From Endomicrobium sp. (lineage in GTDB: Bacteria; Elusimicrobiota; Endomicrobiia; Endomicrobiales; Endomicrobiaceae), in assembly GCA_031264105.1 (NCBI GenBank), contig JAISEM010000031.1, positions 1 to 57,239 on the forward strand: a stretch of DNA of 57,239 bases, given 5' to 3'. The notes below the pieces were generated by a model that did no database searches, was not told the DNA's origin, and saw only the letters and a program-made list of their open reading frames with translations. Position numbers and translations under genes: made by a program. Shown piece after piece: positions 1 through 57,239 of the stretch (the stretch's first letter is position 1; each line of letters begins with the position of its first letter).

Positions 1-398
1 CTTTACCAAGCAGATTTGCGCAGTTGATAGAGAAGCTACACGAGAAAGCAGAGGAGAGAGTAGTAATATTGGTAGATGAGTATGATAAACCATTGATAGA
101 CAATCTTATCAATAAGGAAGTATATCCCGAAGTAAAAAGGACATTGCATGATTTTTATCAAGCGATAAAAGCAAGCGATGAGCATTTGAGGTTTGTATTT
201 TTGACAGGAGTATCGCAATTCTCAGGGTTATCGATATTTTCAGGGTTAAATAATTTAGATAATATAACGATGAGTGAAGAGAATTCAGAAAGGATTAGAT
301 CGAGCCATATCTATCAAGCTAGCAAGAGTTCCCTTAAATCCTATTTTAGCGCACTCTACCAGAATATATTTAAGAGCCTCTTTCTCTCTATTCTTTGA
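1..398 (+). pseudogene. Truncated AAA-ATPase-like protein (PF09820-type), cut by left edge
   Basis: The reading frame is open from the left edge, so the N-terminus lies outside the window. A hydrophobic strand ending in acidic residues (VVILVDEYDKPL, from about position 60) is a Walker B motif. It is followed by FVFLTGVSQFSGLSIFSGLN, the signature of the AAA-ATPase-like/PD-(D/E)XK family often amplified in gut bacteria. Family similarity stops abruptly after MSEE, near position 284. The remaining codons to 398 are low-complexity and lie antisense to a minus-strand gene remnant. The gene was therefore truncated by a rearrangement and lacks its C-terminal nuclease part. Its true function in any bacterium is not established. 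Family call is confident; inactivity is inferred. Confidence 0.75.
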
Positions 399-452
399 TC
401 CCCATCAACGCCCACGTCCATATGAATTACCTTTTTGAAATCCTTCAGCCAT
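285..452 (-). pseudogene. DUF5681-like phage-type protein remnant with internal TGA
   Basis: Starting at ATG 452, the frame reads MAEGFQKGNSYGRGR, then TGA at 405-407, then WGSKNREKEALKYILVEC in the same frame, with a final stop at 285-287. The pattern F-x-K-G-N-x-x-G-R-G-R-x-x-G-S-K-N is the N-terminal signature of DUF5681-like proteins, which are commonly found beside phage terminase or transposition genes. Only about 55 codons remain, against roughly 100 or more in intact relatives. The stop falls inside the conserved motif. Its 3' end abuts the breakpoint of the AAA-ATPase fragment, consistent with a decayed prophage scar. The family call rests on this one motif. Confidence 0.55.
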
Positions 453-461
453 CTGCCCTCG

Positions 462-623
462 TTAAACTGGAGTCTTTATTAACTCCTCTCTTTTGGAAAC
501 GTCCTCTGCCTTTAGAGATCCCTCTAACTTCTTTATTTCGGCCCCTAGCTCATTCTCTCTTTTTGTCTGACTATAAATAAAATCTAGGGCGCTCGCTTTT
601 AGTTTTTTTAATGCATTGTTCAT
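462..623 (-). CDS. Small coiled-coil ORF (53 aa), possibly the 3' part of a frameshifted gene
   Basis: The frame runs from ATG 623 to a TAA at 462-464 and gives a lysine- and glutamate-rich, strongly helical peptide (for example REELIKTPV at the end). A second ATG at 663 has a good AGGAG ribosome site 6-7 bases upstream but sits in another frame. That frame reads MDKEIKEIPTFRRYEQC and then terminates. One indel in the A-run near 607 would join the two into a protein of about 67 residues. The gene lies 9 bases upstream of the DUF5681-like remnant and may be part of the same phage-derived unit. No function recognised. Confidence 0.35.
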   Translation of the reverse strand: MNNALKKLKASALDFIYSQTKRENELGAEIKKLEGSLKAEDVSKREELIKTPV

Positions 624-687
624 ATCTTCTGAAGGTAGGTATTTCCTTTATCTCTTTATCCATAAAATCTCCTAGTATTAGTATACA

Positions 688-1377
688 TTATTTTGTTTCC
701 TCATCAGCAAAATCATCAATGGGGCGTATGGGTGGTTGAGAGACGGCAGAGCCATCTGGTATAGTGGGTGTGCCTTTAATGGGCTGCAAAGTCGTCTGCA
801 TAGTCTGGTACGCCGCCCTATATTCAGTCTGCGCCGACTCTAGGCTGCTGCGCAGGTCATACATTTCGGACAGATTATTCTGTAATTTGGACAGATTATC
901 CTGCATCTCCTGCAGCAACAATTAACGGCTAGATCAGCTATGTCCGCCTGCCGCCTTATTAAGTCAGCCTGCGCAGTAGCCTGCCCCCGCTTCCTCAGTA
1001 AACTTATCTTCTCAAACTGCTTCTTCTCCTCATCAATATTCGTCACTTCTTCAGCTATCTTGGTCTGCGTAGATCTTATATCAATATCTAAATTTATCAG
1101 TTTCTGCTGCACCTGATTTAATATTTCCTCCATCTCAACCATCTTCTGCTGAAGTTTCTGCACGTTCTCGGCAAGCTCAAAATCTTCTTCGTATTCGTAT
1201 TCGTCTGATTCATCTACTGTATGTGCTGACAAGAAAGAGTCATCGCAATGAAGGGGTAGAGATTGGCGCGGTACTTGTTCCTTACTCTTTTTTAAGGCGT
1301 CGTCCCTCCTCAACGTGCAGCTTTGTATACTTATCACTACAAAGATTAAACTTCCTAAAAAAAAATAGTCTTTTCAT
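688..1377 (-). pseudogene. Coiled-coil lipoprotein, two frameshifts
   Basis: ATG 1377 follows a GGGAGA ribosome site and begins MKRLFF. A run of nine A (plus strand, about 1357-1365) then throws the frame off. With one base fewer the sequence continues as a hydrophobic segment (GSLIFVVISIQSC) ending in a lipobox-like cysteine, which is a lipoprotein signal peptide. The body (about 1337-925) is a long coiled coil with heptads such as VQKLQQKMVEMEEILNQVQQ. Near 921 a second shift is needed to keep the coil (LLQEMQDNLSKLQNNLSEM), and the tail is proline-rich up to EETK. Corrected length is about 228 aa. It was probably an outer-membrane-anchored periplasmic coiled coil; function unknown. Confidence 0.55.
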
Positions 1378-1535
1378 TTTTTTTCTCCCTAGTCTCGAAT
1401 ATAAAAGAATATTATTAAATTTTCACATTTCTGTTAAATAAAGAAGTTGTTTTTTTATTAAATGCTGCCTTGGCCGTTAAATGAGACACTAAAATTTGGT
1501 GAAAAAGGCGTTTACCTATTACTTGTAACTTCTTT

Positions 1536-1885
1536 TTACCTTTTTTCTTTTCTTATTTTATTTTTCTTTGTATTACTTTCTTTTCTTCTATCATTATGAG
1601 AGCTGAAATTTTGCATTGTTACATCTGAAATACTTAAATAATCTCCGCACCCTGTCCCAGAACCAAATCTAAAACCAACGTGGTTCATCCTTCCATCTAA
1701 AACACCATTATTACCACGAATCGTTTTTAACCCAACACCAATATGATTATAATTGGATGCAAATACAATCGCTAACGTTGATAATGATATTGTCTGTGGA
1801 CTACTTGAAACTTCCACTTCTTGCCCATTTACTTTTAATACCACAAAAAACAACAAAAAACCCTCAACAACAAAACTCTTTTCAT
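1536..1885 (-). pseudogene. Exported hypothetical protein with frameshifted signal peptide
   Basis: ATG 1885 lies behind a strong GGGAGGTGA ribosome site and reads MKRVLLLRVFCCFLWY followed by a stop. Adding one T to the T6 run gives a continuous Sec signal peptide, MKRVLLLRVFLLFFVVLKVNG, joined to a body of about 95 residues. The body contains a Gly/Asn-rich stretch (GVLDGRMNHVGFRFGSGTGC) and ends in a basic lysine/arginine tail. It is the second adjacent exported gene broken at a short homopolymer. No family recognised. It could be silenced, phase-variable or dead. Confidence 0.45.
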
Positions 1886-2574
1886 TTCACCTCCCTTCCC
1901 TACTCAAAATGCGCTTTGTTCATAATACGTCTTTCCTCTCAATTATCTTTGCTACTTTCCATTTCTGTCTAAACCTGATAAATTAATCCTATGAGCCAAG
2001 ATTTAACCTACAACTCAAGGTATACTCCTTTTTACTCAATCCTCCTATACTTTCTCATACATTTATGACTCTTTAAAATTACATCTTTCCTCGAGTTTAT
2101 ACAACCCATCTATATTTTTAAATCAGATTGCGCTTCTTAGTGTAAGTGGATAAATTGAATGACTTCACAATTTTCTTACTTTCTATTTTTCACAGAGAGA
2201 GTAGAGTAGAGGGGGAGAGGAGGAAAGCGGGTAGTTTGTTCTTTGGAGTTTCAAAGGATATATTATTTAATAGTAGTAATAATTAAGAAAAAAAATATTG
2301 ATAAATAAGCAGTATTTAGGAAGAACACTATTACTCTACCACAAAAGTTTTACTATGTCAATCGAACTGTTAATGGCCAAGTTCTATTTGCTATTGCAAT
2401 ACGAGCCGCTGTTTGCGAAGCAAGCCTAAAATATCCGTTATTCCTATGTCGTTGCCGTTAAAGATGTTTAAAAGGGAAAAGAAGTGGTAGTGGAGAATTT
2501 GATAACAACAATACTTCTTTTGACTCTCTTTTGCCGTAGCGTCTATGTCGGCGCTATATTTGGTAGTTACAAGC
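1886..2574. other. Gene-free AT-rich stretch between exported-protein remnant and ftsI
   Basis: About 690 bases show no convincing gene on either strand. A purine-rich patch lies near 2200-2235. Downstream of ftsI (2280-2574, minus strand) an open frame of about 67 codons exists, but it has no ribosome site and no recognisable motif. This is where murE is expected in many dcw clusters, and no murE motif was found. The stretch may be decayed coding DNA. Confidence 0.5.
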
Positions 2575-4284
2575 CTAACGGACTTCTCTCGTTAAGACAT
2601 TGACATCATCTTTTTCTATACCCAAATATTGCGCAGTTCGTTGCGCAATATTTGCAAATACTGGCGATGCAACAGATGCAGCATAGTAACTGCTTCCTTT
2701 AGGCTCATCTATAATTACAAGTATCACAAGTTCAGGGTTCATCGCTGGAACCATACCACAAAATGAAGCGATATAATATTTTGTTGAATATGTTTTAATA
2801 GAATGATCTACTTTCTGAGCCGTACCAGTTTTCCCTCCAACAGTATATCCTTGTATTTTTGCACTCTTTCCTGTACCCAAATTAACAACATTTTTAAGCA
2901 ATTTTTTCATTGTACGCGCAGTATCTTCTGAAACTACTCTTCTTATTTCTTTTTTCTCAAAAATCTCTTCTTCAGAATTGCACTTTGTTATTTTTTGTAT
3001 TACAAAAGGCTTTAACAAAACACCGTCATTTGCCAATGCTGAAAAAGCATTTATTATCTGTAGAGCAGAAACTCCTATACCTTGTCCAAAAGATATATTT
3101 GGAAGAGTTAACGCATTCCATTTTTTTACATCCATCAAAAGCCCTTTAGCTTCTCCAGGCAAATCTATGCCAGTTAAAGAATAAAAACCAAACTTTCTTA
3201 TATAATCATAGAAGACATCGTTTCCCATTCTTTGGGCTATTTTTATCATTCCTATATTAGATGACAATTCAAAAGCTCTGCTCAAAGTAGCACTGCCTTC
3301 TATTTTGTGATCATCTTTTATAGTATGGCCAGCTATTTTAAATTTTCCATTTTCTAAATAAAGAGAATCTGATGCTTTTATTTTTCCTTCTTCCAAAGCA
3401 GAGGCAACTGTTACTATCTTAAATGTAGAGCCTGGTTCGTATAAATCGCTGATTGCACAATTTTTTAAACATTTTATATCTTTGATTTTATCTGAACAGT
3501 CAAAATCAGGCAAAGACACCATAGCAAGAATTTTACCTGTTTTTGGATCTTGAACTATGCATATTGCTTTTTTTGCTTTATATTTTTCAAAGGCTTTTCT
3601 AATCTCTTGCTCGGCTATAAACTGTATATTTCTGTCTATAGTAAGTTCTACATTGCAACCACAAATATCTTCAACATCAACTAATTTGTTACGAATTACA
3701 CGCCCTATCCCATCACGAATTATCTTTGTTTTTACAGTTTCGCCTGAAAGATTTACATTGCATATTTTCTCAATACCCTCTAGCCCCAAACCATCGCAGT
3801 CAGTTATGCCAAGAATATGCGCTAAAAGGCGTTTTTGGGGATATTGCCTTGTATATTTAGTTTCAAAACCAATACCTTTAAACTTTGCTGCCTTTATTTT
3901 TTCAGCGATAAAAGGATCAACGTCAAAAGCTATTGGAATATAAGACAATCCTTTTAAATCTTCTAATTTTTTCTCTTTTATTTTTATCCCATTTTCTGAC
4001 AACGCTTTTCTTAAGCTTTCAAAATTGTCTATCATTTTAGCGTCAAAAAAAATTGTATATTTCTTTATACTTGTCGCTAATATATTTCCTTTTGAATCAA
4101 GAATATCTCCACGTTTTGGAACTTCTATATTTTCTCGGTTGACCATTTTGTCGACAGTACGATTTATTCTTGCGTGAAGGAATATCTGTAAATATATAAG
4201 TTTTACAAACAAAAGAAAAAAGACCGATAGCGCCATAAGCGCTAAAACAGTCTTTCTGTTAATTCTATTTTTTTTCTTCCTCAT
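2575..4284 (-). CDS. ftsI: Peptidoglycan transpeptidase FtsI (PBP3-type)
   Basis: A 569-residue class B penicillin-binding protein that cross-links septal peptidoglycan in the periplasm. A basic N-terminus is followed by one membrane anchor (about residues 13-35), then the pedestal domain, then the transpeptidase. The three active-site motifs are visible: S-x-x-K as PGSTFKI, S-x-N as SSNIG, and K-T-G as GGKTGTAQK. Length is normal for the family and no lesions are seen. It follows ftsL by 10 bases in the order rsmH-ftsL-ftsI of the classical division and cell-wall (dcw) cluster. The murE gene that usually comes next is not recognisable. Confidence 0.95.
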   Translation of the reverse strand: MRKKKNRINRKTVLALMALSVFFLLFVKLIYLQIFLHARINRTVDKMVNRENIEVPKRGDILDSKGNILATSIKKYTIFFDAKMIDNFESLRKALSENGIKIKEKKLEDLKGLSYIPIAFDVDPFIAEKIKAAKFKGIGFETKYTRQYPQKRLLAHILGITDCDGLGLEGIEKICNVNLSGETVKTKIIRDGIGRVIRNKLVDVEDICGCNVELTIDRNIQFIAEQEIRKAFEKYKAKKAICIVQDPKTGKILAMVSLPDFDCSDKIKDIKCLKNCAISDLYEPGSTFKIVTVASALEEGKIKASDSLYLENGKFKIAGHTIKDDHKIEGSATLSRAFELSSNIGMIKIAQRMGNDVFYDYIRKFGFYSLTGIDLPGEAKGLLMDVKKWNALTLPNISFGQGIGVSALQIINAFSALANDGVLLKPFVIQKITKCNSEEEIFEKKEIRRVVSEDTARTMKKLLKNVVNLGTGKSAKIQGYTVGGKTGTAQKVDHSIKTYSTKYYIASFCGMVPAMNPELVILVIIDEPKGSSYYAASVASPVFANIAQRTAQYLGIEKDDVNVLTREVR

Positions 4285-4294
4285 TTTAAGGAAC

Positions 4295-4546
4295 CTAATT
4301 AATATAAACTACATATTTCTCATCTGGACGCGAAAATTTTTTTTCTTTAGCTATTTTATCCATTTTTTCTAAAGCAAGAATTGAATTTATTTTTAATCTC
4401 AAAGTATCATTTTCAGAACTGAGCTTATCATAATCAGTCTGTAAACTACTAACTTTATATGCCATTCTCATTGACATATTTTGCTGCCATAAATAAACAA
4501 AAACTGCAATAATCGTAGCTGCAACAAAAAAAAATGATCTACGCAT
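4295..4546 (-). CDS. ftsL: Cell-division protein FtsL
   Basis: An 83-residue bitopic membrane protein: a short cytoplasmic start, one transmembrane helix (FFFVAATIIAVFVYLWQQ, about residues 5-22), then a periplasmic coiled coil of about 40 residues and a short tail. FtsL normally binds FtsB/DivIC and FtsQ and helps activate FtsWI. Sequence conservation in this family is weak. The call therefore rests on size, topology and position between rsmH (8-base overlap) and ftsI (10-base gap). Translational coupling to rsmH is likely. Confidence 0.8.
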   Translation of the reverse strand: MRRSFFFVAATIIAVFVYLWQQNMSMRMAYKVSSLQTDYDKLSSENDTLRLKINSILALEKMDKIAKEKKFSRPDEKYVVYIN

Positions 4547-5417
4547 TGATTATTTTCTCCGCAGCCCTTATTTTAGCGCTTCTGCTTCTCGGATTTACAT
4601 TAATTTCTTCTTGAGAAGCTGTAATCACTTTTTTTGTAAGTATCTTGTATTTTCCGTCCGAGGCATTCTTCTTAAAATCTTGTTTTACAATTCTGTCTTC
4701 TAATGAATGGAAACTAATTAAAACTATCCTGCCGCCTTGATTTAACAATCCAGGAGCGCCAGATAACAGCGTTTCCAAATTAGCAAGCTCATCATTTACA
4801 AAAATTCTTAAAGCTTGAAAAACTTTTGTAGCTGGATTTACTTTTCCTTGCGGTCTTTTAACAGAACACACAATATCTTTAAGCTCCAAAGCTGTATTTA
4901 TTATTCCTCTTTTTCTGCGCAAACTAATTGCATCAGCAATTTGTCTTGACTTATACTCTTGTCCATATTTATAAAAAATATCAGCCAAATCATCGCGTGA
5001 ATAAGAGTTTATGATTTCTTTCGCCGTTAAAGCATTTCTTTTATCCATTCTCATGTCGACAACATCAGAGTTAAAAGAAAAGCCTCTATCTAAATCGTCA
5101 AGCTGCTTTGAAGAAACGCCGATATCTGCCAAAATACCGTCAACTTTATTTATATTAATTTCTGCTAAAGCATTTTTAATGTTTTTAAAATTATCTCTTA
5201 TAAAGACAACTCTATTATTAAAATTTTTTTTAATTTCAAGGAATCTATTAGTGGCATCTTCATCCCAATCAAATGCAATTATTTTAATTTTTTCAAATTT
5301 GTTTAGTAAATAAGAAGTATGCCCGCCACCGCCAAAAGTGCAATCAATATACGAACCTTCTGTATTATTAATTAAATATTGCGAAGTTTCCAAAGGCATT
5401 ACGCAGATGTGATACAT
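4539..5417 (-). CDS. rsmH: 16S rRNA m4C1402 methyltransferase RsmH (MraW)
   Basis: A 292-residue S-adenosylmethionine-dependent methyltransferase that modifies C1402 of 16S rRNA. The SAM-binding motif YIDCTFGGGGHT is near residue 23. The family-typical DGILADIGVSSKQLDD and GGRIVLISFHSLEDRIVK are both present, and it ends in the NPRSRSAKIRAAEK-type tail. The start MYHICVMPLE matches the usual H-x-P-V-L/M opening. It heads the rsmH-ftsL-ftsI group. No mraZ precedes it; a TSUP permease gene lies upstream instead. Confidence 0.95.
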   Translation of the reverse strand: MYHICVMPLETSQYLINNTEGSYIDCTFGGGGHTSYLLNKFEKIKIIAFDWDEDATNRFLEIKKNFNNRVVFIRDNFKNIKNALAEININKVDGILADIGVSSKQLDDLDRGFSFNSDVVDMRMDKRNALTAKEIINSYSRDDLADIFYKYGQEYKSRQIADAISLRRKRGIINTALELKDIVCSVKRPQGKVNPATKVFQALRIFVNDELANLETLLSGAPGLLNQGGRIVLISFHSLEDRIVKQDFKKNASDGKYKILTKKVITASQEEINVNPRSRSAKIRAAEKIINA

Positions 5418-5429
5418 TTATAGCCTATC

Positions 5430-5783
5430 CTACTTTGAAATTAAAATCTTTATAGCTATTATTATCATTAAAACGGCAAAACATTTTCTAAGGACCTGAT
5501 CTGGTAAATAATCTGCAAAATATGCCCCTAGAAAACCACCTATAATAAAACCTAAACCTACTAAAGCCGCTACGCTAAGGTTTATATGTCCTTTTTTATA
5601 ATATACTAATACTGAAATAAAACTAAGACAAATTACCGCTAGAGATGTTCCTTGTGCTTGGCGCTGGGTCATTTTTAATAAAAAAATCATAAGAGGTATT
5701 AAAATAACGCCTCCTCCTATACCAAGAAGGCCGCTAAGTATTCCACCTGCAGGACCTATAGCGACACAAGTCCAAATTTGCAT
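5430..5783 (-). CDS. Half-size TSUP (TauE/SafE) membrane permease
   Basis: A 117-residue integral membrane protein with a glycine-rich first helix (GGILSGLLGIGGGVILIPLM) typical of each TauE/SafE repeat, followed by two or three further hydrophobic segments. Most TSUP exporters are about 240-260 residues with two such repeats. This is one repeat, so a functional form would have to dimerise, or it is the surviving half of a larger gene. It ends 12 bases before rsmH and follows rnpB. Substrate (sulfite, sulfonate or other small anions in the family) cannot be told from sequence. Confidence 0.75.
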   Translation of the reverse strand: MQIWTCVAIGPAGGILSGLLGIGGGVILIPLMIFLLKMTQRQAQGTSLAVICLSFISVLVYYKKGHINLSVAALVGLGFIIGGFLGAYFADYLPDQVLRKCFAVLMIIIAIKILISK

Positions 5784-5813
5784 TGTATTTTTATCCTTTA
5801 AGATCCCCCCGCC

Positions 5814-6152
5814 TTATAAAGACGAATTATACACCGAATTCTGTCTTCCAAAGTTTGAAAGCGCAATCATTTCTCTGTTGTAAAAATTGCTTTTAACAAT
5901 CAAGCGGCCATACGTCAGCCTTGCTTTCCGGTAAGGATTTGGCCGTTTCACCTTTCGCGTCTCCACGAAAGCTTATCCTTTTACAAGGATACTTTCTTAT
6001 TTCTAAGAAAAGCGTCTCTGTTCGCACCTCTACCCTCACGGGCGACAGGGATTGCCTGCTACCGTTTACCTTAATACATAAGGTTAAAGTTCGGACTTTC
6101 CTCTTTACATATCTCAAAAGACCGTAAAGCGATTGCGTATCCGTCTTTATAA
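5814..6152 (-). ncRNA. rnpB: RNase P RNA (bacterial type A)
   Basis: The minus strand carries the universal P RNA elements in order: GAGGAAAGTCCGAAC near the 5' end, a GTAGCAGGCAA-like block, GGTGCGAACAGAGA, GTGAAACGGCCAAA in the middle, and ACAGAATTCGGTGTA near the 3' end. The ends pair as helix P1: TATAAAGACGGATAC at the 5' end against GTATAATTCGTCTTTATA at the 3' end, with a few mismatches. Length is about 340 nt. It sits 3-5 bases after the stop codon of the zinc-ribbon gene, so it may be cut from a shared transcript or have a promoter inside that gene. End positions are estimated from P1. Confidence 0.93.
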
Positions 6153-6156
6153 AGCG

Positions 6157-6867
6157 TTATTTCTTAAATAATATTCTAGAACAATTATCGCAAAATATAA
6201 TCTCTTGCCCTTTGAGCGCTTGATTAATAAGCTGCGTTCTTAAAACCATTCCGCATCCGCTGCAACTCTCACCCTCAACAAGAGCTATTCCACGCCCATC
6301 GCGACCATCTTTTAATCTCTCATAGTGAGATAGCATAGACTTATCAATTTTTAACTTATGTTCTTCCATCCCTTTTTCCAACGCAGAAACTTCTTTTTTA
6401 AGTTTGACTATATTACTTTCTATATCAAATGTATCTTTCTTTGTATTTCTCTCAAATTCCCGAAGCTCATTTTCAGCAATTTTAACTTTTGCAGATTCTT
6501 CATCTACTTTTTCCATAAAAACCAGAAGCTCGTCTTCAAGAACACTTCTATCAGCTTTTGATTTTTCTATTTCCAAAAGTAAAGCATTATAAGTATCGTT
6601 AGATTTAACTGTATTAAGCTCCATAGAATGTTTTTCTATGGCTTTTTCTTTACTTTCAAGCAAAGTCTCTTTTTCTTTTTTTAATGAAACTAGGTCTATA
6701 TATTTTTTCTTTATTTCATTTAACTCAGCTTTCCTTTTATCCAAAGCTTTATTTTTTTCTTCAATTAAACTAGGGGCAAGGCTTATTTGTTTGTTGATAT
6801 CTGCAATTTGTATGTCGTAAGTTTGTAAATCAAACAATAAAGATAAAGCTTGCTTTAAATCTTCCAT
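6157..6867 (-). CDS. C4-type zinc-ribbon, coiled-coil protein (CdsZ/DUF164-like)
   Basis: A 236-residue protein. Residues about 15-180 form a long coiled coil rich in Lys and Glu. The C-terminus carries a four-cysteine zinc ribbon (CSGCGMVLRTQL then CDNCSRILF). This architecture defines the DUF164/CdsZ family, which is widespread in bacteria, often sits near rnpB, and has been linked to chaperone or nucleic-acid-associated roles without a settled function. It is preceded by GGGGG just upstream of the ATG. Intact, with rnpB immediately after it. Confidence 0.85.
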   Translation of the reverse strand: MEDLKQALSLLFDLQTYDIQIADINKQISLAPSLIEEKNKALDKRKAELNEIKKKYIDLVSLKKEKETLLESKEKAIEKHSMELNTVKSNDTYNALLLEIEKSKADRSVLEDELLVFMEKVDEESAKVKIAENELREFERNTKKDTFDIESNIVKLKKEVSALEKGMEEHKLKIDKSMLSHYERLKDGRDGRGIALVEGESCSGCGMVLRTQLINQALKGQEIIFCDNCSRILFKK

Positions 6868-6937
6868 TTATCCCCCGGTTTTAGCAACGATTTTAGCGTA
6901 TCGCACATAGATTTGAATTGGAGAAACCTATACAACA

Positions 6938-7009
6938 TGGGCAGTGCAGGGTTTGAACCTGCGACCTCTCGCGTGTGAGGCGAACGCTCTTCCGCTGAGC
7001 TAACTACCC
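6938..7009 (-). tRNA. tRNA-Val (anticodon CAC)
   Basis: The minus strand folds as a full cloverleaf: acceptor GGGTAGT with ACTGCCC, D-stem GCTC/GAGC, anticodon stem TTCGC/GCGAG with loop CTCACAC, and T-arm GCAGG-TTCGAAC-CCTGC. The anticodon is CAC, which reads the valine codon GUG. CCA is not encoded. Confidence 0.93.
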
Positions 7010-7024
7010 TAATACGACAAGAAA

Positions 7025-7055
7025 ATTATAAAATAAAAAAACCCTGATTTCTCAA
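7025..7055 (-). promoter_or_regulatory. Possible sigma-70 promoter for tRNA-Val
   Basis: A perfect TATAAT (7025-7030) lies 16 bases upstream of the tRNA 5' end. A TTGAGA (7050-7055) is 19 bases further up, a long spacer. The -10 element is good; the -35 pairing is weak. It sits in the gap between the two tRNA genes. Confidence 0.4.
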
Positions 7056-7076
7056 GAGTTAAATTAATATATTAAT

Positions 7077-7150
7077 TGGGCCTGGTAGGACTTGAACCTA
7101 CGACCATTCGATTATGAGTCGAGCGCTCTAACCGACTGAGCTACAGGCCC
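7077..7150 (-). tRNA. tRNA with CAT anticodon (Met elongator or Ile2)
   Basis: A complete cloverleaf on the minus strand: acceptor GGGCCTG with CAGGCCC, D-stem GCTC/GAGC, anticodon stem TCGA flanking loop CTCATAA, T-arm GTAGG-TTCAAGT-CCTAC, discriminator A. The anticodon is CAT. The first acceptor pair is a normal G-C, so this is not an initiator tRNA. Elongator Met and lysidine-modified Ile2 cannot be separated by eye; the CGACTCATAATCG arm resembles both. Confidence 0.9.
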
Positions 7151-7187
7151 GCTGAGTACTTATTTAACCGATTTAACCGACGGACAT

Positions 7188-7216
7188 ATTATACTCAAAA
7201 AAACTCTTTAAGTCAA
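7188..7216 (-). promoter_or_regulatory. Sigma-70 promoter for the tRNA genes, inside the lpxL terminator
   Basis: On the minus strand, TTGACT (7211-7216) is followed by a 17-base spacer and a perfect TATAAT (7188-7193). Transcription would start about 30 bases before the CAT tRNA at 7150. The -35 box lies in the loop of the hairpin that terminates the upstream lpxL gene, and the terminator T-run lies in the spacer. Confidence 0.8.
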
Positions 7217-7237
7217 TTTTTTGTGTAAAAAGAGTTT
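7197..7237 (-). terminator. Intrinsic terminator after lpxL
   Basis: A perfect 9-bp inverted repeat (7229-7237 with 7201-7209, AAACTCTTT/AAAGAGTTT) with a 19-base loop is followed on the minus strand by a run of seven T. It starts two bases after the lpxL stop codon. The stem is AT-rich, so termination may be partial. Confidence 0.65.
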
Positions 7238-7238
7238 A

Positions 7239-8126
7239 TTATGGACGCGTCTTCCACTTACGGTGAAACCAAAACCATTGCTCTGGATATTCACGGACAA
7301 TATCCTCAAGTTTTTTTGAATAGAAAGTATTTATTGCTTCTATGTCCTTATCTTCATCACCAGTATTAGGCATTGGAACTTCAGTAAAATTAAGTTTCAT
7401 AGTACCATTTTTCTGTCTTACGCATAAAACTATAATTATTGGGCATTTTGCTCTCAAAGCAAAAACAGCAGCGCCCTTAGGTGTTGATGTAAGCCTGCCG
7501 AAAAATGGAACAAAAACGCCATGAGGGCCAGCGTCTTGATCAGCTAAAAACACCACTATTTCATTTCTTTTTAAAGCCCTCATAACAGATCTAAAAGCCA
7601 TTCCATCTCTGCTTATCGTTGCAAATCCTTGATTAGTACGGACATTATCTATCATTTTATCAACAAGAACATTAGATTGATTTGCAACAACTGCAGACAT
7701 AGGATATATCTTTGAATAAGCTAGAGGTATAAGCTCCCAATTTCCTAGATGAGCAGACATAAAAATTGTACCTTTGCCGGCAGCATAGGATTTTTTGACT
7801 AAATGTTCATTTGTACAAACAAACAGTTTTTTTATTTCTTCATCGCTCATTATCTGAAAAAATATAATTTCAATAACGGTCCTAGCAAAATTTTTATATG
7901 TGCTTCTAACTATACGTTCTATTTCTGTTTTGAATTTTTTAGGAAAAGACTGTGTCAACATATCTATAACGTGAGAACGTCTAAAATTAACCAAATAAAA
8001 AGAAATAATACCTATAAATTCACCAATTTTAACTGCAAACTTAAATGGAATTACTCTTATAAAAAAAATTACTATTCTGAGAGCTATATATTCCGCATAA
8101 TCTTGAATCTTTGTTCTTTTAGTCAT
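7239..8126 (-). CDS. lpxL: Lipid A late acyltransferase (LpxL/HtrB family)
   Basis: A 295-residue member of the lysophospholipid/lauroyl acyltransferase family that adds a secondary acyl chain from acyl-ACP to Kdo-lipid A at the inner membrane. The catalytic H-x4-D/E motif is SAHLGNWE (about residue 124). The family block DQDAGPHGVFVPFFGR (about 195-210) and the C-terminal PEQWFWFHRKWK are also present. A hydrophobic N-terminal helix anchors it. Length is normal. It implies an outer membrane with lipid A. The start overlaps a 40-codon ORF by 8 bases, suggesting coupling. LpxL and LpxM cannot be told apart here. Confidence 0.88.
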   Translation of the reverse strand: MTKRTKIQDYAEYIALRIVIFFIRVIPFKFAVKIGEFIGIISFYLVNFRRSHVIDMLTQSFPKKFKTEIERIVRSTYKNFARTVIEIIFFQIMSDEEIKKLFVCTNEHLVKKSYAAGKGTIFMSAHLGNWELIPLAYSKIYPMSAVVANQSNVLVDKMIDNVRTNQGFATISRDGMAFRSVMRALKRNEIVVFLADQDAGPHGVFVPFFGRLTSTPKGAAVFALRAKCPIIIVLCVRQKNGTMKLNFTEVPMPNTGDEDKDIEAINTFYSKKLEDIVREYPEQWFWFHRKWKTRP

Positions 8127-8241
8127 CGTGCCAATTGTCCTTAATAAAAATTTTCGCGAAAAAGCTCTTTTTAAAATCTATAGTCTTGACAGATTTGTCA
8201 ATTTTTCTATAAATACAAAAAACCGCTCCTATTACGGACAT
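8119..8241 (-). CDS. Small ORF (40 aa) overlapping the lpxL start
   Basis: From ATG 8241 the frame reads MSVIGAVFCIYRKIDKS and ends DNWHDD. Its last codons overlap the lpxL start by 8 bases (ATGACTAA on the minus strand). The frame stays open upstream to about 8273. The opening residues are hydrophobic and the rest is basic. It may be a genuine small membrane protein, a leader that couples lpxL translation, or the tail of a decayed gene in the smc-lpxL gap. No ribosome site is obvious before ATG 8241. Confidence 0.4.
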   Translation of the reverse strand: MSVIGAVFCIYRKIDKSVKTIDFKKSFFAKIFIKDNWHDD

Positions 8242-8316
8242 GGGAAACGTAAAATAATATACCTCTAACAAAACTTATCTTTGTCATCTATTTTTCATCA
8301 ATTGCATTCCAAAGCA

Positions 8317-11300
8317 TTACGCTTCTTGAGCATCGGGATCAGTTTCAGTTTTGTCCTGTTTATTCATTTTTACGGATATTATTTTTGAAACGCCATGCTC
8401 TTCCATTGTTACCCCGTAAAGAACGTCTGTCATTTCCATTGTGCGTTTATTGTGTGTTACAACTAAAAACTGCGTCTTTGATGAAAAATCTTTAATCATA
8501 GCATTATATCTACCTACGTTTGCATCATCTAAAGGAGCATCAACTTCGTCAAGAATACAAAAAGGAGGAGGTTTAACCATAAAAAATGCAAAAAGTAAAG
8601 CAACGGCAGTTAAAGCCTTTTCGCCGCTAGAACATAGAGAAATGTTCTGCAACTTTTTTCCAGGAGGCTGCGCGCAAATATCTACACCGCTTTCAAGCAA
8701 ATTATTTTCATCGGTAAGCATTAAATCGGCTTCTCCACCGCCAAACAGCTTTCTATAAAGCGTTTTAAAATTTTCTCTCACTATATTAAATGTCTTTTTG
8801 AAATTTTCCATAGTTGACTCGTTTATTTTCTTTATAACTTCAAGCAAATCGTCTTTTGCTTTTAATAAATCTTGTTGTTGAGACAAAAGAAAGTTATAGC
8901 GCTGCTCTAAAGCATCATATTCTTCTTGAGCTGCAAGATTAACAGAGCCAAGAGATTCCATTTTTCTTTTTATCTTTGATATTTCTTCATTATTTACTTC
9001 AACGCCATTAAAATCATTCTTTATTTCTTCATAATTCTTGCCATACGTTTCAGCTAATCTTTTTTCTAAATCACTCCTCTGATATTCAAAATTTTTCAGA
9101 TCAACTTGCATAGCGTTAACTTCATTGTTTAAAGCATCAACTTTACTGCGTAAATCATGCCACTCATTAGTTTTAGAATCTAAAGTATCTTGAGTGGACT
9201 GCCTGTCAGCCAAAGAAGCTTGAATTTCATCCTCTTTTTGAGCTTGGCTTTCATACAACTGCTGAATTTTTATAGTTTCAGTCTCTTGGGAAGTAAGCAA
9301 TTCAGAAAGCTTCTCGTCATTTTCTACAATTTTAGTTTCAGCATACTGTATTTGCTGTTTTATGTTCGCAATATTATCTGTCAAATACTGCTGACCTTTC
9401 TGTTTATTTTCAAATTCAACAGTCTTTCTATCCCAAAGACTGCGAGCTTCCATCATTGACGGAGCTAAACTTTCTTCATCTTTTCTTACTGTCAAACTAT
9501 CATTTTCCATAATTTTTAATTCTTCGTAAAATCTATTTTCTTCATCTTCGCAGCCTGAAAGTTTTGTTTCAAATGCGGATATTTTCTCATTAAATGAGCC
9601 TAGTTCAGCAGTTTTTACGCTTATCTCTTCTTTGTGTTTATTTATCTCTTCAATGATACTTTTTATAGTATTTCTTTTCTCTTCTATTTGGCTGCGCTTG
9701 TCTTCTATTTGAGTCTTTGCCTTAATAGAGTCAAAACCCTGTCTTTCTTTTTCTAGACATAAATTTATTTGATCTCCATTTATTTGTTCAATTTCAGATT
9801 GTGTTGAAACAATATTTTGCCTAAGTTCCTCCGACTTGGCTTGAAGATTTTTTATCTGCTCTTCAATCAACACAGGTTTTTCGAAAGATATTTTTCCTCC
9901 GCCGGAAACGACAACGCTGCCATAAACTTTATTTCCAGAAATCAACGCTCCAGAACAAACATAACGAATTATTTTTTCGTCGGAAGAATTATACCTTAAA
10001 TGTTTTATAAGTTCGCTATGACCTTGAGGTAAACCTATAGTAGAAGTTTGAATCGAGTCAGAAATTTTATCGGCAACTATAAAAGAAAGACGACTCAAGT
10101 TGTTTTCTTCTAAAAATTTAATAGCCTGCTCTGCTTTTTGAGTATTTTCGCAGACAAGGTAATTTAGCTTATCACTAAGAACAAAAGCCGCTAATACCTG
10201 ATTATCTTCATCTGAATCAATTAAACTGCTTATCGGGCCTCTTGCTAAATTGCCAAGCGCCAGCACAGCTCTTATTGAAGATCTCACTGGATCTTTTTGG
10301 TCAAACTCTTTAAGCGTAGCTACACGAGACTCATTCGATGCCAAAGACTCTTTATATTGTAATAAAACATTCTCCAAAGCTTTACATCTTTCCCCATTTT
10401 CTAAAATAGTCTTGCTTATTTCTTCTTTTTTCATTTCAGAAGAACATAGAAAAGAGCTTGCGGCTTCAAGATCAGCCTCTATAGCAGCTATTTCTTGACT
10501 GGTAGACTCTACATCATTTTCAAGCCTTGACATTGTTCTCTCTAAAGAGGCGACATCTGCATCCAAATGTATCTTACTTTCAGAAAGATCAGCGCTTAAA
10601 TTAACCTGCTGCTCTTTTTCAGATTCTATTTGCGAAAGTTTAGTCCTTATTTCATTTTCTCTAATTTCTAGTTCAGACAATCTACTCTTTATAAGATTAT
10701 ATTGACGTTCTTTTTCTTTATAATCAGCCTCATATTTAACCGACTCATCTGATAGAGTTCCATCATCTAAATTTAAAGTTTTAAGTTGTTCTTCCATATA
10801 AGCAAGTTTTTCTCTATTTATTACTAATTCTTGTTCAAGTCTTTCTTTTTCGGACTTGATTTCAGCTTCTCTTTGCATGACATGTTGGACTATTTGATCC
10901 GCCACGCCAATCTGCATTTTTATTTCGCTTAAGTCTCTATTTATATTAACATAAGACTCATTTTTTTCATCTAAAGAAAGCCTCATTTCTTGTATGCTAG
11001 CATCAAGCTGAGCCATAGAAGTATTTGTTGATTCAAACTCTTTTATTTTAGGATCAAGCTCTGCTTTTATTCTTGATATTTCGTTGTCGCCATAAGATAT
11101 GCGTTTAACTAAAGAGGCAACCTCATATTTTGCAAGATCTTCTTGATATTGTTTATGTTGTTTTGCTTTTTTCGCAGCAATGTCCAACGCTGTTATCTGT
11201 TGCTTATGTATAGCTAAAGCGTCAGATAAGCGAGACATATCAGCATCTATTTTTTCAAGCCTTCTTAAAGTTTCTTCTCTTCTTACTTTATATTTAGAAA

Positions 11301-11802
11301 CTCCGGCGGCTTCTTCAAACAATTCTCTTCTATCTTCTGGTTTTGCAGTAGTTAAAAAATCAACTTTCCCCTGTTCAATTATGGAATATCCGTCTGACCC
11401 TATTCCAGTATCCAAAAACATGTCTCTTATATCTTTAAGCCTGCATTGAATTTTATTTATAAAATATTCGCTCTCGCCACTTCTAAATAGCCTTCTTGTT
11501 ACTGTAACTTCAGAATAGTCAACCGGCAAAATATTTTGCGAATTGTCAAAAGTGAGTGATACTTCAGCCATTCCAGTTGTAGATCTTGTTTGAGTTCCTC
11601 CAAATATCACTTCTTGCATATTGGAGCTTCTCATTGATTTTGCTCTCTGCTCTCCAAGGCACCAACGAATAGAATCTGATATGTTAGACTTGCCACAGCC
11701 ATTAGGACCAATAATTCCCGAGATGCTTGGCTCAAAATCTAACAATGTCTTATCGGCAAAAGATTTAAAACCACACACTTCTACTTTCTTTAAATACATC
11801 AA
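8317..11802 (-). CDS. smc: Chromosome segregation ATPase SMC
   Basis: A full-length 1161-residue SMC protein that dimerises and compacts and segregates the chromosome with ScpA/ScpB. The N-terminal ABC half has Walker A GPNGCGKSN (about residue 34). Two long coiled coils flank a hinge near residues 505-660. The C-terminal half has the signature LCSSGEKALTAVAL and Walker B FCILDEVDAPLDDAN. The 72-residue gene upstream overlaps it by 4 bases. No frameshift or internal stop is seen over 3.5 kb of AT-rich sequence, which argues that the lesions elsewhere are real. Confidence 0.97.
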   Translation of the reverse strand: MMYLKKVEVCGFKSFADKTLLDFEPSISGIIGPNGCGKSNISDSIRWCLGEQRAKSMRSSNMQEVIFGGTQTRSTTGMAEVSLTFDNSQNILPVDYSEVTVTRRLFRSGESEYFINKIQCRLKDIRDMFLDTGIGSDGYSIIEQGKVDFLTTAKPEDRRELFEEAAGVSKYKVRREETLRRLEKIDADMSRLSDALAIHKQQITALDIAAKKAKQHKQYQEDLAKYEVASLVKRISYGDNEISRIKAELDPKIKEFESTNTSMAQLDASIQEMRLSLDEKNESYVNINRDLSEIKMQIGVADQIVQHVMQREAEIKSEKERLEQELVINREKLAYMEEQLKTLNLDDGTLSDESVKYEADYKEKERQYNLIKSRLSELEIRENEIRTKLSQIESEKEQQVNLSADLSESKIHLDADVASLERTMSRLENDVESTSQEIAAIEADLEAASSFLCSSEMKKEEISKTILENGERCKALENVLLQYKESLASNESRVATLKEFDQKDPVRSSIRAVLALGNLARGPISSLIDSDEDNQVLAAFVLSDKLNYLVCENTQKAEQAIKFLEENNLSRLSFIVADKISDSIQTSTIGLPQGHSELIKHLRYNSSDEKIIRYVCSGALISGNKVYGSVVVSGGGKISFEKPVLIEEQIKNLQAKSEELRQNIVSTQSEIEQINGDQINLCLEKERQGFDSIKAKTQIEDKRSQIEEKRNTIKSIIEEINKHKEEISVKTAELGSFNEKISAFETKLSGCEDEENRFYEELKIMENDSLTVRKDEESLAPSMMEARSLWDRKTVEFENKQKGQQYLTDNIANIKQQIQYAETKIVENDEKLSELLTSQETETIKIQQLYESQAQKEDEIQASLADRQSTQDTLDSKTNEWHDLRSKVDALNNEVNAMQVDLKNFEYQRSDLEKRLAETYGKNYEEIKNDFNGVEVNNEEISKIKRKMESLGSVNLAAQEEYDALEQRYNFLLSQQQDLLKAKDDLLEVIKKINESTMENFKKTFNIVRENFKTLYRKLFGGGEADLMLTDENNLLESGVDICAQPPGKKLQNISLCSSGEKALTAVALLFAFFMVKPPPFCILDEVDAPLDDANVGRYNAMIKDFSSKTQFLVVTHNKRTMEMTDVLYGVTMEEHGVSKIISVKMNKQDKTETDPDAQEA

Positions 11803-12017
11803 ATTTTCCCTGTAAGTTTAATTTTTGCGCTTTTTTGAGAATAATCTTCCGGGGATAGTCCGTCATATGATTTCCTTAATCGTTCTAGATAATTATTTGA
11901 AGTCTTATCATCATTTCTCAAAAAAGTTCTTGCAAGAACAAACGCGCTACACAATACCGCAGAAAATAAACATAATTTTCCTAATCTTTCGCAAAAAGTA
12001 GTATTTTCTTTCAACAT
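11799..12017 (-). CDS. Small single-pass membrane protein of unknown function
   Basis: A 72-residue protein from ATG 12017, chosen because an AGGAA ribosome site stands about 9 bases before it; an in-frame ATG nine bases upstream is too close to that site. A charged start is followed by one hydrophobic helix (LCLFSAVLCSAFVLARTF, about residues 15-32) and a polar tail. It overlaps the 127-residue gene upstream by 7 bases and smc downstream by 4, so the three are translated as a unit. No family recognised. Confidence 0.7.
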   Translation of the reverse strand: MLKENTTFCERLGKLCLFSAVLCSAFVLARTFLRNDDKTSNNYLERLRKSYDGLSPEDYSQKSAKIKLTGKI

Positions 12018-12394
12018 ACTTTGCATTTCCTTTTGTCAGATTCTGCAATAATATTTCCGTGATGATTTACAAGTCTTGCTGATAAAGAATGACGTCCTTG
12101 ATCAAAGCCCATCCAGTCAAACCGACAGTATCCGCTTCCAAATCTGCAAGGAAGCCATTCGCCGTCATTGAATGAAATTTCGACATATCCATCATTAGAT
12201 GCTCCTATACGCAATGCATAGTGCGATCCGTTAATTGCTTCTGCTTCATTTGCTTCATTTGGATAATCTATAACTATGTAGGAACTTGATGGAACTTCTT
12301 CTAAAAAGATCTCTTTATTAGATGCTGATTTAACAGTTTTCCTCTTAACGGTTCCTTCTTTTACTTTTGTTTTTTTCTTTACGGACCTTGCCAT
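12011..12394 (-). CDS. Hypothetical protein with a beta-rich C-terminal domain
   Basis: A 127-residue protein with a very basic N-terminus (MARSVKKKTKVKEGTVKRK) resembling a DNA- or RNA-binding tail. A domain of about 80 residues follows with alternating hydrophobic residues: YALRIGAS, YVEISFNDGEWLPCRFG, then GRHSLSARLVN, ending in KCKVC. The pattern suggests an immunoglobulin-like or carbohydrate-binding beta sandwich. It begins the unit that ends with smc. The combination of basic tail and beta domain is unusual; function unknown. Confidence 0.65.
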   Translation of the reverse strand: MARSVKKKTKVKEGTVKRKTVKSASNKEIFLEEVPSSSYIVIDYPNEANEAEAINGSHYALRIGASNDGYVEISFNDGEWLPCRFGSGYCRFDWMGFDQGRHSLSARLVNHHGNIIAESDKRKCKVC

Positions 12395-12465
12395 TACTGT
12401 TCCTCATATTTTACAAAATTTCAACTTATTATAAAATCTTGTCTGATCTTTGGAGAAAAAAATTG

Positions 12466-13578
12466 TTAATTACCATACACAGTATACTTTTTATAAATTT
12501 TACCATTCATCATCTCAGCAGTACGTTGCGTCATTATATTGTCATCGAGAACCCAAGAGAGCTCACAATGCTTGTAGCCTATTTTTAAAGCGTTTTTTAG
12601 ACCCCTTTCATACATAATGGCTTCTACGCCTTTACGCCTGTATTCTTTTACAACGCCCATAACCATGAGTCTTAGAGAATCAATCTTTTTTTTATAATAT
12701 AAAAATTTAAAAATACCAAATGGAAAAAGCTTTCCGTTGAGTTTTTCTAATACCTGATTATAATCAGGCAAAGAAATAAGCATACCTATAGGTTCTTCAG
12801 AAATACTTGCTATAATAATCATATCAGGATCCATTATCAGCTTAAGTTTTGAAGCTATTGCTGAAAATTCTTCATCACTCCAAGGAACAAACCCCCAGTT
12901 TTTCTCCCAAGCTCTATTATATATAGAAATCGCAGCTTTTAAATCTTCTTCGTATGAATCTTTACTGACAGTTTTAATTTTTAGACCAGGAAGTTTTTTC
13001 TTAGCCATACCAACAATACGTTCAAGCCTTTTAACCCTTGAGTCAGCTGAAACATCCATATCGTAAGCATATAATTCTTTTATTTTTTTAAGTCCTGACT
13101 GTTCTGTAAGATTCAAGTAATATTCAGGCGTGTAGGGCATCATAAGACTTGGAGGAATATCAAAACCTTCCAATAAAAATCCGCATTCGTTATTTGTAGA
13201 TGGATTCATGGGGCCAATCATTTTTTTGATATCCCGTTCATTTAACCATTCTTTGACTGCGCAAAAAAGAGACTTCGCTGTTTGGACATCGTCAATACAT
13301 TCAAAAAAACCAAAAAATCCGCATTTGTCATCTTGGAAAGACATATAATTATAATCTATTATAGCTGCAATTCTGCCAATAACATTACCATTATTATCGT
13401 AAGCTAAAAACAATTGTCTTCTCGCATGCAGCCAAAAAGGATTTTTATCTTCAGAAATAATCCGCTTTACGTCAGAAATTAATGGCGCGATCCATTTACT
13501 GTTTTTTGAATAGATTTTCCAAGGAAATTTAACAAATTGCTCTATATGACTTTTACTATTAACTTTCACTATTCTCAT
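12466..13578 (-). CDS. GNAT-type N-acyltransferase of the YghO family; candidate bacterial ceramide synthase
   Basis: A 370-residue protein. The middle block IGPMNPSTNNECGFLLEGFD (about residues 121-140) followed by PPSLMMPYTPEYY is characteristic of the YghO-like branch of GNAT proteins. The C-terminal half has a GNAT core, with acetyl/acyl-CoA binding suggested around GVVKEYRRKGVEAIMYERG. Established knowledge: in Caulobacter, a GNAT protein related to YghO N-acylates the sphingoid base (bCerS), working with a serine palmitoyltransferase and the reductase CerR. Inference: this gene does the same, because it lies 19 bases after an SPT-like gene that is itself preceded by a CerR-like gene. 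It could instead acylate another amine. Confidence 0.72.
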   Translation of the reverse strand: MRIVKVNSKSHIEQFVKFPWKIYSKNSKWIAPLISDVKRIISEDKNPFWLHARRQLFLAYDNNGNVIGRIAAIIDYNYMSFQDDKCGFFGFFECIDDVQTAKSLFCAVKEWLNERDIKKMIGPMNPSTNNECGFLLEGFDIPPSLMMPYTPEYYLNLTEQSGLKKIKELYAYDMDVSADSRVKRLERIVGMAKKKLPGLKIKTVSKDSYEEDLKAAISIYNRAWEKNWGFVPWSDEEFSAIASKLKLIMDPDMIIIASISEEPIGMLISLPDYNQVLEKLNGKLFPFGIFKFLYYKKKIDSLRLMVMGVVKEYRRKGVEAIMYERGLKNALKIGYKHCELSWVLDDNIMTQRTAEMMNGKIYKKYTVYGN

Positions 13579-13597
13579 TTGTATATTTCCTAAAAAA

Positions 13598-14785
13598 TTA
13601 CGCTATCACGCCAAGATGTTTACCAACTTTTTTGAATTTGTCTAGTATAAAATTTAAATGGTCCTCTGTATGTGTCGCCATATAGCTTGTTCTTATTATT
13701 GCTTGCCCTTCAGGAACTGCAGGAGTTACAACAGGAGAAGCAAAGATCCCTTCGTCAAAAAGCATTCTCCACATTTTGAAAACAGCTAAGTCATTACCGA
13801 CGGTTAAAGGGATAATTGAAGACTGAGAGTTATTTACATTATATCCCATAGACTTAAATTCTTCTTTCATTTTTTTTGCAGTATTCATCAATTTAGTTCT
13901 TCTATCAGGCTCAGCAACAACCAAATCTAAAGCTGCGTCAATAGCTCCTACACATGCAGGAGGAAGGCTTGCTGTAAAAATCATGCTTCTTGCATTATGC
14001 TTTATATAATTGATAACTCTAGAACTACTAGCTATAAATCCGCCGATTGAAGCCAAAGATTTTGAAGCTGTAGCCATTATAACATCAACATCATCTTGCA
14101 TATTAAAGTGTTCGCCAGTACCCATACCATTCTTACCCAAAACACCGAGTGAATGAGCTTCATCAACAAAAATTCTAGCGCCATACTTTTTTGCAAGTTT
14201 TGAAATTTCAGGAAGATTTGTAATGTCACCTTCCATACTAAAAATACCATCTACAACTATCAAGAGTCCTTTTCCTTGATGATTGGAAAGCTGTCTTTCT
14301 AAGTCTGCCATATCGTTATGTTTAAATCTTGCCATTTCCCCAAAAGAGAGACGAGAACCATCTATAATTGAAGCATGATCCAATCTATCTGCAACCACAA
14401 CTTCGCCTTTTCCAACAAGCGACGAAATCGCACCTAGATTTGAATGATGTCCTGTGGTAAAAAGAATCGCTTCTTCTTTTCCTACAAATCTAGCAAACTT
14501 TTTTTCAACTTTTTCATGTAGATCGTTAGTTCCGTTAAGAAATCTTGAACCTGTACAAGAAGTACCGTATTTCTTTGCAGCGATAACTGAAGATTCTATA
14601 ACTTTGGGATGACTTGCAAGACCAAGATAATTATTTGAACAAACAACTATTTTCTTTCTGCCATCGACTATAACTTCAGGACCTTGTTCAGACTCAACTC
14701 TATGAAAATATGGATAAAAGCCAGTTTGTTTTAGATCATCAGCGACATGAAAGCTAAAACATTTTTCAAAAACGTCTATACTCAT
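13598..14785 (-). CDS. spt: PLP-dependent alpha-oxoamine synthase; candidate serine palmitoyltransferase
   Basis: A 395-residue enzyme of the family that includes serine palmitoyltransferase, 8-amino-7-oxononanoate synthase (BioF) and 2-amino-3-ketobutyrate CoA ligase. ATG 14785 was chosen because AGGAGG lies 8 bases upstream. NNYLGLASHP, GSRFLNGT, TGHHSNLGAI, VDEAHSLGVLG and the Schiff-base lysine in ATASKSLASIGGF are visible. The family condenses an amino acid with an acyl thioester. Neighbours decide between members: no biotin genes are nearby, while a YghO-like GNAT follows and a CerR-like reductase precedes. Serine palmitoyltransferase is therefore the best inference, giving 3-ketosphinganine. 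KBL or BioF remain possible. Confidence 0.72.
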   Translation of the reverse strand: MSIDVFEKCFSFHVADDLKQTGFYPYFHRVESEQGPEVIVDGRKKIVVCSNNYLGLASHPKVIESSVIAAKKYGTSCTGSRFLNGTNDLHEKVEKKFARFVGKEEAILFTTGHHSNLGAISSLVGKGEVVVADRLDHASIIDGSRLSFGEMARFKHNDMADLERQLSNHQGKGLLIVVDGIFSMEGDITNLPEISKLAKKYGARIFVDEAHSLGVLGKNGMGTGEHFNMQDDVDVIMATASKSLASIGGFIASSSRVINYIKHNARSMIFTASLPPACVGAIDAALDLVVAEPDRRTKLMNTAKKMKEEFKSMGYNVNNSQSSIIPLTVGNDLAVFKMWRMLFDEGIFASPVVTPAVPEGQAIIRTSYMATHTEDHLNFILDKFKKVGKHLGVIA

Positions 14786-14811
14786 TATAGAATCTCCTCC
14801 TGTTTTTGTAT

Positions 14812-15792
14812 CTAAAACCAATTATTTTTCAAATACCAATTATACGTAATTTCAGAAGCAACTTCAAGACTAGTAAATTTTATACTTAAGTCGTTTTCTG
14901 CAGGAAGCGTATCTGCGACCCAAGCATCTTGAAGCATTTCTATAATTTTTTGTTTGTTTAATACAACAGGTTTTCTGGTTATACTAGATAAAGTTTCCAT
15001 TATAAAACCAGCTGCTTTAAATATAAAATCTGGAACAGGCAAAGCAATAGCCTTAACCCCCACAGATAAGGATATTATTTTTCCTATATCACCCCAAGTA
15101 TATGTTGATGAATTTGCAAGGTAGTAAGTATTATTATTTGTTTTTGTATTTTCAAGAGAAGAAAGTACAGATTTTGCAATATCTTTAACATACACAAGCT
15201 GCAAAAGCCTTTTCTTTAATGTTACAGGTCTTAAGCGTCTATGTACGAGACTGAAAAATATAAATATATCTTTATCCCTAGGGCCATAAACACTTGCGGG
15301 ACGCAAAATTGTATATGGAATTTTATCTTCAAGAATTTTCTTTAATTCTTTTTCCGCCTCTATTTTGCTTAAACCATAATCTGAAACAGGTTTAGGAATA
15401 TCCGTAATTTTCCTTACAGCTCCAAGTTGCGATGCGCCCATTGCCGCTTGCGAAGAAATAAATATAAATTTTTTTAAACTTGGATTACTTTTTAAAACTG
15501 ATTCGCAAAGACTTTTTGTATTTTCTACATTTGTTTTAAAATATTCCTCCTTATATATTGCGCGGACGACTCCTGCGCAATGTATAACGGCATCTACATT
15601 TTCTACAATTTCTTGTAAGAATTTTTTATTCCCTAAATCGCAATATTTGTGTTCAAGCGGGAGATCTTTAATCCATTCTAAATTTGACGTTTGCCTTATA
15701 GCGCATATAACCTTATGATTAGCTTCTACTAATGCCTCCGCAATATGGCTTCCAAGAAATCCGTTCGCCCCAGTAAGTAAAATTTTAGACAT
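14812..15792 (-). CDS. Extended SDR (NAD-dependent epimerase/dehydratase type); candidate ceramide reductase CerR
   Basis: A 326-residue Rossmann-fold protein with the nucleotide-binding motif GANGFLGSHIAEAL at the N-terminus and the catalytic Y-x3-K as YGLSKIEAEKEL (about residue 139). The substrate half is variable, with ILRPASVYGPRD typical of extended SDRs. It is first in a three-gene unit (26 bases before the SPT-like start). In bacterial sphingolipid synthesis the 3-keto group is reduced by CerR, an enzyme of this class. By sequence alone it could also be a sugar epimerase or 3-beta-hydroxysteroid-like dehydrogenase; the context favours CerR. Confidence 0.7.
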   Translation of the reverse strand: MSKILLTGANGFLGSHIAEALVEANHKVICAIRQTSNLEWIKDLPLEHKYCDLGNKKFLQEIVENVDAVIHCAGVVRAIYKEEYFKTNVENTKSLCESVLKSNPSLKKFIFISSQAAMGASQLGAVRKITDIPKPVSDYGLSKIEAEKELKKILEDKIPYTILRPASVYGPRDKDIFIFFSLVHRRLRPVTLKKRLLQLVYVKDIAKSVLSSLENTKTNNNTYYLANSSTYTWGDIGKIISLSVGVKAIALPVPDFIFKAAGFIMETLSSITRKPVVLNKQKIIEMLQDAWVADTLPAENDLSIKFTSLEVASEITYNWYLKNNWF

Positions 15793-15833
15793 ATGTTCAC
15801 CTTTTGCTATTTAAGTAAACTTATAATGTTTTA

Positions 15834-16440
15834 TCCAGCTTAATAAACCCAAGATTAAAGACTGAACTCTTTTGGCAGGCGGAGCAATGCGCATATGAGC
15901 GGGTTGGTTTTCGGGTAATATCTCTTTACACGTCTTATTGCATTCCTAACTTCTTTTCATACACTATAATGAACTATGTTTGCACCATCTGCACATCGTA
16001 TGTATTTTCTCATCTGTAAGAGATATTTTAAAGAGATTTGCAATCAGCTCTTGGCTATTAATATAACCCAAAATCCTCCGCTTTGGAGAAAGATATTTTT
16101 TTTAATGATTTGTTTCCTATGGCCATCATTTTGAACTATTAAATAATAAGTATAACGAGATAATTTTATAATCGAGAATAGATCTTTTTCCGCCTTTAGC
16201 ATAAGCGATCAGTTTGTTGGCTTCAGCAAATTGATCGTGCATACTAATTTCTACTATTGTCGCAAGCAAGCATGCTCGGTTAATAACTTTGGCAAAGTTA
16301 TGTCATTGGGTATATTCCAAAGCTTGAGCAAGCTCGCGCGCAAACCAAAATTTACTATCATTTTCGTCTATACGTTTTATATCTTCAAAATTTTTATACT
16401 CTTTAGCTCTCAAATCGCTCGCCTTAAAATTCTATATGCA
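15834..16440 (-). pseudogene. dinD: Decayed DNA-damage-inducible protein DinD
   Basis: Pieces of DinD can be read in order across frames on the minus strand: EYKNFEDIKRIDENDSKFWF, ARELAQALEYTQ, then TGA where Trp is expected, HNFAKVINRA, MHDQFAEANKLIAYAKGGKR, SILDYK, then after further shifts ELIANLFKISLTDEKI and a last block near PENQP. The intact family is about 270 residues. At least one nonsense and several frameshift or deletion events are present, so no product is expected. DinD is a poorly understood SOS-induced protein often carried near mobile or defence genes. This fills a gap of about 690 bases between the sphingolipid-like cluster and the 138-residue unknown gene. Confidence 0.8.
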
Positions 16441-16483
16441 ATAACTTTATTCTTTATCGTTATGAGATAAGACACGCAGTCAT

Positions 16484-16900
16484 TTAAGATTTATTTTCAG
16501 GCGCGATTTGGCATTTAAGTATAAAATTCCCCTCTTTGGCTTTCTTCCGATATTCGATAATGTAAGAGCTAATTTCTATTAGTAAGTCAGTCAATTTATC
16601 TTGCTTATTAGTCGCTGGAAACAGCCGAACAATGTTTTCTTTGAGATATGATTCATCAATATTTATATCAACTTCTTTTCCTATTTCAGAAATAAGCCTG
16701 CAAAATGCATTCCCTATATTTTTCCCCGATATAGGATCTTTACGAGCTTCATTTACAAATTCAGCTCTACATGACAATACATCCTTACAACCTTTAAAAG
16801 CAAAAAGAATAGCATTAATATTATTAACAAATTCAGGAGACTCTTTCCACTGATAAAAATTCCCCGCCAGTTTATAACGTATACGTTTTCTCTCTTCCAT
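16484..16900 (-). CDS. Hypothetical protein, 138 aa
   Basis: A soluble, probably mostly helical protein beginning MEERKRIRYKLAGNFYQW and ending IAPENKS. A block GKNIGNAFCRLISEIGKEVD (about residues 59-78) and a second ENIVRLFPATNKQDKL look conserved-like but match nothing I know. It starts 22 bases after a 29-codon membrane-peptide gene, so the two probably form one unit. A decayed dinD follows. The frame is intact in a region where neighbouring accessory genes are broken, which suggests it is kept by selection. Confidence 0.6.
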   Translation of the reverse strand: MEERKRIRYKLAGNFYQWKESPEFVNNINAILFAFKGCKDVLSCRAEFVNEARKDPISGKNIGNAFCRLISEIGKEVDINIDESYLKENIVRLFPATNKQDKLTDLLIEISSYIIEYRKKAKEGNFILKCQIAPENKS

Positions 16901-16922
16901 TAGTTTTTCCTTAATATTCCGT

Positions 16923-17012
16923 TTACTGTCTATATATTTTAAACAATATCCAACAAACAGCTGTTACCGGTCCCGTTAAAACCGCTCCCATTAAAAACCC
17001 TGCGATATCCAT
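16923..17012 (-). CDS. 29-residue hydrophobic membrane peptide
   Basis: ATG 17012 follows GGGAGG by 6 bases, an excellent ribosome site. The product opens MDIAGFLMGAVLTGPVTAV and ends FKIYRQ: a single transmembrane helix with a basic C-terminus. It ends 22 bases before the 138-residue gene and starts 41 bases after the hydrogenase terminator. Size and composition fit a membrane microprotein, for example a subunit, a regulator or a type I-like toxin. Nothing further can be said. Confidence 0.6.
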   Translation of the reverse strand: MDIAGFLMGAVLTGPVTAVCWILFKIYRQ

Positions 17013-17040
17013 ATATCCTCCCATTTAAAACTTTATTAGA

Positions 17041-17071
17041 TTAAAAAACGCCACGCAGTTTTCTGCGTGGC
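17041..17071 (-). terminator. Intrinsic terminator after the hydrogenase gene
   Basis: A perfect 9-bp GC-rich stem (GCCACGCAG/CTGCGTGGC, 17050-17058 with 17063-17071) with a four-base loop is followed on the minus strand by GTTTTTTAA. It lies 16 bases after the hydrogenase stop codon and closes the redox block. Confidence 0.93.
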
Positions 17072-17086
17072 TTTATAAACTAGAGA

Positions 17087-18541
17087 TTACTTTTTTTCTA
17101 TATCTTTACTTTGATCGTATAATGCTTTTATCGCTTTCTGCGCTATTCTAGGGGCACAAACAGTAGCGTTTCCACCAATACAACCGCCTTCGCAGCCCAT
17201 AACTTCCACTAAATTGCCTTCAAGGCATTTTTTGTCTTTGACCATCTTTTTTAACCGCTTTATTGTTTCTTTATTTAAACCGTTAATGACGTAAGGCTTT
17301 ACAAAATCTTTTTTATCTTCTAAAAGTTTAGCTACAGCACCAGCAACCCCGCCTGTAACTCCAAAATTGCGTCCTTGTTTTGAGCTTTCAATATCAAACT
17401 TCTCTTCAGCGCAATCTTGAACTTTAATATTTTTAGCCGATAACAAAGCTGCAATTTCTTCATAATTTATAACATAGTCAACATTTTTATCAGCGCAAGC
17501 TTCATTTTTTTTAGCAACGCATGGACTTACAAAAACAGTAATATAGTCCAGGTGTTGTTCTTTAGCCTTTTGAGCTATATAATACATAGGCGTTTTTGTA
17601 GTTGATACAAACTCTTTTATATCTGGCAAATGCTTTTTTATAAATTGATTATATCCGGCGCAACATGAAGTGGCCATAAAAGGTTCGCCTGCTTGCATAC
17701 GCTCGTCAAACTCATGAGCTTCATTTTCAGCGGTAATATCGGCGCCCTGAGCAACTTCGTATACATCATAAAACCCGGCTTTTTTTAAAGCTGTTTTCAG
17801 TTGATATACAGATCCTTGAAGCTGGCCAACAAGAGAAGGCGCTATCATAGAAACAACTTTCTTACCAGCTTTTATATTTTTTAAAACATCAATTATCTGG
17901 CTTTTCTCGTTGACGGCTCCAAATGGGCATGCCATCATGCATTTGCCGCATGATATACAAACATTGTAATCTATTTTAGTCGTACCATTTTCATTCTTTT
18001 TAATAGCATCTACAGGACATGCGTCTTCGCAAGGGACTGCTATTTTCACTATAGCGTTATATGGGCATGCTGGTATACACATTTTGCAATTTTTGCATTT
18101 AGCAGGATCTATTTTAGATTTACCGTTTACAATGCTTACAGCGCCAAACTTACACGCAGTTTTGCAAGATCTTGCTACGCATCCTTGACATACATCCGTA
18201 ACATAAATTCTGTTTGGAACGCAACCCTGACATGCAGTTTTAATAAGAGTAAGAGGTTTATCGTCAATATGTTCGCGCTCAAGAGCTTTTTTTGCATAAA
18301 TAAATAAATCAACAAATTCATCGGCATCTTCTATAGAGAAACCAAGTCCTGCTATAACTCTATCTCTTAAAATCGCTCTTTCTTTATAAATACAACATCT
18401 ATAAAGAACCTCGTATTCCTTTGGACGCATGTCTAAAGGAATACGACGAATACTCTCTTCAAAGTTGTCTGAGAAAAATGCTCTTATTATTCTTTCTAAT
18501 ACTTCTTTTTTTAAACCTATTTCCTGATTCTTATTGTTCAT
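17087..18541 (-). CDS. Monomeric [FeFe] hydrogenase, group B-like
   Basis: A 484-residue ferredoxin-type hydrogenase that reduces protons to H2 or oxidises H2 in the cytoplasm. An N-terminal helical extension (about 1-95) is followed by cysteine-rich iron-sulfur domains (CQGCVARSCKTAC, CKNCKMCIPACPYNA, CISCGKCMMACPFGA). The H-cluster domain has L1 TSCCAGY, L2 SPCVAKKNEA and L3 EVMGCEGGCIGGN. L1 and L2 differ from the canonical TSCCPxW and MPCxxK, as in group B (CpIII-like) enzymes. It starts 16 bases after adhE in the same unit. No maturation genes (hydEFG) are in this window. Confidence 0.88.
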   Translation of the reverse strand: MNNKNQEIGLKKEVLERIIRAFFSDNFEESIRRIPLDMRPKEYEVLYRCCIYKERAILRDRVIAGLGFSIEDADEFVDLFIYAKKALEREHIDDKPLTLIKTACQGCVPNRIYVTDVCQGCVARSCKTACKFGAVSIVNGKSKIDPAKCKNCKMCIPACPYNAIVKIAVPCEDACPVDAIKKNENGTTKIDYNVCISCGKCMMACPFGAVNEKSQIIDVLKNIKAGKKVVSMIAPSLVGQLQGSVYQLKTALKKAGFYDVYEVAQGADITAENEAHEFDERMQAGEPFMATSCCAGYNQFIKKHLPDIKEFVSTTKTPMYYIAQKAKEQHLDYITVFVSPCVAKKNEACADKNVDYVINYEEIAALLSAKNIKVQDCAEEKFDIESSKQGRNFGVTGGVAGAVAKLLEDKKDFVKPYVINGLNKETIKRLKKMVKDKKCLEGNLVEVMGCEGGCIGGNATVCAPRIAQKAIKALYDQSKDIEKK

Positions 18542-18557
18542 TCTTTTCCCGCTTTAA

Positions 18558-21194
18558 TTATTGCATTTGCCCATTATATGCTTTTAGGAAAACCTCTTTA
18601 ATATCTTCCATCAAAGGATATACAGGATTTGCACCTGTGCACTGATCGTCAAAAGCCTGCTCAACCAACGTATCAAGTTTATCCTTAAAATCTTTCTCAG
18701 AAACACCCATTTCTTTTATTGAAAGGGGTATCTGAATATCTTTCTTAAGCCGAGTTATGGCATTAATCAACAATTCTACTTTTTCGCCATCATTCTTTCC
18801 GCCAAGGCCTAACTCATCAGCAATCTGCCCGTATTTTGCTTTCGCATTTGGGAATTTGTACTGCGGGAATATGGCTTGTTTCCTAGGCTTATCAGTTGCA
18901 TTGTATCTTATAACTTGACTGATAACCAACGCATTTGCAATTCCATGTGGAATATTAAATGCCGCGCCAAGCTTATGAGCTAACGAGTGTGACAGCCCCA
19001 AGAAAGCATTTGCAAAAGCCATACCAGCCAATGTAGAAGCATAATGCATTTTCTCTCTTGCTATTGGATCATCTCCACCTTTTGAATAAGAGCGAGGTAA
19101 ATATCTAAATATAAGCTTAACGGCTTCTAATGCCGGAGAGTTTGTAAAGTTTGTGGCAAGCACAGAAACATAAGCTTCTAAAGCATGTGTTAAAGCGTCT
19201 ATTCCAGAAGCAGCGCAAAGGCCTTTAGGCATAGAGTCTACAAAATTTGGATCAATTATTGCCATATTGGGAGTCAATGCATAATCTGCTATAGGGTATT
19301 TAATGCGAGTTGAATCTTCTGTAATTACAGCAAATGGAGTAACTTCAGATCCAGTTCCAGAGGTGGTAGGTATAGCAATTAACTGGGCTTTAGTTCCAAG
19401 TTCAGGCATTTTGCAGATTCTCTTTCTTATATCCATAAAGCGCATTGCCACGTTTTTGAAATCTATATCTGGATTTTCATACATCAACCACATAATTTTT
19501 GCCGCATCTATTGGAGAACCACCTCCAAAAGCGATAATAACATCAGGCTCGTAAGTTCTAAGCATAGACAATGCTTCGTTTATAGTTGAAACGGTAGGAT
19601 CTGGCTTTACATCAAAGAATATTTGATAGTCAATATTTATTTCTTCCAAAACTTTGGTTATATTGTAAATAGAGCCAGAGTTAAAAAGAACTCTGTCGGT
19701 AACTATAAATGCGCGCTTTCTGCCTTCAAGTTCGCGTAAAGCTAAATCTGTAGCGCCTCTTTTAAAATAAATTTTTGATGGAACTCTAAACCACAACATA
19801 TTTTCACGTCTTTCTGCAACAGTTTTATAGTTCAAAAGGTGTTTTACCCCAACGTTCTCGCTCACAGCGTTTCCTCCCCACGAACCGCAACCAAGAGTTA
19901 ATGACGGTTCTAGTTTAAAGTTAAACAAATCTCCTATTCCACCTTGTGATGATGGAGTATTGATCAATACTCTTCCTGTATGCAGTTTGTTTGCGAAATA
20001 ATTTATTCTCTCTTTTTTTCTTTCGTCAGTATATAAAACTGAAGTATGCCCTGCACCGCCAAGCTCTACAAGTTGATAAGCTTTTTCAACAGCATTTTCA
20101 AAATTATCAGCTTTATATATTGCTATCACAGGAGATAACTTCTCATGGGCAAATTCTTCGTCTAAAGAAATTTCGCTAACTTCACCAGCAATAACTTTGG
20201 CGTCCTTAGGGACTTTAACTCCCGCCATCTCAGCTATTTTATACGCAGGTTGACCTACAATAGCAGCGTTTAGTTTTCCATCATTGATTATGGTTTTTGC
20301 AACTTTATCTTTTTCTTGTTTATTTAGTATGTAAGCTCCGCGAAACGCCAATTCTTTTATAACTGCATCATAAATATCTTTAACGACTATTATTGATTGC
20401 TCTGAAGCACAAATCATACCATTATCAAATATTTTTGACATAAGAATAGAAGAAACCGCCATCTGGATATTAACAGTTTCGTCAATAATTGCAGGGGTAT
20501 TTCCAGCGCCTACGCCCAAAGCAGGTTTTCCAGAAGAATAAGCAGCTTTAACCATTCCAGGCCCGCCTGTGGCAAGAATTGTTGCTATATCTTTATGTGT
20601 CATGAGCAAATTTGTAAGTTCTAAAGATGGAACATCTATCCATCCTATTATATTTTCCGGCGCGCCTGCTTTAACAGCAGCGTCAAGAATAATTTTAGCT
20701 GCAGCTATTGTAGAATTCTTTGCTCTAGGATGAGGCGAGAAAATAATTCCATTTCTCGTTTTTAAAGCAATTAAAGATTTAAATATTGCCGTAGATGTAG
20801 GGTTTGTAGTCGGAACTATGCCTGCAATAATGCCGATAGGGTCTGCTACTATTTTAATCCCATTAGCTTTATCTTCGCTTATAAGTCCGCAAGTGCGAGC
20901 GTCTTTATGTTTATTGTAGATATATTCGGAAGCAAAATGGTTTTTTATAACCTTATCTTCAACAATTCCCATGCCAGTTTCTTCAACTGCCATTTTCGCT
21001 AATGGAATCCTTGCTTGATTAGCCGCGATAGCCGCAGCTTTGAAAATCTCGTCAACCTGCTCTTGCGTAAAGCTTGAATAAATTCCCTGCGCTTTTTTCA
21101 CTCGCTCTAAAAGAGCATTAAGGGCATCAGGAGTATCTACTAACGAGGTCTGGTTTTTAATCTGCTGTTGAACGTCTATTACTTTTTTTGGCAT
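18558..21194 (-). CDS. adhE: Bifunctional acetaldehyde/alcohol dehydrogenase AdhE
   Basis: An 878-residue fusion that reduces acetyl-CoA to acetaldehyde and then to ethanol with two NADH. ATG 21194 was chosen because AGGAGAG lies 6 bases upstream; an in-frame ATG nine codons earlier has no such site. The aldehyde dehydrogenase half (about 1-440) has the catalytic cysteine in GMICASEQS. The iron-dependent alcohol dehydrogenase half has GGGSPIDAAK and the metal-binding histidines in HSLAHKLGAAFNIPHG. Full length and intact. It is the main NADH sink and is co-transcribed with the hydrogenase. Confidence 0.96.
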   Translation of the reverse strand: MPKKVIDVQQQIKNQTSLVDTPDALNALLERVKKAQGIYSSFTQEQVDEIFKAAAIAANQARIPLAKMAVEETGMGIVEDKVIKNHFASEYIYNKHKDARTCGLISEDKANGIKIVADPIGIIAGIVPTTNPTSTAIFKSLIALKTRNGIIFSPHPRAKNSTIAAAKIILDAAVKAGAPENIIGWIDVPSLELTNLLMTHKDIATILATGGPGMVKAAYSSGKPALGVGAGNTPAIIDETVNIQMAVSSILMSKIFDNGMICASEQSIIVVKDIYDAVIKELAFRGAYILNKQEKDKVAKTIINDGKLNAAIVGQPAYKIAEMAGVKVPKDAKVIAGEVSEISLDEEFAHEKLSPVIAIYKADNFENAVEKAYQLVELGGAGHTSVLYTDERKKERINYFANKLHTGRVLINTPSSQGGIGDLFNFKLEPSLTLGCGSWGGNAVSENVGVKHLLNYKTVAERRENMLWFRVPSKIYFKRGATDLALRELEGRKRAFIVTDRVLFNSGSIYNITKVLEEINIDYQIFFDVKPDPTVSTINEALSMLRTYEPDVIIAFGGGSPIDAAKIMWLMYENPDIDFKNVAMRFMDIRKRICKMPELGTKAQLIAIPTTSGTGSEVTPFAVITEDSTRIKYPIADYALTPNMAIIDPNFVDSMPKGLCAASGIDALTHALEAYVSVLATNFTNSPALEAVKLIFRYLPRSYSKGGDDPIAREKMHYASTLAGMAFANAFLGLSHSLAHKLGAAFNIPHGIANALVISQVIRYNATDKPRKQAIFPQYKFPNAKAKYGQIADELGLGGKNDGEKVELLINAITRLKKDIQIPLSIKEMGVSEKDFKDKLDTLVEQAFDDQCTGANPVYPLMEDIKEVFLKAYNGQMQ

Positions 21195-21304
21195 TTGCGT
21201 CTCTCCTTTGATTATATCCACAGAAACTATCTCCGCTTTTACAAACTCCTTTCGGTTTCATCTTATAACAACACAGAATGGACAAACCAACTATATAAAT
21301 TTAT

Positions 21305-22534
21305 TTAGTCACGCCTTACAGATTTTATTTCTTTTATTATATTAGGAATTATTTCGTACAAATCGCCTTCTAAAGCATATGTCGCTGTTTGCATCATTGG
21401 GCAAGACGCATCTTTATTTATTGCAATAATAATATCTGAAGAATTCATTCCAACAGTATGTTGTATTTGTCCAGATATTCCACACGCTATATAGACTTTA
21501 GGCGCAACTGTTTTTCCTGTTTGACCTATCTGATGGGAATACGGTATCCATTGAGAATCTACGGCAGCTCTTGAAGCGCCTACAGCTCCGTCAAGAAACT
21601 CAGCAAGTTCTTCAAGAAGTTCAAAGCCTTCAGCTTTGCCAACGCCTCTTCCCCCGGCTACAATAATATCAGCATCGTCAATATTAATATTTGAGCTTGA
21701 ATCTTTTATAAAACCTAAAAACTTTGTTCTGTTGACTAATGTAGCAACTTCAACTTTACAATCTACAATTTCGCCTTTTCTTCCTTCCTCTACTTTTGCC
21801 TCTTTAAAGACTTTATGCCTAACTGTAGCCATTTGAGGGCGATGGCCAGGAGTTAAGATAGTAGCCATAATGTTTCCGCCGAAAGCAGGTCTAGTTTGTT
21901 GGAGATTTCTTGTTTCAGGATCAATTTCTAAAGATGTACAGTCTGCCGTAAGACCCGTGTATATTCTTGCAGCAACTCTTGAAGCAAAAGAACGACCTAT
22001 ATTTGTAGCGCCCATCAAAATAATCTCGGGTTTTTCTTTCTTTATAATCTGAGTCAATATGCTTGCATAAGGATCGTCTTGGAATTCAATAAAGATTGGA
22101 TCGTCGCAAACATAAACTTTGTCAGCGCCTCTGTTTATCAAATCTTGGGCGTTTGATTTTATATTGTCGCCAATTAAAACAGCACTGAGGCTCGTACCCA
22201 GCTGTTTTGCAAGTTTTTTCCCTTCATTTAGAAGTTCGTACACTACACCTGCGATCTCTCCATGTCTTTGTTGAGCATAAACCCATACGCCTTTGTATTC
22301 ACTTTTATCAACACCTGCTTGATGCGCGTCTTTCGCAAGCTCTATTGCATTAAAGTTACACGCCTGTACACAAGTTCCACAATATGTACATTTGTTTAAA
22401 TCTATAACCGCCAGCTTAAATTTCTTAGGATGTTCGGATCTTTCAACCGTTGAAATAGCGTCAAAAGGACATGCTCCTGCGCATTGTCCACAACCGACGC
22501 ATTTATCGTTTAATACTTTTATACTATTTGTCAT
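21305..22534 (-). CDS. etfA: Electron-transfer flavoprotein alpha subunit with N-terminal 2[4Fe-4S] ferredoxin
   Basis: A 409-residue EtfA. Residues 1-65 form a bacterial ferredoxin domain with two clusters (CVGCGQCAGACPFDA and CTYCGTCVQACNFNA). The rest is a standard EtfA, with the C-terminal FAD-binding region around GGRGVGKAEGFELLEELA and PKVYIACGISGQIQH. Ferredoxin-fused EtfA is known from electron-bifurcating complexes such as the caffeyl-CoA reductase CarE of Acetobacterium. It follows etfB by 54 bases. With the acyl-CoA dehydrogenase upstream it would form a NADH- and ferredoxin-linked enoyl-CoA reductase; the substrate is unknown. Confidence 0.93.
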   Translation of the reverse strand: MTNSIKVLNDKCVGCGQCAGACPFDAISTVERSEHPKKFKLAVIDLNKCTYCGTCVQACNFNAIELAKDAHQAGVDKSEYKGVWVYAQQRHGEIAGVVYELLNEGKKLAKQLGTSLSAVLIGDNIKSNAQDLINRGADKVYVCDDPIFIEFQDDPYASILTQIIKKEKPEIILMGATNIGRSFASRVAARIYTGLTADCTSLEIDPETRNLQQTRPAFGGNIMATILTPGHRPQMATVRHKVFKEAKVEEGRKGEIVDCKVEVATLVNRTKFLGFIKDSSSNINIDDADIIVAGGRGVGKAEGFELLEELAEFLDGAVGASRAAVDSQWIPYSHQIGQTGKTVAPKVYIACGISGQIQHTVGMNSSDIIIAINKDASCPMMQTATYALEGDLYEIIPNIIKEIKSVRRD

Positions 22535-22588
22535 TTATAATTTCTCCGTTCTAATCTAAAAAAGCTATATTCAAAAAATAAATCTCTT

Positions 22589-23374
22589 CTATATAAGGCT
22601 CAAGTCAGACAATCTCTTTACTAAAGCCGCAGCAACTTCATTAGGCTCTCCAGTAAATTTTTCTCCGCCTGTTCTTTGTGGTGGAGTAAAGATTTTCATA
22701 ACCTGAGTAGGAGATCCGTTAAGGCCAGTCTTTTTAGTATCAGCGCCAATTGCTGCAGCATCTAAAACTTTGATAACTGCTTTTTTTGCCGCCATTTTGC
22801 CTTTTAATGATGCTACTCTTGGATTATTTATTTCTTTAACTACAGTTAAAAGAACTGGAAGTGAACTTTCTATTAAATCGTAACCATCTTCCATCATTCT
22901 TTCAACCTTTATAGTTTTATCATCAATTGATTCTACTTTTTTAACACAAGCTACATGTGCAATATCCGACATTTCTGCAATTCCAGGTCCTACTTGAGCA
23001 GTATCTCCATCTGATGCCTGTTTGCCACAAATAACTATATCAAAATTACCTAATGATTTTATAGCCATTGACAAAGCGTAGGAGGTGGCTAAAGTATCGG
23101 CTCCGCCAAAAGCTCTATCGCTTAGTAAAACACCTTCGTCTGCACCTTTTGCTATAGCTTCTCTTAAAATAGCCTCTGCCTGAGGATGCCCCATGGTAAT
23201 AACTGTTACTTTTGCGCCAACTTTTTCTTTTATTCTTACGCCTTCTTCGATAGCATACTCGTCAAAAGGATTTATTATAGATTCTACTCCATCTCTTTTT
23301 AATCTACCCGTATCATGATCAATTTGAACATTTGTGGTATTAGGAACCTGCTTAATGCAAACAATTATATTCAT
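22589..23374 (-). CDS. etfB: Electron-transfer flavoprotein beta subunit
   Basis: A 261-residue EtfB beginning MNIIVCIKQVPNTTNVQID and carrying the NPFDEYAIEEGVR block and the family signature region ending RVASLKGKMAAKK. In bifurcating Etf, the beta subunit binds the FAD that takes electrons from NADH. It pairs with the ferredoxin-fused EtfA downstream. The acyl-CoA dehydrogenase gene lies 120 bases upstream across a hairpin that may lower read-through. Intact. Confidence 0.95.
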   Translation of the reverse strand: MNIIVCIKQVPNTTNVQIDHDTGRLKRDGVESIINPFDEYAIEEGVRIKEKVGAKVTVITMGHPQAEAILREAIAKGADEGVLLSDRAFGGADTLATSYALSMAIKSLGNFDIVICGKQASDGDTAQVGPGIAEMSDIAHVACVKKVESIDDKTIKVERMMEDGYDLIESSLPVLLTVVKEINNPRVASLKGKMAAKKAVIKVLDAAAIGADTKKTGLNGSPTQVMKIFTPPQRTGGEKFTGEPNEVAAALVKRLSDLSLI

Positions 23375-23420
23375 TTTCCCCCTCTCTATTTCATCTTCGC
23401 ATCAAACTTAAAAGCACAAA

Positions 23421-23463
23421 AGTGGAACTATGACAAATTATAAGCTTTTGTCTTTATTCCACT
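23421..23463 (-). terminator. Two-tier hairpin between the acyl-CoA dehydrogenase gene and etfB
   Basis: An outer 7-bp stem (AGTGGAA/TTCCACT) encloses an inner 6-bp stem (GACAAA/TTTGTC). On the minus strand it is followed by TTTTGTGCTTTT. It could be a weak terminator or attenuator, or an mRNA processing/stability element setting different levels of the two gene groups. Confidence 0.45.
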
Positions 23464-23493
23464 TACTGCTGTATTTCAAAGATTTGCTTTTTC

Positions 23494-24663
23494 TTATTTA
23501 GATTTTGCAGCCGATTCTTTTATAAGGTTAAGGGCAATTTCATTTTTTTGAATTTGGCTTGTTCCTTCATAAAGAGCCGTTATTTTTGCATCTCTCATCA
23601 TTTTCTCAACCGGATATTCTCTTGAATATCCGTATCCGCCAAGTATCTGTACCGCGTTAGTCGTAACCTTCATAGCTACCTCGGAGCAGAAAAGCTTAGC
23701 CATAGCAGACTCTTTGCTGGTACGTTTTTCTGTTCCAGCATCTATCATTCTAGCTGAGGCATAAAGCAAAGCTCTAGCGGCTTCAACCCCAGTAGCCATA
23801 TCTGCAAGCATATGTTGTATGCCCTGGAAAGAAGCTATAGGCTGACCAAACTGTACTCTTTTTCTAGCATAATCAACGGCTTCATCCAATGCTCCTGCAG
23901 CTATACCCAAAGCCTGAGCAGCTACTCCGGGACGAGAATTATCTAGCGTAGCTTGTGCTATCATTAAACCATGACCTTCTTTACCAAGAAGCTGATCTTT
24001 ATGTACTCTACAATTATTAAACATAAGTTCTCTTGTAGAAGACGCTCTTATACCCATTTTCTTTTCTTTTTTCCCAAATTCAAATCCAGGAATTCCTTTT
24101 TCTACTATAAAACAAGAAATTCCTCTTGCTCCTCTAGCAGAATTTGTTTTTGCAAAAATCGTATATGTTTCAGCGTCACCGCCATTTGTTATAAAGCGCT
24201 TTGCTCCGTTTAAAACATAGTAATCGCCGTCTTTTACAGCCGTCATCGTCATACCAGTAGCATCAGAACCAGCATTAGCTTCAGTTAGTCCAAAAGCTGC
24301 AAGCTTTTTGCCTGACGCAATATCTGGCAAATACTTTTTCTTTTGTTCTTCATTTCCTGCTATAAGAATAGGAAGAGTTCCTAAAGCTGTAGCAGCAAGA
24401 GACAATGCTATAGCGCCATCAACTTTGCAAAGTTCTTCAACTATAAGAACCAATCCCATTATCCCTTTTCCAAAACCGCCGTAGTCTTCAGGAATATATA
24501 CTCCACATAAATCAGCCTGAGCAAACTCTTTTACAATCTCCCAAGGAAATTCTTCTTTTTCATCGTAATGTTCTCTAACAGGCTTCATCTTTTCAATCGC
24601 AATAGTTCTTGCGGTTTCAACCATCATCTTTTCTTCTTCAGACAACATATAATCCATTACCAT
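23494..24663 (-). CDS. Acyl-CoA dehydrogenase (short-chain/butyryl-CoA type)
   Basis: A 389-residue FAD enzyme that interconverts acyl-CoA and trans-2-enoyl-CoA. It has FGLTEANAGSDA (about residue 126), FITNGGDAETY, the RVQFGQPIASFQ block and the catalytic glutamate in ALYEGTSQIQ (about 363). Length is normal. The start follows AGGGG by 7 bases. Next to ferredoxin-fused EtfAB it probably works in the reducing direction as part of a bifurcating enoyl-CoA reductase. No thiolase, crotonase or CoA-transferase for a complete butyrate pathway is present in this window, so the substrate is open. Confidence 0.92.
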   Translation of the reverse strand: MVMDYMLSEEEKMMVETARTIAIEKMKPVREHYDEKEEFPWEIVKEFAQADLCGVYIPEDYGGFGKGIMGLVLIVEELCKVDGAIALSLAATALGTLPILIAGNEEQKKKYLPDIASGKKLAAFGLTEANAGSDATGMTMTAVKDGDYYVLNGAKRFITNGGDAETYTIFAKTNSARGARGISCFIVEKGIPGFEFGKKEKKMGIRASSTRELMFNNCRVHKDQLLGKEGHGLMIAQATLDNSRPGVAAQALGIAAGALDEAVDYARKRVQFGQPIASFQGIQHMLADMATGVEAARALLYASARMIDAGTEKRTSKESAMAKLFCSEVAMKVTTNAVQILGGYGYSREYPVEKMMRDAKITALYEGTSQIQKNEIALNLIKESAAKSK

Positions 24664-24711
24664 TTATAACCCCTCTTTTAGTTTACCTCAAATCTAGTGG
24701 CGCAAACAGCG

Positions 24712-25416
24712 CTAATGCCCAACATTACTTGCGTCAACAGACTCTTTTATATTTTCCATTGCCTGTTTAGCTGCAGATTGATGAGCTTCCTTTTTAGAAC
24801 TGCCTATACCTTTACCAAAAAGTCTATTTTTTACATAAACAGCCGCTTCAAACTTTTTGTTGTGGTCAGAGCCAAATTCTTTTATTATTCTATATTTAGG
24901 AAGCTCTTTATAAACTGATTGAGCTTCTTCCTGAAATCTGCTTTTATAGTCTGTTATAATTATTTCTTTGCGAATATCTAAGAATTTTAGAACAAACTTC
25001 TTAGCATTTTCAAAACCGCCATCTAAATATATGGCTCCGACAACAGCTTCAAAAGCATCGCATAAAAGACTTTCTCTATTTCTCGCCTCAAACGCATCTT
25101 CACTTCTTCCTAATAAAATATAAAAACCCAAATTTATCTCTTTTGCCCAAATACTTAAATTAGACGCAGAGACAATTTGGGCTTTTAATTGAGACAATTT
25201 CCCTTCGCTTTCGCTAGGATACCTTAAGTATAAAGTTTCTGCTATTATAGCAGACAAAATGCTGTCTCCTAGGAACTCCATACGCTCATTATCGTTTTTT
25301 TTGCCGCCAGATTCAGCGGCATAAGATTTATGAGTTAAAGCAGTTTCTAAAACTTCAAGATTATTGAATTTATATTCAATAATCTCTTGAAGTTTTCCAT
25401 AATCTTTAACTAGCAT
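24712..25416 (-). CDS. rnc: Ribonuclease III
   Basis: A 234-residue enzyme that cleaves double-stranded RNA during rRNA and mRNA processing. The catalytic motif is ERMEFLGDSILSA (about residues 42-54), with the second acidic site in EAVVGAIYLDGGF. A double-stranded RNA-binding domain occupies the last 70 residues or so (GKGIGSSKKEAHQSAAKQA). It overlaps the end of fabF by 11 bases, matching the common acpP-fabF-rnc order. Confidence 0.96.
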   Translation of the reverse strand: MLVKDYGKLQEIIEYKFNNLEVLETALTHKSYAAESGGKKNDNERMEFLGDSILSAIIAETLYLRYPSESEGKLSQLKAQIVSASNLSIWAKEINLGFYILLGRSEDAFEARNRESLLCDAFEAVVGAIYLDGGFENAKKFVLKFLDIRKEIIITDYKSRFQEEAQSVYKELPKYRIIKEFGSDHNKKFEAAVYVKNRLFGKGIGSSKKEAHQSAAKQAMENIKESVDASNVGH

Positions 25417-26647
25417 ATTTTTTTACTACTATCATTGCATTATGACCACCAAAGCCCAAAGAATTTGAAAGCGCACAAGTTATTTGCTGTTGCCTCATTT
25501 TATTTGGAACATAGTCTAAATCACAGTCTGGATCTGGAGTTTCATAATTTATAGTAGGAGGTATAAAACCCTCTTGCATAGCAAGAACTGTAGCAGCAAG
25601 CTCCACACTAGCAGCACCACCCAATAGATGCCCCGTCATAGACTTAGTTGACGAAACAGGTATTTTATACGCTTTTTCTCCAAAAACTTTTTTTATTGCC
25701 AAAGTTTCAGCTTTATCATTTAATACTGTAGAAGTTCCATGAGCATTTATATAATCAATTTCATCTTTAGAAATACCTGCATCGGATATAGCTTTTTCCA
25801 TTGCCAAGATAGCAGATTTACCTTCTGGTTCAGGAGCTGTAATGTGATAAGCATCATTAGAGGCTCCATAACCTACAAGTTCAGCATATATTTTTGCACC
25901 TCTGGCTAAAGCATGCTCTAAAGTTTCAAGAACTACAATTCCAGCGCCCTCGCCTATAACAAAACCGTCGCGATTCTTATCAAAAGGTCTAGATGCTTTT
26001 TGTGGATCATCATTCCTCTGAGAGAGAGCTTTTATAGAACAAAAACCCGCTATTCCTAGCGGAACTATAGCGCCTTCAGAACCACCAGTAACTATAACAT
26101 CAGCATCACCGCTTCGCAAAAGTCTTAAAGCGTCCCCTATAGCATTGTTTGCCGAAGCGCAAGCACTAGTAATTGCATAATTGGGACCGGTAAAACCATA
26201 CTTTATGGCTATTTCACCAGGAAGCATATTTGTAATTATCATAGGAATAAGAAAAGGACTTACTCTTCTTGGACCTTTTGCTAAAAGAGTCTGTTCTTCT
26301 TCCTCAATTACATCTAAACCGCCTATACCGGTACCAGTTATAACTCCGATTCTTGATAAATCTTCTTTAGACAGATCAAGTCCTGAATCTTCAACAGCAA
26401 TTTTCGCAGCAGTAAAACCAAACTGTGTAAATTTGGCCATCTTATTTATTTTTTTTTTCTCAATAAATTTCTCAGGTTCAAAATCTTTTACGATAGCTGC
26501 AAAGCGAGTAGTATAAACGCTTGCATCAAAAGACTCTATATTAGAGACACCTGACCTTCCTTCTTTTAAAGCATTAGTAAAATCAGCGTTGCCTATACCT
26601 ATAGGAGTAACAACTCCAACACCGGTTATAACTATCCTCTTTTTCAT
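25406..26647 (-). CDS. fabF: 3-oxoacyl-ACP synthase II (FabF)
   Basis: A 413-residue elongating ketosynthase that condenses malonyl-ACP with acyl-ACP. The active-site cysteine is in ITSACASANNAIGDA (about residue 165). The two histidines are in NAHGTSTVLND and STKSMTGHLLGGA, and the C-terminus has NSLGFGGHNA. Normal length. It begins 15 bases after acpP and overlaps rnc. Confidence 0.97.
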   Translation of the reverse strand: MKKRIVITGVGVVTPIGIGNADFTNALKEGRSGVSNIESFDASVYTTRFAAIVKDFEPEKFIEKKKINKMAKFTQFGFTAAKIAVEDSGLDLSKEDLSRIGVITGTGIGGLDVIEEEEQTLLAKGPRRVSPFLIPMIITNMLPGEIAIKYGFTGPNYAITSACASANNAIGDALRLLRSGDADVIVTGGSEGAIVPLGIAGFCSIKALSQRNDDPQKASRPFDKNRDGFVIGEGAGIVVLETLEHALARGAKIYAELVGYGASNDAYHITAPEPEGKSAILAMEKAISDAGISKDEIDYINAHGTSTVLNDKAETLAIKKVFGEKAYKIPVSSTKSMTGHLLGGAASVELAATVLAMQEGFIPPTINYETPDPDCDLDYVPNKMRQQQITCALSNSLGFGGHNAMIVVKKYAS

Positions 26648-26662
26648 TTTTATACCTTGTTA

Positions 26663-26902
26663 TTATTTTGTAGCATGCGCTTTTATGTATTCAACTGCGC
26701 TTCCTACTGTTTGAATCTTCTCAGCTTCTTCATCTGGTATTTCAATACCGAATTCTTCTTCAAAAGCCATAACAAGTTCTACTGTATCCAAAGAATCTGC
26801 TCCTAAATCATTAACAAAAGATGCTCCTGTTACAACTTCTGCCGGATCTACACCTAATTGTTCAACAATAATTTCTTTCACTCTAGTCTCTAAATCTGCC
26901 AT
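26663..26902 (-). CDS. acpP: Acyl carrier protein
   Basis: A 79-residue acidic protein with the phosphopantetheine attachment serine in [21 protein letters not shown] strong GGGAGG ribosome site precedes the ATG. It carries growing acyl chains for the Fab enzymes around it and feeds PlsX, LpxL and, possibly, the SPT-like enzyme. Confidence 0.97.
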
Positions 26903-26962
26903 TGTACGTCCTCCCTTTGTTATTCTTTGCTATTATTTTTAGATATGCAAAGAGCGTATAAA

Positions 26963-27706
26963 TTACATGTACATTCCACCGTTAACTGCCATAACATGTC
27001 CTGTTATATAAGACGAATCATCACTTGCAAAAAACAAAGCAGACTTAGCGATGTCAGATGCATTTCCAAGTCTTGCAAGAGGTATTGCAGAAGCCATAGC
27101 ATCTTTTTGCTCTTGAGTCAACTTGTCAGTCATCGTAGTGCGTATAAACCCTGGAGCAATGGCATTCACTAAAATATTTCTTGAAGCAAATTCTCTTGCA
27201 CAAGTTTTAGTCATTGCTATAACTCCCCCTTTAGAAGCAGAATAATTTATCTGACCAGCATTCCCCATTTGTCCAACAACAGAAGCTATATTTATTATTC
27301 TACCCTGTCTTGCTTTAAGCATTGGCTTACTTGCAGCTTTTATACAGTTAAACACACCTTTTAAATTAACGGCTATAACTGCATCCCAATCTGTTTCACT
27401 CATTCTCAAGACGAGATTGTCCTTAGTTATACCTGCATTATTGACTAGTATATCTATTTTGGAAAATTTATCAAGAGAAGCTTTTATCAGCGATTCACAG
27501 TCTTCTAACTTAGTCACATTTGCCGCTATAGCTGCAGTTTCAATACCATACTTTGATTTTATTTCATCTACAGTTTTCTGAGCTGATTCAATATTTATGT
27601 CAGAAATAACAACCTGCGCTCCTTCAGACGCAAAAAGATCAGCTATTGCCCTTCCTATTCCTTGAGCAGAACCGGTAATAACTGCTGTCTCTCCTTGAAG
27701 TCTCAT
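26963..27706 (-). CDS. fabG: 3-oxoacyl-ACP reductase (FabG)
   Basis: A 247-residue short-chain dehydrogenase that reduces 3-oxoacyl-ACP with NADPH. It shows TGSAQGIGRAIADLF at the N-terminus, NNAGITKDNL (about 87), the catalytic serine in IINIASVVGQMG, Y-x3-K as YSASKGGV, and the C-terminal SYITGHVMAVNGGMYM. It overlaps fabD by 4 bases (ATGA). Confidence 0.96.
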   Translation of the reverse strand: MRLQGETAVITGSAQGIGRAIADLFASEGAQVVISDINIESAQKTVDEIKSKYGIETAAIAANVTKLEDCESLIKASLDKFSKIDILVNNAGITKDNLVLRMSETDWDAVIAVNLKGVFNCIKAASKPMLKARQGRIINIASVVGQMGNAGQINYSASKGGVIAMTKTCAREFASRNILVNAIAPGFIRTTMTDKLTQEQKDAMASAIPLARLGNASDIAKSALFFASDDSSYITGHVMAVNGGMYM

Positions 27707-28632
27707 TTATTCAATTCCTCCAACGTTTTTTCTAAACTCTCACAATCTTCTATATTTAACGCCTTTTTTGATCTGTCTATCCTTCTTAAAAGCCCTGACA
27801 AAACTTTTCCTGACCCAATCTCTATAAATTTGTCAAAGCCTAAAAGGATTATATTCTTTATAGTTTCGTCCCACTTTACGGCAGATTTAATTTGTTTTAC
27901 GAGTTTTTCTTTTATTGTTGACAAATCTTTAGTTAGAGAAGCATCACAATTGGTAAACACTCCAAATTTGGGCGCGTTAAAAGTATATTTTTCCAACTCT
28001 TTTGCCATATTATCCGAAGCTGACGACATAAGAGAAGAATGAAAAGGACCTGAAACATTTAAAACAACTGTTTTTGCTCCGACGGCAGACGCAAGTTCAA
28101 CAGCTTTATTTATTGCAGCAGAAACTCCGGCTATAACAATTTGGCATGGAGAGTTGAAGTTTACAGCTTCACATACGCCAACAGTTGAAGCTTGTTTACA
28201 TATATCTTCAACAATAGGCGCATCAAGGCCAATGGTTGCAGCCATAGTGCCCGGATTTGCTTCAGAAGCTTTTTGTATAAATTCACCTCTGGCTTTTACC
28301 ATAGACAGTCCATCTTTAAAATCAAAGAATCCTGCGGCATACAATGCACAATACTCACCTAAAGAATGTCCAGCAGCAACAAATTCAGCATTTTTAAAAT
28401 CATAAAGCTCTTTAAAAACTTCAAATGCTGCTATGCTTACCGTAAAGATTGCAGGTTGAGCATATTTTGTAAGAGTTAAATCTTCTTGAGGTCCTTCAAA
28501 AATAATTTTTTTAAGTTCGTCACCAGCTAAGTCTATTATTTCTTTAGCTTTTGGGTATTTTTCGTAAAAATCTTTTCCCATTCCTACGCTTTGAGATCCT
28601 TGTCCGGGAAACATCAATGCTATTTTTGACAT
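27703..28632 (-). CDS. fabD: Malonyl-CoA:ACP transacylase (FabD)
   Basis: A 309-residue enzyme that loads malonyl groups on ACP. It has the opening ALMFPGQGSQSVGMGKDF, the nucleophile elbow GHSLGEYCALYAAG (about residue 90) and the histidine in NVSGPFHSSLM. ATG 28632 is preferred because AGGA lies about 10 bases upstream; a TTG three codons earlier is also possible. The stop is TGA inside the ATGA overlap with fabG, showing that TGA works as a stop codon here. Confidence 0.95.
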   Translation of the reverse strand: MSKIALMFPGQGSQSVGMGKDFYEKYPKAKEIIDLAGDELKKIIFEGPQEDLTLTKYAQPAIFTVSIAAFEVFKELYDFKNAEFVAAGHSLGEYCALYAAGFFDFKDGLSMVKARGEFIQKASEANPGTMAATIGLDAPIVEDICKQASTVGVCEAVNFNSPCQIVIAGVSAAINKAVELASAVGAKTVVLNVSGPFHSSLMSSASDNMAKELEKYTFNAPKFGVFTNCDASLTKDLSTIKEKLVKQIKSAVKWDETIKNIILLGFDKFIEIGSGKVLSGLLRRIDRSKKALNIEDCESLEKTLEELNK

Positions 28633-28653
28633 TATAATCAATCCTATGAAATC

Positions 28654-29643
28654 TTAGATTCTAACTACGGAAGCGCCCCAAGTAAATCCGCCGCCAAAAG
28701 CAACCATCGCAACTAAGTCTCCGCGTTTAACTCTGCCTGTCTTTATGGCTTCATCTAAAGCTGTTATGGTGGTAGCTGATGAAATATTTCCAGTTTTATG
28801 GATATTTACAAAAACTTTGTCCATTGGTATATCAAGTTTTTTAGCAACAGCTTCAATTATCCTCATATTTGCCTGATGAGGTATAAAGAGACTTATATCT
28901 TTTAGTTTTTTACCAGAAAGCTCTAAAGCTTTTTGAGCAGATAAAGCCATCTTTGGAACTGCCGCCTTAAAAACATCTTTGCCTTGCATTTTCATTGTAT
29001 GAAGATTTTGATTAACAGTTTCTGCTGTAGCAGGGTTGGCAGAACCGCCGCCAGGCAGGAAAAGTAAATCTGAATATGCACCATCTGCGCCTAGATATGT
29101 TGATAAGATATTGTCATCTTCCTCTGAAGCGGACAATATCATTGCACCCGCCCCATCGCCAAATAAAACGCATGTATTTCTGTCTGTCCAGTCTGTAATT
29201 TTTGAAAGAGTTTCAGATCCTACTAATAAAACAGTTCTATATAGTCCAGACTCTATAAATGCTCTTACCGTTGCAATGCCATAAATAAAACCACTGCAAG
29301 CAGCGGATAAGTCAAAAGCTGGGATAGAATTTAATCCCAATTTTTTTTGCAAAAAACATGCTGTTGACGGAAAAAACATATCTGGAGTAATAGTAGCTAC
29401 AATTATTAAATCTATTTTATCTGGGGAAATATTTGAGGATTTTAAAGCTTCTAAAGAAACCATATAGGCAAGATCCGAAGTAGTTTCATTTTTCTCGGCA
29501 ATTCGCCTTTCCTTGATTCCAGTTCTTGTATTTATCCATTCATCTGAAGTGTCAACCATCTTTTCCAAATCAGCATTGGTAAGAAGTTTCTTGGGAAAAT
29601 ATGAACCAGTGCCTAAAATTTTCACGCCAATTTTTTTGTTCAT
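28654..29643 (-). CDS. fabH: 3-oxoacyl-ACP synthase III (FabH)
   Basis: A 329-residue initiating ketosynthase that condenses acetyl-CoA with malonyl-ACP. The catalytic triad is visible: cysteine in FDLSAACSGFIYG (about residue 114), histidine in FIPHQANMRIIEA, and asparagine in NIHKTGNISSATT. It sits 2 bases after plsX and 21 before fabD, the classical order. Confidence 0.96.
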   Translation of the reverse strand: MNKKIGVKILGTGSYFPKKLLTNADLEKMVDTSDEWINTRTGIKERRIAEKNETTSDLAYMVSLEALKSSNISPDKIDLIIVATITPDMFFPSTACFLQKKLGLNSIPAFDLSAACSGFIYGIATVRAFIESGLYRTVLLVGSETLSKITDWTDRNTCVLFGDGAGAMILSASEEDDNILSTYLGADGAYSDLLFLPGGGSANPATAETVNQNLHTMKMQGKDVFKAAVPKMALSAQKALELSGKKLKDISLFIPHQANMRIIEAVAKKLDIPMDKVFVNIHKTGNISSATTITALDEAIKTGRVKRGDLVAMVAFGGGFTWGASVVRI

Positions 29644-29645
29644 TA

Positions 29646-30662
29646 TTATACCAAATCCATTTTTGATTTTGCTATAGCTTCTTTTATGTCTTTGGTAAGA
29701 TTATCTTTAGCAGCTTTTGCTCCAACGAAAATAGCGTTTTTAACAGCTTTAAAATTTGAAGCTCCATGACCAACTATGCAAACACCGTCAACACCTAAAA
29801 GAGGAGCTCCGCCAACTTCGTTATAATCCACCTTTTTTCTTAAATCCTTTATAGCAAACCACAAAAAAGGAACAGATACCCAAGCCATAGGATGTCTTTT
29901 AAGAGATGTCTTAATGAGTTTTAAAAGAACTTCCGCAAGGCCTTCACCAAATTTTAATATTACGTTTCCTACAAAGCCATCACATACCACAACATCTGCT
30001 TTTGCTTTTGGAATATCTCTCCCTTCAATATTACCAACAAAATTAATGTCGGCTTTCTTTAGGAGATCAAACGCAGCCAAAGTAAGTTCATTTCCCTTGA
30101 TATCTTCTTCTCCTATTGAAACAAGTCCGACTTTTGGATCTTTAATACCAATAATCTTTTCACAAAATAAACTTGCCATTATTCCAAATTGCAAAAGATA
30201 TTCTGGTTTGCAGTCAACGTTTGCCCCCATATCGGCAATTACGCAATGGCCGTTTATGCTTGGGAAAGTTGTTGAAATAGCGGGCCTCAAGACGCCTTCT
30301 ATCCTTTTCAAATAGAACAATGCCGCAGACATAACTGCTCCAGAGTTACCCATTGAAACAAAAGCATCTGCTTTTCCATTGGCAACAAGTTTTGCACAAA
30401 CTGATAAAGACGAATCTTTTTTATCACGTACAGCCTTAACCGGGTGATCGTCCATAGAAATAATTTCCGTCGCATTAACTATTTCTATATTAAGAGACTT
30501 AACGTTATAACGTTTAGCATATTTTGACATTTCTTCGACTAATATCCTTTCTGGGCCTACAAGTAAAATCTTGTAGTCCGATTCTCTTGCCGCTAAAATT
30601 GCACCTTCAACTGTAGAAACTGGAGCGAAGTCACTGCCCATAGCATCAAGCGCAATTATCAT
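29646..30662 (-). CDS. plsX: Phosphate acyltransferase PlsX
   Basis: A 338-residue enzyme making acyl-phosphate from acyl-ACP, the first step toward lysophosphatidate with PlsY. It shows the opening IIALDAMGSDFAPVSTVEGA, MDDHPVKAVRDKKDSS and VCDGFVGNVILKFGEG. Its start overlaps the stop of the yceD-rpmF gene by one base (TAATG), suggesting tight coupling. Confidence 0.96.
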   Translation of the reverse strand: MIIALDAMGSDFAPVSTVEGAILAARESDYKILLVGPERILVEEMSKYAKRYNVKSLNIEIVNATEIISMDDHPVKAVRDKKDSSLSVCAKLVANGKADAFVSMGNSGAVMSAALFYLKRIEGVLRPAISTTFPSINGHCVIADMGANVDCKPEYLLQFGIMASLFCEKIIGIKDPKVGLVSIGEEDIKGNELTLAAFDLLKKADINFVGNIEGRDIPKAKADVVVCDGFVGNVILKFGEGLAEVLLKLIKTSLKRHPMAWVSVPFLWFAIKDLRKKVDYNEVGGAPLLGVDGVCIVGHGASNFKAVKNAIFVGAKAAKDNLTKDIKEAIAKSKMDLV

Positions 30663-30898
30663 TATTTTTCAACCTCTTGCCGACTTTGTTCTTCTGATTC
30701 TGCGTTTTTAGCTTTTTTAACTTTTTTAGCAACTATGAGCCTCCCATTATAAAAACCGCACTCTGGGCATACTTTATGAGGCATTTTTACAGCTGCGCAA
30801 TTTGAGCATTTACTTGCATTTGGAGCGTCTAATTTTGAATTTGCTGATCTTCTGCAATCCCTACGATGAGGAGTATGTTTTCTTTTTGGGTTTGGCAT
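30662..30898 (-). CDS. rpmF: 50S ribosomal protein bL32, internal start
   Basis: From ATG 30898 the product is 78 residues: the conserved MPNPKRKHTPHRRDCRRS opening, a four-cysteine zinc ribbon (CSNCAAVKMPHKVCPEC), and a C-terminal charged extension. GGAGGAAGTAAAAAG stands directly before the ATG, a good ribosome site at normal spacing. Independent translation from here is more likely to supply ribosomes than the long fusion, since bL32 needs its native N-terminus. Confidence 0.85.
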   Translation of the reverse strand: MPNPKRKHTPHRRDCRRSANSKLDAPNASKCSNCAAVKMPHKVCPECGFYNGRLIVAKKVKKAKNAESEEQSRQEVEK

Positions 30899-31381
30899 CT
30901 TTTTACTTCCTCCGCTATTGTTATTTAACAATTCTTTCCATCTTTCTTTAACTGACTCGTCAATGCTGTCACAGCAATTACAAGAATTATTCTTTTTATT
31001 GTGTCTTCCGCAAGTTTTACATATTCCAAGACAATCTTGATTACAAATAGGTTTCATGGGCATTTCAAGTAGTAATAACTGACGAACTTCTTCGCCAACG
31101 TCAATCTGCCAATTATCTACTTCAATATTGGTATTTATAGGGATTTCAATATGATGTTTGTATAAGCTAAGGCAACGTGAACATTCAACTTCAACAAAAC
31201 CCTCCATTATCCCACTTACATATATTGATTCTTCAGAAAACTTTAAAGCTCTAAAAGAAATAAAAATATCAAAACTTAACCCTATGTTACCATTGTACTT
31301 ATGATCTTTAACTTCAACTGTATCCGTTTTCAAAAAATCAGACAAACTTAGTATTAGTTCTCTCATTGAAATTCCGAACAT
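30662..31381 (-). CDS. YceD (DUF177) protein joined in frame to ribosomal protein bL32
   Basis: One uninterrupted frame of 239 residues. Residues 1-160 are a DUF177/YceD domain, with the cysteine pair GFVEVECSRCLSLYKHH, then PICNQDCLGICKTCGRHN. Residues 162-239 are a complete bL32 beginning MPNPKRKHTPHRRDCRRS. These are normally two genes, yceD then rpmF. No stop codon lies between them. A GGAGG ribosome site sits just before the bL32 ATG, so bL32 can also be made alone. YceD family members are linked to 23S rRNA and L32 accumulation. The first start could be at 31381 or 31366. Confidence 0.88.
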   Translation of the reverse strand: MFGISMRELILSLSDFLKTDTVEVKDHKYNGNIGLSFDIFISFRALKFSEESIYVSGIMEGFVEVECSRCLSLYKHHIEIPINTNIEVDNWQIDVGEEVRQLLLLEMPMKPICNQDCLGICKTCGRHNKKNNSCNCCDSIDESVKERWKELLNNNSGGSKKMPNPKRKHTPHRRDCRRSANSKLDAPNASKCSNCAAVKMPHKVCPECGFYNGRLIVAKKVKKAKNAESEEQSRQEVEK

Positions 31382-31413
31382 TTTAATATGTTCTGCAGCT
31401 TCTTGTCAATTGC

Positions 31414-32625
31414 TTACTTATTATTTCCTATAACTCTGCGAGACTCTCTTGCTATCATCAACTCTTCATTTGTTGGAATAACTATAATCTTCACTTTAGA
31501 ATTGCTTGTTGATATAAATCTCTCTTCTCTTGAACGCTCTTTATTTTTTTCAACATCTAGTTCAATTCCCAAAGCATTTAAATTCTTACAAACAGCTTCT
31601 CTAACAGGAGCGGAATTTTCCCCTATTCCAGCGGTAAATATTAATGCATCAGCACCATTTAATACTCCATAATAAGCGCTTACATACTTTTTTATACTGT
31701 AAACAAGCATGTTAAAAGCAAGTTGTACCTTTTTATTTCCTCCTGAAACAGCTTTAAGAATATCTCTCATATCAGCAGAAAGTTCTGATACTCCCGCTAA
31801 TCCACTTTTTTTATTCATCAAATCATTTAGCGTTTTAGCATCTTTGTACTCAGGGTATTGATCTATTAGATAAGCTATTATAGCGGGGTCAATATCTCCG
31901 CATCTTGTACCCATAATAACACCTTGCAATGGAGTAAAACCCATTGACGTATCTATAGCTCTACCATTTTCTATTGCAGTTATGCTGCTACCATTGCCAA
32001 GATGAGCAGTTATCAATTTCAAAGTGTTCAAAGGTTGGTTAAGTAAAACCGCTGCTCTGTGCGAAATATAATCATTGGAAGTTCCATGAAAACCATATTT
32101 TCTTATATGATCTCTTTCATAGAAATCATAAGGAAGAGCATACATATAAGCATAATCAGGTATTGTTTGATGGAAAGCCGTATCAAACACCAAAACAGAT
32201 GGTATTCCAGGAAGCATTTTTTCAACAGCAACTATACCAGCATAATGAGCAGGATTGTGCAATGGAGCTATTGAAAAACAATCTTTTAACTCTTCTTTTA
32301 CCTTTCCTGTAACCAAAACAGATTTTGAGAATTTATCTCCACCATGAGCTACTCTGTGACCAACAACATCTATTTCACTGACGTCTGAAATAATACCTTT
32401 CTTTTTATCTAGCAATTCGTTTATTATCAGCTCTACAGCTTCAGTATGATTTGCAACTTTTACGGATTCTTTTGTCTCTTTATTTTTTACAGTTTCTCTC
32501 TTATAAAAAGCTTCTGGAAGACCTATACACTCTATTAAGCCCCAAGCTATCTTTTTCTCATTTTCCATCTCAAATAAAGTATACTTTACAGATGACGAAC
32601 CGCAATTAACAACTAATGCTTTCAT
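31414..32625 (-). CDS. ackA: Acetate kinase
   Basis: A 403-residue enzyme that makes ATP from acetyl phosphate. It shows the opening [70 protein letters not shown] and [14 protein letters not shown]. It is read toward yceD-rpmF with a 32-base gap, so it may head the long fatty-acid operon. No phosphate acetyltransferase gene is in this window. Its upstream leader is one arm of the 55-bp inverted repeat. Confidence 0.97.
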
Positions 32626-32641
32626 AATGCTACGACTCCTT

Positions 32642-32696
32642 TATTCAACAAGTTGTAATTAAGCTTACGGAGCAAATTTACAAACTATAAGCCCAA
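32642..32696 (-). repeat. Left arm of 55-bp inverted repeat (ackA leader)
   Basis: These 55 bases match the reverse complement of 33566-33620 at 54 positions; the only difference is at 32688. This arm lies 16 bases before the ackA start, inside its untranslated leader. It and its partner enclose the TdeIII-like gene. Confidence 0.95.
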
Positions 32697-32774
32697 TTTT
32701 AAAACTTTTTTAAGTTAAGTATTTATAATATATACGCCCTATAAACGCATATTAATCTTATAGGACATTGTCTG

Positions 32775-32804
32775 ATTCTATCAGTATTTTCTATTAATTG
32801 TCAA
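32775..32804 (-). promoter_or_regulatory. Likely sigma-70 promoter for ackA
   Basis: On the minus strand, a consensus TTGACA (32799-32804) and TAGAAT (32775-32780) are spaced by 18 bases. Transcription would start near 32768 and cross the left repeat arm before ackA. No stronger candidate is seen in the gap. Confidence 0.6.
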
Positions 32805-32818
32805 ACACTTATACAGTA

Positions 32819-33555
32819 TCATGTTACTGCGGAAATTATTCGTTTACCACTTCGAGCATTATTTATTGTATTTTTGAAATAATTATCAATTTCTTCTCTA
32901 ATCTCAATGCCAACGCGCTCAAAACGATCCAATAAATCTTTATAGGTATCTTTGCCTGCAAGAAAATCCCAAAATTCTTCGGCAACTTTTAATTCATTTC
33001 CTAAATCAAGCATTCCAGCCAGTGTCCAGCGGTCATACGGTTTTGGCTCGTAAGGATTATACGCAATTGCCATAAGCGTAGTAACTTTTGCTTTGGGATT
33101 TTCTAAAAGAATTACCGCAGTCCATTCAAGTAAAGTTCTTTTAAATTCTTTAAAACTACATTTATTAGGGGCTACGGTTTTAATATCAAACAAAAATTTC
33201 CCCTATTGGTTTTTTCAAGGTAAATAGCTATTTTTGTAAGTTTTACCTTATGCATTTTGCCTCTCCGACGAACTTTCCTTATTCTTTCTATCTCTTCAAC
33301 TTTACTCGGCTTTACGCTTGCTGCTGAAATTTCGTCAATAATATTTTGAATCTCTCTTTGAGCGTCATCGCTTATTTGCGTTCCGGCAGTTGGCCGTTTT
33401 TCTGTTATTTTGAAAATTACTTTAGCAAGCTCAAGACCGACAGGCTCAAAAATTGTAGTTCCAAAATTGGCATTTAGAGAACGTATAAAAGAAAACAATG
33501 CCGTTGTGTCTTTGCCAAGAAAGCGAGTACGAAACGGCATAGACTGAAACGACAT
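32819..33555 (-). pseudogene. TdeIII-family type II restriction endonuclease, one frameshift
   Basis: Two overlapping frames make one protein. The first (33555-33172) opens MSFQSMPFRTRFLGKDTTAL and ends IYLEKTNRGNF. The second (about 33190-32819) continues FDIKTVAPNKCSFKEFKRTL, YNPYEPKPYDRWTLAGMLDL and VAEEFWDFLAGKDTYKDLLD, the hallmark blocks of TdeIII-type endonucleases, whose known member recognises GGNCC. One extra A in the short A-run near 33185 restores a single frame of about 245 residues, close to full length. No methyltransferase gene is beside it. It is bracketed by the inverted repeat and absent from the usual ackA context, so it was probably acquired. Confidence 0.82.
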
Positions 33556-33565
33556 AGACGCAGAC

Positions 33566-33620
33566 TTGGGCTTGTAGTTTGTAAATTTGCTCCGTAAGCT
33601 TAATTACAACTTGTTGAATA
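33566..33620 (+). repeat. Right arm of 55-bp inverted repeat
   Basis: Inverted copy of the ackA leader segment with one mismatch, ending 10 bases before the start codon of the TdeIII-like gene on its outer side. The stretch 33621-33731 beyond it holds only a 37-codon ORF without support, plus a 7-bp inverted repeat (GTCCATT/AATGGAC). Confidence 0.95.
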
Positions 33621-33731
33621 TTTGATTTTTGTCCATTGGTTTAGAGACATAAGAAATAAACCACGCCTGTACATAAGTTCTATAAAAATCTTGGCTTTAA
33701 TGGACATCTAAGCATGCCTTTGAATTGAGAT

Positions 33732-35024
33732 TTAGGCACTAAAGCGATTTTTATTTAACATATCTGCTAAACTTTTTGCATCTTGCATGTTTTTTTCAAT
33801 AAAAGAATATTCCCAAGCTCCGTATCTGCCTATTGAAAAAATACCGCATTCTTTTAAAAACTCTTTTATAATTTGAAGAGATTTTTCTCTTCTATCGTCA
33901 AAAATCACGTAAGCATAAGGCATATCTATAATATTTAGAGCTGCTATTTTATCGGTTTTTCTTATAAATCCAAGATTTCTAAAATCGTCTACTAAATTCT
34001 CAATACTTTTATATCTTTTATTGAATGAAGAGAATTCGACATAAAAGCTATAACTTCCCTTTGGTACATTTAAATTATTCACATTTGAATAAACGCCCGC
34101 TCTATAAAAAGGAATTTGAGACTCCGGGAAATATATCCAATGTTTGTTTTTGAGCTTTTTTGGAACACCTTTTTCTGATTTAACGCCAATATTAACACAC
34201 CTAACGGAATTTGATAATAAATTTTCCACCGCTTTTTTAACATTTGGCGCAACATTTGTTATTTGCTTTATAAGCTCCGGTAGCGCCTGAGTTGAAACGA
34301 TTTTATTGTATCTGTAGATTTTTCCAGAAGAACAGAAAGCAATTTTATTTTGCACGTCTATCTTTTGTACTCTAGAATTTAAATTAACTTTTACTTTTTT
34401 TGTAAGACCGTCTATTAATGCTCCACAGCCGTTAACTTTAGGATAGTAAAATACGCTATTGTAGCCGTATTTCTTTTTATTTTTTGAGTATGCAGTCTCC
34501 ACTATTGCGTCTGCAGAAGGCTTTGGAACAAATTCGCCTGTCCACTCTGCAGTCATTTTGTTTAAATCATAACTCCATAATTTATGATTATACGGCTTCA
34601 TAAAATATTTTGTTATCCCAGCGCCAAACATTGCTTCCGACCAACGTAGAAAAGGCATTGATGTTGAAATTTTAATATCTTTTCTTTTTAATATACCGTC
34701 AATACATTCTTTTTTTGTTTTATCATCAAGATAATAAAGGTTTGCTTGAAAAGGATATGGAATAAATTTATTTTTTGCATATATTGACGCATTTCTTTCT
34801 ACTTTTAAAAGCCCTCCAGTCAACTTTTCTGTTATCTTTATTTCTTTATCTTTAACATGTATAAAATGTCCGGAACAATCAAAGACAAAGCCATTTTCAT
34901 GGAATGAAGCACAAAGTCCACCTGCATAAGATTTAGCTTCTAAAACTTCATACGGCTTTTTCAAAGAATACGCAGTTGTTAACCCGCTTATTCCAGCGCC
35001 GATTATTAATATCTTTTCTTTCAT
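33732..35024 (-). CDS. FAD-dependent oxidoreductase of the protoporphyrinogen-oxidase/UDP-galactopyranose-mutase type
   Basis: A 430-residue flavoprotein with the dinucleotide-binding motif KILIIGAGISGLTTAYSL at the N-terminus and GGLCASFHENGFVFDCSGHF (about residues 35-54). These are typical of amine-oxidase-like enzymes annotated in polysaccharide clusters. FMKPYNHKLWSYDLNKM is characteristic of that subgroup. It follows a WecA-like transferase gene directly, so it probably acts on a nucleotide- or lipid-linked sugar rather than in haem synthesis. Exact substrate unknown. Confidence 0.75.
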   Translation of the reverse strand: MKEKILIIGAGISGLTTAYSLKKPYEVLEAKSYAGGLCASFHENGFVFDCSGHFIHVKDKEIKITEKLTGGLLKVERNASIYAKNKFIPYPFQANLYYLDDKTKKECIDGILKRKDIKISTSMPFLRWSEAMFGAGITKYFMKPYNHKLWSYDLNKMTAEWTGEFVPKPSADAIVETAYSKNKKKYGYNSVFYYPKVNGCGALIDGLTKKVKVNLNSRVQKIDVQNKIAFCSSGKIYRYNKIVSTQALPELIKQITNVAPNVKKAVENLLSNSVRCVNIGVKSEKGVPKKLKNKHWIYFPESQIPFYRAGVYSNVNNLNVPKGSYSFYVEFSSFNKRYKSIENLVDDFRNLGFIRKTDKIAALNIIDMPYAYVIFDDRREKSLQIIKEFLKECGIFSIGRYGAWEYSFIEKNMQDAKSLADMLNKNRFSA

Positions 35025-36056
35025 TTAATCTACCTTTACGGAAGTAAGAGCGATACTTAAAACCCACATACCAACAATCAAAGAAATAAAAAGTATCAAC
35101 GAACATCCTGGCGTTAATGTTGTAACTAAATAAGCGCACGCAGAAAAAAATATACTTGCGACATAAGTTATAACTAAGATTTTCTTTCTTGAAAAACCCA
35201 TTTTTTCAAGACGTAAAGCATAATGATCTTTGCTCCCTAAAAACGGCGATTTTCCTTTATGCATCCTACAAACGCTAACTAGAGTAGTCTCATATATAGG
35301 AATAGCAAGTATAAATAATGGAGCAAAAATGCCAAAGTTATTTATACTTGAATAAGATGTCCCCATAGCAAGACTTGCCATTACAAAACCAACAAACAAA
35401 CTCCCGGCATCACCCATAAATATTTTTTTTGATTTAGAAAGATTAAAAGGTAAAAAGCCGAGAATTGCTCCGGCTAAAGCTATTGAACAAAAGTTGATAT
35501 AAAACATTTTAGTGGGAATAGAAATAAAGAAAAAAGCAAATGCTGCAATAACTGCGATACCGCTTGAGAGTCCGTCCATTATATCTATTATATTAAAGGC
35601 ATTTATTACGCCGACTATCCATATAATGCTTACAAGGCAAGACAGCCAATATATAGAAATAAAGTCTATCCTTATACCAAAGCAAAATACAACGATAGAA
35701 GCCGCAAGAAATTGAATTAAAAGTTTTGATTTAAAACCAAGTCCTTTTAACTTTACGTCATCAATTAAACCAAGTAGACACAATATTAGAGATCCGTATA
35801 TTATTCCTCTTAAGTTCCTTAAGGTTAAATTTGGGAAAGATGTTATGCTTCTTATTAAAAATAACGATAAGAGCCAAGAAGAAATAATAGCAAGACCACC
35901 AAAATAAGGGGCGCTAATTTTATGAGTTTTTATATTTGAAGAAGGATTATCAAAAACATTAAGCTTAATTGCAAAAAATCTAAAAATAGGAACTAAAAAA
36001 AATGAAGCTATCAAAGCCGAAATAAAAGCAAACAAATAGAGTAAGCTTTCGTTCAT
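35025..36056 (-). CDS. Undecaprenyl-phosphate sugar-1-phosphate transferase (WecA/TagO/MraY family)
   Basis: A 343-residue polytopic membrane enzyme that transfers a sugar-1-phosphate from a UDP-sugar to undecaprenyl phosphate. ATG 36056 is chosen because GAGGG lies about 8 bases upstream. Conserved acidic motifs are visible: CLLGLIDDVKLKG, INAFNIIDIMDGLSSG and KIFMGDAGSLFVGF. The histidine region near GSKDHYALRLEKMG is also present. About ten membrane segments. It matches WecA/TagO better than MraY and would start O-antigen or teichoic-type polymer synthesis with the surrounding genes. Confidence 0.85.
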   Translation of the reverse strand: MNESLLYLFAFISALIASFFLVPIFRFFAIKLNVFDNPSSNIKTHKISAPYFGGLAIISSWLLSLFLIRSITSFPNLTLRNLRGIIYGSLILCLLGLIDDVKLKGLGFKSKLLIQFLAASIVVFCFGIRIDFISIYWLSCLVSIIWIVGVINAFNIIDIMDGLSSGIAVIAAFAFFFISIPTKMFYINFCSIALAGAILGFLPFNLSKSKKIFMGDAGSLFVGFVMASLAMGTSYSSINNFGIFAPLFILAIPIYETTLVSVCRMHKGKSPFLGSKDHYALRLEKMGFSRKKILVITYVASIFFSACAYLVTTLTPGCSLILFISLIVGMWVLSIALTSVKVD

Positions 36057-36117
36057 TATTTTTCCCTCGTTCTCATGAATTTTCAACGATATTAAACACG
36101 GCCGCACAAAATAAATT

Positions 36118-37128
36118 TTATTTTAGTATAGAGCTAAATTGATTGGATTTATCTTTAGCAAATTTAAATAAATCAGAGAAAGAAAGCTTTGTTTTTATAA
36201 TACAAATCATTCCTAATGAAAATATAACAACGAGTTGTAAAAAATGGCAAATTGCTGTGCATATAAAAGCTGAATCCTTATCTACAGATAAAATTGATAA
36301 AGCCATAATGCCCATTAATTCAAATACGCCAAAATACCCTGGAGCAGTAGGGATTATACTTCCCATGCCTATTACTATAACTGTGAATATACCGCCAAGA
36401 ATTGAAATGCGTATCCCACATGCATAAGCTACAATCGCAATAAATAGTGATTCTGTTACCCATAAAATTCCTGAAAGAATAAAAGTTTTTATTAAAACAG
36501 AAGGAGTTTTTAAAACAATAAGTCCACTTGTAAACTTATCTAAAAATTTTGTTATCAAAGATTTAAGAGATGACGCCACAGGAACTTTTGATAATACTTT
36601 AAAAGCATTATCTTTATGAATCAAAATAATATAAAGCGCTAATAAGCAAATGAAGAAAATAACGGTTAATATATAAAAAGATCTCTTTATATATTCAGGA
36701 AAATACATAACCATAACTGTTAAAAAGAAAAACGAAACAAACATTATCACATCAAACAAACGCTCAATAATAATCGTAGCCAGAACACTGCTGCGAGACA
36801 TTTCCAAGCGCTCTCCTGTCACCTTAGCTCTTATCAATTCGCCAAGCCTTAAAGGAATTATGTTATTTGCAAAAAAACCAAGCATCGTATAAGGGAAATT
36901 ATCAAAAACTTTGGTTTTTTTTAGAGGAAGAAGAATATAGTAATATCTTATGCCTCTTAAGATATAAGTAAAACAATAAACTAAAATTGCTGGAATTAAA
37001 ATAAGATAGTTGACGCTAGCGATAACTTCCAAAGACTTTTTAATATCTATTTGGCGTAAAGTCAACAAAATAAGAATAACGCTTATACATATACCTGCCA
37101 ATATTTTAAAAAAATGTTTCTTGAGCAT
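36118..37128 (-). CDS. Flippase-like integral membrane protein (UPF0104/lysylphosphatidylglycerol synthase TM domain)
   Basis: A 336-residue protein with about eight hydrophobic segments. The motif NNIIPLRLGELIRAKVTGER (about residues 93-112) and the late TAPGYFGVFELMGI are signatures of the YbhN/AglD/UPF0104 family. Members are implicated in lipid or lipid-linked sugar transport and are frequent in polysaccharide clusters, as here. Intact. Confidence 0.8.
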   Translation of the reverse strand: MLKKHFFKILAGICISVILILLTLRQIDIKKSLEVIASVNYLILIPAILVYCFTYILRGIRYYYILLPLKKTKVFDNFPYTMLGFFANNIIPLRLGELIRAKVTGERLEMSRSSVLATIIIERLFDVIMFVSFFFLTVMVMYFPEYIKRSFYILTVIFFICLLALYIILIHKDNAFKVLSKVPVASSLKSLITKFLDKFTSGLIVLKTPSVLIKTFILSGILWVTESLFIAIVAYACGIRISILGGIFTVIVIGMGSIIPTAPGYFGVFELMGIMALSILSVDKDSAFICTAICHFLQLVVIFSLGMICIIKTKLSFSDLFKFAKDKSNQFSSILK

Positions 37129-37147
37129 CTATTTTAATCTCCTAAAT

Positions 37148-38498
37148 TTACGTAAGCATAGTTTTACAAGCTTCTTGGTACAAGGGATTAAAAGGATCTT
37201 TTTCAATAGCTAACATTATGTTTTTTGACGCTTTCTCATTACTTTTTTCAAAATGATATAACCATGCGAGTTGATAATAATATTTACCATTATTTTTAGA
37301 AAGATTTAAAGCATAATTTGCCCAACTTATAGATTTTTTAAAAAAAAATTTATTTTCTTTTTTTCGATATAAAGCAAAATAAACATCGCTAAGTCTACCA
37401 GAATATTCAGGATTTAAATAATCGATACTTAAAGACTTAATAAAACTATCTTTTGCTTCTATAAAATGTCTGCCTGCAAAAAAATGACAATCCTTTTTTA
37501 TATTTCTGGTGCGCATACAGAGGCGCCCCTGAAGCTAAAATCAATGGCACACATAAAGCTGCTAAAATATAAGCCGTTCAATCTTTTATTTCTTTTCTGT
37601 GTCAAATATCCCGGTAAGGGAAAAGAAAGAAGAAAGAAAAACAACAGCGTATTTGTAGAAACAAAAGAACTTGAGTTAAAAGAATTATAAATCAGAAAAG
37701 AAATGACACAAATCAAAACGAACAAATATATGTTTCTCTCTTTTTTTTAACTTTATCTCTTTTGCTATAGACAATAAGAAAACGGCTAAAATGGCTAAAA
37801 AGAACAGCAATCCGAATACACCATTTTCAGCTAAAACTTGCAAGAAAATATTGTCGCAATATAGGACATCAACATTTTCAAAAATTCCGTAAGAAAGAGA
37901 TATAGATTTGTAATTATTAAAACCAACGCCAAGCAAGAAATTATCTTTTATTACATATAATGCTGTTTTCCAAACAAACAGTTTATCTAAAAAGTAAGAA
38001 CTCTTACTAAGAAAATAGAATGAACCAACGCCCATCATTGTAAAAAGAACTGCAACTTTCCTCATATCCAGCTAAACCTGAGATATAAGAATAGTTTGGC
38101 GAGAAAAAAATAGATGCAAAAATATAAATAGTAAGCCAAAGAGCTATAACTATCTGTATAATTAATACTTTTTTTCTTTCTTCGACAATCAAAAAACCAT
38201 TTAGTAAATATATGCCGCATGCTGAAAAAAGCAAAAACATTTCATTTCTTATATTATACTTAAAATCCGCAAAAAAATAAGAAATTACGATTATTAAAAT
38301 GAATAAGGAAAATGGAAGTAAATAATTTTTTAAGCTAACTTTAAAATTATTGAAACAAAATATAGAAGTTATCGCAATAACGATAAAGGAAGCAGCGTTT
38401 ATACCCAAAGAATCTGAAAAACGAGAAAAAGCTGAAAATATAAAAACTATGGAAAACAAGACTGTCAGAAAGTAAAAGCTCTCCCGAGTCGAGTACAT
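37148..38498 (-). pseudogene. O-antigen ligase/polymerase-like protein with C-terminal TPR, broken by frameshifts
   Basis: ATG 38498 follows AGGAG by about 7 bases. The first frame gives several membrane helices (IVFIFSAFSRFSDSLGINAA onward) and stops near 38007. The next piece (38065-37685) has the ligase signature WKTALYVIKDNFLLGVGFNN and QVLAENGVFGLLFFLAIL. A third frame gives further helices. A fourth (37516-37148) gives a TPR-like tail (YYYQLAWLYHFEKSNEKASK). Compared with intact WaaL/Wzy proteins, a central stretch of about 100-150 residues is missing. At least three frameshifts plus a deletion; almost certainly dead. It suggests loss of polymer ligation in this lineage. Confidence 0.8.
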
Positions 38499-38500
38499 TT

Positions 38501-39160
38501 TTAAACTCCTAAAATTTTTGTTTCCCATGTAAAAAATTCAGTAAATAGCTGCACTGGGCGAGGAATAAATATAATGACAAAAGATGCCAGCGATAAAAAT
38601 GGCCCAAATGGAATATATGTTTCCCTTATATTACGTTTATTAAATAAAATAAAGATAAGGCCATGTATGCTCCCTAACACTGCAGCTATAAAAATTGCAA
38701 GCAATACTTTTTCCGCGCCAATAAAAGCCCCTACTCCAACCATCAGCTTTATATCTCCGCCGCCCATAACTTCTTTTTTATAAAAAAATTGTCCTATTAT
38801 GCCAATTAAAAATAAAACACCGCCTCCAGCGATAATACCGAAGATGGCATTAAGAAATCTAAAAAAATAACTTTCTCCTAATATGGGATTAAAAAAACTA
38901 AAAATTAAGCCCGTTCCAAATAAAAAAGGCGGAATAATTACTGGAATTATTCTATGAAAATAGTCAATAACAGAAGCTGAAATTAAAGAAAACGCAAAAA
39001 TGGAAAACATTAAAAATTGCAGCGAAAAAGAAAATTCATAGAAAAGAAATATTAAAGAAAAAGCAGAGATAAGTTTTACCAATAAACTTTTATGAACTAT
39101 ATTGCCAGCTTTAAAACCTATATAAAAAACAACTAAAATCTTAATATATAAAAAACTCAT
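38501..39160 (-). CDS. Prepilin peptidase, A24 family, lacking the N-terminal methylase region
   Basis: A 219-residue membrane aspartate protease. The two catalytic aspartates are in LISASVIDYFHRIIP (about residue 66) and EVMGGGDIKLMVGVGAFIG (about 138). Typical PilD/GspO proteins are about 250-290 residues, with a cytoplasmic methyltransferase segment carrying two CxxC pairs after the first helix. That segment is missing here. It lies 2 bases after a pseudopilin gene, its likely substrate. Cleavage without N-methylation is predicted. Confidence 0.83.
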   Translation of the reverse strand: MSFLYIKILVVFYIGFKAGNIVHKSLLVKLISAFSLIFLFYEFSFSLQFLMFSIFAFSLISASVIDYFHRIIPVIIPPFLFGTGLIFSFFNPILGESYFFRFLNAIFGIIAGGGVLFLIGIIGQFFYKKEVMGGGDIKLMVGVGAFIGAEKVLLAIFIAAVLGSIHGLIFILFNKRNIRETYIPFGPFLSLASFVIIFIPRPVQLFTEFFTWETKILGV

Positions 39161-39162
39161 TG

Positions 39163-39579
39163 TTATAATTTACTCCAGCCACCCTGCGAACAATTTATCC
39201 AAATTTGTCCTTTTGTTCGTCCACTGGAATCAGGAGTATCATCAACTTTATATGCCCATCCGCCAGAATCTGTATTCTTGTCAAGATTGGTTGTTGTTAT
39301 ATAGTTTGATTTTTTATGATTATGATGAGAAATATAAGCATATGGGATTTTTTCTATATATCCCTTCTCTACAAGATCTTTAGCAATATTAGTACCGGGA
39401 TATTTTCCATTATTATCAGCATAGTATACAGCAATAGCGCTTCTTAGAGAAGAAAGTCCTTTTTTTGTAGCAATCCCTTTAGACTGTTCTAAAACGCGAA
39501 AACATTTAGGAAGAGTAAGAAAAGTAAGCAAAGCTAAAACTACAACAGCTCCCACTATTTCTATTTTGTTAATTTGCAT
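39163..39579 (-). CDS. Pseudopilin-like protein (GspG-type fold) with degenerate leader
   Basis: A 138-residue protein. The N-terminal helix NKIEIVGAVVVLALLTFLTL ends at proline and is followed by LRSAIAVYYADNNGKYPG, the block shared by type II secretion and type IV pilin-like proteins, and a tail with GGWAYKVDD as in GspG. The usual G-F-T-L-x-E processing site is absent: aligning by the glutamate leaves a leader of only two residues with Gln in place of Gly. It is either processed atypically or stays in the membrane uncleaved. The ATG follows AAGGCGA by 4-5 bases. Confidence 0.75.
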   Translation of the reverse strand: MQINKIEIVGAVVVLALLTFLTLPKCFRVLEQSKGIATKKGLSSLRSAIAVYYADNNGKYPGTNIAKDLVEKGYIEKIPYAYISHHNHKKSNYITTTNLDKNTDSGGWAYKVDDTPDSSGRTKGQIWINCSQGGWSKL

Positions 39580-39587
39580 AGTCGCCT

Positions 39588-40082
39588 TTATCTATTTCCA
39601 AATCGCTTTTTCAATTCCAATTCAACACATTTAGGAACAAAATCTCTTGTACTTCCGCCAAGCATAGCAATTTCTTTAACCATACTTGAAGAAAGGAAAG
39701 TATAAGATTGATCTGGCGTAAGGAATATAGTCTCAATTTTTTTATTTAGCTTTCTGTTCATTAAAGCCATTTGGAATTCATATTCAAAATCAGAAAGAGC
39801 TCTTAAGCCTCTTATCAATACAAAAGAATTTATTTTCTCAAGATAATCTGCCAAAAGACCTGAAAAAGATAAAACCTCTACACTTTCTAAATTCTCTGTA
39901 GATTTCTTCAATAAGTCAATTCTTTCTTGCAACGTAAATATATGTCTTTTATTAACATTATCCGTTACAGCAACTATTATATTTGGAAACAATCGCGAAG
40001 CTCTTGTTATAATATCTAAATGTCCGTTTGTAGGAGGGTCAAAACTACCAGGGTAAACTGCTGAAAACTTTCTATTATTCAT
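39588..40082 (-). CDS. coaD: Phosphopantetheine adenylyltransferase
   Basis: A 164-residue nucleotidyltransferase making dephospho-CoA from 4'-phosphopantetheine and ATP. It shows the opening AVYPGSFDPPTNGHLDIITR with T/HxGH-type catalytic residues, RGLRALSDFEYEFQMALMNR (about 90-110) and the ISSS-like TFLSSSMVKEIA. Normal length, intact. It lies 8 bases ahead of the pseudopilin gene. Confidence 0.96.
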   Translation of the reverse strand: MNNRKFSAVYPGSFDPPTNGHLDIITRASRLFPNIIVAVTDNVNKRHIFTLQERIDLLKKSTENLESVEVLSFSGLLADYLEKINSFVLIRGLRALSDFEYEFQMALMNRKLNKKIETIFLTPDQSYTFLSSSMVKEIAMLGGSTRDFVPKCVELELKKRFGNR

Positions 40083-40198
40083 AGCAAATTTTATACCAAT
40101 TTTAAGTCTAATGTGTCAATTTGCGTCATTTCAAAATTAACTAAATGTATTAGGAATTCAAAGTTAAAAATGGACTGATAGAGTACTATTTATTAACG

Positions 40199-41533
40199 TC
40201 ACTTTTTATATTTTATATCACTATACAATACAAGTTTGTCTTTACCTTGTTTCTTATCTTCATAAAGTGCTTTATCAGAGCTTTCTATTAAAAGCATAGG
40301 ATCTGATATTTTTTTTGATGAAACACTAACTCCAATAGTCACAGTAACGCTAAAGCTCTCTTCATTTTCTTTAAAAACTAATGATTTTACAGCTTCTTTT
40401 ATCTTAAGTGCGGCAACTTCTACTTCTTTCTTATTAACGATAGGCATTAAGATTATAAATTCTTCCCCTCCATATCTGCCGACTAAATCTCCTGGTCTTA
40501 CAGAATCTGAAATTGTTTTAGCAATTGACGCAAGGACCAAATCGCCCGCTAAATGTCCGTATTTGTCATTAACGCTTTTGAAATGATCCAAATCTAACAT
40601 TAAAACATAAAAACCATAATCGTAACGCTTTCCTCTTTGAATTTCAAAATTCAATCTCTTGCAAAAAATAGCGTTTGCGCATTAGGCCTGTTAATCCGTC
40701 TCGTCTTGACCTATAAAGCATTATGTTAAAAAGAGTTATTCTTTTAAAACCCAAAGAAATCTGAGGAGCAAAAACCATGCCATCTTCAACGTATCTGTCA
40801 GCATACTGTTTATCAACTCCTATTATTAGACACCCCAAAATTTCGTCATCAATTTTTAAAAACCAATATACGATTTTACAATCTACAATATTATCATGCC
40901 TAGTAACACCATAACTTTTATCTTTGTTCAATAAACTCGGCAAATTAGAGATATCTTCATTTTGAAAAATACCTGAAGTTTTAAGACAAACCCATCCTGT
41001 CTGCGTTTTTTCAAAAAACGCCTGTCCTCTAGAACCAAGTTGACTATCAAAAAAACTCAAAACAACTTCTACATATTCATCTTTTGATATACTCGTATAT
41101 AACTTTTTCCACACACTGTAGAATCTTACTATTTTATCTATATTGTCTTCTTGCTTTTGCCTCTCATAAAAAGCTCTTCTATATTTAGAAAGCACTATTT
41201 GGTATTTTATTTTTAGTTTTCTGTTTCTTAAAAATAAACTCTTTTTCATATTCTTCGATTTTTTATAAAAATAGTACGGAATTGGAATCAAAGATAGAAA
41301 AATCAGACAGGCACTAAAAACAAAAAAAAGGTACTCCTTTACAAATGTAATAGCTATTATACAAGCTAATAAAGAAAAAAAATAGCTTTTTTATGCCAAT
41401 ATGAGCATAAAAGACCTGATAATGCCGCAAACGATGCCCAAATCATGATACCTGTTTCAGTATCTTTAACGATCCAAAATAAAAATACTAGAGCTGAAAT
41501 TATATATAATAATATTCTTATTTTTTTATTCAT
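40199..41533 (-). pseudogene. Membrane GAF-GGDEF diguanylate cyclase, two frameshifts
   Basis: ATG 41533 (overlapping the upstream gene end by 8 bases) starts two or three membrane helices (KIRILLYIISALVFLFWIV). The frame shifts near 41370, and a GAF-like region follows to about 40690. The frame shifts again at DGLTGLMRKRYFLQE/RLNFEIQRGKR near 40655, inside the start of the GGDEF domain. The remaining cyclase part carries LMLDLDHFKSVNDKYGHLAG and the active-site motif RYGGEEF. The C-terminal 151 residues could still be translated alone but lack the domain start. It was a c-di-GMP synthase; now probably inactive. Confidence 0.8.
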
Positions 41534-42899
41534 ATATATACTCTTCAACTCTATTTCTGCCTAAAATTTTTGCTTTATAAAGCGCCTTATCAGCATTTTT
41601 TAAAAATTCTTTTTCTGAAGCTTCTACTTTATCAGAAAGTGAGATAAAACCAATGCTTACAGTTATTTTTAAATGAACTGGCAACAAACTTTCAACAGGA
41701 ATAAAGAAATCTTCATGTTCTACTAATGCCCTTATCTTTTCTAGAATTTTTGAGGTTTCTTTAGAGGATGTATGTAGCATAATAAAGGCAAACTCTTCGC
41801 ATCCATATCTTGCTACAAAGTCAGATTCTCTAAAATTTAATCGCAAAATAAAAGCTATACGTCTAAGAACAAAATCGCCTGATTGATGTCCATATTTGTC
41901 GTTTACGTTTTTAAAATGGTCAATGTCAAGAATGCCTAAAGATAGAGGTATTTTATTGCTACGCGAACGACTTAGCTCTTTTCCTAATCTTTCTTTAAAG
42001 TAAGCATTTGTATAAAGACTTGTTAAACCATCGGCTATTGCCAGAGTTTGTAATTGCTTATAAAGATAAAAATTATTTAAAGCCGTAGCAATAACCCCTG
42101 AAATCATTGATAATCGCTGCAAATTTTCTTGTGAAAAGAAATTTTCTTTATAAGAATAACCTTCTAAAACTCCCCAAAATATCCCATTAAATTCAATTGG
42201 AACTGCAATAAGAGATGTCTTTTCAGAATTATAATTATTAAATCGTTTATCTTCTACAATATTTCTGACTATCAAAGGGACTGAGTTTTGTTTTATGTAA
42301 TAAGCAATTTTATCATCGTCACTATATTTTTTTAAGTTCCAAGCGCCTTTACCAAAGAATCTGAAAGCAATATCTTCCGATTTATAAACTATTTCTTTCT
42401 CGCTTAAAGAATCATGAAATGTTTGCAAAATATCGCCAATTTTTTAAATTTTTGATTTGCCCTGATAGATTGTTGCTTAAGGTGTTATTCTCAAGAATTA
42501 TGAATTCTTTTTCTGAAATTTTTCTAGATAAGTCTTCATATTTAGAAATAAATTTATTTCTAACATTAGCATATCTTTTTCTATAAAGTTCAAGAACTAC
42601 ATATACGCTAAATATAGCTAAACATTCAAACAACAAAGCACGAATTTCAGAATATCCGTCAATAAAAAAATAAAGACTCCAAAATCCCTATACTTATAGA
42701 AATAAATACCAGAATTGCGCTGAAAATACTTCCTGAAAAGTAGTAAAATATTATTATTGGAAAAGCTATAATAGGGAAATATATAACTGGATGCTTAAGT
42801 AGATTAACAGCCCAAAAAAATAAAAAAAATACCCGATGCAATGGGCACTAAAGAATCAAATATAATATCTATATTTTTACTTATTCTGTTTTTTGACAT
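41526..42899 (-). pseudogene. Second membrane GAF-GGDEF protein, frameshifted N-terminus, GCEEF active site
   Basis: ATG 42899 begins MSKNRISKNIDIIFDSLVPI and continues through membrane helices. It is broken at T-runs near 42820 and 42645 and again near 42420, after a coiled-coil linker. The last 300 residues are one open frame with a GAF domain (IVEDKRFNNYNSEKTSLIAV) and a GGDEF domain (LGILDIDHFKNVNDKYGHQS). The catalytic motif reads RYGCEEF: the second glycine is cysteine, which would impair cyclase activity. It and the next gene look like a tandem duplicate, both decaying. Confidence 0.75.
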
Positions 42900-42906
42900 A
42901 ATTAAA

Positions 42907-43467
42907 TTAATTTAACTTAAGAGAAGCATAATCTGTAATGAGTTTTTTTTCAACATTACTTTGCAAATCTTTATTTATAAACCTGAAGTTCTTTACCCAA
43001 ACATTATTTTTTAAGTTTGAAGGCCAAGCTACCCATAAACCGTTTTTGCCGCTTATAATGCGGCATTCAACTTCAATATCGTCATTAAAAATAACAGACG
43101 CAAAAGCTTTCAAATTTTTATTATTCTTTAGTATCGACATCTTGTTGATTTTAAAAGATGTCGAAAATTCTCCAATCAAAATCTTATTATTTAACAAAGA
43201 TTCCAGCAAATAATTTTTAAAATTTCTATTTAGAATTGAAAATTGCTTATAACTTTTATTTTTGCGTTCATATTTTGGAAATTCCAAACTATTGTTTGTA
43301 AAAAATATTTCTGAAATTTTAATATCATTGTTTAGAATAATTTCACAAAAGCCATCACTTTTATTTATTTTAGTGACCTTCATATCGGCAAACAATGTAG
43401 GTAAGAACAGCAGAAAAATTACAGAGACGAGAATCAGAAACCATATTCGCAAAGTAGGAGTTATCAT
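42907..43467 (-). CDS. Exported protein with two SpoVG-like domains
   Basis: A 186-residue protein. Residues about 6-27 are a Sec signal peptide or anchor (IWFLILVSVIFLLFLPTLFA). The C-terminal part reads LKAFASVIFNDDIEVECRII, then SGKNGLWVAWPSNLKNNVWV, closely following the SpoVG pattern (LKAFASITFDDxFVVxGxxI, then GKNGLFVxMPSRK). The first half (MKVTKINKSDGFCEIILNND onward, then SLEFPKYERKNKSYKQF) shows the same layout in weaker form, so it appears to be an internal duplicate. SpoVG proteins are normally cytoplasmic nucleic-acid-binding regulators. Its start overlaps the CpXC gene stop by one base. Confidence 0.72.
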   Translation of the reverse strand: MITPTLRIWFLILVSVIFLLFLPTLFADMKVTKINKSDGFCEIILNNDIKISEIFFTNNSLEFPKYERKNKSYKQFSILNRNFKNYLLESLLNNKILIGEFSTSFKINKMSILKNNKNLKAFASVIFNDDIEVECRIISGKNGLWVAWPSNLKNNVWVKNFRFINKDLQSNVEKKLITDYASLKLN

Positions 43468-44108
43468 TATTTTATATCTGAAAGATTTATTCTTCGCTTC
43501 AATATTTTCTCTAATAGCTCTGCATAATGCAAGAGATGCGGATTATGCTTGACAAGAGTTTGCAGACCTTCCGTTAAGACTTTTGCGTTAAGCTCTTTTG
43601 TCCCTTTAGGAACTGGAAGTAACTTAGGGATACCCATTTTTCGTGAAAGCCTTGGAGGTATCTTTATTATTTTCAAAGATAATTTATGCGCAATATATTT
43701 TAAAATTGATTCTTCGTCTTCTATATTCTGCTCAGAACGCAATAATAAAACCAGATCTTCTATCCCAAATAACAAAATAGGCTCGTAATTTATTTTATGT
43801 TTATCCTCGAAATTTTCTAATGCAAGTTCAAATTCTTTTTTCATTTTTGCATTACATTGAGCAGCTTGCTCCTGAAAACTTAAAGGATAAACAAAGGCTA
43901 TAAGTTCGTTTTCGCTGTCATGGTAAAGTATAAAACATTCAGCATAGAACATTTCTCCGCATATGGGACAAGAAACAAGGTTGATTTCCCCTGCTATAAG
44001 TGATTCTTTTAACTCAGGATTATCTGCAGCACTCATAGCTGAAAGAAGGCTAGCCTCAAAGAGATGTCCCTGAGGGCATTTTATTTCTTCAAGATTAGAA
44101 ATTGTCAT
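43467..44108 (-). CDS. CpXC-domain protein
   Basis: A 213-residue soluble protein. The N-terminal half has two Cys-Pro pairs, IKCPQGHLFEASLLSAMS and VSCPICGEMFYAEC, defining the CpXC domain (PF14353), a putative zinc-binding module of unknown role. The C-terminal half is helical (EQNIEDEESILKYIAHKLSL and LQTLVKHNPHLLHYAELLEK). TAATG coupling to the exported SpoVG-like gene indicates joint expression. Function unknown. Confidence 0.8.
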   Translation of the reverse strand: MTISNLEEIKCPQGHLFEASLLSAMSAADNPELKESLIAGEINLVSCPICGEMFYAECFILYHDSENELIAFVYPLSFQEQAAQCNAKMKKEFELALENFEDKHKINYEPILLFGIEDLVLLLRSEQNIEDEESILKYIAHKLSLKIIKIPPRLSRKMGIPKLLPVPKGTKELNAKVLTEGLQTLVKHNPHLLHYAELLEKILKRRINLSDIK

Positions 44109-44139
44109 ATAGAGATTCTATAAATTATCCAAAACTTAA

Positions 44140-44737
44140 TCAATATTTGTTGTTCCAAACATTATTTGAATACCTTTCTTTAGCTATTGTTAAGGCTTTT
44201 TGTATATAGCGATCATATACCTTTATTTCCATCGCGCTTTTATTTATAGAAGATGATAAATTTTTGGCAATCAATCTTGAAAATAAATCTGCAGTATCGC
44301 TATCTAAATGTACATAAACTGGTCATTGAACAATAATTTTACTGCCTCTTCTTCTAAGACAAGACCCTGCAATTTTCTTTCCATGACAGACCAAATCATT
44401 AATATAAAAAGCATTTACGCAAATACTATTTAGAGTAATCTACTTTATCTTTAAGCATAATCGTATAAATACCGCATTCTTCCAAAGCTTTTTTTATAGC
44501 CAGGCGAATACTTTTATAAGACTCATCTTGACCATAAACATTCCAGTCTTTTGATGAAACAACAAAACAGTATGAAATATCATGTTGACGATTTACAATA
44601 AGCTTCCCACTAAATCTTCTCACAAAATCTTTTACAGTAACATCTTTTGCTTTTTGAAAATAGCCTATAGTTGTGTAAGCGTTAGCCCAATAATATGTTC
44701 TTAAAACAGGAGTATCGCCGTATTCGTTAAATAACAT
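44140..44737 (-). pseudogene. lplA: Decayed lipoate-protein ligase (LplA type)
   Basis: The first frame opens MLFNEYGDTPVLRTYYWANA and has RRFSGKLIVNRQHDISYCFV, the core of the biotin/lipoate ligase domain, up to a TAG at 44426. A +1 shift picks up FYINDLVCHGKKIAGSCLRR, then RGSKIIVQ, TGA where glycine of the H-Q-G motif is expected, and PVYVHLDSD through a further 50 residues to 44140. One frameshift and one nonsense mutation are therefore both needed to kill it, and both are present. Loss of lipoate salvage is implied, unless another copy exists. This fills the gap 44109-44425. Confidence 0.82.
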
Positions 44738-44753
44738 CTCGTCTTAGGTATCT

Positions 44754-45077
44754 TTAATCCAATGAAGCATCTGTTCCAGTTTGTCTCTCATACTTAATCA
44801 TTTCTAATTTTTTCTTTATTCCACCACGAGCAGAATAACCGCCAAGCTTTCCGTCGCTTCTTATAACCCTATGGCAAGGTATTATAGGAGCAAAAGGATT
44901 TTTTGCTAATGCAGTACCTACAGCTCTTGCAGCTTTTGGGGAACCTATTTTTTCTGCAATTTGCTTATATGTCAACGTTTTACCCGCAGGTATTTCAAAA
45001 CAAGCAGCCCAAACTTTTCTGTAAAAATCCGAGTAGTTTTCCATTTTTCTAATAATATCTTTTGGTATCTTTTTCAT
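44754..45077 (-). CDS. ogt: Methylated-DNA--protein-cysteine methyltransferase, single-domain
   Basis: A 107-residue protein with only the DNA-binding/catalytic domain. The acceptor cysteine is in IIPCHRVIRSDGKLGGY; the preceding GSPKAARAVGTALAKNPF is also typical. Full-length Ada/Ogt proteins add an N-terminal domain of about 70 residues. The PCHR cysteine is kept, so it is a repair enzyme rather than an alkyltransferase-like protein, which would have a replaced cysteine. It lies 10 bases after uvrC in a repair-rich run. Confidence 0.9.
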   Translation of the reverse strand: MKKIPKDIIRKMENYSDFYRKVWAACFEIPAGKTLTYKQIAEKIGSPKAARAVGTALAKNPFAPIIPCHRVIRSDGKLGGYSARGGIKKKLEMIKYERQTGTDASLD

Positions 45078-45087
45078 AAGTGTTTAT

Positions 45088-46389
45088 TTATTTTGGAAAT
45101 ATCTCTTTTCTTCTTAGATGTCGATGATAAGTGATTGCAAATCTGTGCGACTCATCTCTTATTGATTGCAAAAGTTTTAAAGCTTCGGAATGCTTGCTTA
45201 GAACTAATGCTTTGTCCTTAGTAGGAAAAAATATTTCTTCATTTTTTTTAGCTAAAGAAATTATAGGAATATTAGCTTGAAGTTCTTCTAAAGCAGTCAT
45301 GGCAGCTCCAAGTTGTCCTTTTCCACCATCAATCAAAATTAAATCAGGAAGTTTTTCATTTTTTCTAATTAACGATGAATATCTTCTAAAAACAACTTCT
45401 TGCATTGTTGCAAAATCATCTGCGCCTTCCACGGTTTTTATTTTAAAACGTCTGTAGTTTTTTTTATCAGCGATACCATTGTGAAATCTAACCATTGAGG
45501 CAACAGCATTTGCGCCTTGTATGTTTGAATTATCAAAACCCTCTATAACGGCAGGAGAATTTTTCAACCTTAAAACGTTTTTCAACTCATTTATGCTATC
45601 TGCTCTTTGAACAGACTCATTTATTTCATCTTGACTAATTTCACTTACCATAACTCTTTCGGACATATTTTGTAGAGCATAGAGTCTATCTCTTATTTCT
45701 TTAGCTTCTTCATAACGCATATCGCCGCTTAAATTAAGCATACGAGACTGCCATTCTTCTTCAAGCTTTTTAAACTTTCCGTTTAAAAACAATTCCACAT
45801 CTTCTATTTTACTTTTATACTCTTTTGACGTCATCTTTCCCATACATGGTGCATAGCACATTTCAGTATGATAATATACGCACGATTTAACTTTTTTCTC
45901 TTCTGGAAGATTCCCTTGAGTAAAGTTTAATTTGCATGGGCAGATTTTAAAAAACTTAATAAGCCAACGGACAAGTTTTTTTATATAAAAAAGCTGAGGG
46001 TATGGTCCAAAATATAAAGCGCCGTCTTCAATTTTTTTTCTTGTAAATGTTAAACGCGGAAAATCTTCGCTTACTGAAAACTTAATATATGGATAAGACT
46101 TATCGTCTTTACACATAGAGTTAAAGTACGGTTTTATCTTATTTATTAATTGTCTTTCAATAATCAGCGCTTCTCTTTCTGAAGTGCATAAAATATAATC
46201 TATTTTGCGCATAGCTGTTATGATAGATGCTGCTTTTGAATCTATATCTGCATTAAAATATGAAGATAATCTATCTCTAAGACTTTTTGCTTTGCCGATA
46301 TAAACTATATTTCCTATTCCATCGCGCATTATATAAACGCCAGGAAGCTTTGGAATTTGTTCAAGTTTTTTATTTTTATACTCAGACAT
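45088..46389 (-). CDS. uvrC: Short UvrC excinuclease subunit
   Basis: A 433-residue protein. The GIY-YIG nuclease domain is at the N-terminus (LPGVYIMRDGIGNIVYIGKA). A CYAPCMG cysteine region follows, then a UVR helical motif (GDMRYEEAKEIRDRLYALQN, about 220-240). The RNase H-like nuclease has VIEGFDNSNIQGANAVASMV, LILIDGGKGQL and ITYHRHLRRKE. Normal UvrC is about 600 residues. Here roughly 100 residues between the UVR motif and the RNase H domain, and the two C-terminal helix-hairpin-helix motifs, are missing, without any frameshift. Both nuclease domains look intact. Confidence 0.9.
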   Translation of the reverse strand: MSEYKNKKLEQIPKLPGVYIMRDGIGNIVYIGKAKSLRDRLSSYFNADIDSKAASIITAMRKIDYILCTSEREALIIERQLINKIKPYFNSMCKDDKSYPYIKFSVSEDFPRLTFTRKKIEDGALYFGPYPQLFYIKKLVRWLIKFFKICPCKLNFTQGNLPEEKKVKSCVYYHTEMCYAPCMGKMTSKEYKSKIEDVELFLNGKFKKLEEEWQSRMLNLSGDMRYEEAKEIRDRLYALQNMSERVMVSEISQDEINESVQRADSINELKNVLRLKNSPAVIEGFDNSNIQGANAVASMVRFHNGIADKKNYRRFKIKTVEGADDFATMQEVVFRRYSSLIRKNEKLPDLILIDGGKGQLGAAMTALEELQANIPIISLAKKNEEIFFPTKDKALVLSKHSEALKLLQSIRDESHRFAITYHRHLRRKEIFPK

Positions 46390-46399
46390 TTACACCTTC

Positions 46400-47926
46400 T
46401 TACCTGCTAAATACACTCTTAATCGTCTTCAATTCTTCAGACTTTAAAATATATGAAGAGGCGATAAATGCAAGAATTGCGCAAAATATAGCGATAGGAA
46501 CACAAATAAATAAATTATCAGAAGCTTTGCAAACATTCCAAGCGACTATCGCAGTAATTATTGAAGCCATCAACGATTTAAATGAAGAAAACATCACTTG
46601 TTTTAAACCAAGATTTCCTATACGTTTCCTTAAGTGCATAGCAAGAACTATAACATTAAAATAGGAAGACAAGGCTGTAGCAAAAGCAAGTCCTCCTACA
46701 CCCATAGGACGCATCAAGTGTATACATAAGAAAACGTGTAATATCATAGCCCAAATTGCCGTTTTTACGGGAGTTTTGGTATCTTGAAAAGAATAAAATG
46801 CGTTTGCAAAGATTTTCGCCACAGCATAAGCTGGAAGACCTAAAGAATAATAAAATAGAGCATTATCAGCCATAATAGATGCAGCAGCAGTAAATTTTCC
46901 ATGTTCAAATAAAATTTTAATTATTGGAAGGCCCATAGCCATTAAACCTGAAGCTGCCGGAACTAAAGTAAAAATTGTAAATCTTACAGAGTAATTTAGA
47001 GATTTTTTTAAAGTAACCGTGTCCTTTTGAGCATGTGCCTTTGACATAGCAGGCAATGAAACAGAAGCAAAAGCTAACCCAAAAATAGCAAGAGGTAACT
47101 GCATAAGTCTGTTGGAATAATAAAGAGACGTTACAGAACCCAAAGAAAGAAATGAAGCGCAGTTAGTATCTACGAAAGCGTTAATCTGATCCACGGATAA
47201 TCCTATTAGAGACGGAATCATCAAAAGAGTTATTTTTTTTATGCCAGGATGCTTTAAATCTAATTTAAACTTTAAATGCCAATCAAGATTTTTAAGTTTT
47301 GGATACTGAATAAAAAAATGTAAAGCGCCACCTATTATAACGCTCATTGCAAGACCTTTAATTTGACTGCCAGAAACAAGCGCTGGAACAACAGCCGACA
47401 TATAAAAAATTTCTGAGAAACTTAACATTGACGGCGCAAATGCCGGAAGAAAAAATGAATGCAAAGTGTTAAGTATTGCAAGTAAAAATGCGGCAAGACA
47501 AGTAAAAAGAATAAAAGGGAACGCCAATCTTGTTAATTCTATTGTAAGTTGCATTTGCTCAGCATTAAATCCCCAAGTCATTATTTTTACAAGCGCTGGA
47601 GCAAAAAATACACCTAAAATTGATATTACAACAAGAATCAATGCCAAAGCAGTAAAAACAACATTTAGAAATTTTTGTGTCTCGTTTTTTTCTTTTGTGT
47701 GTAAATATTCGCTAAATACAGGGACAAAAGCAGCCGAAAAAGAACCTTCGCCAAATATTCGTCTAAAAAGATTTGGTATTCTAAAAGCCGCGTAAAAAGC
47801 GTCGGCAAAAATACCAGCTCCAAATAAATTTGCAACAAGCATATCTCTTATATACCCAACAATTCTTGAAAGCATAGTGCCAAAAGACGCTTTTCCTGCA
47901 TTTTGTACAAGAGTTTTATGTTCCAT
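46400..47926 (-). CDS. murJ: Lipid II flippase MurJ
   Basis: A 508-residue protein with about 14 membrane helices (MOP/MATE fold). It opens with ASFGTMLSRIVGYIRDMLVA and has AFYAAFRIPNLFRRIFGEGS, a typical MurJ stretch, near residue 42. It moves lipid II across the inner membrane for peptidoglycan synthesis. It overlaps the end of miaA by 11 bases. Intact. Confidence 0.94.
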   Translation of the reverse strand: MEHKTLVQNAGKASFGTMLSRIVGYIRDMLVANLFGAGIFADAFYAAFRIPNLFRRIFGEGSFSAAFVPVFSEYLHTKEKNETQKFLNVVFTALALILVVISILGVFFAPALVKIMTWGFNAEQMQLTIELTRLAFPFILFTCLAAFLLAILNTLHSFFLPAFAPSMLSFSEIFYMSAVVPALVSGSQIKGLAMSVIIGGALHFFIQYPKLKNLDWHLKFKLDLKHPGIKKITLLMIPSLIGLSVDQINAFVDTNCASFLSLGSVTSLYYSNRLMQLPLAIFGLAFASVSLPAMSKAHAQKDTVTLKKSLNYSVRFTIFTLVPAASGLMAMGLPIIKILFEHGKFTAAASIMADNALFYYSLGLPAYAVAKIFANAFYSFQDTKTPVKTAIWAMILHVFLCIHLMRPMGVGGLAFATALSSYFNVIVLAMHLRKRIGNLGLKQVMFSSFKSLMASIITAIVAWNVCKASDNLFICVPIAIFCAILAFIASSYILKSEELKTIKSVFSR

Positions 47927-48785
47927 GTATAAATCCTATATCTGCCTGAGTTTTAAGCCAAGTTTTTTGACGCTTAGCATAATGTCTTGTATCTTTTGAA
48001 AATTCCGTTATTAACTCTTCTTTTGAAATCTTTTTATCAAGATATTGAATTATATGCTTATAGCCTATTCCACTTAAAGCCGAGCAATTTTTATCATAAC
48101 CCATATTTAAAACTTTAATAGTCTCTTCTATCATTCCATGTTCAACCATATGCTCACATCTTTTATTTATTCTACCATAAAGAACTTCATTATCAACGAC
48201 AATACTATAATGTTTAAAATCATATCTTTGTCTTTTTGGTTTTATATGCTGGCGCAGCGTTTTTCCTGAAAGAATATTAATTTCCAAAGCTCTAATAAGC
48301 CTTTGAGGATTTTTTCTATTTTTTTCTGCAGATTCTGGGTCTAATTTTAAAAGATGCTTATACAATTCTTCTTGAGATTTATTTCTTAAGTCATTGCGCA
48401 AAGATTCATCTGATTTTGGCATATCATCAAGACCATAAAGCAAAGCTTTTATATATAACCCCGTACCGCCTGCTATGACAGGGACTTTTTTGTTCTTATA
48501 AATTTCAGATATTTTTAGATCAGCATCTCTAACAAACTCTGCAGCATTATAAGTTTCATCCGGATTTATAATATCTGTAAGATATTGACATATACCATTA
48601 ATCTCACGAATACCGTCTTTTATAAGAATACCTCCTTTATTTGTGCCAACATCTAAATATTTATAAATCTGCCTTGAATCGCAAGAAATTATCTCACCGT
48701 TTATTTCCTTACAGATCTCAACAGCTTTTTTTGTTTTCCCACTTGCAGTAGGACCTGAGATAATTATTATCCCTGTATTTTCCAT
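47916..48785 (-). CDS. miaA: tRNA dimethylallyltransferase
   Basis: A 289-residue enzyme that adds an isopentenyl group to A37 of tRNAs reading UNN codons. The P-loop is ISGPTASGKTKKAVEI; SCDSRQIYKYLDVGTNKG, VIAGGTGLYIKALLYG and NPQRLIRALEI are all present. MiaB, which acts on its product, is encoded 5 kb away in the same run of genes. The two together would make ms2i6A37. Confidence 0.95.
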   Translation of the reverse strand: MENTGIIIISGPTASGKTKKAVEICKEINGEIISCDSRQIYKYLDVGTNKGGILIKDGIREINGICQYLTDIINPDETYNAAEFVRDADLKISEIYKNKKVPVIAGGTGLYIKALLYGLDDMPKSDESLRNDLRNKSQEELYKHLLKLDPESAEKNRKNPQRLIRALEINILSGKTLRQHIKPKRQRYDFKHYSIVVDNEVLYGRINKRCEHMVEHGMIEETIKVLNMGYDKNCSALSGIGYKHIIQYLDKKISKEELITEFSKDTRHYAKRQKTWLKTQADIGFIHGT

Positions 48786-48801
48786 TATTTAGCGCCGATC
48801 A

Positions 48802-50586
48802 TTATTTGCGTTTAAAGAATTTTTCTAACTCATTTAAAGAAATTTTGTAAGCTGTGGGTCTGCCATGCGGACAAGTAAAAGGATGGTCACATTTGAAAAG
48901 ATCGTTTATCATTTTTTTAGTTTCAATAAAACCTACTTTATCTCCAGCTTTAACGCTTGCTCTGCACGATGAACGGATAATTTTTTCTCTCTTTTCTTTT
49001 ATTTCGACATTTTTATCTTCTTGTATATCTAAAACTATAGTTTTAACTATTTGCTCTATTGTTATATTGCCAAGTAAAGCTGGATATGAAGTAATCCTAA
49101 AAGAATTCTGTCCAAATTCTTCAACAGATATTCCAAGATCATTGAATAGTTCTATATTGGATTTTAAAACCTCCGAGCTGCTTGGAGGCAAATCAAAGGT
49201 TTCAGGTATAAGAAGCTGCTGCATTTTTATTGACCGCTGTTGAATTTGAGAAAGATAAGATTCGTATCTTATTCTTTCTGCCGCGGCATGTTGATCAAAA
49301 ATATACAAATCTCCTTTATTTTCAACAACAATATAAGTGTCAAAAGCCTGGCCTAATACTTTTATATTATCGTCAAATGCGTCGCCTGTCAATTCTTGTT
49401 GTTTTGCAAAAACGTTGGCGTATTTATCTATAGAATAATTCTTAGGATTATATTTTGATATTGGCTCGGAGACTACGCCGTTAGAAGTATTAAATATATT
49501 TTCTTTCTTTGACTGGTATATAAGGCTGCTTGGGATATTTGAAGGTTTTGGAAGATCAGATTCTCTTGTTTCAATATTTATCTTTATCTCTGGGTGAGCG
49601 CGAGATACAAGAGCATTTTTAATAGTTTTGTAAATAATGTCATACATACTCTGCTCATCGGCAAATTTTACTTCTCTTTTTGTAGGATGTATATTAACAT
49701 CTATTTGCGAAGGATCTATTGTAATATAAATCAATATTGCGGGATGTCTGTCATGGGCAATAGATTCTCTATAAGCTTGATAAATACAATGTATACACCA
49801 CTTAGGATAGTTTACAGGTCGAGAATTTACAAAAAGGTATTGAAATTTTTTATTTGCTAAAGAGTTATCTCTTCCAGTAAAATAAATGTCTAATATTACT
49901 TTAGGATGTTCTAGGTTTATAAACCTTAAATTTTTTGAAAAATCTCTGCCCAGTATATCTGAAATTCTTTCAAGTTTGTTATTTGTCTTTGAAGTTGAAA
50001 AAACAATTTTTTTATCTGAAATCATTTTGAAAGATATTTCGGGATTAGCAAGGGCAGTTTCTTCAAGAGAATCTATAATTCTTGAGCGTTCTGTTGCATC
50101 GCTTTTTAAAAACTTCAACCTTGCTGGAGTATTAAAAAACAAATCTTTAACTTCTGTAATTGCCCCTTCACAACCAGCACTTGGAACAATTCTTATATCT
50201 TTACCGCCGGAACTTAAAAGTTTCCAACCAGAAGTTTCGCCTTTCTTTTTGGTCTTTATCTCAAAATTTGAAACAGTTGAAATAGATGAGAGAGCTTCTC
50301 CTCTAAACCCCATAGTATATACGTGCGATAAATCTTCAAATTTTTCTATTTTGCTTGTAGCATGTCTTAATATAGATAATTCTAAATCTTTTTTATCCAT
50401 ACCGCTGCCATTGTCGGAGACTCTTATAAGTTTCTTCCCGGCGACTTCTATTTCTACTGTTATGGAAGAAGCAAAAGCGTCTAAAGAATTCTCAACAAGT
50501 TCTTTAACGGCATTTAAAGGTCTTTCTACAACTTCACCTGCAGCTATTTTATTTATAGTTTCTTGAGATAAAATATTTATTGGCAT
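48802..50586 (-). CDS. mutL: DNA mismatch repair protein MutL
   Basis: A 594-residue protein; ATG 50586 follows AGGTGA by 5 bases. The GHKL ATPase has IAAGEVVERPLNAVKELVEN, DNGSGMDKKDLELSILRHAT and MGFRGEALSSIS. The C-terminal domain has DQHAAAERIRYE, the metal-binding motif of MutL proteins with endonuclease activity, plus the late CPHGRPT. It should therefore nick DNA itself; MutH is not expected. It starts 4 bases after mutS. Confidence 0.95.
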   Translation of the reverse strand: MPINILSQETINKIAAGEVVERPLNAVKELVENSLDAFASSITVEIEVAGKKLIRVSDNGSGMDKKDLELSILRHATSKIEKFEDLSHVYTMGFRGEALSSISTVSNFEIKTKKKGETSGWKLLSSGGKDIRIVPSAGCEGAITEVKDLFFNTPARLKFLKSDATERSRIIDSLEETALANPEISFKMISDKKIVFSTSKTNNKLERISDILGRDFSKNLRFINLEHPKVILDIYFTGRDNSLANKKFQYLFVNSRPVNYPKWCIHCIYQAYRESIAHDRHPAILIYITIDPSQIDVNIHPTKREVKFADEQSMYDIIYKTIKNALVSRAHPEIKINIETRESDLPKPSNIPSSLIYQSKKENIFNTSNGVVSEPISKYNPKNYSIDKYANVFAKQQELTGDAFDDNIKVLGQAFDTYIVVENKGDLYIFDQHAAAERIRYESYLSQIQQRSIKMQQLLIPETFDLPPSSSEVLKSNIELFNDLGISVEEFGQNSFRITSYPALLGNITIEQIVKTIVLDIQEDKNVEIKEKREKIIRSSCRASVKAGDKVGFIETKKMINDLFKCDHPFTCPHGRPTAYKISLNELEKFFKRK

Positions 50587-50590
50587 ATTT

Positions 50591-53164
50591 TCACCTATAT
50601 TTATCCTTCCATTGGCGAAGTAGATTAAACGCGTCAATTGGAGTTAATGTATTTATATCAATATTTCTCAATTCAACTAAAACTTGCGGTTCTTGGTGCC
50701 CGTATTCAGAAAATAACTTCATTTGCTGTTTATTTTCTTTTGATTGAGTCTCTGAACTTGCTTCAAGCTTATTTAAAATTTTATAAGCTCTTTCTATCAC
50801 TTGATGAGGCAGTCCTGCAATTTTTGCCACATGTATACCATAAGACTTATCTGCACTACCTTCGATTATTTTATGTAAAAAGACAACGTCGCCATTCCAT
50901 TCCTTAACATCAACGCTAAAATTTACAACTCCTTTGAGACTTTGAGAAAGAGCCGTAAGTTCAAAGTAATGCGTTGCAAATAAAACTTTAGCGCCATCAT
51001 TTGCTTTTCTTTTAGCGTCAGCAAGAAATTCTATTATTGCCCACGCTATAGACATTCCGTCATAAGTAGACGTCCCTCTGCCTACTTCATCTAAAATTAT
51101 AAGACTTCTTTGTGCGTATTGGTTTAAAATATTTGCCGTTTCTGCCATCTCAATCATAAATGTTGACTCGCCACCGGCAAGATTATCTCCAGCTCCGATA
51201 CGTGTAAATATTCTATCAACAATTCCTATTTCCGCCTGCGATGCCGGAACAAAAGAACCGATTTGAGCCATTATAACAATAAGCGCCGTTTGTCTAAGAT
51301 AAGTTGACTTACCAGACATGTTAGGTCCGGTAAGAATCATTATTTTTGATTTTTCATTAAAAGAAATATCATTTGAAGTGAAATCCCCATTTTTCAATAT
51401 TCTTTCAACAACAGGATGCCTCCCGTCTTTAATTAGGAGATCTCTACTACTCGAAATCTTAGGACAAACATAATTATATTCTAAAGCGTTTAAAGCAAAA
51501 CCACAAAAAACGTCAATTTCTGAAATAATTTGAGAGGTCTTTAAAATATCTGCGATATAAAATGTTAAATCTGTTATGACAGAATTAAAAATATTGCTTT
51601 CAAGCCTTAATATTTTTTCCTGAGAGGAAAGTATTTTTTCTTCTAAGGTTTTTAAGTCTTGCATTATATATCTTTCGCCTGCGGCAACAGTTTGTTTTCG
51701 GATATAATGTTTTGGAACTAATGAAATATTTGATTTACTTACTTCTATGTAATAACCAAATACAGACGTATATCCTATTTTTAAATTATTTATTCCAGTT
51801 GATTCTCTTTCTCTAGATTCAAGCTCTGATATGAAAACTTTAGCATCTGTTGATATTTTTCTTAATTCATCAAGATCAGGATTTACACCGGCTCTAATTA
51901 CATTTCCATCTTTTAGAAATATTGGCGACTCGTCTGCTATATAAGAAGAAATTTTTTCTATAACTTGAAAATTCTTGGGAATATTAAAAGTTAGTCCTTC
52001 GGATGAAGAAATAATTTTAGAAATCTCATTTACTATTATTAAAGAATCTTTTAAAGCAGATAAATCTTTTGGATTTGCAGTTCCTGAAGATATTCTTGCA
52101 ATTATTCTTTCAATATCTGAAATAAATTTGAATTTTTCAGTAATATCTTTTCTTATAGATGATTCTTTTATAAAAAATTTAACTATATTTTGTCTATTTT
52201 CTATTTTTGACACATCTAACAAAGGCTTGGTAACCCATTGACGTATAGTTCTTGCCCCCATAGGCGTTCCGGTTGAATCTATGACAGATAGCAAAGAATT
52301 TTCAAATTTACCGCTTGCTAAAGAATTGAGCAATTCAAGGTTCTTTATAGCAACTGCATCCAAATACATAAAATCTGAACTATTTATATATTTTATACTT
52401 GAAAAAATCCCAATACTCTGAGACTGCATTTCCTTTATATAAGAAAATAAAGCTGCGCATACGCGGATAGTTTCTTTTTGATTTAACTCAAACTTCTTTA
52501 AAGCATCTTTGCCAAAATGATCTTCTATTACTTTTTTGGAGTTTCCAAAATCAAAAAAACAATCGTTTACTGTTGAGATAGGAGCTTTAATACCCGATAA
52601 AAATTCTTGAATACGTTTATTCTTTGAGTTAGTTTCAGATATAGCTAATTCGCCCGGATTATATTTTGATATTTCAGTATCAAGAAGTTTTAAAGAAGTC
52701 TCTGAAGTAAAAAAGTCTCCAGTTGAAATATCTGCCGCAGCAAATGCAGCAGACATTGTATATTCGTCAACGACAACTGTCATTAAAAAATTATTTTCTT
52801 TTGACTCTAAAAATGTATCTTCTAAGACTGTGCCTGGAGTTATAACCTTTGTAACTCCACGTTTTACTATACCTTTCGAAGCGCCAGGTTCTTCTAACTG
52901 CTCGCAAATGGCAACTTTAAAACCTTTTGCTATAAGTTTTCTTATATATGAATTTACAGAATGATACGGAACTCCACACATGAGAAGGCCATTCCTCTTT
53001 GTAAGAACAACCTCCATAACCGGTGCAGCCAGTTCAGCATCTGGACCAAATATTTCATAAAAATCGCCGAGTCTAAAAAACAGAATCATGCTTGGATATT
53101 TATTTCTGATGTCATAGTATTGCATCATTAACGGCGTTAATCTTTCAGAAGGGTTTTTACTCAT
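50591..53164 (-). CDS. mutS: DNA mismatch recognition protein MutS
   Basis: An 857-residue MutS1. The mismatch-reading motif is MILFFRLGDFYEIF (Phe-x-Glu, about residue 26-39). The ATPase has ILTGPNMSGKSTYLRQTAL, EMAETANILN, LIILDEVGRGTSTYDG and VLFATHYFELTAL. Full length and intact. With mutL it should suppress homopolymer slippage, which is relevant to the many frameshifts in this window. Confidence 0.97.
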   Translation of the reverse strand: MSKNPSERLTPLMMQYYDIRNKYPSMILFFRLGDFYEIFGPDAELAAPVMEVVLTKRNGLLMCGVPYHSVNSYIRKLIAKGFKVAICEQLEEPGASKGIVKRGVTKVITPGTVLEDTFLESKENNFLMTVVVDEYTMSAAFAAADISTGDFFTSETSLKLLDTEISKYNPGELAISETNSKNKRIQEFLSGIKAPISTVNDCFFDFGNSKKVIEDHFGKDALKKFELNQKETIRVCAALFSYIKEMQSQSIGIFSSIKYINSSDFMYLDAVAIKNLELLNSLASGKFENSLLSVIDSTGTPMGARTIRQWVTKPLLDVSKIENRQNIVKFFIKESSIRKDITEKFKFISDIERIIARISSGTANPKDLSALKDSLIIVNEISKIISSSEGLTFNIPKNFQVIEKISSYIADESPIFLKDGNVIRAGVNPDLDELRKISTDAKVFISELESRERESTGINNLKIGYTSVFGYYIEVSKSNISLVPKHYIRKQTVAAGERYIMQDLKTLEEKILSSQEKILRLESNIFNSVITDLTFYIADILKTSQIISEIDVFCGFALNALEYNYVCPKISSSRDLLIKDGRHPVVERILKNGDFTSNDISFNEKSKIMILTGPNMSGKSTYLRQTALIVIMAQIGSFVPASQAEIGIVDRIFTRIGAGDNLAGGESTFMIEMAETANILNQYAQRSLIILDEVGRGTSTYDGMSIAWAIIEFLADAKRKANDGAKVLFATHYFELTALSQSLKGVVNFSVDVKEWNGDVVFLHKIIEGSADKSYGIHVAKIAGLPHQVIERAYKILNKLEASSETQSKENKQQMKLFSEYGHQEPQVLVELRNIDINTLTPIDAFNLLRQWKDKYR

Positions 53165-53182
53165 TGATACCAGCCTAGAGTT

Positions 53183-53719
53183 TTATTTGCGATATGAATT
53201 GTGAACTTTATAAATAAACATTACAGATTTAACATAGTTTTTTGTTTCATTAAAAGGTATTTTTGTTGGATTTGAAGACACATTTGGAATTTCTTTACAC
53301 CACATATCTACATTTCCAATCCCGGCATTATATGCTGCTAAAGCTAATATTAGATTGTTATTATAGTAATCCAACAACTTTTTTAAATAATACGTTCCAA
53401 ACATTATATTTATTTGTGGTTCTTTTAATTTTTCAGAAGAATAATCTGAAACTCCTAGTTGAGTGGCTATTTCACGAGCTGTTTTAGGCATAATTTGCAT
53501 TAGACCAACGGCACCTTTATTAGATATTGCTTCGGGATTTAAGTTAGATTCTTTCTTTATAATAGATCTTACAAGAAGAAAATCTACACTGAATTTATTT
53601 GAGTATTCGTCAATATAATTATTATATCTTCTGTTATCAAATAATCCTACTCTTCTTTCAACGTTAAACAAAAAGAAAATTATCAAAACTGAAAACGCAC
53701 ATAGAACAAATTTATTCAT
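53183..53719 (-). CDS. Lytic murein transglycosylase (SLT/GH23 family)
   Basis: A 178-residue exported enzyme. A signal peptide (FVLCAFSVLIIFFLFNV) is followed by an SLT domain. The catalytic glutamate is in KKESNLNPEAISNKGAVGLM (about residue 58), then QIMPKTAREIA and NLILALAAYNAGIGNV. Small size suggests a soluble periplasmic MltE/Slt-like enzyme. It overlaps miaB by 4 bases. Confidence 0.93.
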   Translation of the reverse strand: MNKFVLCAFSVLIIFFLFNVERRVGLFDNRRYNNYIDEYSNKFSVDFLLVRSIIKKESNLNPEAISNKGAVGLMQIMPKTAREIATQLGVSDYSSEKLKEPQINIMFGTYYLKKLLDYYNNNLILALAAYNAGIGNVDMWCKEIPNVSSNPTKIPFNETKNYVKSVMFIYKVHNSYRK

Positions 53720-54984
53720 ATAATTTCGCCAAATAAAGAATTTATTTTTGCTTCTTTTATATTGACGTTTAATTGTTTTCCTAAATCTTTTTTACTTGCG
53801 CACTTTACAAAGACTTTACGGCCACTTCCTGTTCTAGCTTCTATAACACCTCCTTCTATTTTTTCTGCTAAAACTTGCTGAGTAGTACCGACCATTGATG
53901 CAACTATCTCAATAGAAATTTTATTTGACTCTTTGAGGATAATAGAATGCCGTCTTTTCTTGTCTTCTAAAGAAACATCGTCGCACATACTTGCTGCTCT
54001 AGTATTTGGACGAGAAGAATATCTAAAAACATACAAGCCACCAAATCTTATTTCTTTGACAGCTTTTAGAGTCTGTTCAAAATCTTCTTCAGCCTCTCCA
54101 GGGAAACCAACTATTATATCCGTAGTTACGCTTATATCAGGCACTGCAGTTCTCAGTTTTTTAATCAAAGTCAGATAGCGTCCATAAGTATACTTTCTGT
54201 TCATTGCTAAAAGAATATTGTTTGACGCAGACTGCATCGGCAAATGAATATGAGAGCAAACTTTAGATTCTGTAGCCATCATATCTATCAGCTCATTGCT
54301 TAAGTCTTTGGGATGATTAGTCATAAATCTTACGCGTTCAAGTCCGTCTATTTTTGCTATATTCTTGACCAAATCTGTAAACTTAATATCATCGTATTTA
54401 TATGAATTTACGTTTTGACCTAACAGCATTATCTCTTTAGCACCATTATTGACTGCCAAACGACAATCTTCTATTATATCTGAAGAATTAAAACTTATTT
54501 CTTTACCTCTAACAAACGGCACCACGCAATAAGAACAATAATTATCACAACCTCTCATAATAGTAATATATTTTATAATATCAGAAGCTTTCTCGGATTC
54601 TATTATAGAATAATTGCTTACATTACATAAATCTGCAATTCTTAAAGCCGCGTTATCTATATCTTTAGCACCTATTATCAAATTAACACTTTTAAAGCGA
54701 TGCTTAATTTTATGTCCTATTCTTTCAGCCATACATCCAACAACAACTATTTTAATATTAAGATTTTCTTTTTTAAATTCTTCGGCTCTTCCAAGAAAAG
54801 AAAATGCTTTCTGTTCAGCCTGAGATCTAACGGAGCAGGTATTAAGTATAACTATGTCGGCTTTTTGCAAAACATTTACTTTTAAAATTCCGTAAGATGA
54901 TAAAGCCTGGCCTAATTTGTCAGACTCGCATATATTCATCTGACAACCAATTGTTTCAATAAAATAATTCAAAGACTTGTCCAA
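53716..54984 (-). CDS. miaB: tRNA-2-methylthio-N6-dimethylallyladenosine synthase MiaB
   Basis: A 422-residue radical-SAM methylthiotransferase. The N-terminal cluster-binding domain has ETIGCQMNICESDKL and LNTCSVRSQAEQKA; GCMAERIG provides the third cysteine. The radical-SAM motif is IMRGCDNYCSYCVVPFVRGK. A TRAM domain ends the protein. It converts i6A37 to ms2i6A37, acting after MiaA. Slightly short but complete. Confidence 0.94.
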   Translation of the reverse strand: MDKSLNYFIETIGCQMNICESDKLGQALSSYGILKVNVLQKADIVILNTCSVRSQAEQKAFSFLGRAEEFKKENLNIKIVVVGCMAERIGHKIKHRFKSVNLIIGAKDIDNAALRIADLCNVSNYSIIESEKASDIIKYITIMRGCDNYCSYCVVPFVRGKEISFNSSDIIEDCRLAVNNGAKEIMLLGQNVNSYKYDDIKFTDLVKNIAKIDGLERVRFMTNHPKDLSNELIDMMATESKVCSHIHLPMQSASNNILLAMNRKYTYGRYLTLIKKLRTAVPDISVTTDIIVGFPGEAEEDFEQTLKAVKEIRFGGLYVFRYSSRPNTRAASMCDDVSLEDKKRRHSIILKESNKISIEIVASMVGTTQQVLAEKIEGGVIEARTGSGRKVFVKCASKKDLGKQLNVNIKEAKINSLFGEII

Positions 54985-55038
54985 TCCTATTCTTCTAAAT
55001 TTATAGAGAGTAATATTTATTATACAAAATTGTTTAGA

Positions 55039-55170
55039 TTATTTATTTGTTTTTGTAGGTATAAATATATTTGTAGGAAGATTTAAGGAATTTAAATCAT
55101 AGTTTATTATATTCTTACGAATAAATACATTATAATAGTTTGGAACAGTATTGATTACTAACCTCAGCAT
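55039..55170 (-). other. Possible remnant ORF in the 290-bp gap before miaB
   Basis: Between the glycosyltransferase and miaB, one frame gives 43 codons: MLRLVINTVPNYYNVFIRKN ending FIPTKTNK. An adjacent frame upstream gives LLADGNAEVSNQYC, so one indel could join them into a longer C-terminal piece of an unknown protein. There is no ribosome site at the ATG. Otherwise the gap (54985-55277) is AT-rich and featureless. Confidence 0.25.
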
Positions 55171-55277
55171 TGCCATCAGCTAAAAGGTATGAAGATTTTA
55201 AACGATTGATACTTGTTTTAGGAATATTTTTAAACTAGATGATTATATTTATAAAATCTGTCTGATTATTTGTTCAA

Positions 55278-56411
55278 TCAAATATTATTTAATTTTAAAT
55301 ACAAATTTTCATGCTGTTTAACACTTGTATTTATATCATAATCTTGACTAATGGAATTAAAAGCTCTTAAACCCATATCTTTTAGAATATGCTTATCATT
55401 TAATAAATAAACAACTTTTTCAGCTGTCTTTTCATAATCATAAGGTTCTATTAAAAACCCAGTTTCTGTGTCTTTGACTATTTCTTTTACTCCATCTACT
55501 GCATTTGCAATAACAGGCACAGAGCAGCACATAGATTCAATAATAGTGCAAGGTAAACCTTCCCAAAGAGACGTTAAAACAAAAATATCGCTTGCTTTAA
55601 GTATTCCTACAATATCGCTTCTCCAGCCAAGGATAAGAATTTTATATTTTAAATTTAAGCTTTCTATCAAATCCTCAAGTTCTTTTCTTTGCTCTCCATC
55701 TCCAACTATCAAAAAAATAACGTTATCAATCCTTTTAGATACAATTGAAGCGGCTCTAATAAAGTCTCTCAGATTTTTTTGCGGTTTAAAAGGACCTATT
55801 GTAGTGACAACCTTCATATCCATGCTTATACCAAGATTAGACTTAAATTCTGGATTAAGAGCAAAACCCTTATAGAACTTTGTATCTATACCAGCTCTTA
55901 TAAGCACAAACGTATCTTCTTTAGCTATCTTATAGTGCAATCCTTTTTTTATGTCTTCTTTAGTTACTACAATTAATTTATCTGAAAACAACGCACAAAA
56001 CTTTTCAAGAAATATATAAAAATTTCTAACAATCCAACTCTGTGTTTCATTGAAACCATATCCATGTATTGTATGAACAATAATTTTTACGCCTGCAAGC
56101 TTAGCAGCAATTCTTCCAAGTATGCCAGCTTTTGAAGAATGTGTATGCACAATATCGGGTTTCTCTTTTTTTAAAACAGTATAAATTTCAAAGAGAGCTT
56201 TTAAATCCTTTAGAGGAGAAATTCCCCTAACAAAATTTTTTAGACTATAAAGCTTATCTTTTTTTGCAATTATATCGTCTAAAATCCCTCCATTGCCAGC
56301 AATAATAAAACTGTCAAAAATATCTCTATTAATATTTTTTGCAACGTGCAAAGCTACTTTTTGAGCGCCACCAAGTTCAAGTTTAGTGATAATATAGCAA
56401 ACCTTTATCAT
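55278..56411 (-). CDS. Glycosyltransferase family 4
   Basis: A 377-residue GT-B enzyme from ATG 56411. It shows the N-terminal acceptor-side motif ITKLELGGAQKVALHVAKNI, then DIVHTHSSKAGILGRIAAKL and VHTIHGYGF. The C-terminal donor-side E-x7-E region is WEGLPCTIIESMCCSVPVIA. Close to GT4 enzymes of O-antigen and capsule clusters. It lies between miaB and a kinase remnant, away from the other polysaccharide genes. Sugar specificity unknown. Confidence 0.88.
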   Translation of the reverse strand: MIKVCYIITKLELGGAQKVALHVAKNINRDIFDSFIIAGNGGILDDIIAKKDKLYSLKNFVRGISPLKDLKALFEIYTVLKKEKPDIVHTHSSKAGILGRIAAKLAGVKIIVHTIHGYGFNETQSWIVRNFYIFLEKFCALFSDKLIVVTKEDIKKGLHYKIAKEDTFVLIRAGIDTKFYKGFALNPEFKSNLGISMDMKVVTTIGPFKPQKNLRDFIRAASIVSKRIDNVIFLIVGDGEQRKELEDLIESLNLKYKILILGWRSDIVGILKASDIFVLTSLWEGLPCTIIESMCCSVPVIANAVDGVKEIVKDTETGFLIEPYDYEKTAEKVVYLLNDKHILKDMGLRAFNSISQDYDINTSVKQHENLYLKLNNI

Positions 56412-56417
56412 AACCAA

Positions 56418-57239
56418 TTAAGTTTTATATACTATAGCAACATCATTAATGCGCATTTTATGAAATATTTTTAAATACTTACTTTTCTCCTCAAAATCTT
56501 TTATGTCTGCCAAATATGCATTCGTTACCACTATATGCCTCTCTTTCATTCCACTTTGCTCTATTACATTTACGCCACTTATATCTTGTTTCCTTAATTC
56601 ATACTCGGCTATTAAAAATACTCCCTCCTTGCTCTCTAACGAATTTAAATATTCCTGCGCTTCTAACCCTTTCGTAAAATATTTAACTCTTATTTCTTCC
56701 ACATACTTCTTCAGCTTCTCTTTCCATACTTCATGTACTAGCATTTCATCACCTACTATTACTATCTCTTCTCCCTTCTTTATCTCTATCTTGTCCGTAA
56801 ATCATCTCGCTCTGTCTACTTTTTTAAATCTTAATATAAATTCTGTCCCTTCTCCCTCTTTTGACTCTATCTTAAGCTTTCCTTTTCCCCATTTTTCTAT
56901 CTTTTCTACCATCTCTTTGGGCATTCCTTGCCCGTTATCTTTTACCCTTATCTCTACTTCCTCTAATTTTACTATCTCACGCACATCTATCTCTCCTGCT
57001 TCCCCTTCTCTTGCTTCTACTCCATTCTTTATCGCATTTGTTATCATTCTGGCAAACTCAATACTGTCTCCCTTTATAAATGCAAACTTGGCTCTCTGGT
57101 CTTCACTAAAATTAAACGTTATTTCTCTTTCTTCCCATGATACTTTATCTAACGACATATACTTCGCCACTTCTAACGCTGACAATGGCGAACATATATC
57201 GCCGCCCTACTTCTTTGGCTATCTTATAAAACTCTTCTC
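56418..57239 (-). pseudogene. Histidine-kinase-like protein with in-frame TGA and upstream frameshift, cut by right edge
   Basis: Minus-strand codons from 57185 encode a HATPase region: SIEFARMITNAIKNGVEARE (N-box), VRVKDNGQGM-type VEIRVKDNGQGMPKEM (G1) and IESKEGEGTEFILRFKK (G2). A TGA at 56802-56804 interrupts the frame, which then continues unbroken as FTDKIEIKKGEEIVIVGDEM into a receiver-like alpha/beta domain ending at 56418. Upstream of 57185 the frame must shift near 57205 to join AKEVG to GDICSPLSALEVAKY. The 5' end lies beyond the window. Two lesions suggest a dead kinase, though the C-terminal 109 residues could be made alone. Confidence 0.7.

What the first reader, a model, noticed from the sequence alone, without database searches (positions are those of the whole stretch)
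12466..15792. Candidate sphingolipid (ceramide) synthesis operon in an Elusimicrobiota-like bacterium
Seen: three genes on one strand with 19-26 base gaps encode an extended SDR, an alpha-oxoamine synthase with a Schiff-base lysine, and a GNAT protein with the YghO-type NPSTNNECGFLLEGFD block. Known: Caulobacter ceramide synthesis uses SPT, a YghO-related GNAT (bCerS) and the SDR-type reductase CerR. Inference: all three steps are present here in one operon with no biotin genes, so the cell probably makes ceramide-like lipids, unusual for this phylum and relevant to a gut or protist-associated lifestyle.
Basis: partly seen in the sequence, partly recalled or inferred. Interest (0 to 1): 0.75.

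Follow-up and report, generated by a model that had tools for sequence, protein, structure and literature searches.

The report
Ceramide-synthesis operon in termite-gut endosymbiont
Three neighbouring genes in a bacterium that lives inside termite-gut protists very probably build the core of sphingolipids (ceramide), a fat once thought rare in bacteria; the gene set turns out to be common across this bacterial phylum, but some close relatives have lost only the first enzyme and kept the other two, hinting that they may take the starting lipid from their host.

Summary
Window 12466-15792, minus strand, holds SDR - alpha-oxoamine synthase - GNAT with 26- and 19-base gaps. The synthase falls on the serine palmitoyltransferase (SPT) side of a tree against KBL/BioF. 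It has every SPT active-site residue checked, including the alanine that separates SPT from the sulfonolipid enzyme SulA. The same trio, or SPT plus GNAT, recurs side by side in many phyla and in the experimentally studied type of E. coli sphingolipid locus. Ceramide-backbone synthesis is therefore the best reading (about 0.8). GNAT = bCerS and SDR = CerR rest on similarity plus context; the trees give no exclusive clades.

The claim 'unusual for this phylum' is wrong: the GNAT is in 192 of 248 sampled genomes of the phylum and an SPT-type gene in about as many. The nearest named genome is Ca. Endomicrobiellum devescovinae, so a flagellate endosymbiont is likely, but the operon is not a marker of that lifestyle.

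The new point lies just outside the finding. One clade of the genus (G001, G017, G122) has lost SPT. Two members keep intact GNAT and SDR under purifying selection, which would fit salvage of host long-chain bases. Whether bacteria salvage sphingolipids at all is an open question.

The parts
14812..15792 (-). Extended SDR oxidoreductase, CerR-like (proposed 3-oxo reductase); first gene of the operon
   Evidence: GxxGxxG and YxxxK kept; its highest-identity full-length plasmid-collection hits are SDRs of records or assemblies that carry SPT and bCerS-like genes; adjacent to SPT in families f1, f3-f7, f9, f10
14794..14801 (-). AGGAGGAG ribosome-binding site of the synthase
   Evidence: upstream sequence ATACAAAAACAGGAGGAGATTCTATA followed by ATG at 14785
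13598..14785 (-). Alpha-oxoamine synthase of serine palmitoyltransferase type; second gene
   Evidence: NF047600 502 bits (cut-off 640), Sphingobacterium SPT 392 bits; N51, H137, D208, H211, K242, A272, R365 present
12466..13578 (-). Tandem-GNAT protein of the YghO/bCerS family (proposed ceramide synthase, N-acyltransferase); third gene
   Evidence: 33% identical to the Sphingomonas and 32% to the E. coli YghO-locus proteins; AlphaFold model is a tandem GNAT

Best explanation
The three genes form an operon for de novo synthesis of a ceramide-type lipid backbone. The SPT-type enzyme condenses an L-amino acid (most likely serine) with an acyl thioester to a 3-oxo long-chain base. The GNAT protein N-acylates it, and the SDR reduces the 3-oxo group with NAD(P)H; the order of the last two steps is undecided, as in Caulobacter. 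Shown here: gene content, order, SPT-side placement, SPT-type active-site residues, conserved linkage across phyla. Inferred: the reactions, the serine substrate, the acyl donor and the lipid product.
For: Best NCBIfam model is SPT (502 bits; next 388). Best solved structure is Sphingobacterium SPT at 392 bits, next KBL/BioF at 293. SPT rows and KBL/BioF rows are split with SH-aLRT 100 once the longest branches are removed, and the window is on the SPT side. All SPT active-site residues checked are present. Ala272 stands where SulA has Lys281 (PMC9304779); it is Ala in every SPT-side row, while the KBL/BioF rows have Thr or Asn. GNAT: in the best 80 related loci of named genomes 51 have an SPT in the fetched stretch, 42 a related SDR, 41 both. 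SPT-GNAT-SDR are contiguous in Rubrobacter and Streptomyces and clustered in Aureispira. The E. coli YghO protein sits with SPT, ACP, SDR and acyl-AMP ligase, the gene set reported for BL21(DE3), whose SPT makes 3-oxo-sphinganine (PMC9386255). Window SPT is under purifying selection: dN/dS 0.027/0.146 against the closest relative.
Against: The SPT score is below the curated NF047600 cut-off (502 of 640). GNAT and SDR trees do not give exclusive bCerS or CerR clades; GNAT relatives without SPT neighbours exist in the same family. No dedicated acyl carrier protein or acyl-AMP ligase is in the operon, unlike the proteobacterial loci. The SDR has no evident export signal, while Caulobacter CerR is periplasmic. 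The AU test did not reject the window clade branching at the base of the SPT side, next to KBL/BioF (p 0.10 and 0.15). No lipid data.
Confidence: 0.8

Rival explanations
1. The operon makes a ceramide-like lipid from another amino acid, for example alanine or glycine, giving 1-deoxy-(dihydro)ceramides.
For: Residues checked do not by themselves fix serine; 1-deoxysphingolipids are reported from euxinic waters where many phyla carry Spt-like genes (PMC11334938).
Against: No residue that would exclude serine was found; the nearest characterised enzymes (Sphingobacterium SPT, E. coli BL21 SPT) use serine.
Confidence: 0.1
2. The synthase is a cysteate acyltransferase and the operon makes sulfonolipids.
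For: SulA shares the fold and nearly the whole active site with SPT (PMC9304779).
Against: The position of SulA Lys281 is Ala272 here, as in all SPT-side rows; the cysteate-acyltransferase chains 28eh and 7u7h score 253 and 241 bits against 392 for SPT.
Confidence: 0.03
3. The synthase is a KBL or BioF enzyme and the three genes are neighbours without a shared pathway.
For: Same superfamily; KBL/BioF models also score high (382-388 bits); AU test p 0.10 and 0.15 for a basal position next to KBL/BioF.
Against: SH-aLRT 100 split, SPT-type Ala272 and SKS motif; the genus has a separate BioF with bioA and bioD, degraded in the window's own genome; linkage to GNAT and SDR across phyla.
Confidence: 0.04
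4. The GNAT acylates a different amine, such as a peptide, sugar or polyamine, and is linked to SPT for another reason.
For: Family members without SPT neighbours exist, one next to HlyD/OEP efflux genes; closest folds are tandem GNATs acting on glucosamine and thiols.
Against: Tight linkage with SPT in many phyla; homologues in the E. coli and Sphingomonas loci; the corresponding acyltransferase is required for ceramide in Caulobacter (PMC9386255, PMC11324152).
Confidence: 0.08

Closest known systems
Caulobacter crescentus ceramide genes (Spt, bCerS/CC_1154, CerR/CC_1164)
   Same: Three enzyme types: SPT, acyltransferase, SDR-type reductase (PMC11087976, PMC11324152)
   Different: Here all three are in one short operon, whereas in the proteobacterial set cerS is said always to belong to another operon than spt (PMC11324152). 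No AcpR/AasR genes here; CerR of Caulobacter is periplasmic. The Caulobacter proteins themselves could not be fetched for a direct comparison.
E. coli spt-acpR-epi-aasR-yghO locus (as in BL21(DE3))
   Same: SPT, SDR and YghO-type GNAT; GNAT 32%, SPT 38%, SDR 26-28% identical
   Different: The E. coli locus adds an acyl carrier protein and fatty acyl-AMP ligase, and yghO is on the other strand
Bacteroidota SPT (Sphingobacterium multivorum 3a2b; Bacteroides type, NF047600)
   Same: Closest characterised synthase: 392 bits; 45% identity to the Bacteroides finegoldii relative
   Different: Below the NF047600 cut-off; in Bacteroides the three genes are scattered and the GNAT is only about 26% identical
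Spt-like 'clade B' loci with linked CerR and bCerS in 38 phyla of Black Sea MAGs (PMC11334938)
   Same: Same gene linkage and, in all likelihood, the same wider group of synthases
   Different: That paper's main text does not name Elusimicrobiota; its supplement could not be read

Membership tests
Serine palmitoyltransferase (SPT) | Groups with SPT and apart from KBL/BioF in a tree | tested here: met
   SH-aLRT 98-100 for the SPT side; AU test (p 0.10 and 0.15) leaves a basal place open
Serine palmitoyltransferase (SPT) | Active-site Asn, stacking His, Asp, His, Schiff-base Lys, Arg and Ala at the SulA-Lys281 position | tested here: met
   N51, H137, D208, H211, K242, A272, R365
Serine palmitoyltransferase (SPT) | Condensation of serine with a long-chain acyl thioester | not testable with these tools
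   Needs an enzyme assay
NCBIfam NF047600 (Bacteroidota-type SPT equivalog) | Score at or above the curated cut-off of 640 bits | tested here: not met
   502 bits; no genome of the phylum sample reaches it, so it is not filed under this subfamily
Bacterial ceramide synthase bCerS | Same GNAT family as the YghO/bCerS proteins of known sphingolipid loci | tested here: met
   32-33% identity over 99% to E. coli and Sphingomonas locus proteins
Bacterial ceramide synthase bCerS | Falls inside a clade limited to ceramide-locus GNATs | tested here: inconclusive
   proteobacterial and Bacteroidota references form their own branch (support 91); members without SPT linkage lie near the window clade
Bacterial ceramide synthase bCerS | Linked to SPT | tested here: met
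CerR | Extended SDR with Rossmann GxxGxxG and YxxxK, distantly similar to NDUFA9 | tested here: met
   (NDUFA9 chains at about 5e-8)
CerR | Exclusive clade with SDRs of known ceramide loci | tested here: inconclusive
   all lie in one 99-supported group that also holds Gox2253 (3wj7) and a haloarchaeal SDR
CerR | Periplasmic location | not tested
   Protein starts at the Rossmann motif (MSKILLTGANGF), so no N-terminal export signal is apparent
Sulfonolipid SulA | Lys at the position of SulA Lys281 | tested here: not met
   Ala272

The most novel reading that the evidence does not exclude
Some members of this endosymbiont genus (G001, G017) no longer make long-chain bases but keep a working GNAT and SDR that acylate and reduce bases taken from the protist host. 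That would be a bacterial sphingolipid salvage pathway, with the window's operon as its intact de novo ancestor state.
Probability: 0.3. Interest if true: 0.72.

Novelty: new member of a known kind. Interest (0 to 1): 0.45.

Why it matters
Sphingolipids were long thought rare in bacteria. A compact three-gene operon in an intracellular symbiont lineage with a reduced genome, kept while its biotin genes decay, says the lipid is worth its cost there. The graded loss in sister genomes (SPT dead first, GNAT and SDR kept in two and decayed in one) gives a natural test of whether bacteria can salvage sphingoid bases, stated as unclear in the 2024 literature (PMC11324152). It also corrects the impression that the pathway is exceptional in Elusimicrobiota.

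Tried and rejected
Direct comparison with Caulobacter bCerS and CerR: the single named-genome scan returned closer phyla and no Caulobacter; Sphingomonas, E. coli and Bacteroidota locus proteins stood in. Headgroup genes: no diacylglycerol-kinase family protein was found in the own genome (the genome is 82% complete), so the final lipid is unknown. LPS replacement: LpxC is present, so sphingolipids do not obviously replace LPS. Neighbours in the distant Elusimicrobiota families (nucleotidyltransferase, AccC/AccB, HD and response-regulator proteins, HypD/HypE type, isocitrate-dehydrogenase type) were typed and gave no sphingolipid enzyme. Fold search of the GNAT gave only general tandem-GNAT relatives (best TM 0.61-0.63). 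AU tests ask about the base of the SPT side and did not settle it. Promoter-like sites (28 found, 21.6 expected by shuffling) were not used. G158 was set aside: its GNAT runs into a contig end, so SPT absence there means nothing.

Full report
OBSERVATION. The window holds three minus-strand genes at the stated place: SDR 14812-15792, synthase 13598-14785 and GNAT 12466-13578. The gaps are 26 and 19 bases, and the synthase has a strong AGGAGGAG site before its ATG. A conserved small ORF (12011-12394) and smc (8317-11802) follow.

WHOSE GENOME. The window is G000:C27, a 987-kb draft genome, 82% complete. The best named match to the GNAT is Ca. Endomicrobiellum devescovinae (84% identity), then Endomicrobium sp. 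and other Elusimicrobiota. Genome G064 has a contig of the same length, 135,766 bases, and is very probably that same assembly. So the window comes from the Endomicrobia lineage named after flagellates of termite guts; the association itself is taken from names and literature, not tested here.

THE SYNTHASE. NCBIfam ranks SPT first (502 bits, below the curated 640) with KBL/BioF-type models at 388 or less. Among solved structures the Sphingobacterium SPT leads by about 100 bits. In a 49-row tree the SPT side, holding Sphingobacterium, Bacteroides, Sphingomonas and E. coli SPTs and the window, is separated from KBL/BioF (SH-aLRT 98). With the longest branches removed the split has support 100. 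AU tests of a basal position of the window clade next to KBL/BioF gave p 0.10 and 0.15, so the deep branching inside the SPT side is unresolved. Active-site residues are those of SPT. The one position reported to separate SPT from the sulfonolipid enzyme SulA (Lys281 there, Ala in SPT; PMC9304779) is Ala272 here; in this set it is Ala in all SPT-side rows and Thr or Asn in the KBL/BioF rows.

THE GNAT. No family model beyond a weak PF00583 and no close solved structure. The AlphaFold model (mean pLDDT 87) is a tandem GNAT. Its relatives in annotated plasmid records include the YghO proteins; in E. coli, YghO sits in a locus with SPT, ACP, an SDR and a fatty acyl-AMP ligase. A locus with these five genes in E. 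coli BL21(DE3) was studied: its SPT makes 3-oxo-sphinganine from acyl-AcpR, and the last gene is the proposed N-acyltransferase (PMC9386255). Of the best 80 related loci in named genomes 51 hold SPT and 41 hold SPT and SDR; titles include Zixibacteria, Nitrospirae, Planctomycetota, Acidobacteria, Ignavibacteria and Deltaproteobacteria. Some of the remaining loci are cut by contig ends; others truly lack SPT, and one such Elusimicrobiota copy lies next to HlyD/OEP genes. The family is therefore wider than ceramide synthesis, and the tree does not give a bCerS-only clade.

THE SDR. It has GxxGxxG and YxxxK. Its highest-identity full-length plasmid-collection hits are SDRs of records that also carry SPT and bCerS-like genes (Prevotella, Aureispira, Rubrobacter) or of Bacteroidota assemblies in which the three genes are scattered. 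NDUFA9 chains appear at about 5e-8, in line with the published CerR-NDUFA9 similarity (PMC11087976). The tree places it with SDRs of other SPT-GNAT loci (support 85), inside a larger group (99) that also holds Gox2253 and a haloarchaeal SDR.

NOT UNUSUAL FOR THE PHYLUM. The GNAT is in 192 of 248 sampled genomes of the phylum (133 of 177 good ones). An SPT-grade synthase (E below about 1e-125, my count of the table) is in roughly 185. In 39 stretches spanning 16 family codes the order SDR-SPT-GNAT is kept in f1, f3-f7, f9 and f10, and SPT-GNAT without that SDR in f8 and f12-f16. A published survey already found Spt-like genes, often linked to CerR and bCerS, in 38 phyla (PMC11334938).

SPT LOSS INSIDE THE GENUS. 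Of 42 genomes of the genus, 28 have a full SPT. G001, G017 and G122 form one clade on SDR+GNAT (SH-aLRT 98) and none has an intact SPT; their only other synthase is of KBL/BioF type, in G001 next to bioA- and bioD-like genes. Between SDR and GNAT all three keep an eroded SPT remnant: alignment scores to the intact G144 operon are 415, 121 and 297, against shuffled means of 221, 91 and 155. G017 and G122 share one collinear deletion that removes the part coding for the catalytic lysine, so SPT was dead before they split. In G122 SDR and GNAT are broken too. G001 and G017 keep both genes open with the motifs checked. Between G001 and G017 dN/dS is 0.124/0.725 for GNAT and 0.119/0.789 for SDR. 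The G017 branch is 0.048 against 0.37 for the G122 pseudogenes since their split. Neutral drift of the G001 GNAT at half that dS would bring about 13 stops, never zero in 2000 runs. So GNAT and SDR were retained under selection after SPT loss, at least in G017. The simplest use would be acylation and reduction of long-chain bases from the eukaryotic host. Whether bacteria salvage sphingolipids is described as unclear in PMC11324152. Alternatives are another substrate for both enzymes, or an SPT missed elsewhere; the two genomes are rated 99% complete and the locus itself is intact apart from SPT.

MECHANISM. Most likely SPT makes 3-oxo-sphinganine, then the GNAT acylates and the SDR reduces. 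The order is debated for Caulobacter: acylation first in PMC11087976, reduction first proposed earlier. Lack of an apparent export signal on the SDR and of linked AcpR/AasR suggests a cytosolic route using acyl-CoA or housekeeping acyl-ACP; this is inference. The headgroup is unknown; LpxC is present, so LPS is probably made too.

VERDICT. A real ceramide-backbone operon, a new and otherwise unremarkable member of a known, widespread kind. It gains interest through the SPT-loss series in sister genomes.

Noticed in passing
L094 (G001), L095 (G017), L127 (G122), compared with window 12466-15792: A clade of the same genus has lost SPT; GNAT and SDR remain intact and under purifying selection in G001 and G017 but are pseudogenes in G122. 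Candidate sphingoid-base salvage.
   Followed up: yes
L126 (G000:C33:1-8000), about 1785-4500: Degraded biotin-type cluster (BioF-like pieces with stops, ketoacyl-synthase and FabG-like fragments) in the window's own genome, intact in G001 (L230) with bioA- and bioD-like genes.
   Followed up: partly
L067 1525-7122; E. coli collection: The spt-acpR-SDR-ligase-yghO locus is at least 80% present in 4,039 of 5,426 complete E. coli genomes, yet in K-12 MG1655 an IS5 sits beside yghO and the other genes are missing from that stretch.
   Followed up: partly
window 12011-12394: Small ORF of unknown family, conserved between the GNAT (or SPT) and smc in nine loci of families f1-f6 (cluster c5); possible further member of the operon.
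   Followed up: partly
L108 6031-7164, L110 6077-7195, L099 1231-2355: GNAT paralogues of the same family without SPT neighbours form their own branch; the L110 copy lies before TetR/OEP and HlyD genes. Function unknown.
   Followed up: partly
L109, L119 and similar (families f13, f16): SPT-GNAT pair lies beside a cytidylyltransferase-like (RfaE/HldE-type) gene and AccC/AccB-type genes, with no CerR-like SDR adjacent; which reductase serves there is open.
   Followed up: no
window 17087-23374: Group B [FeFe] hydrogenase, AdhE and an acryloyl-CoA-reductase-like electron transfer flavoprotein pair just upstream of the operon: a fermentative gene block.
   Followed up: no
G074, G116, G126 (same genus, 90-95% complete): Neither SPT nor GNAT found; whole pathway apparently lost or unassembled.
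   Followed up: no
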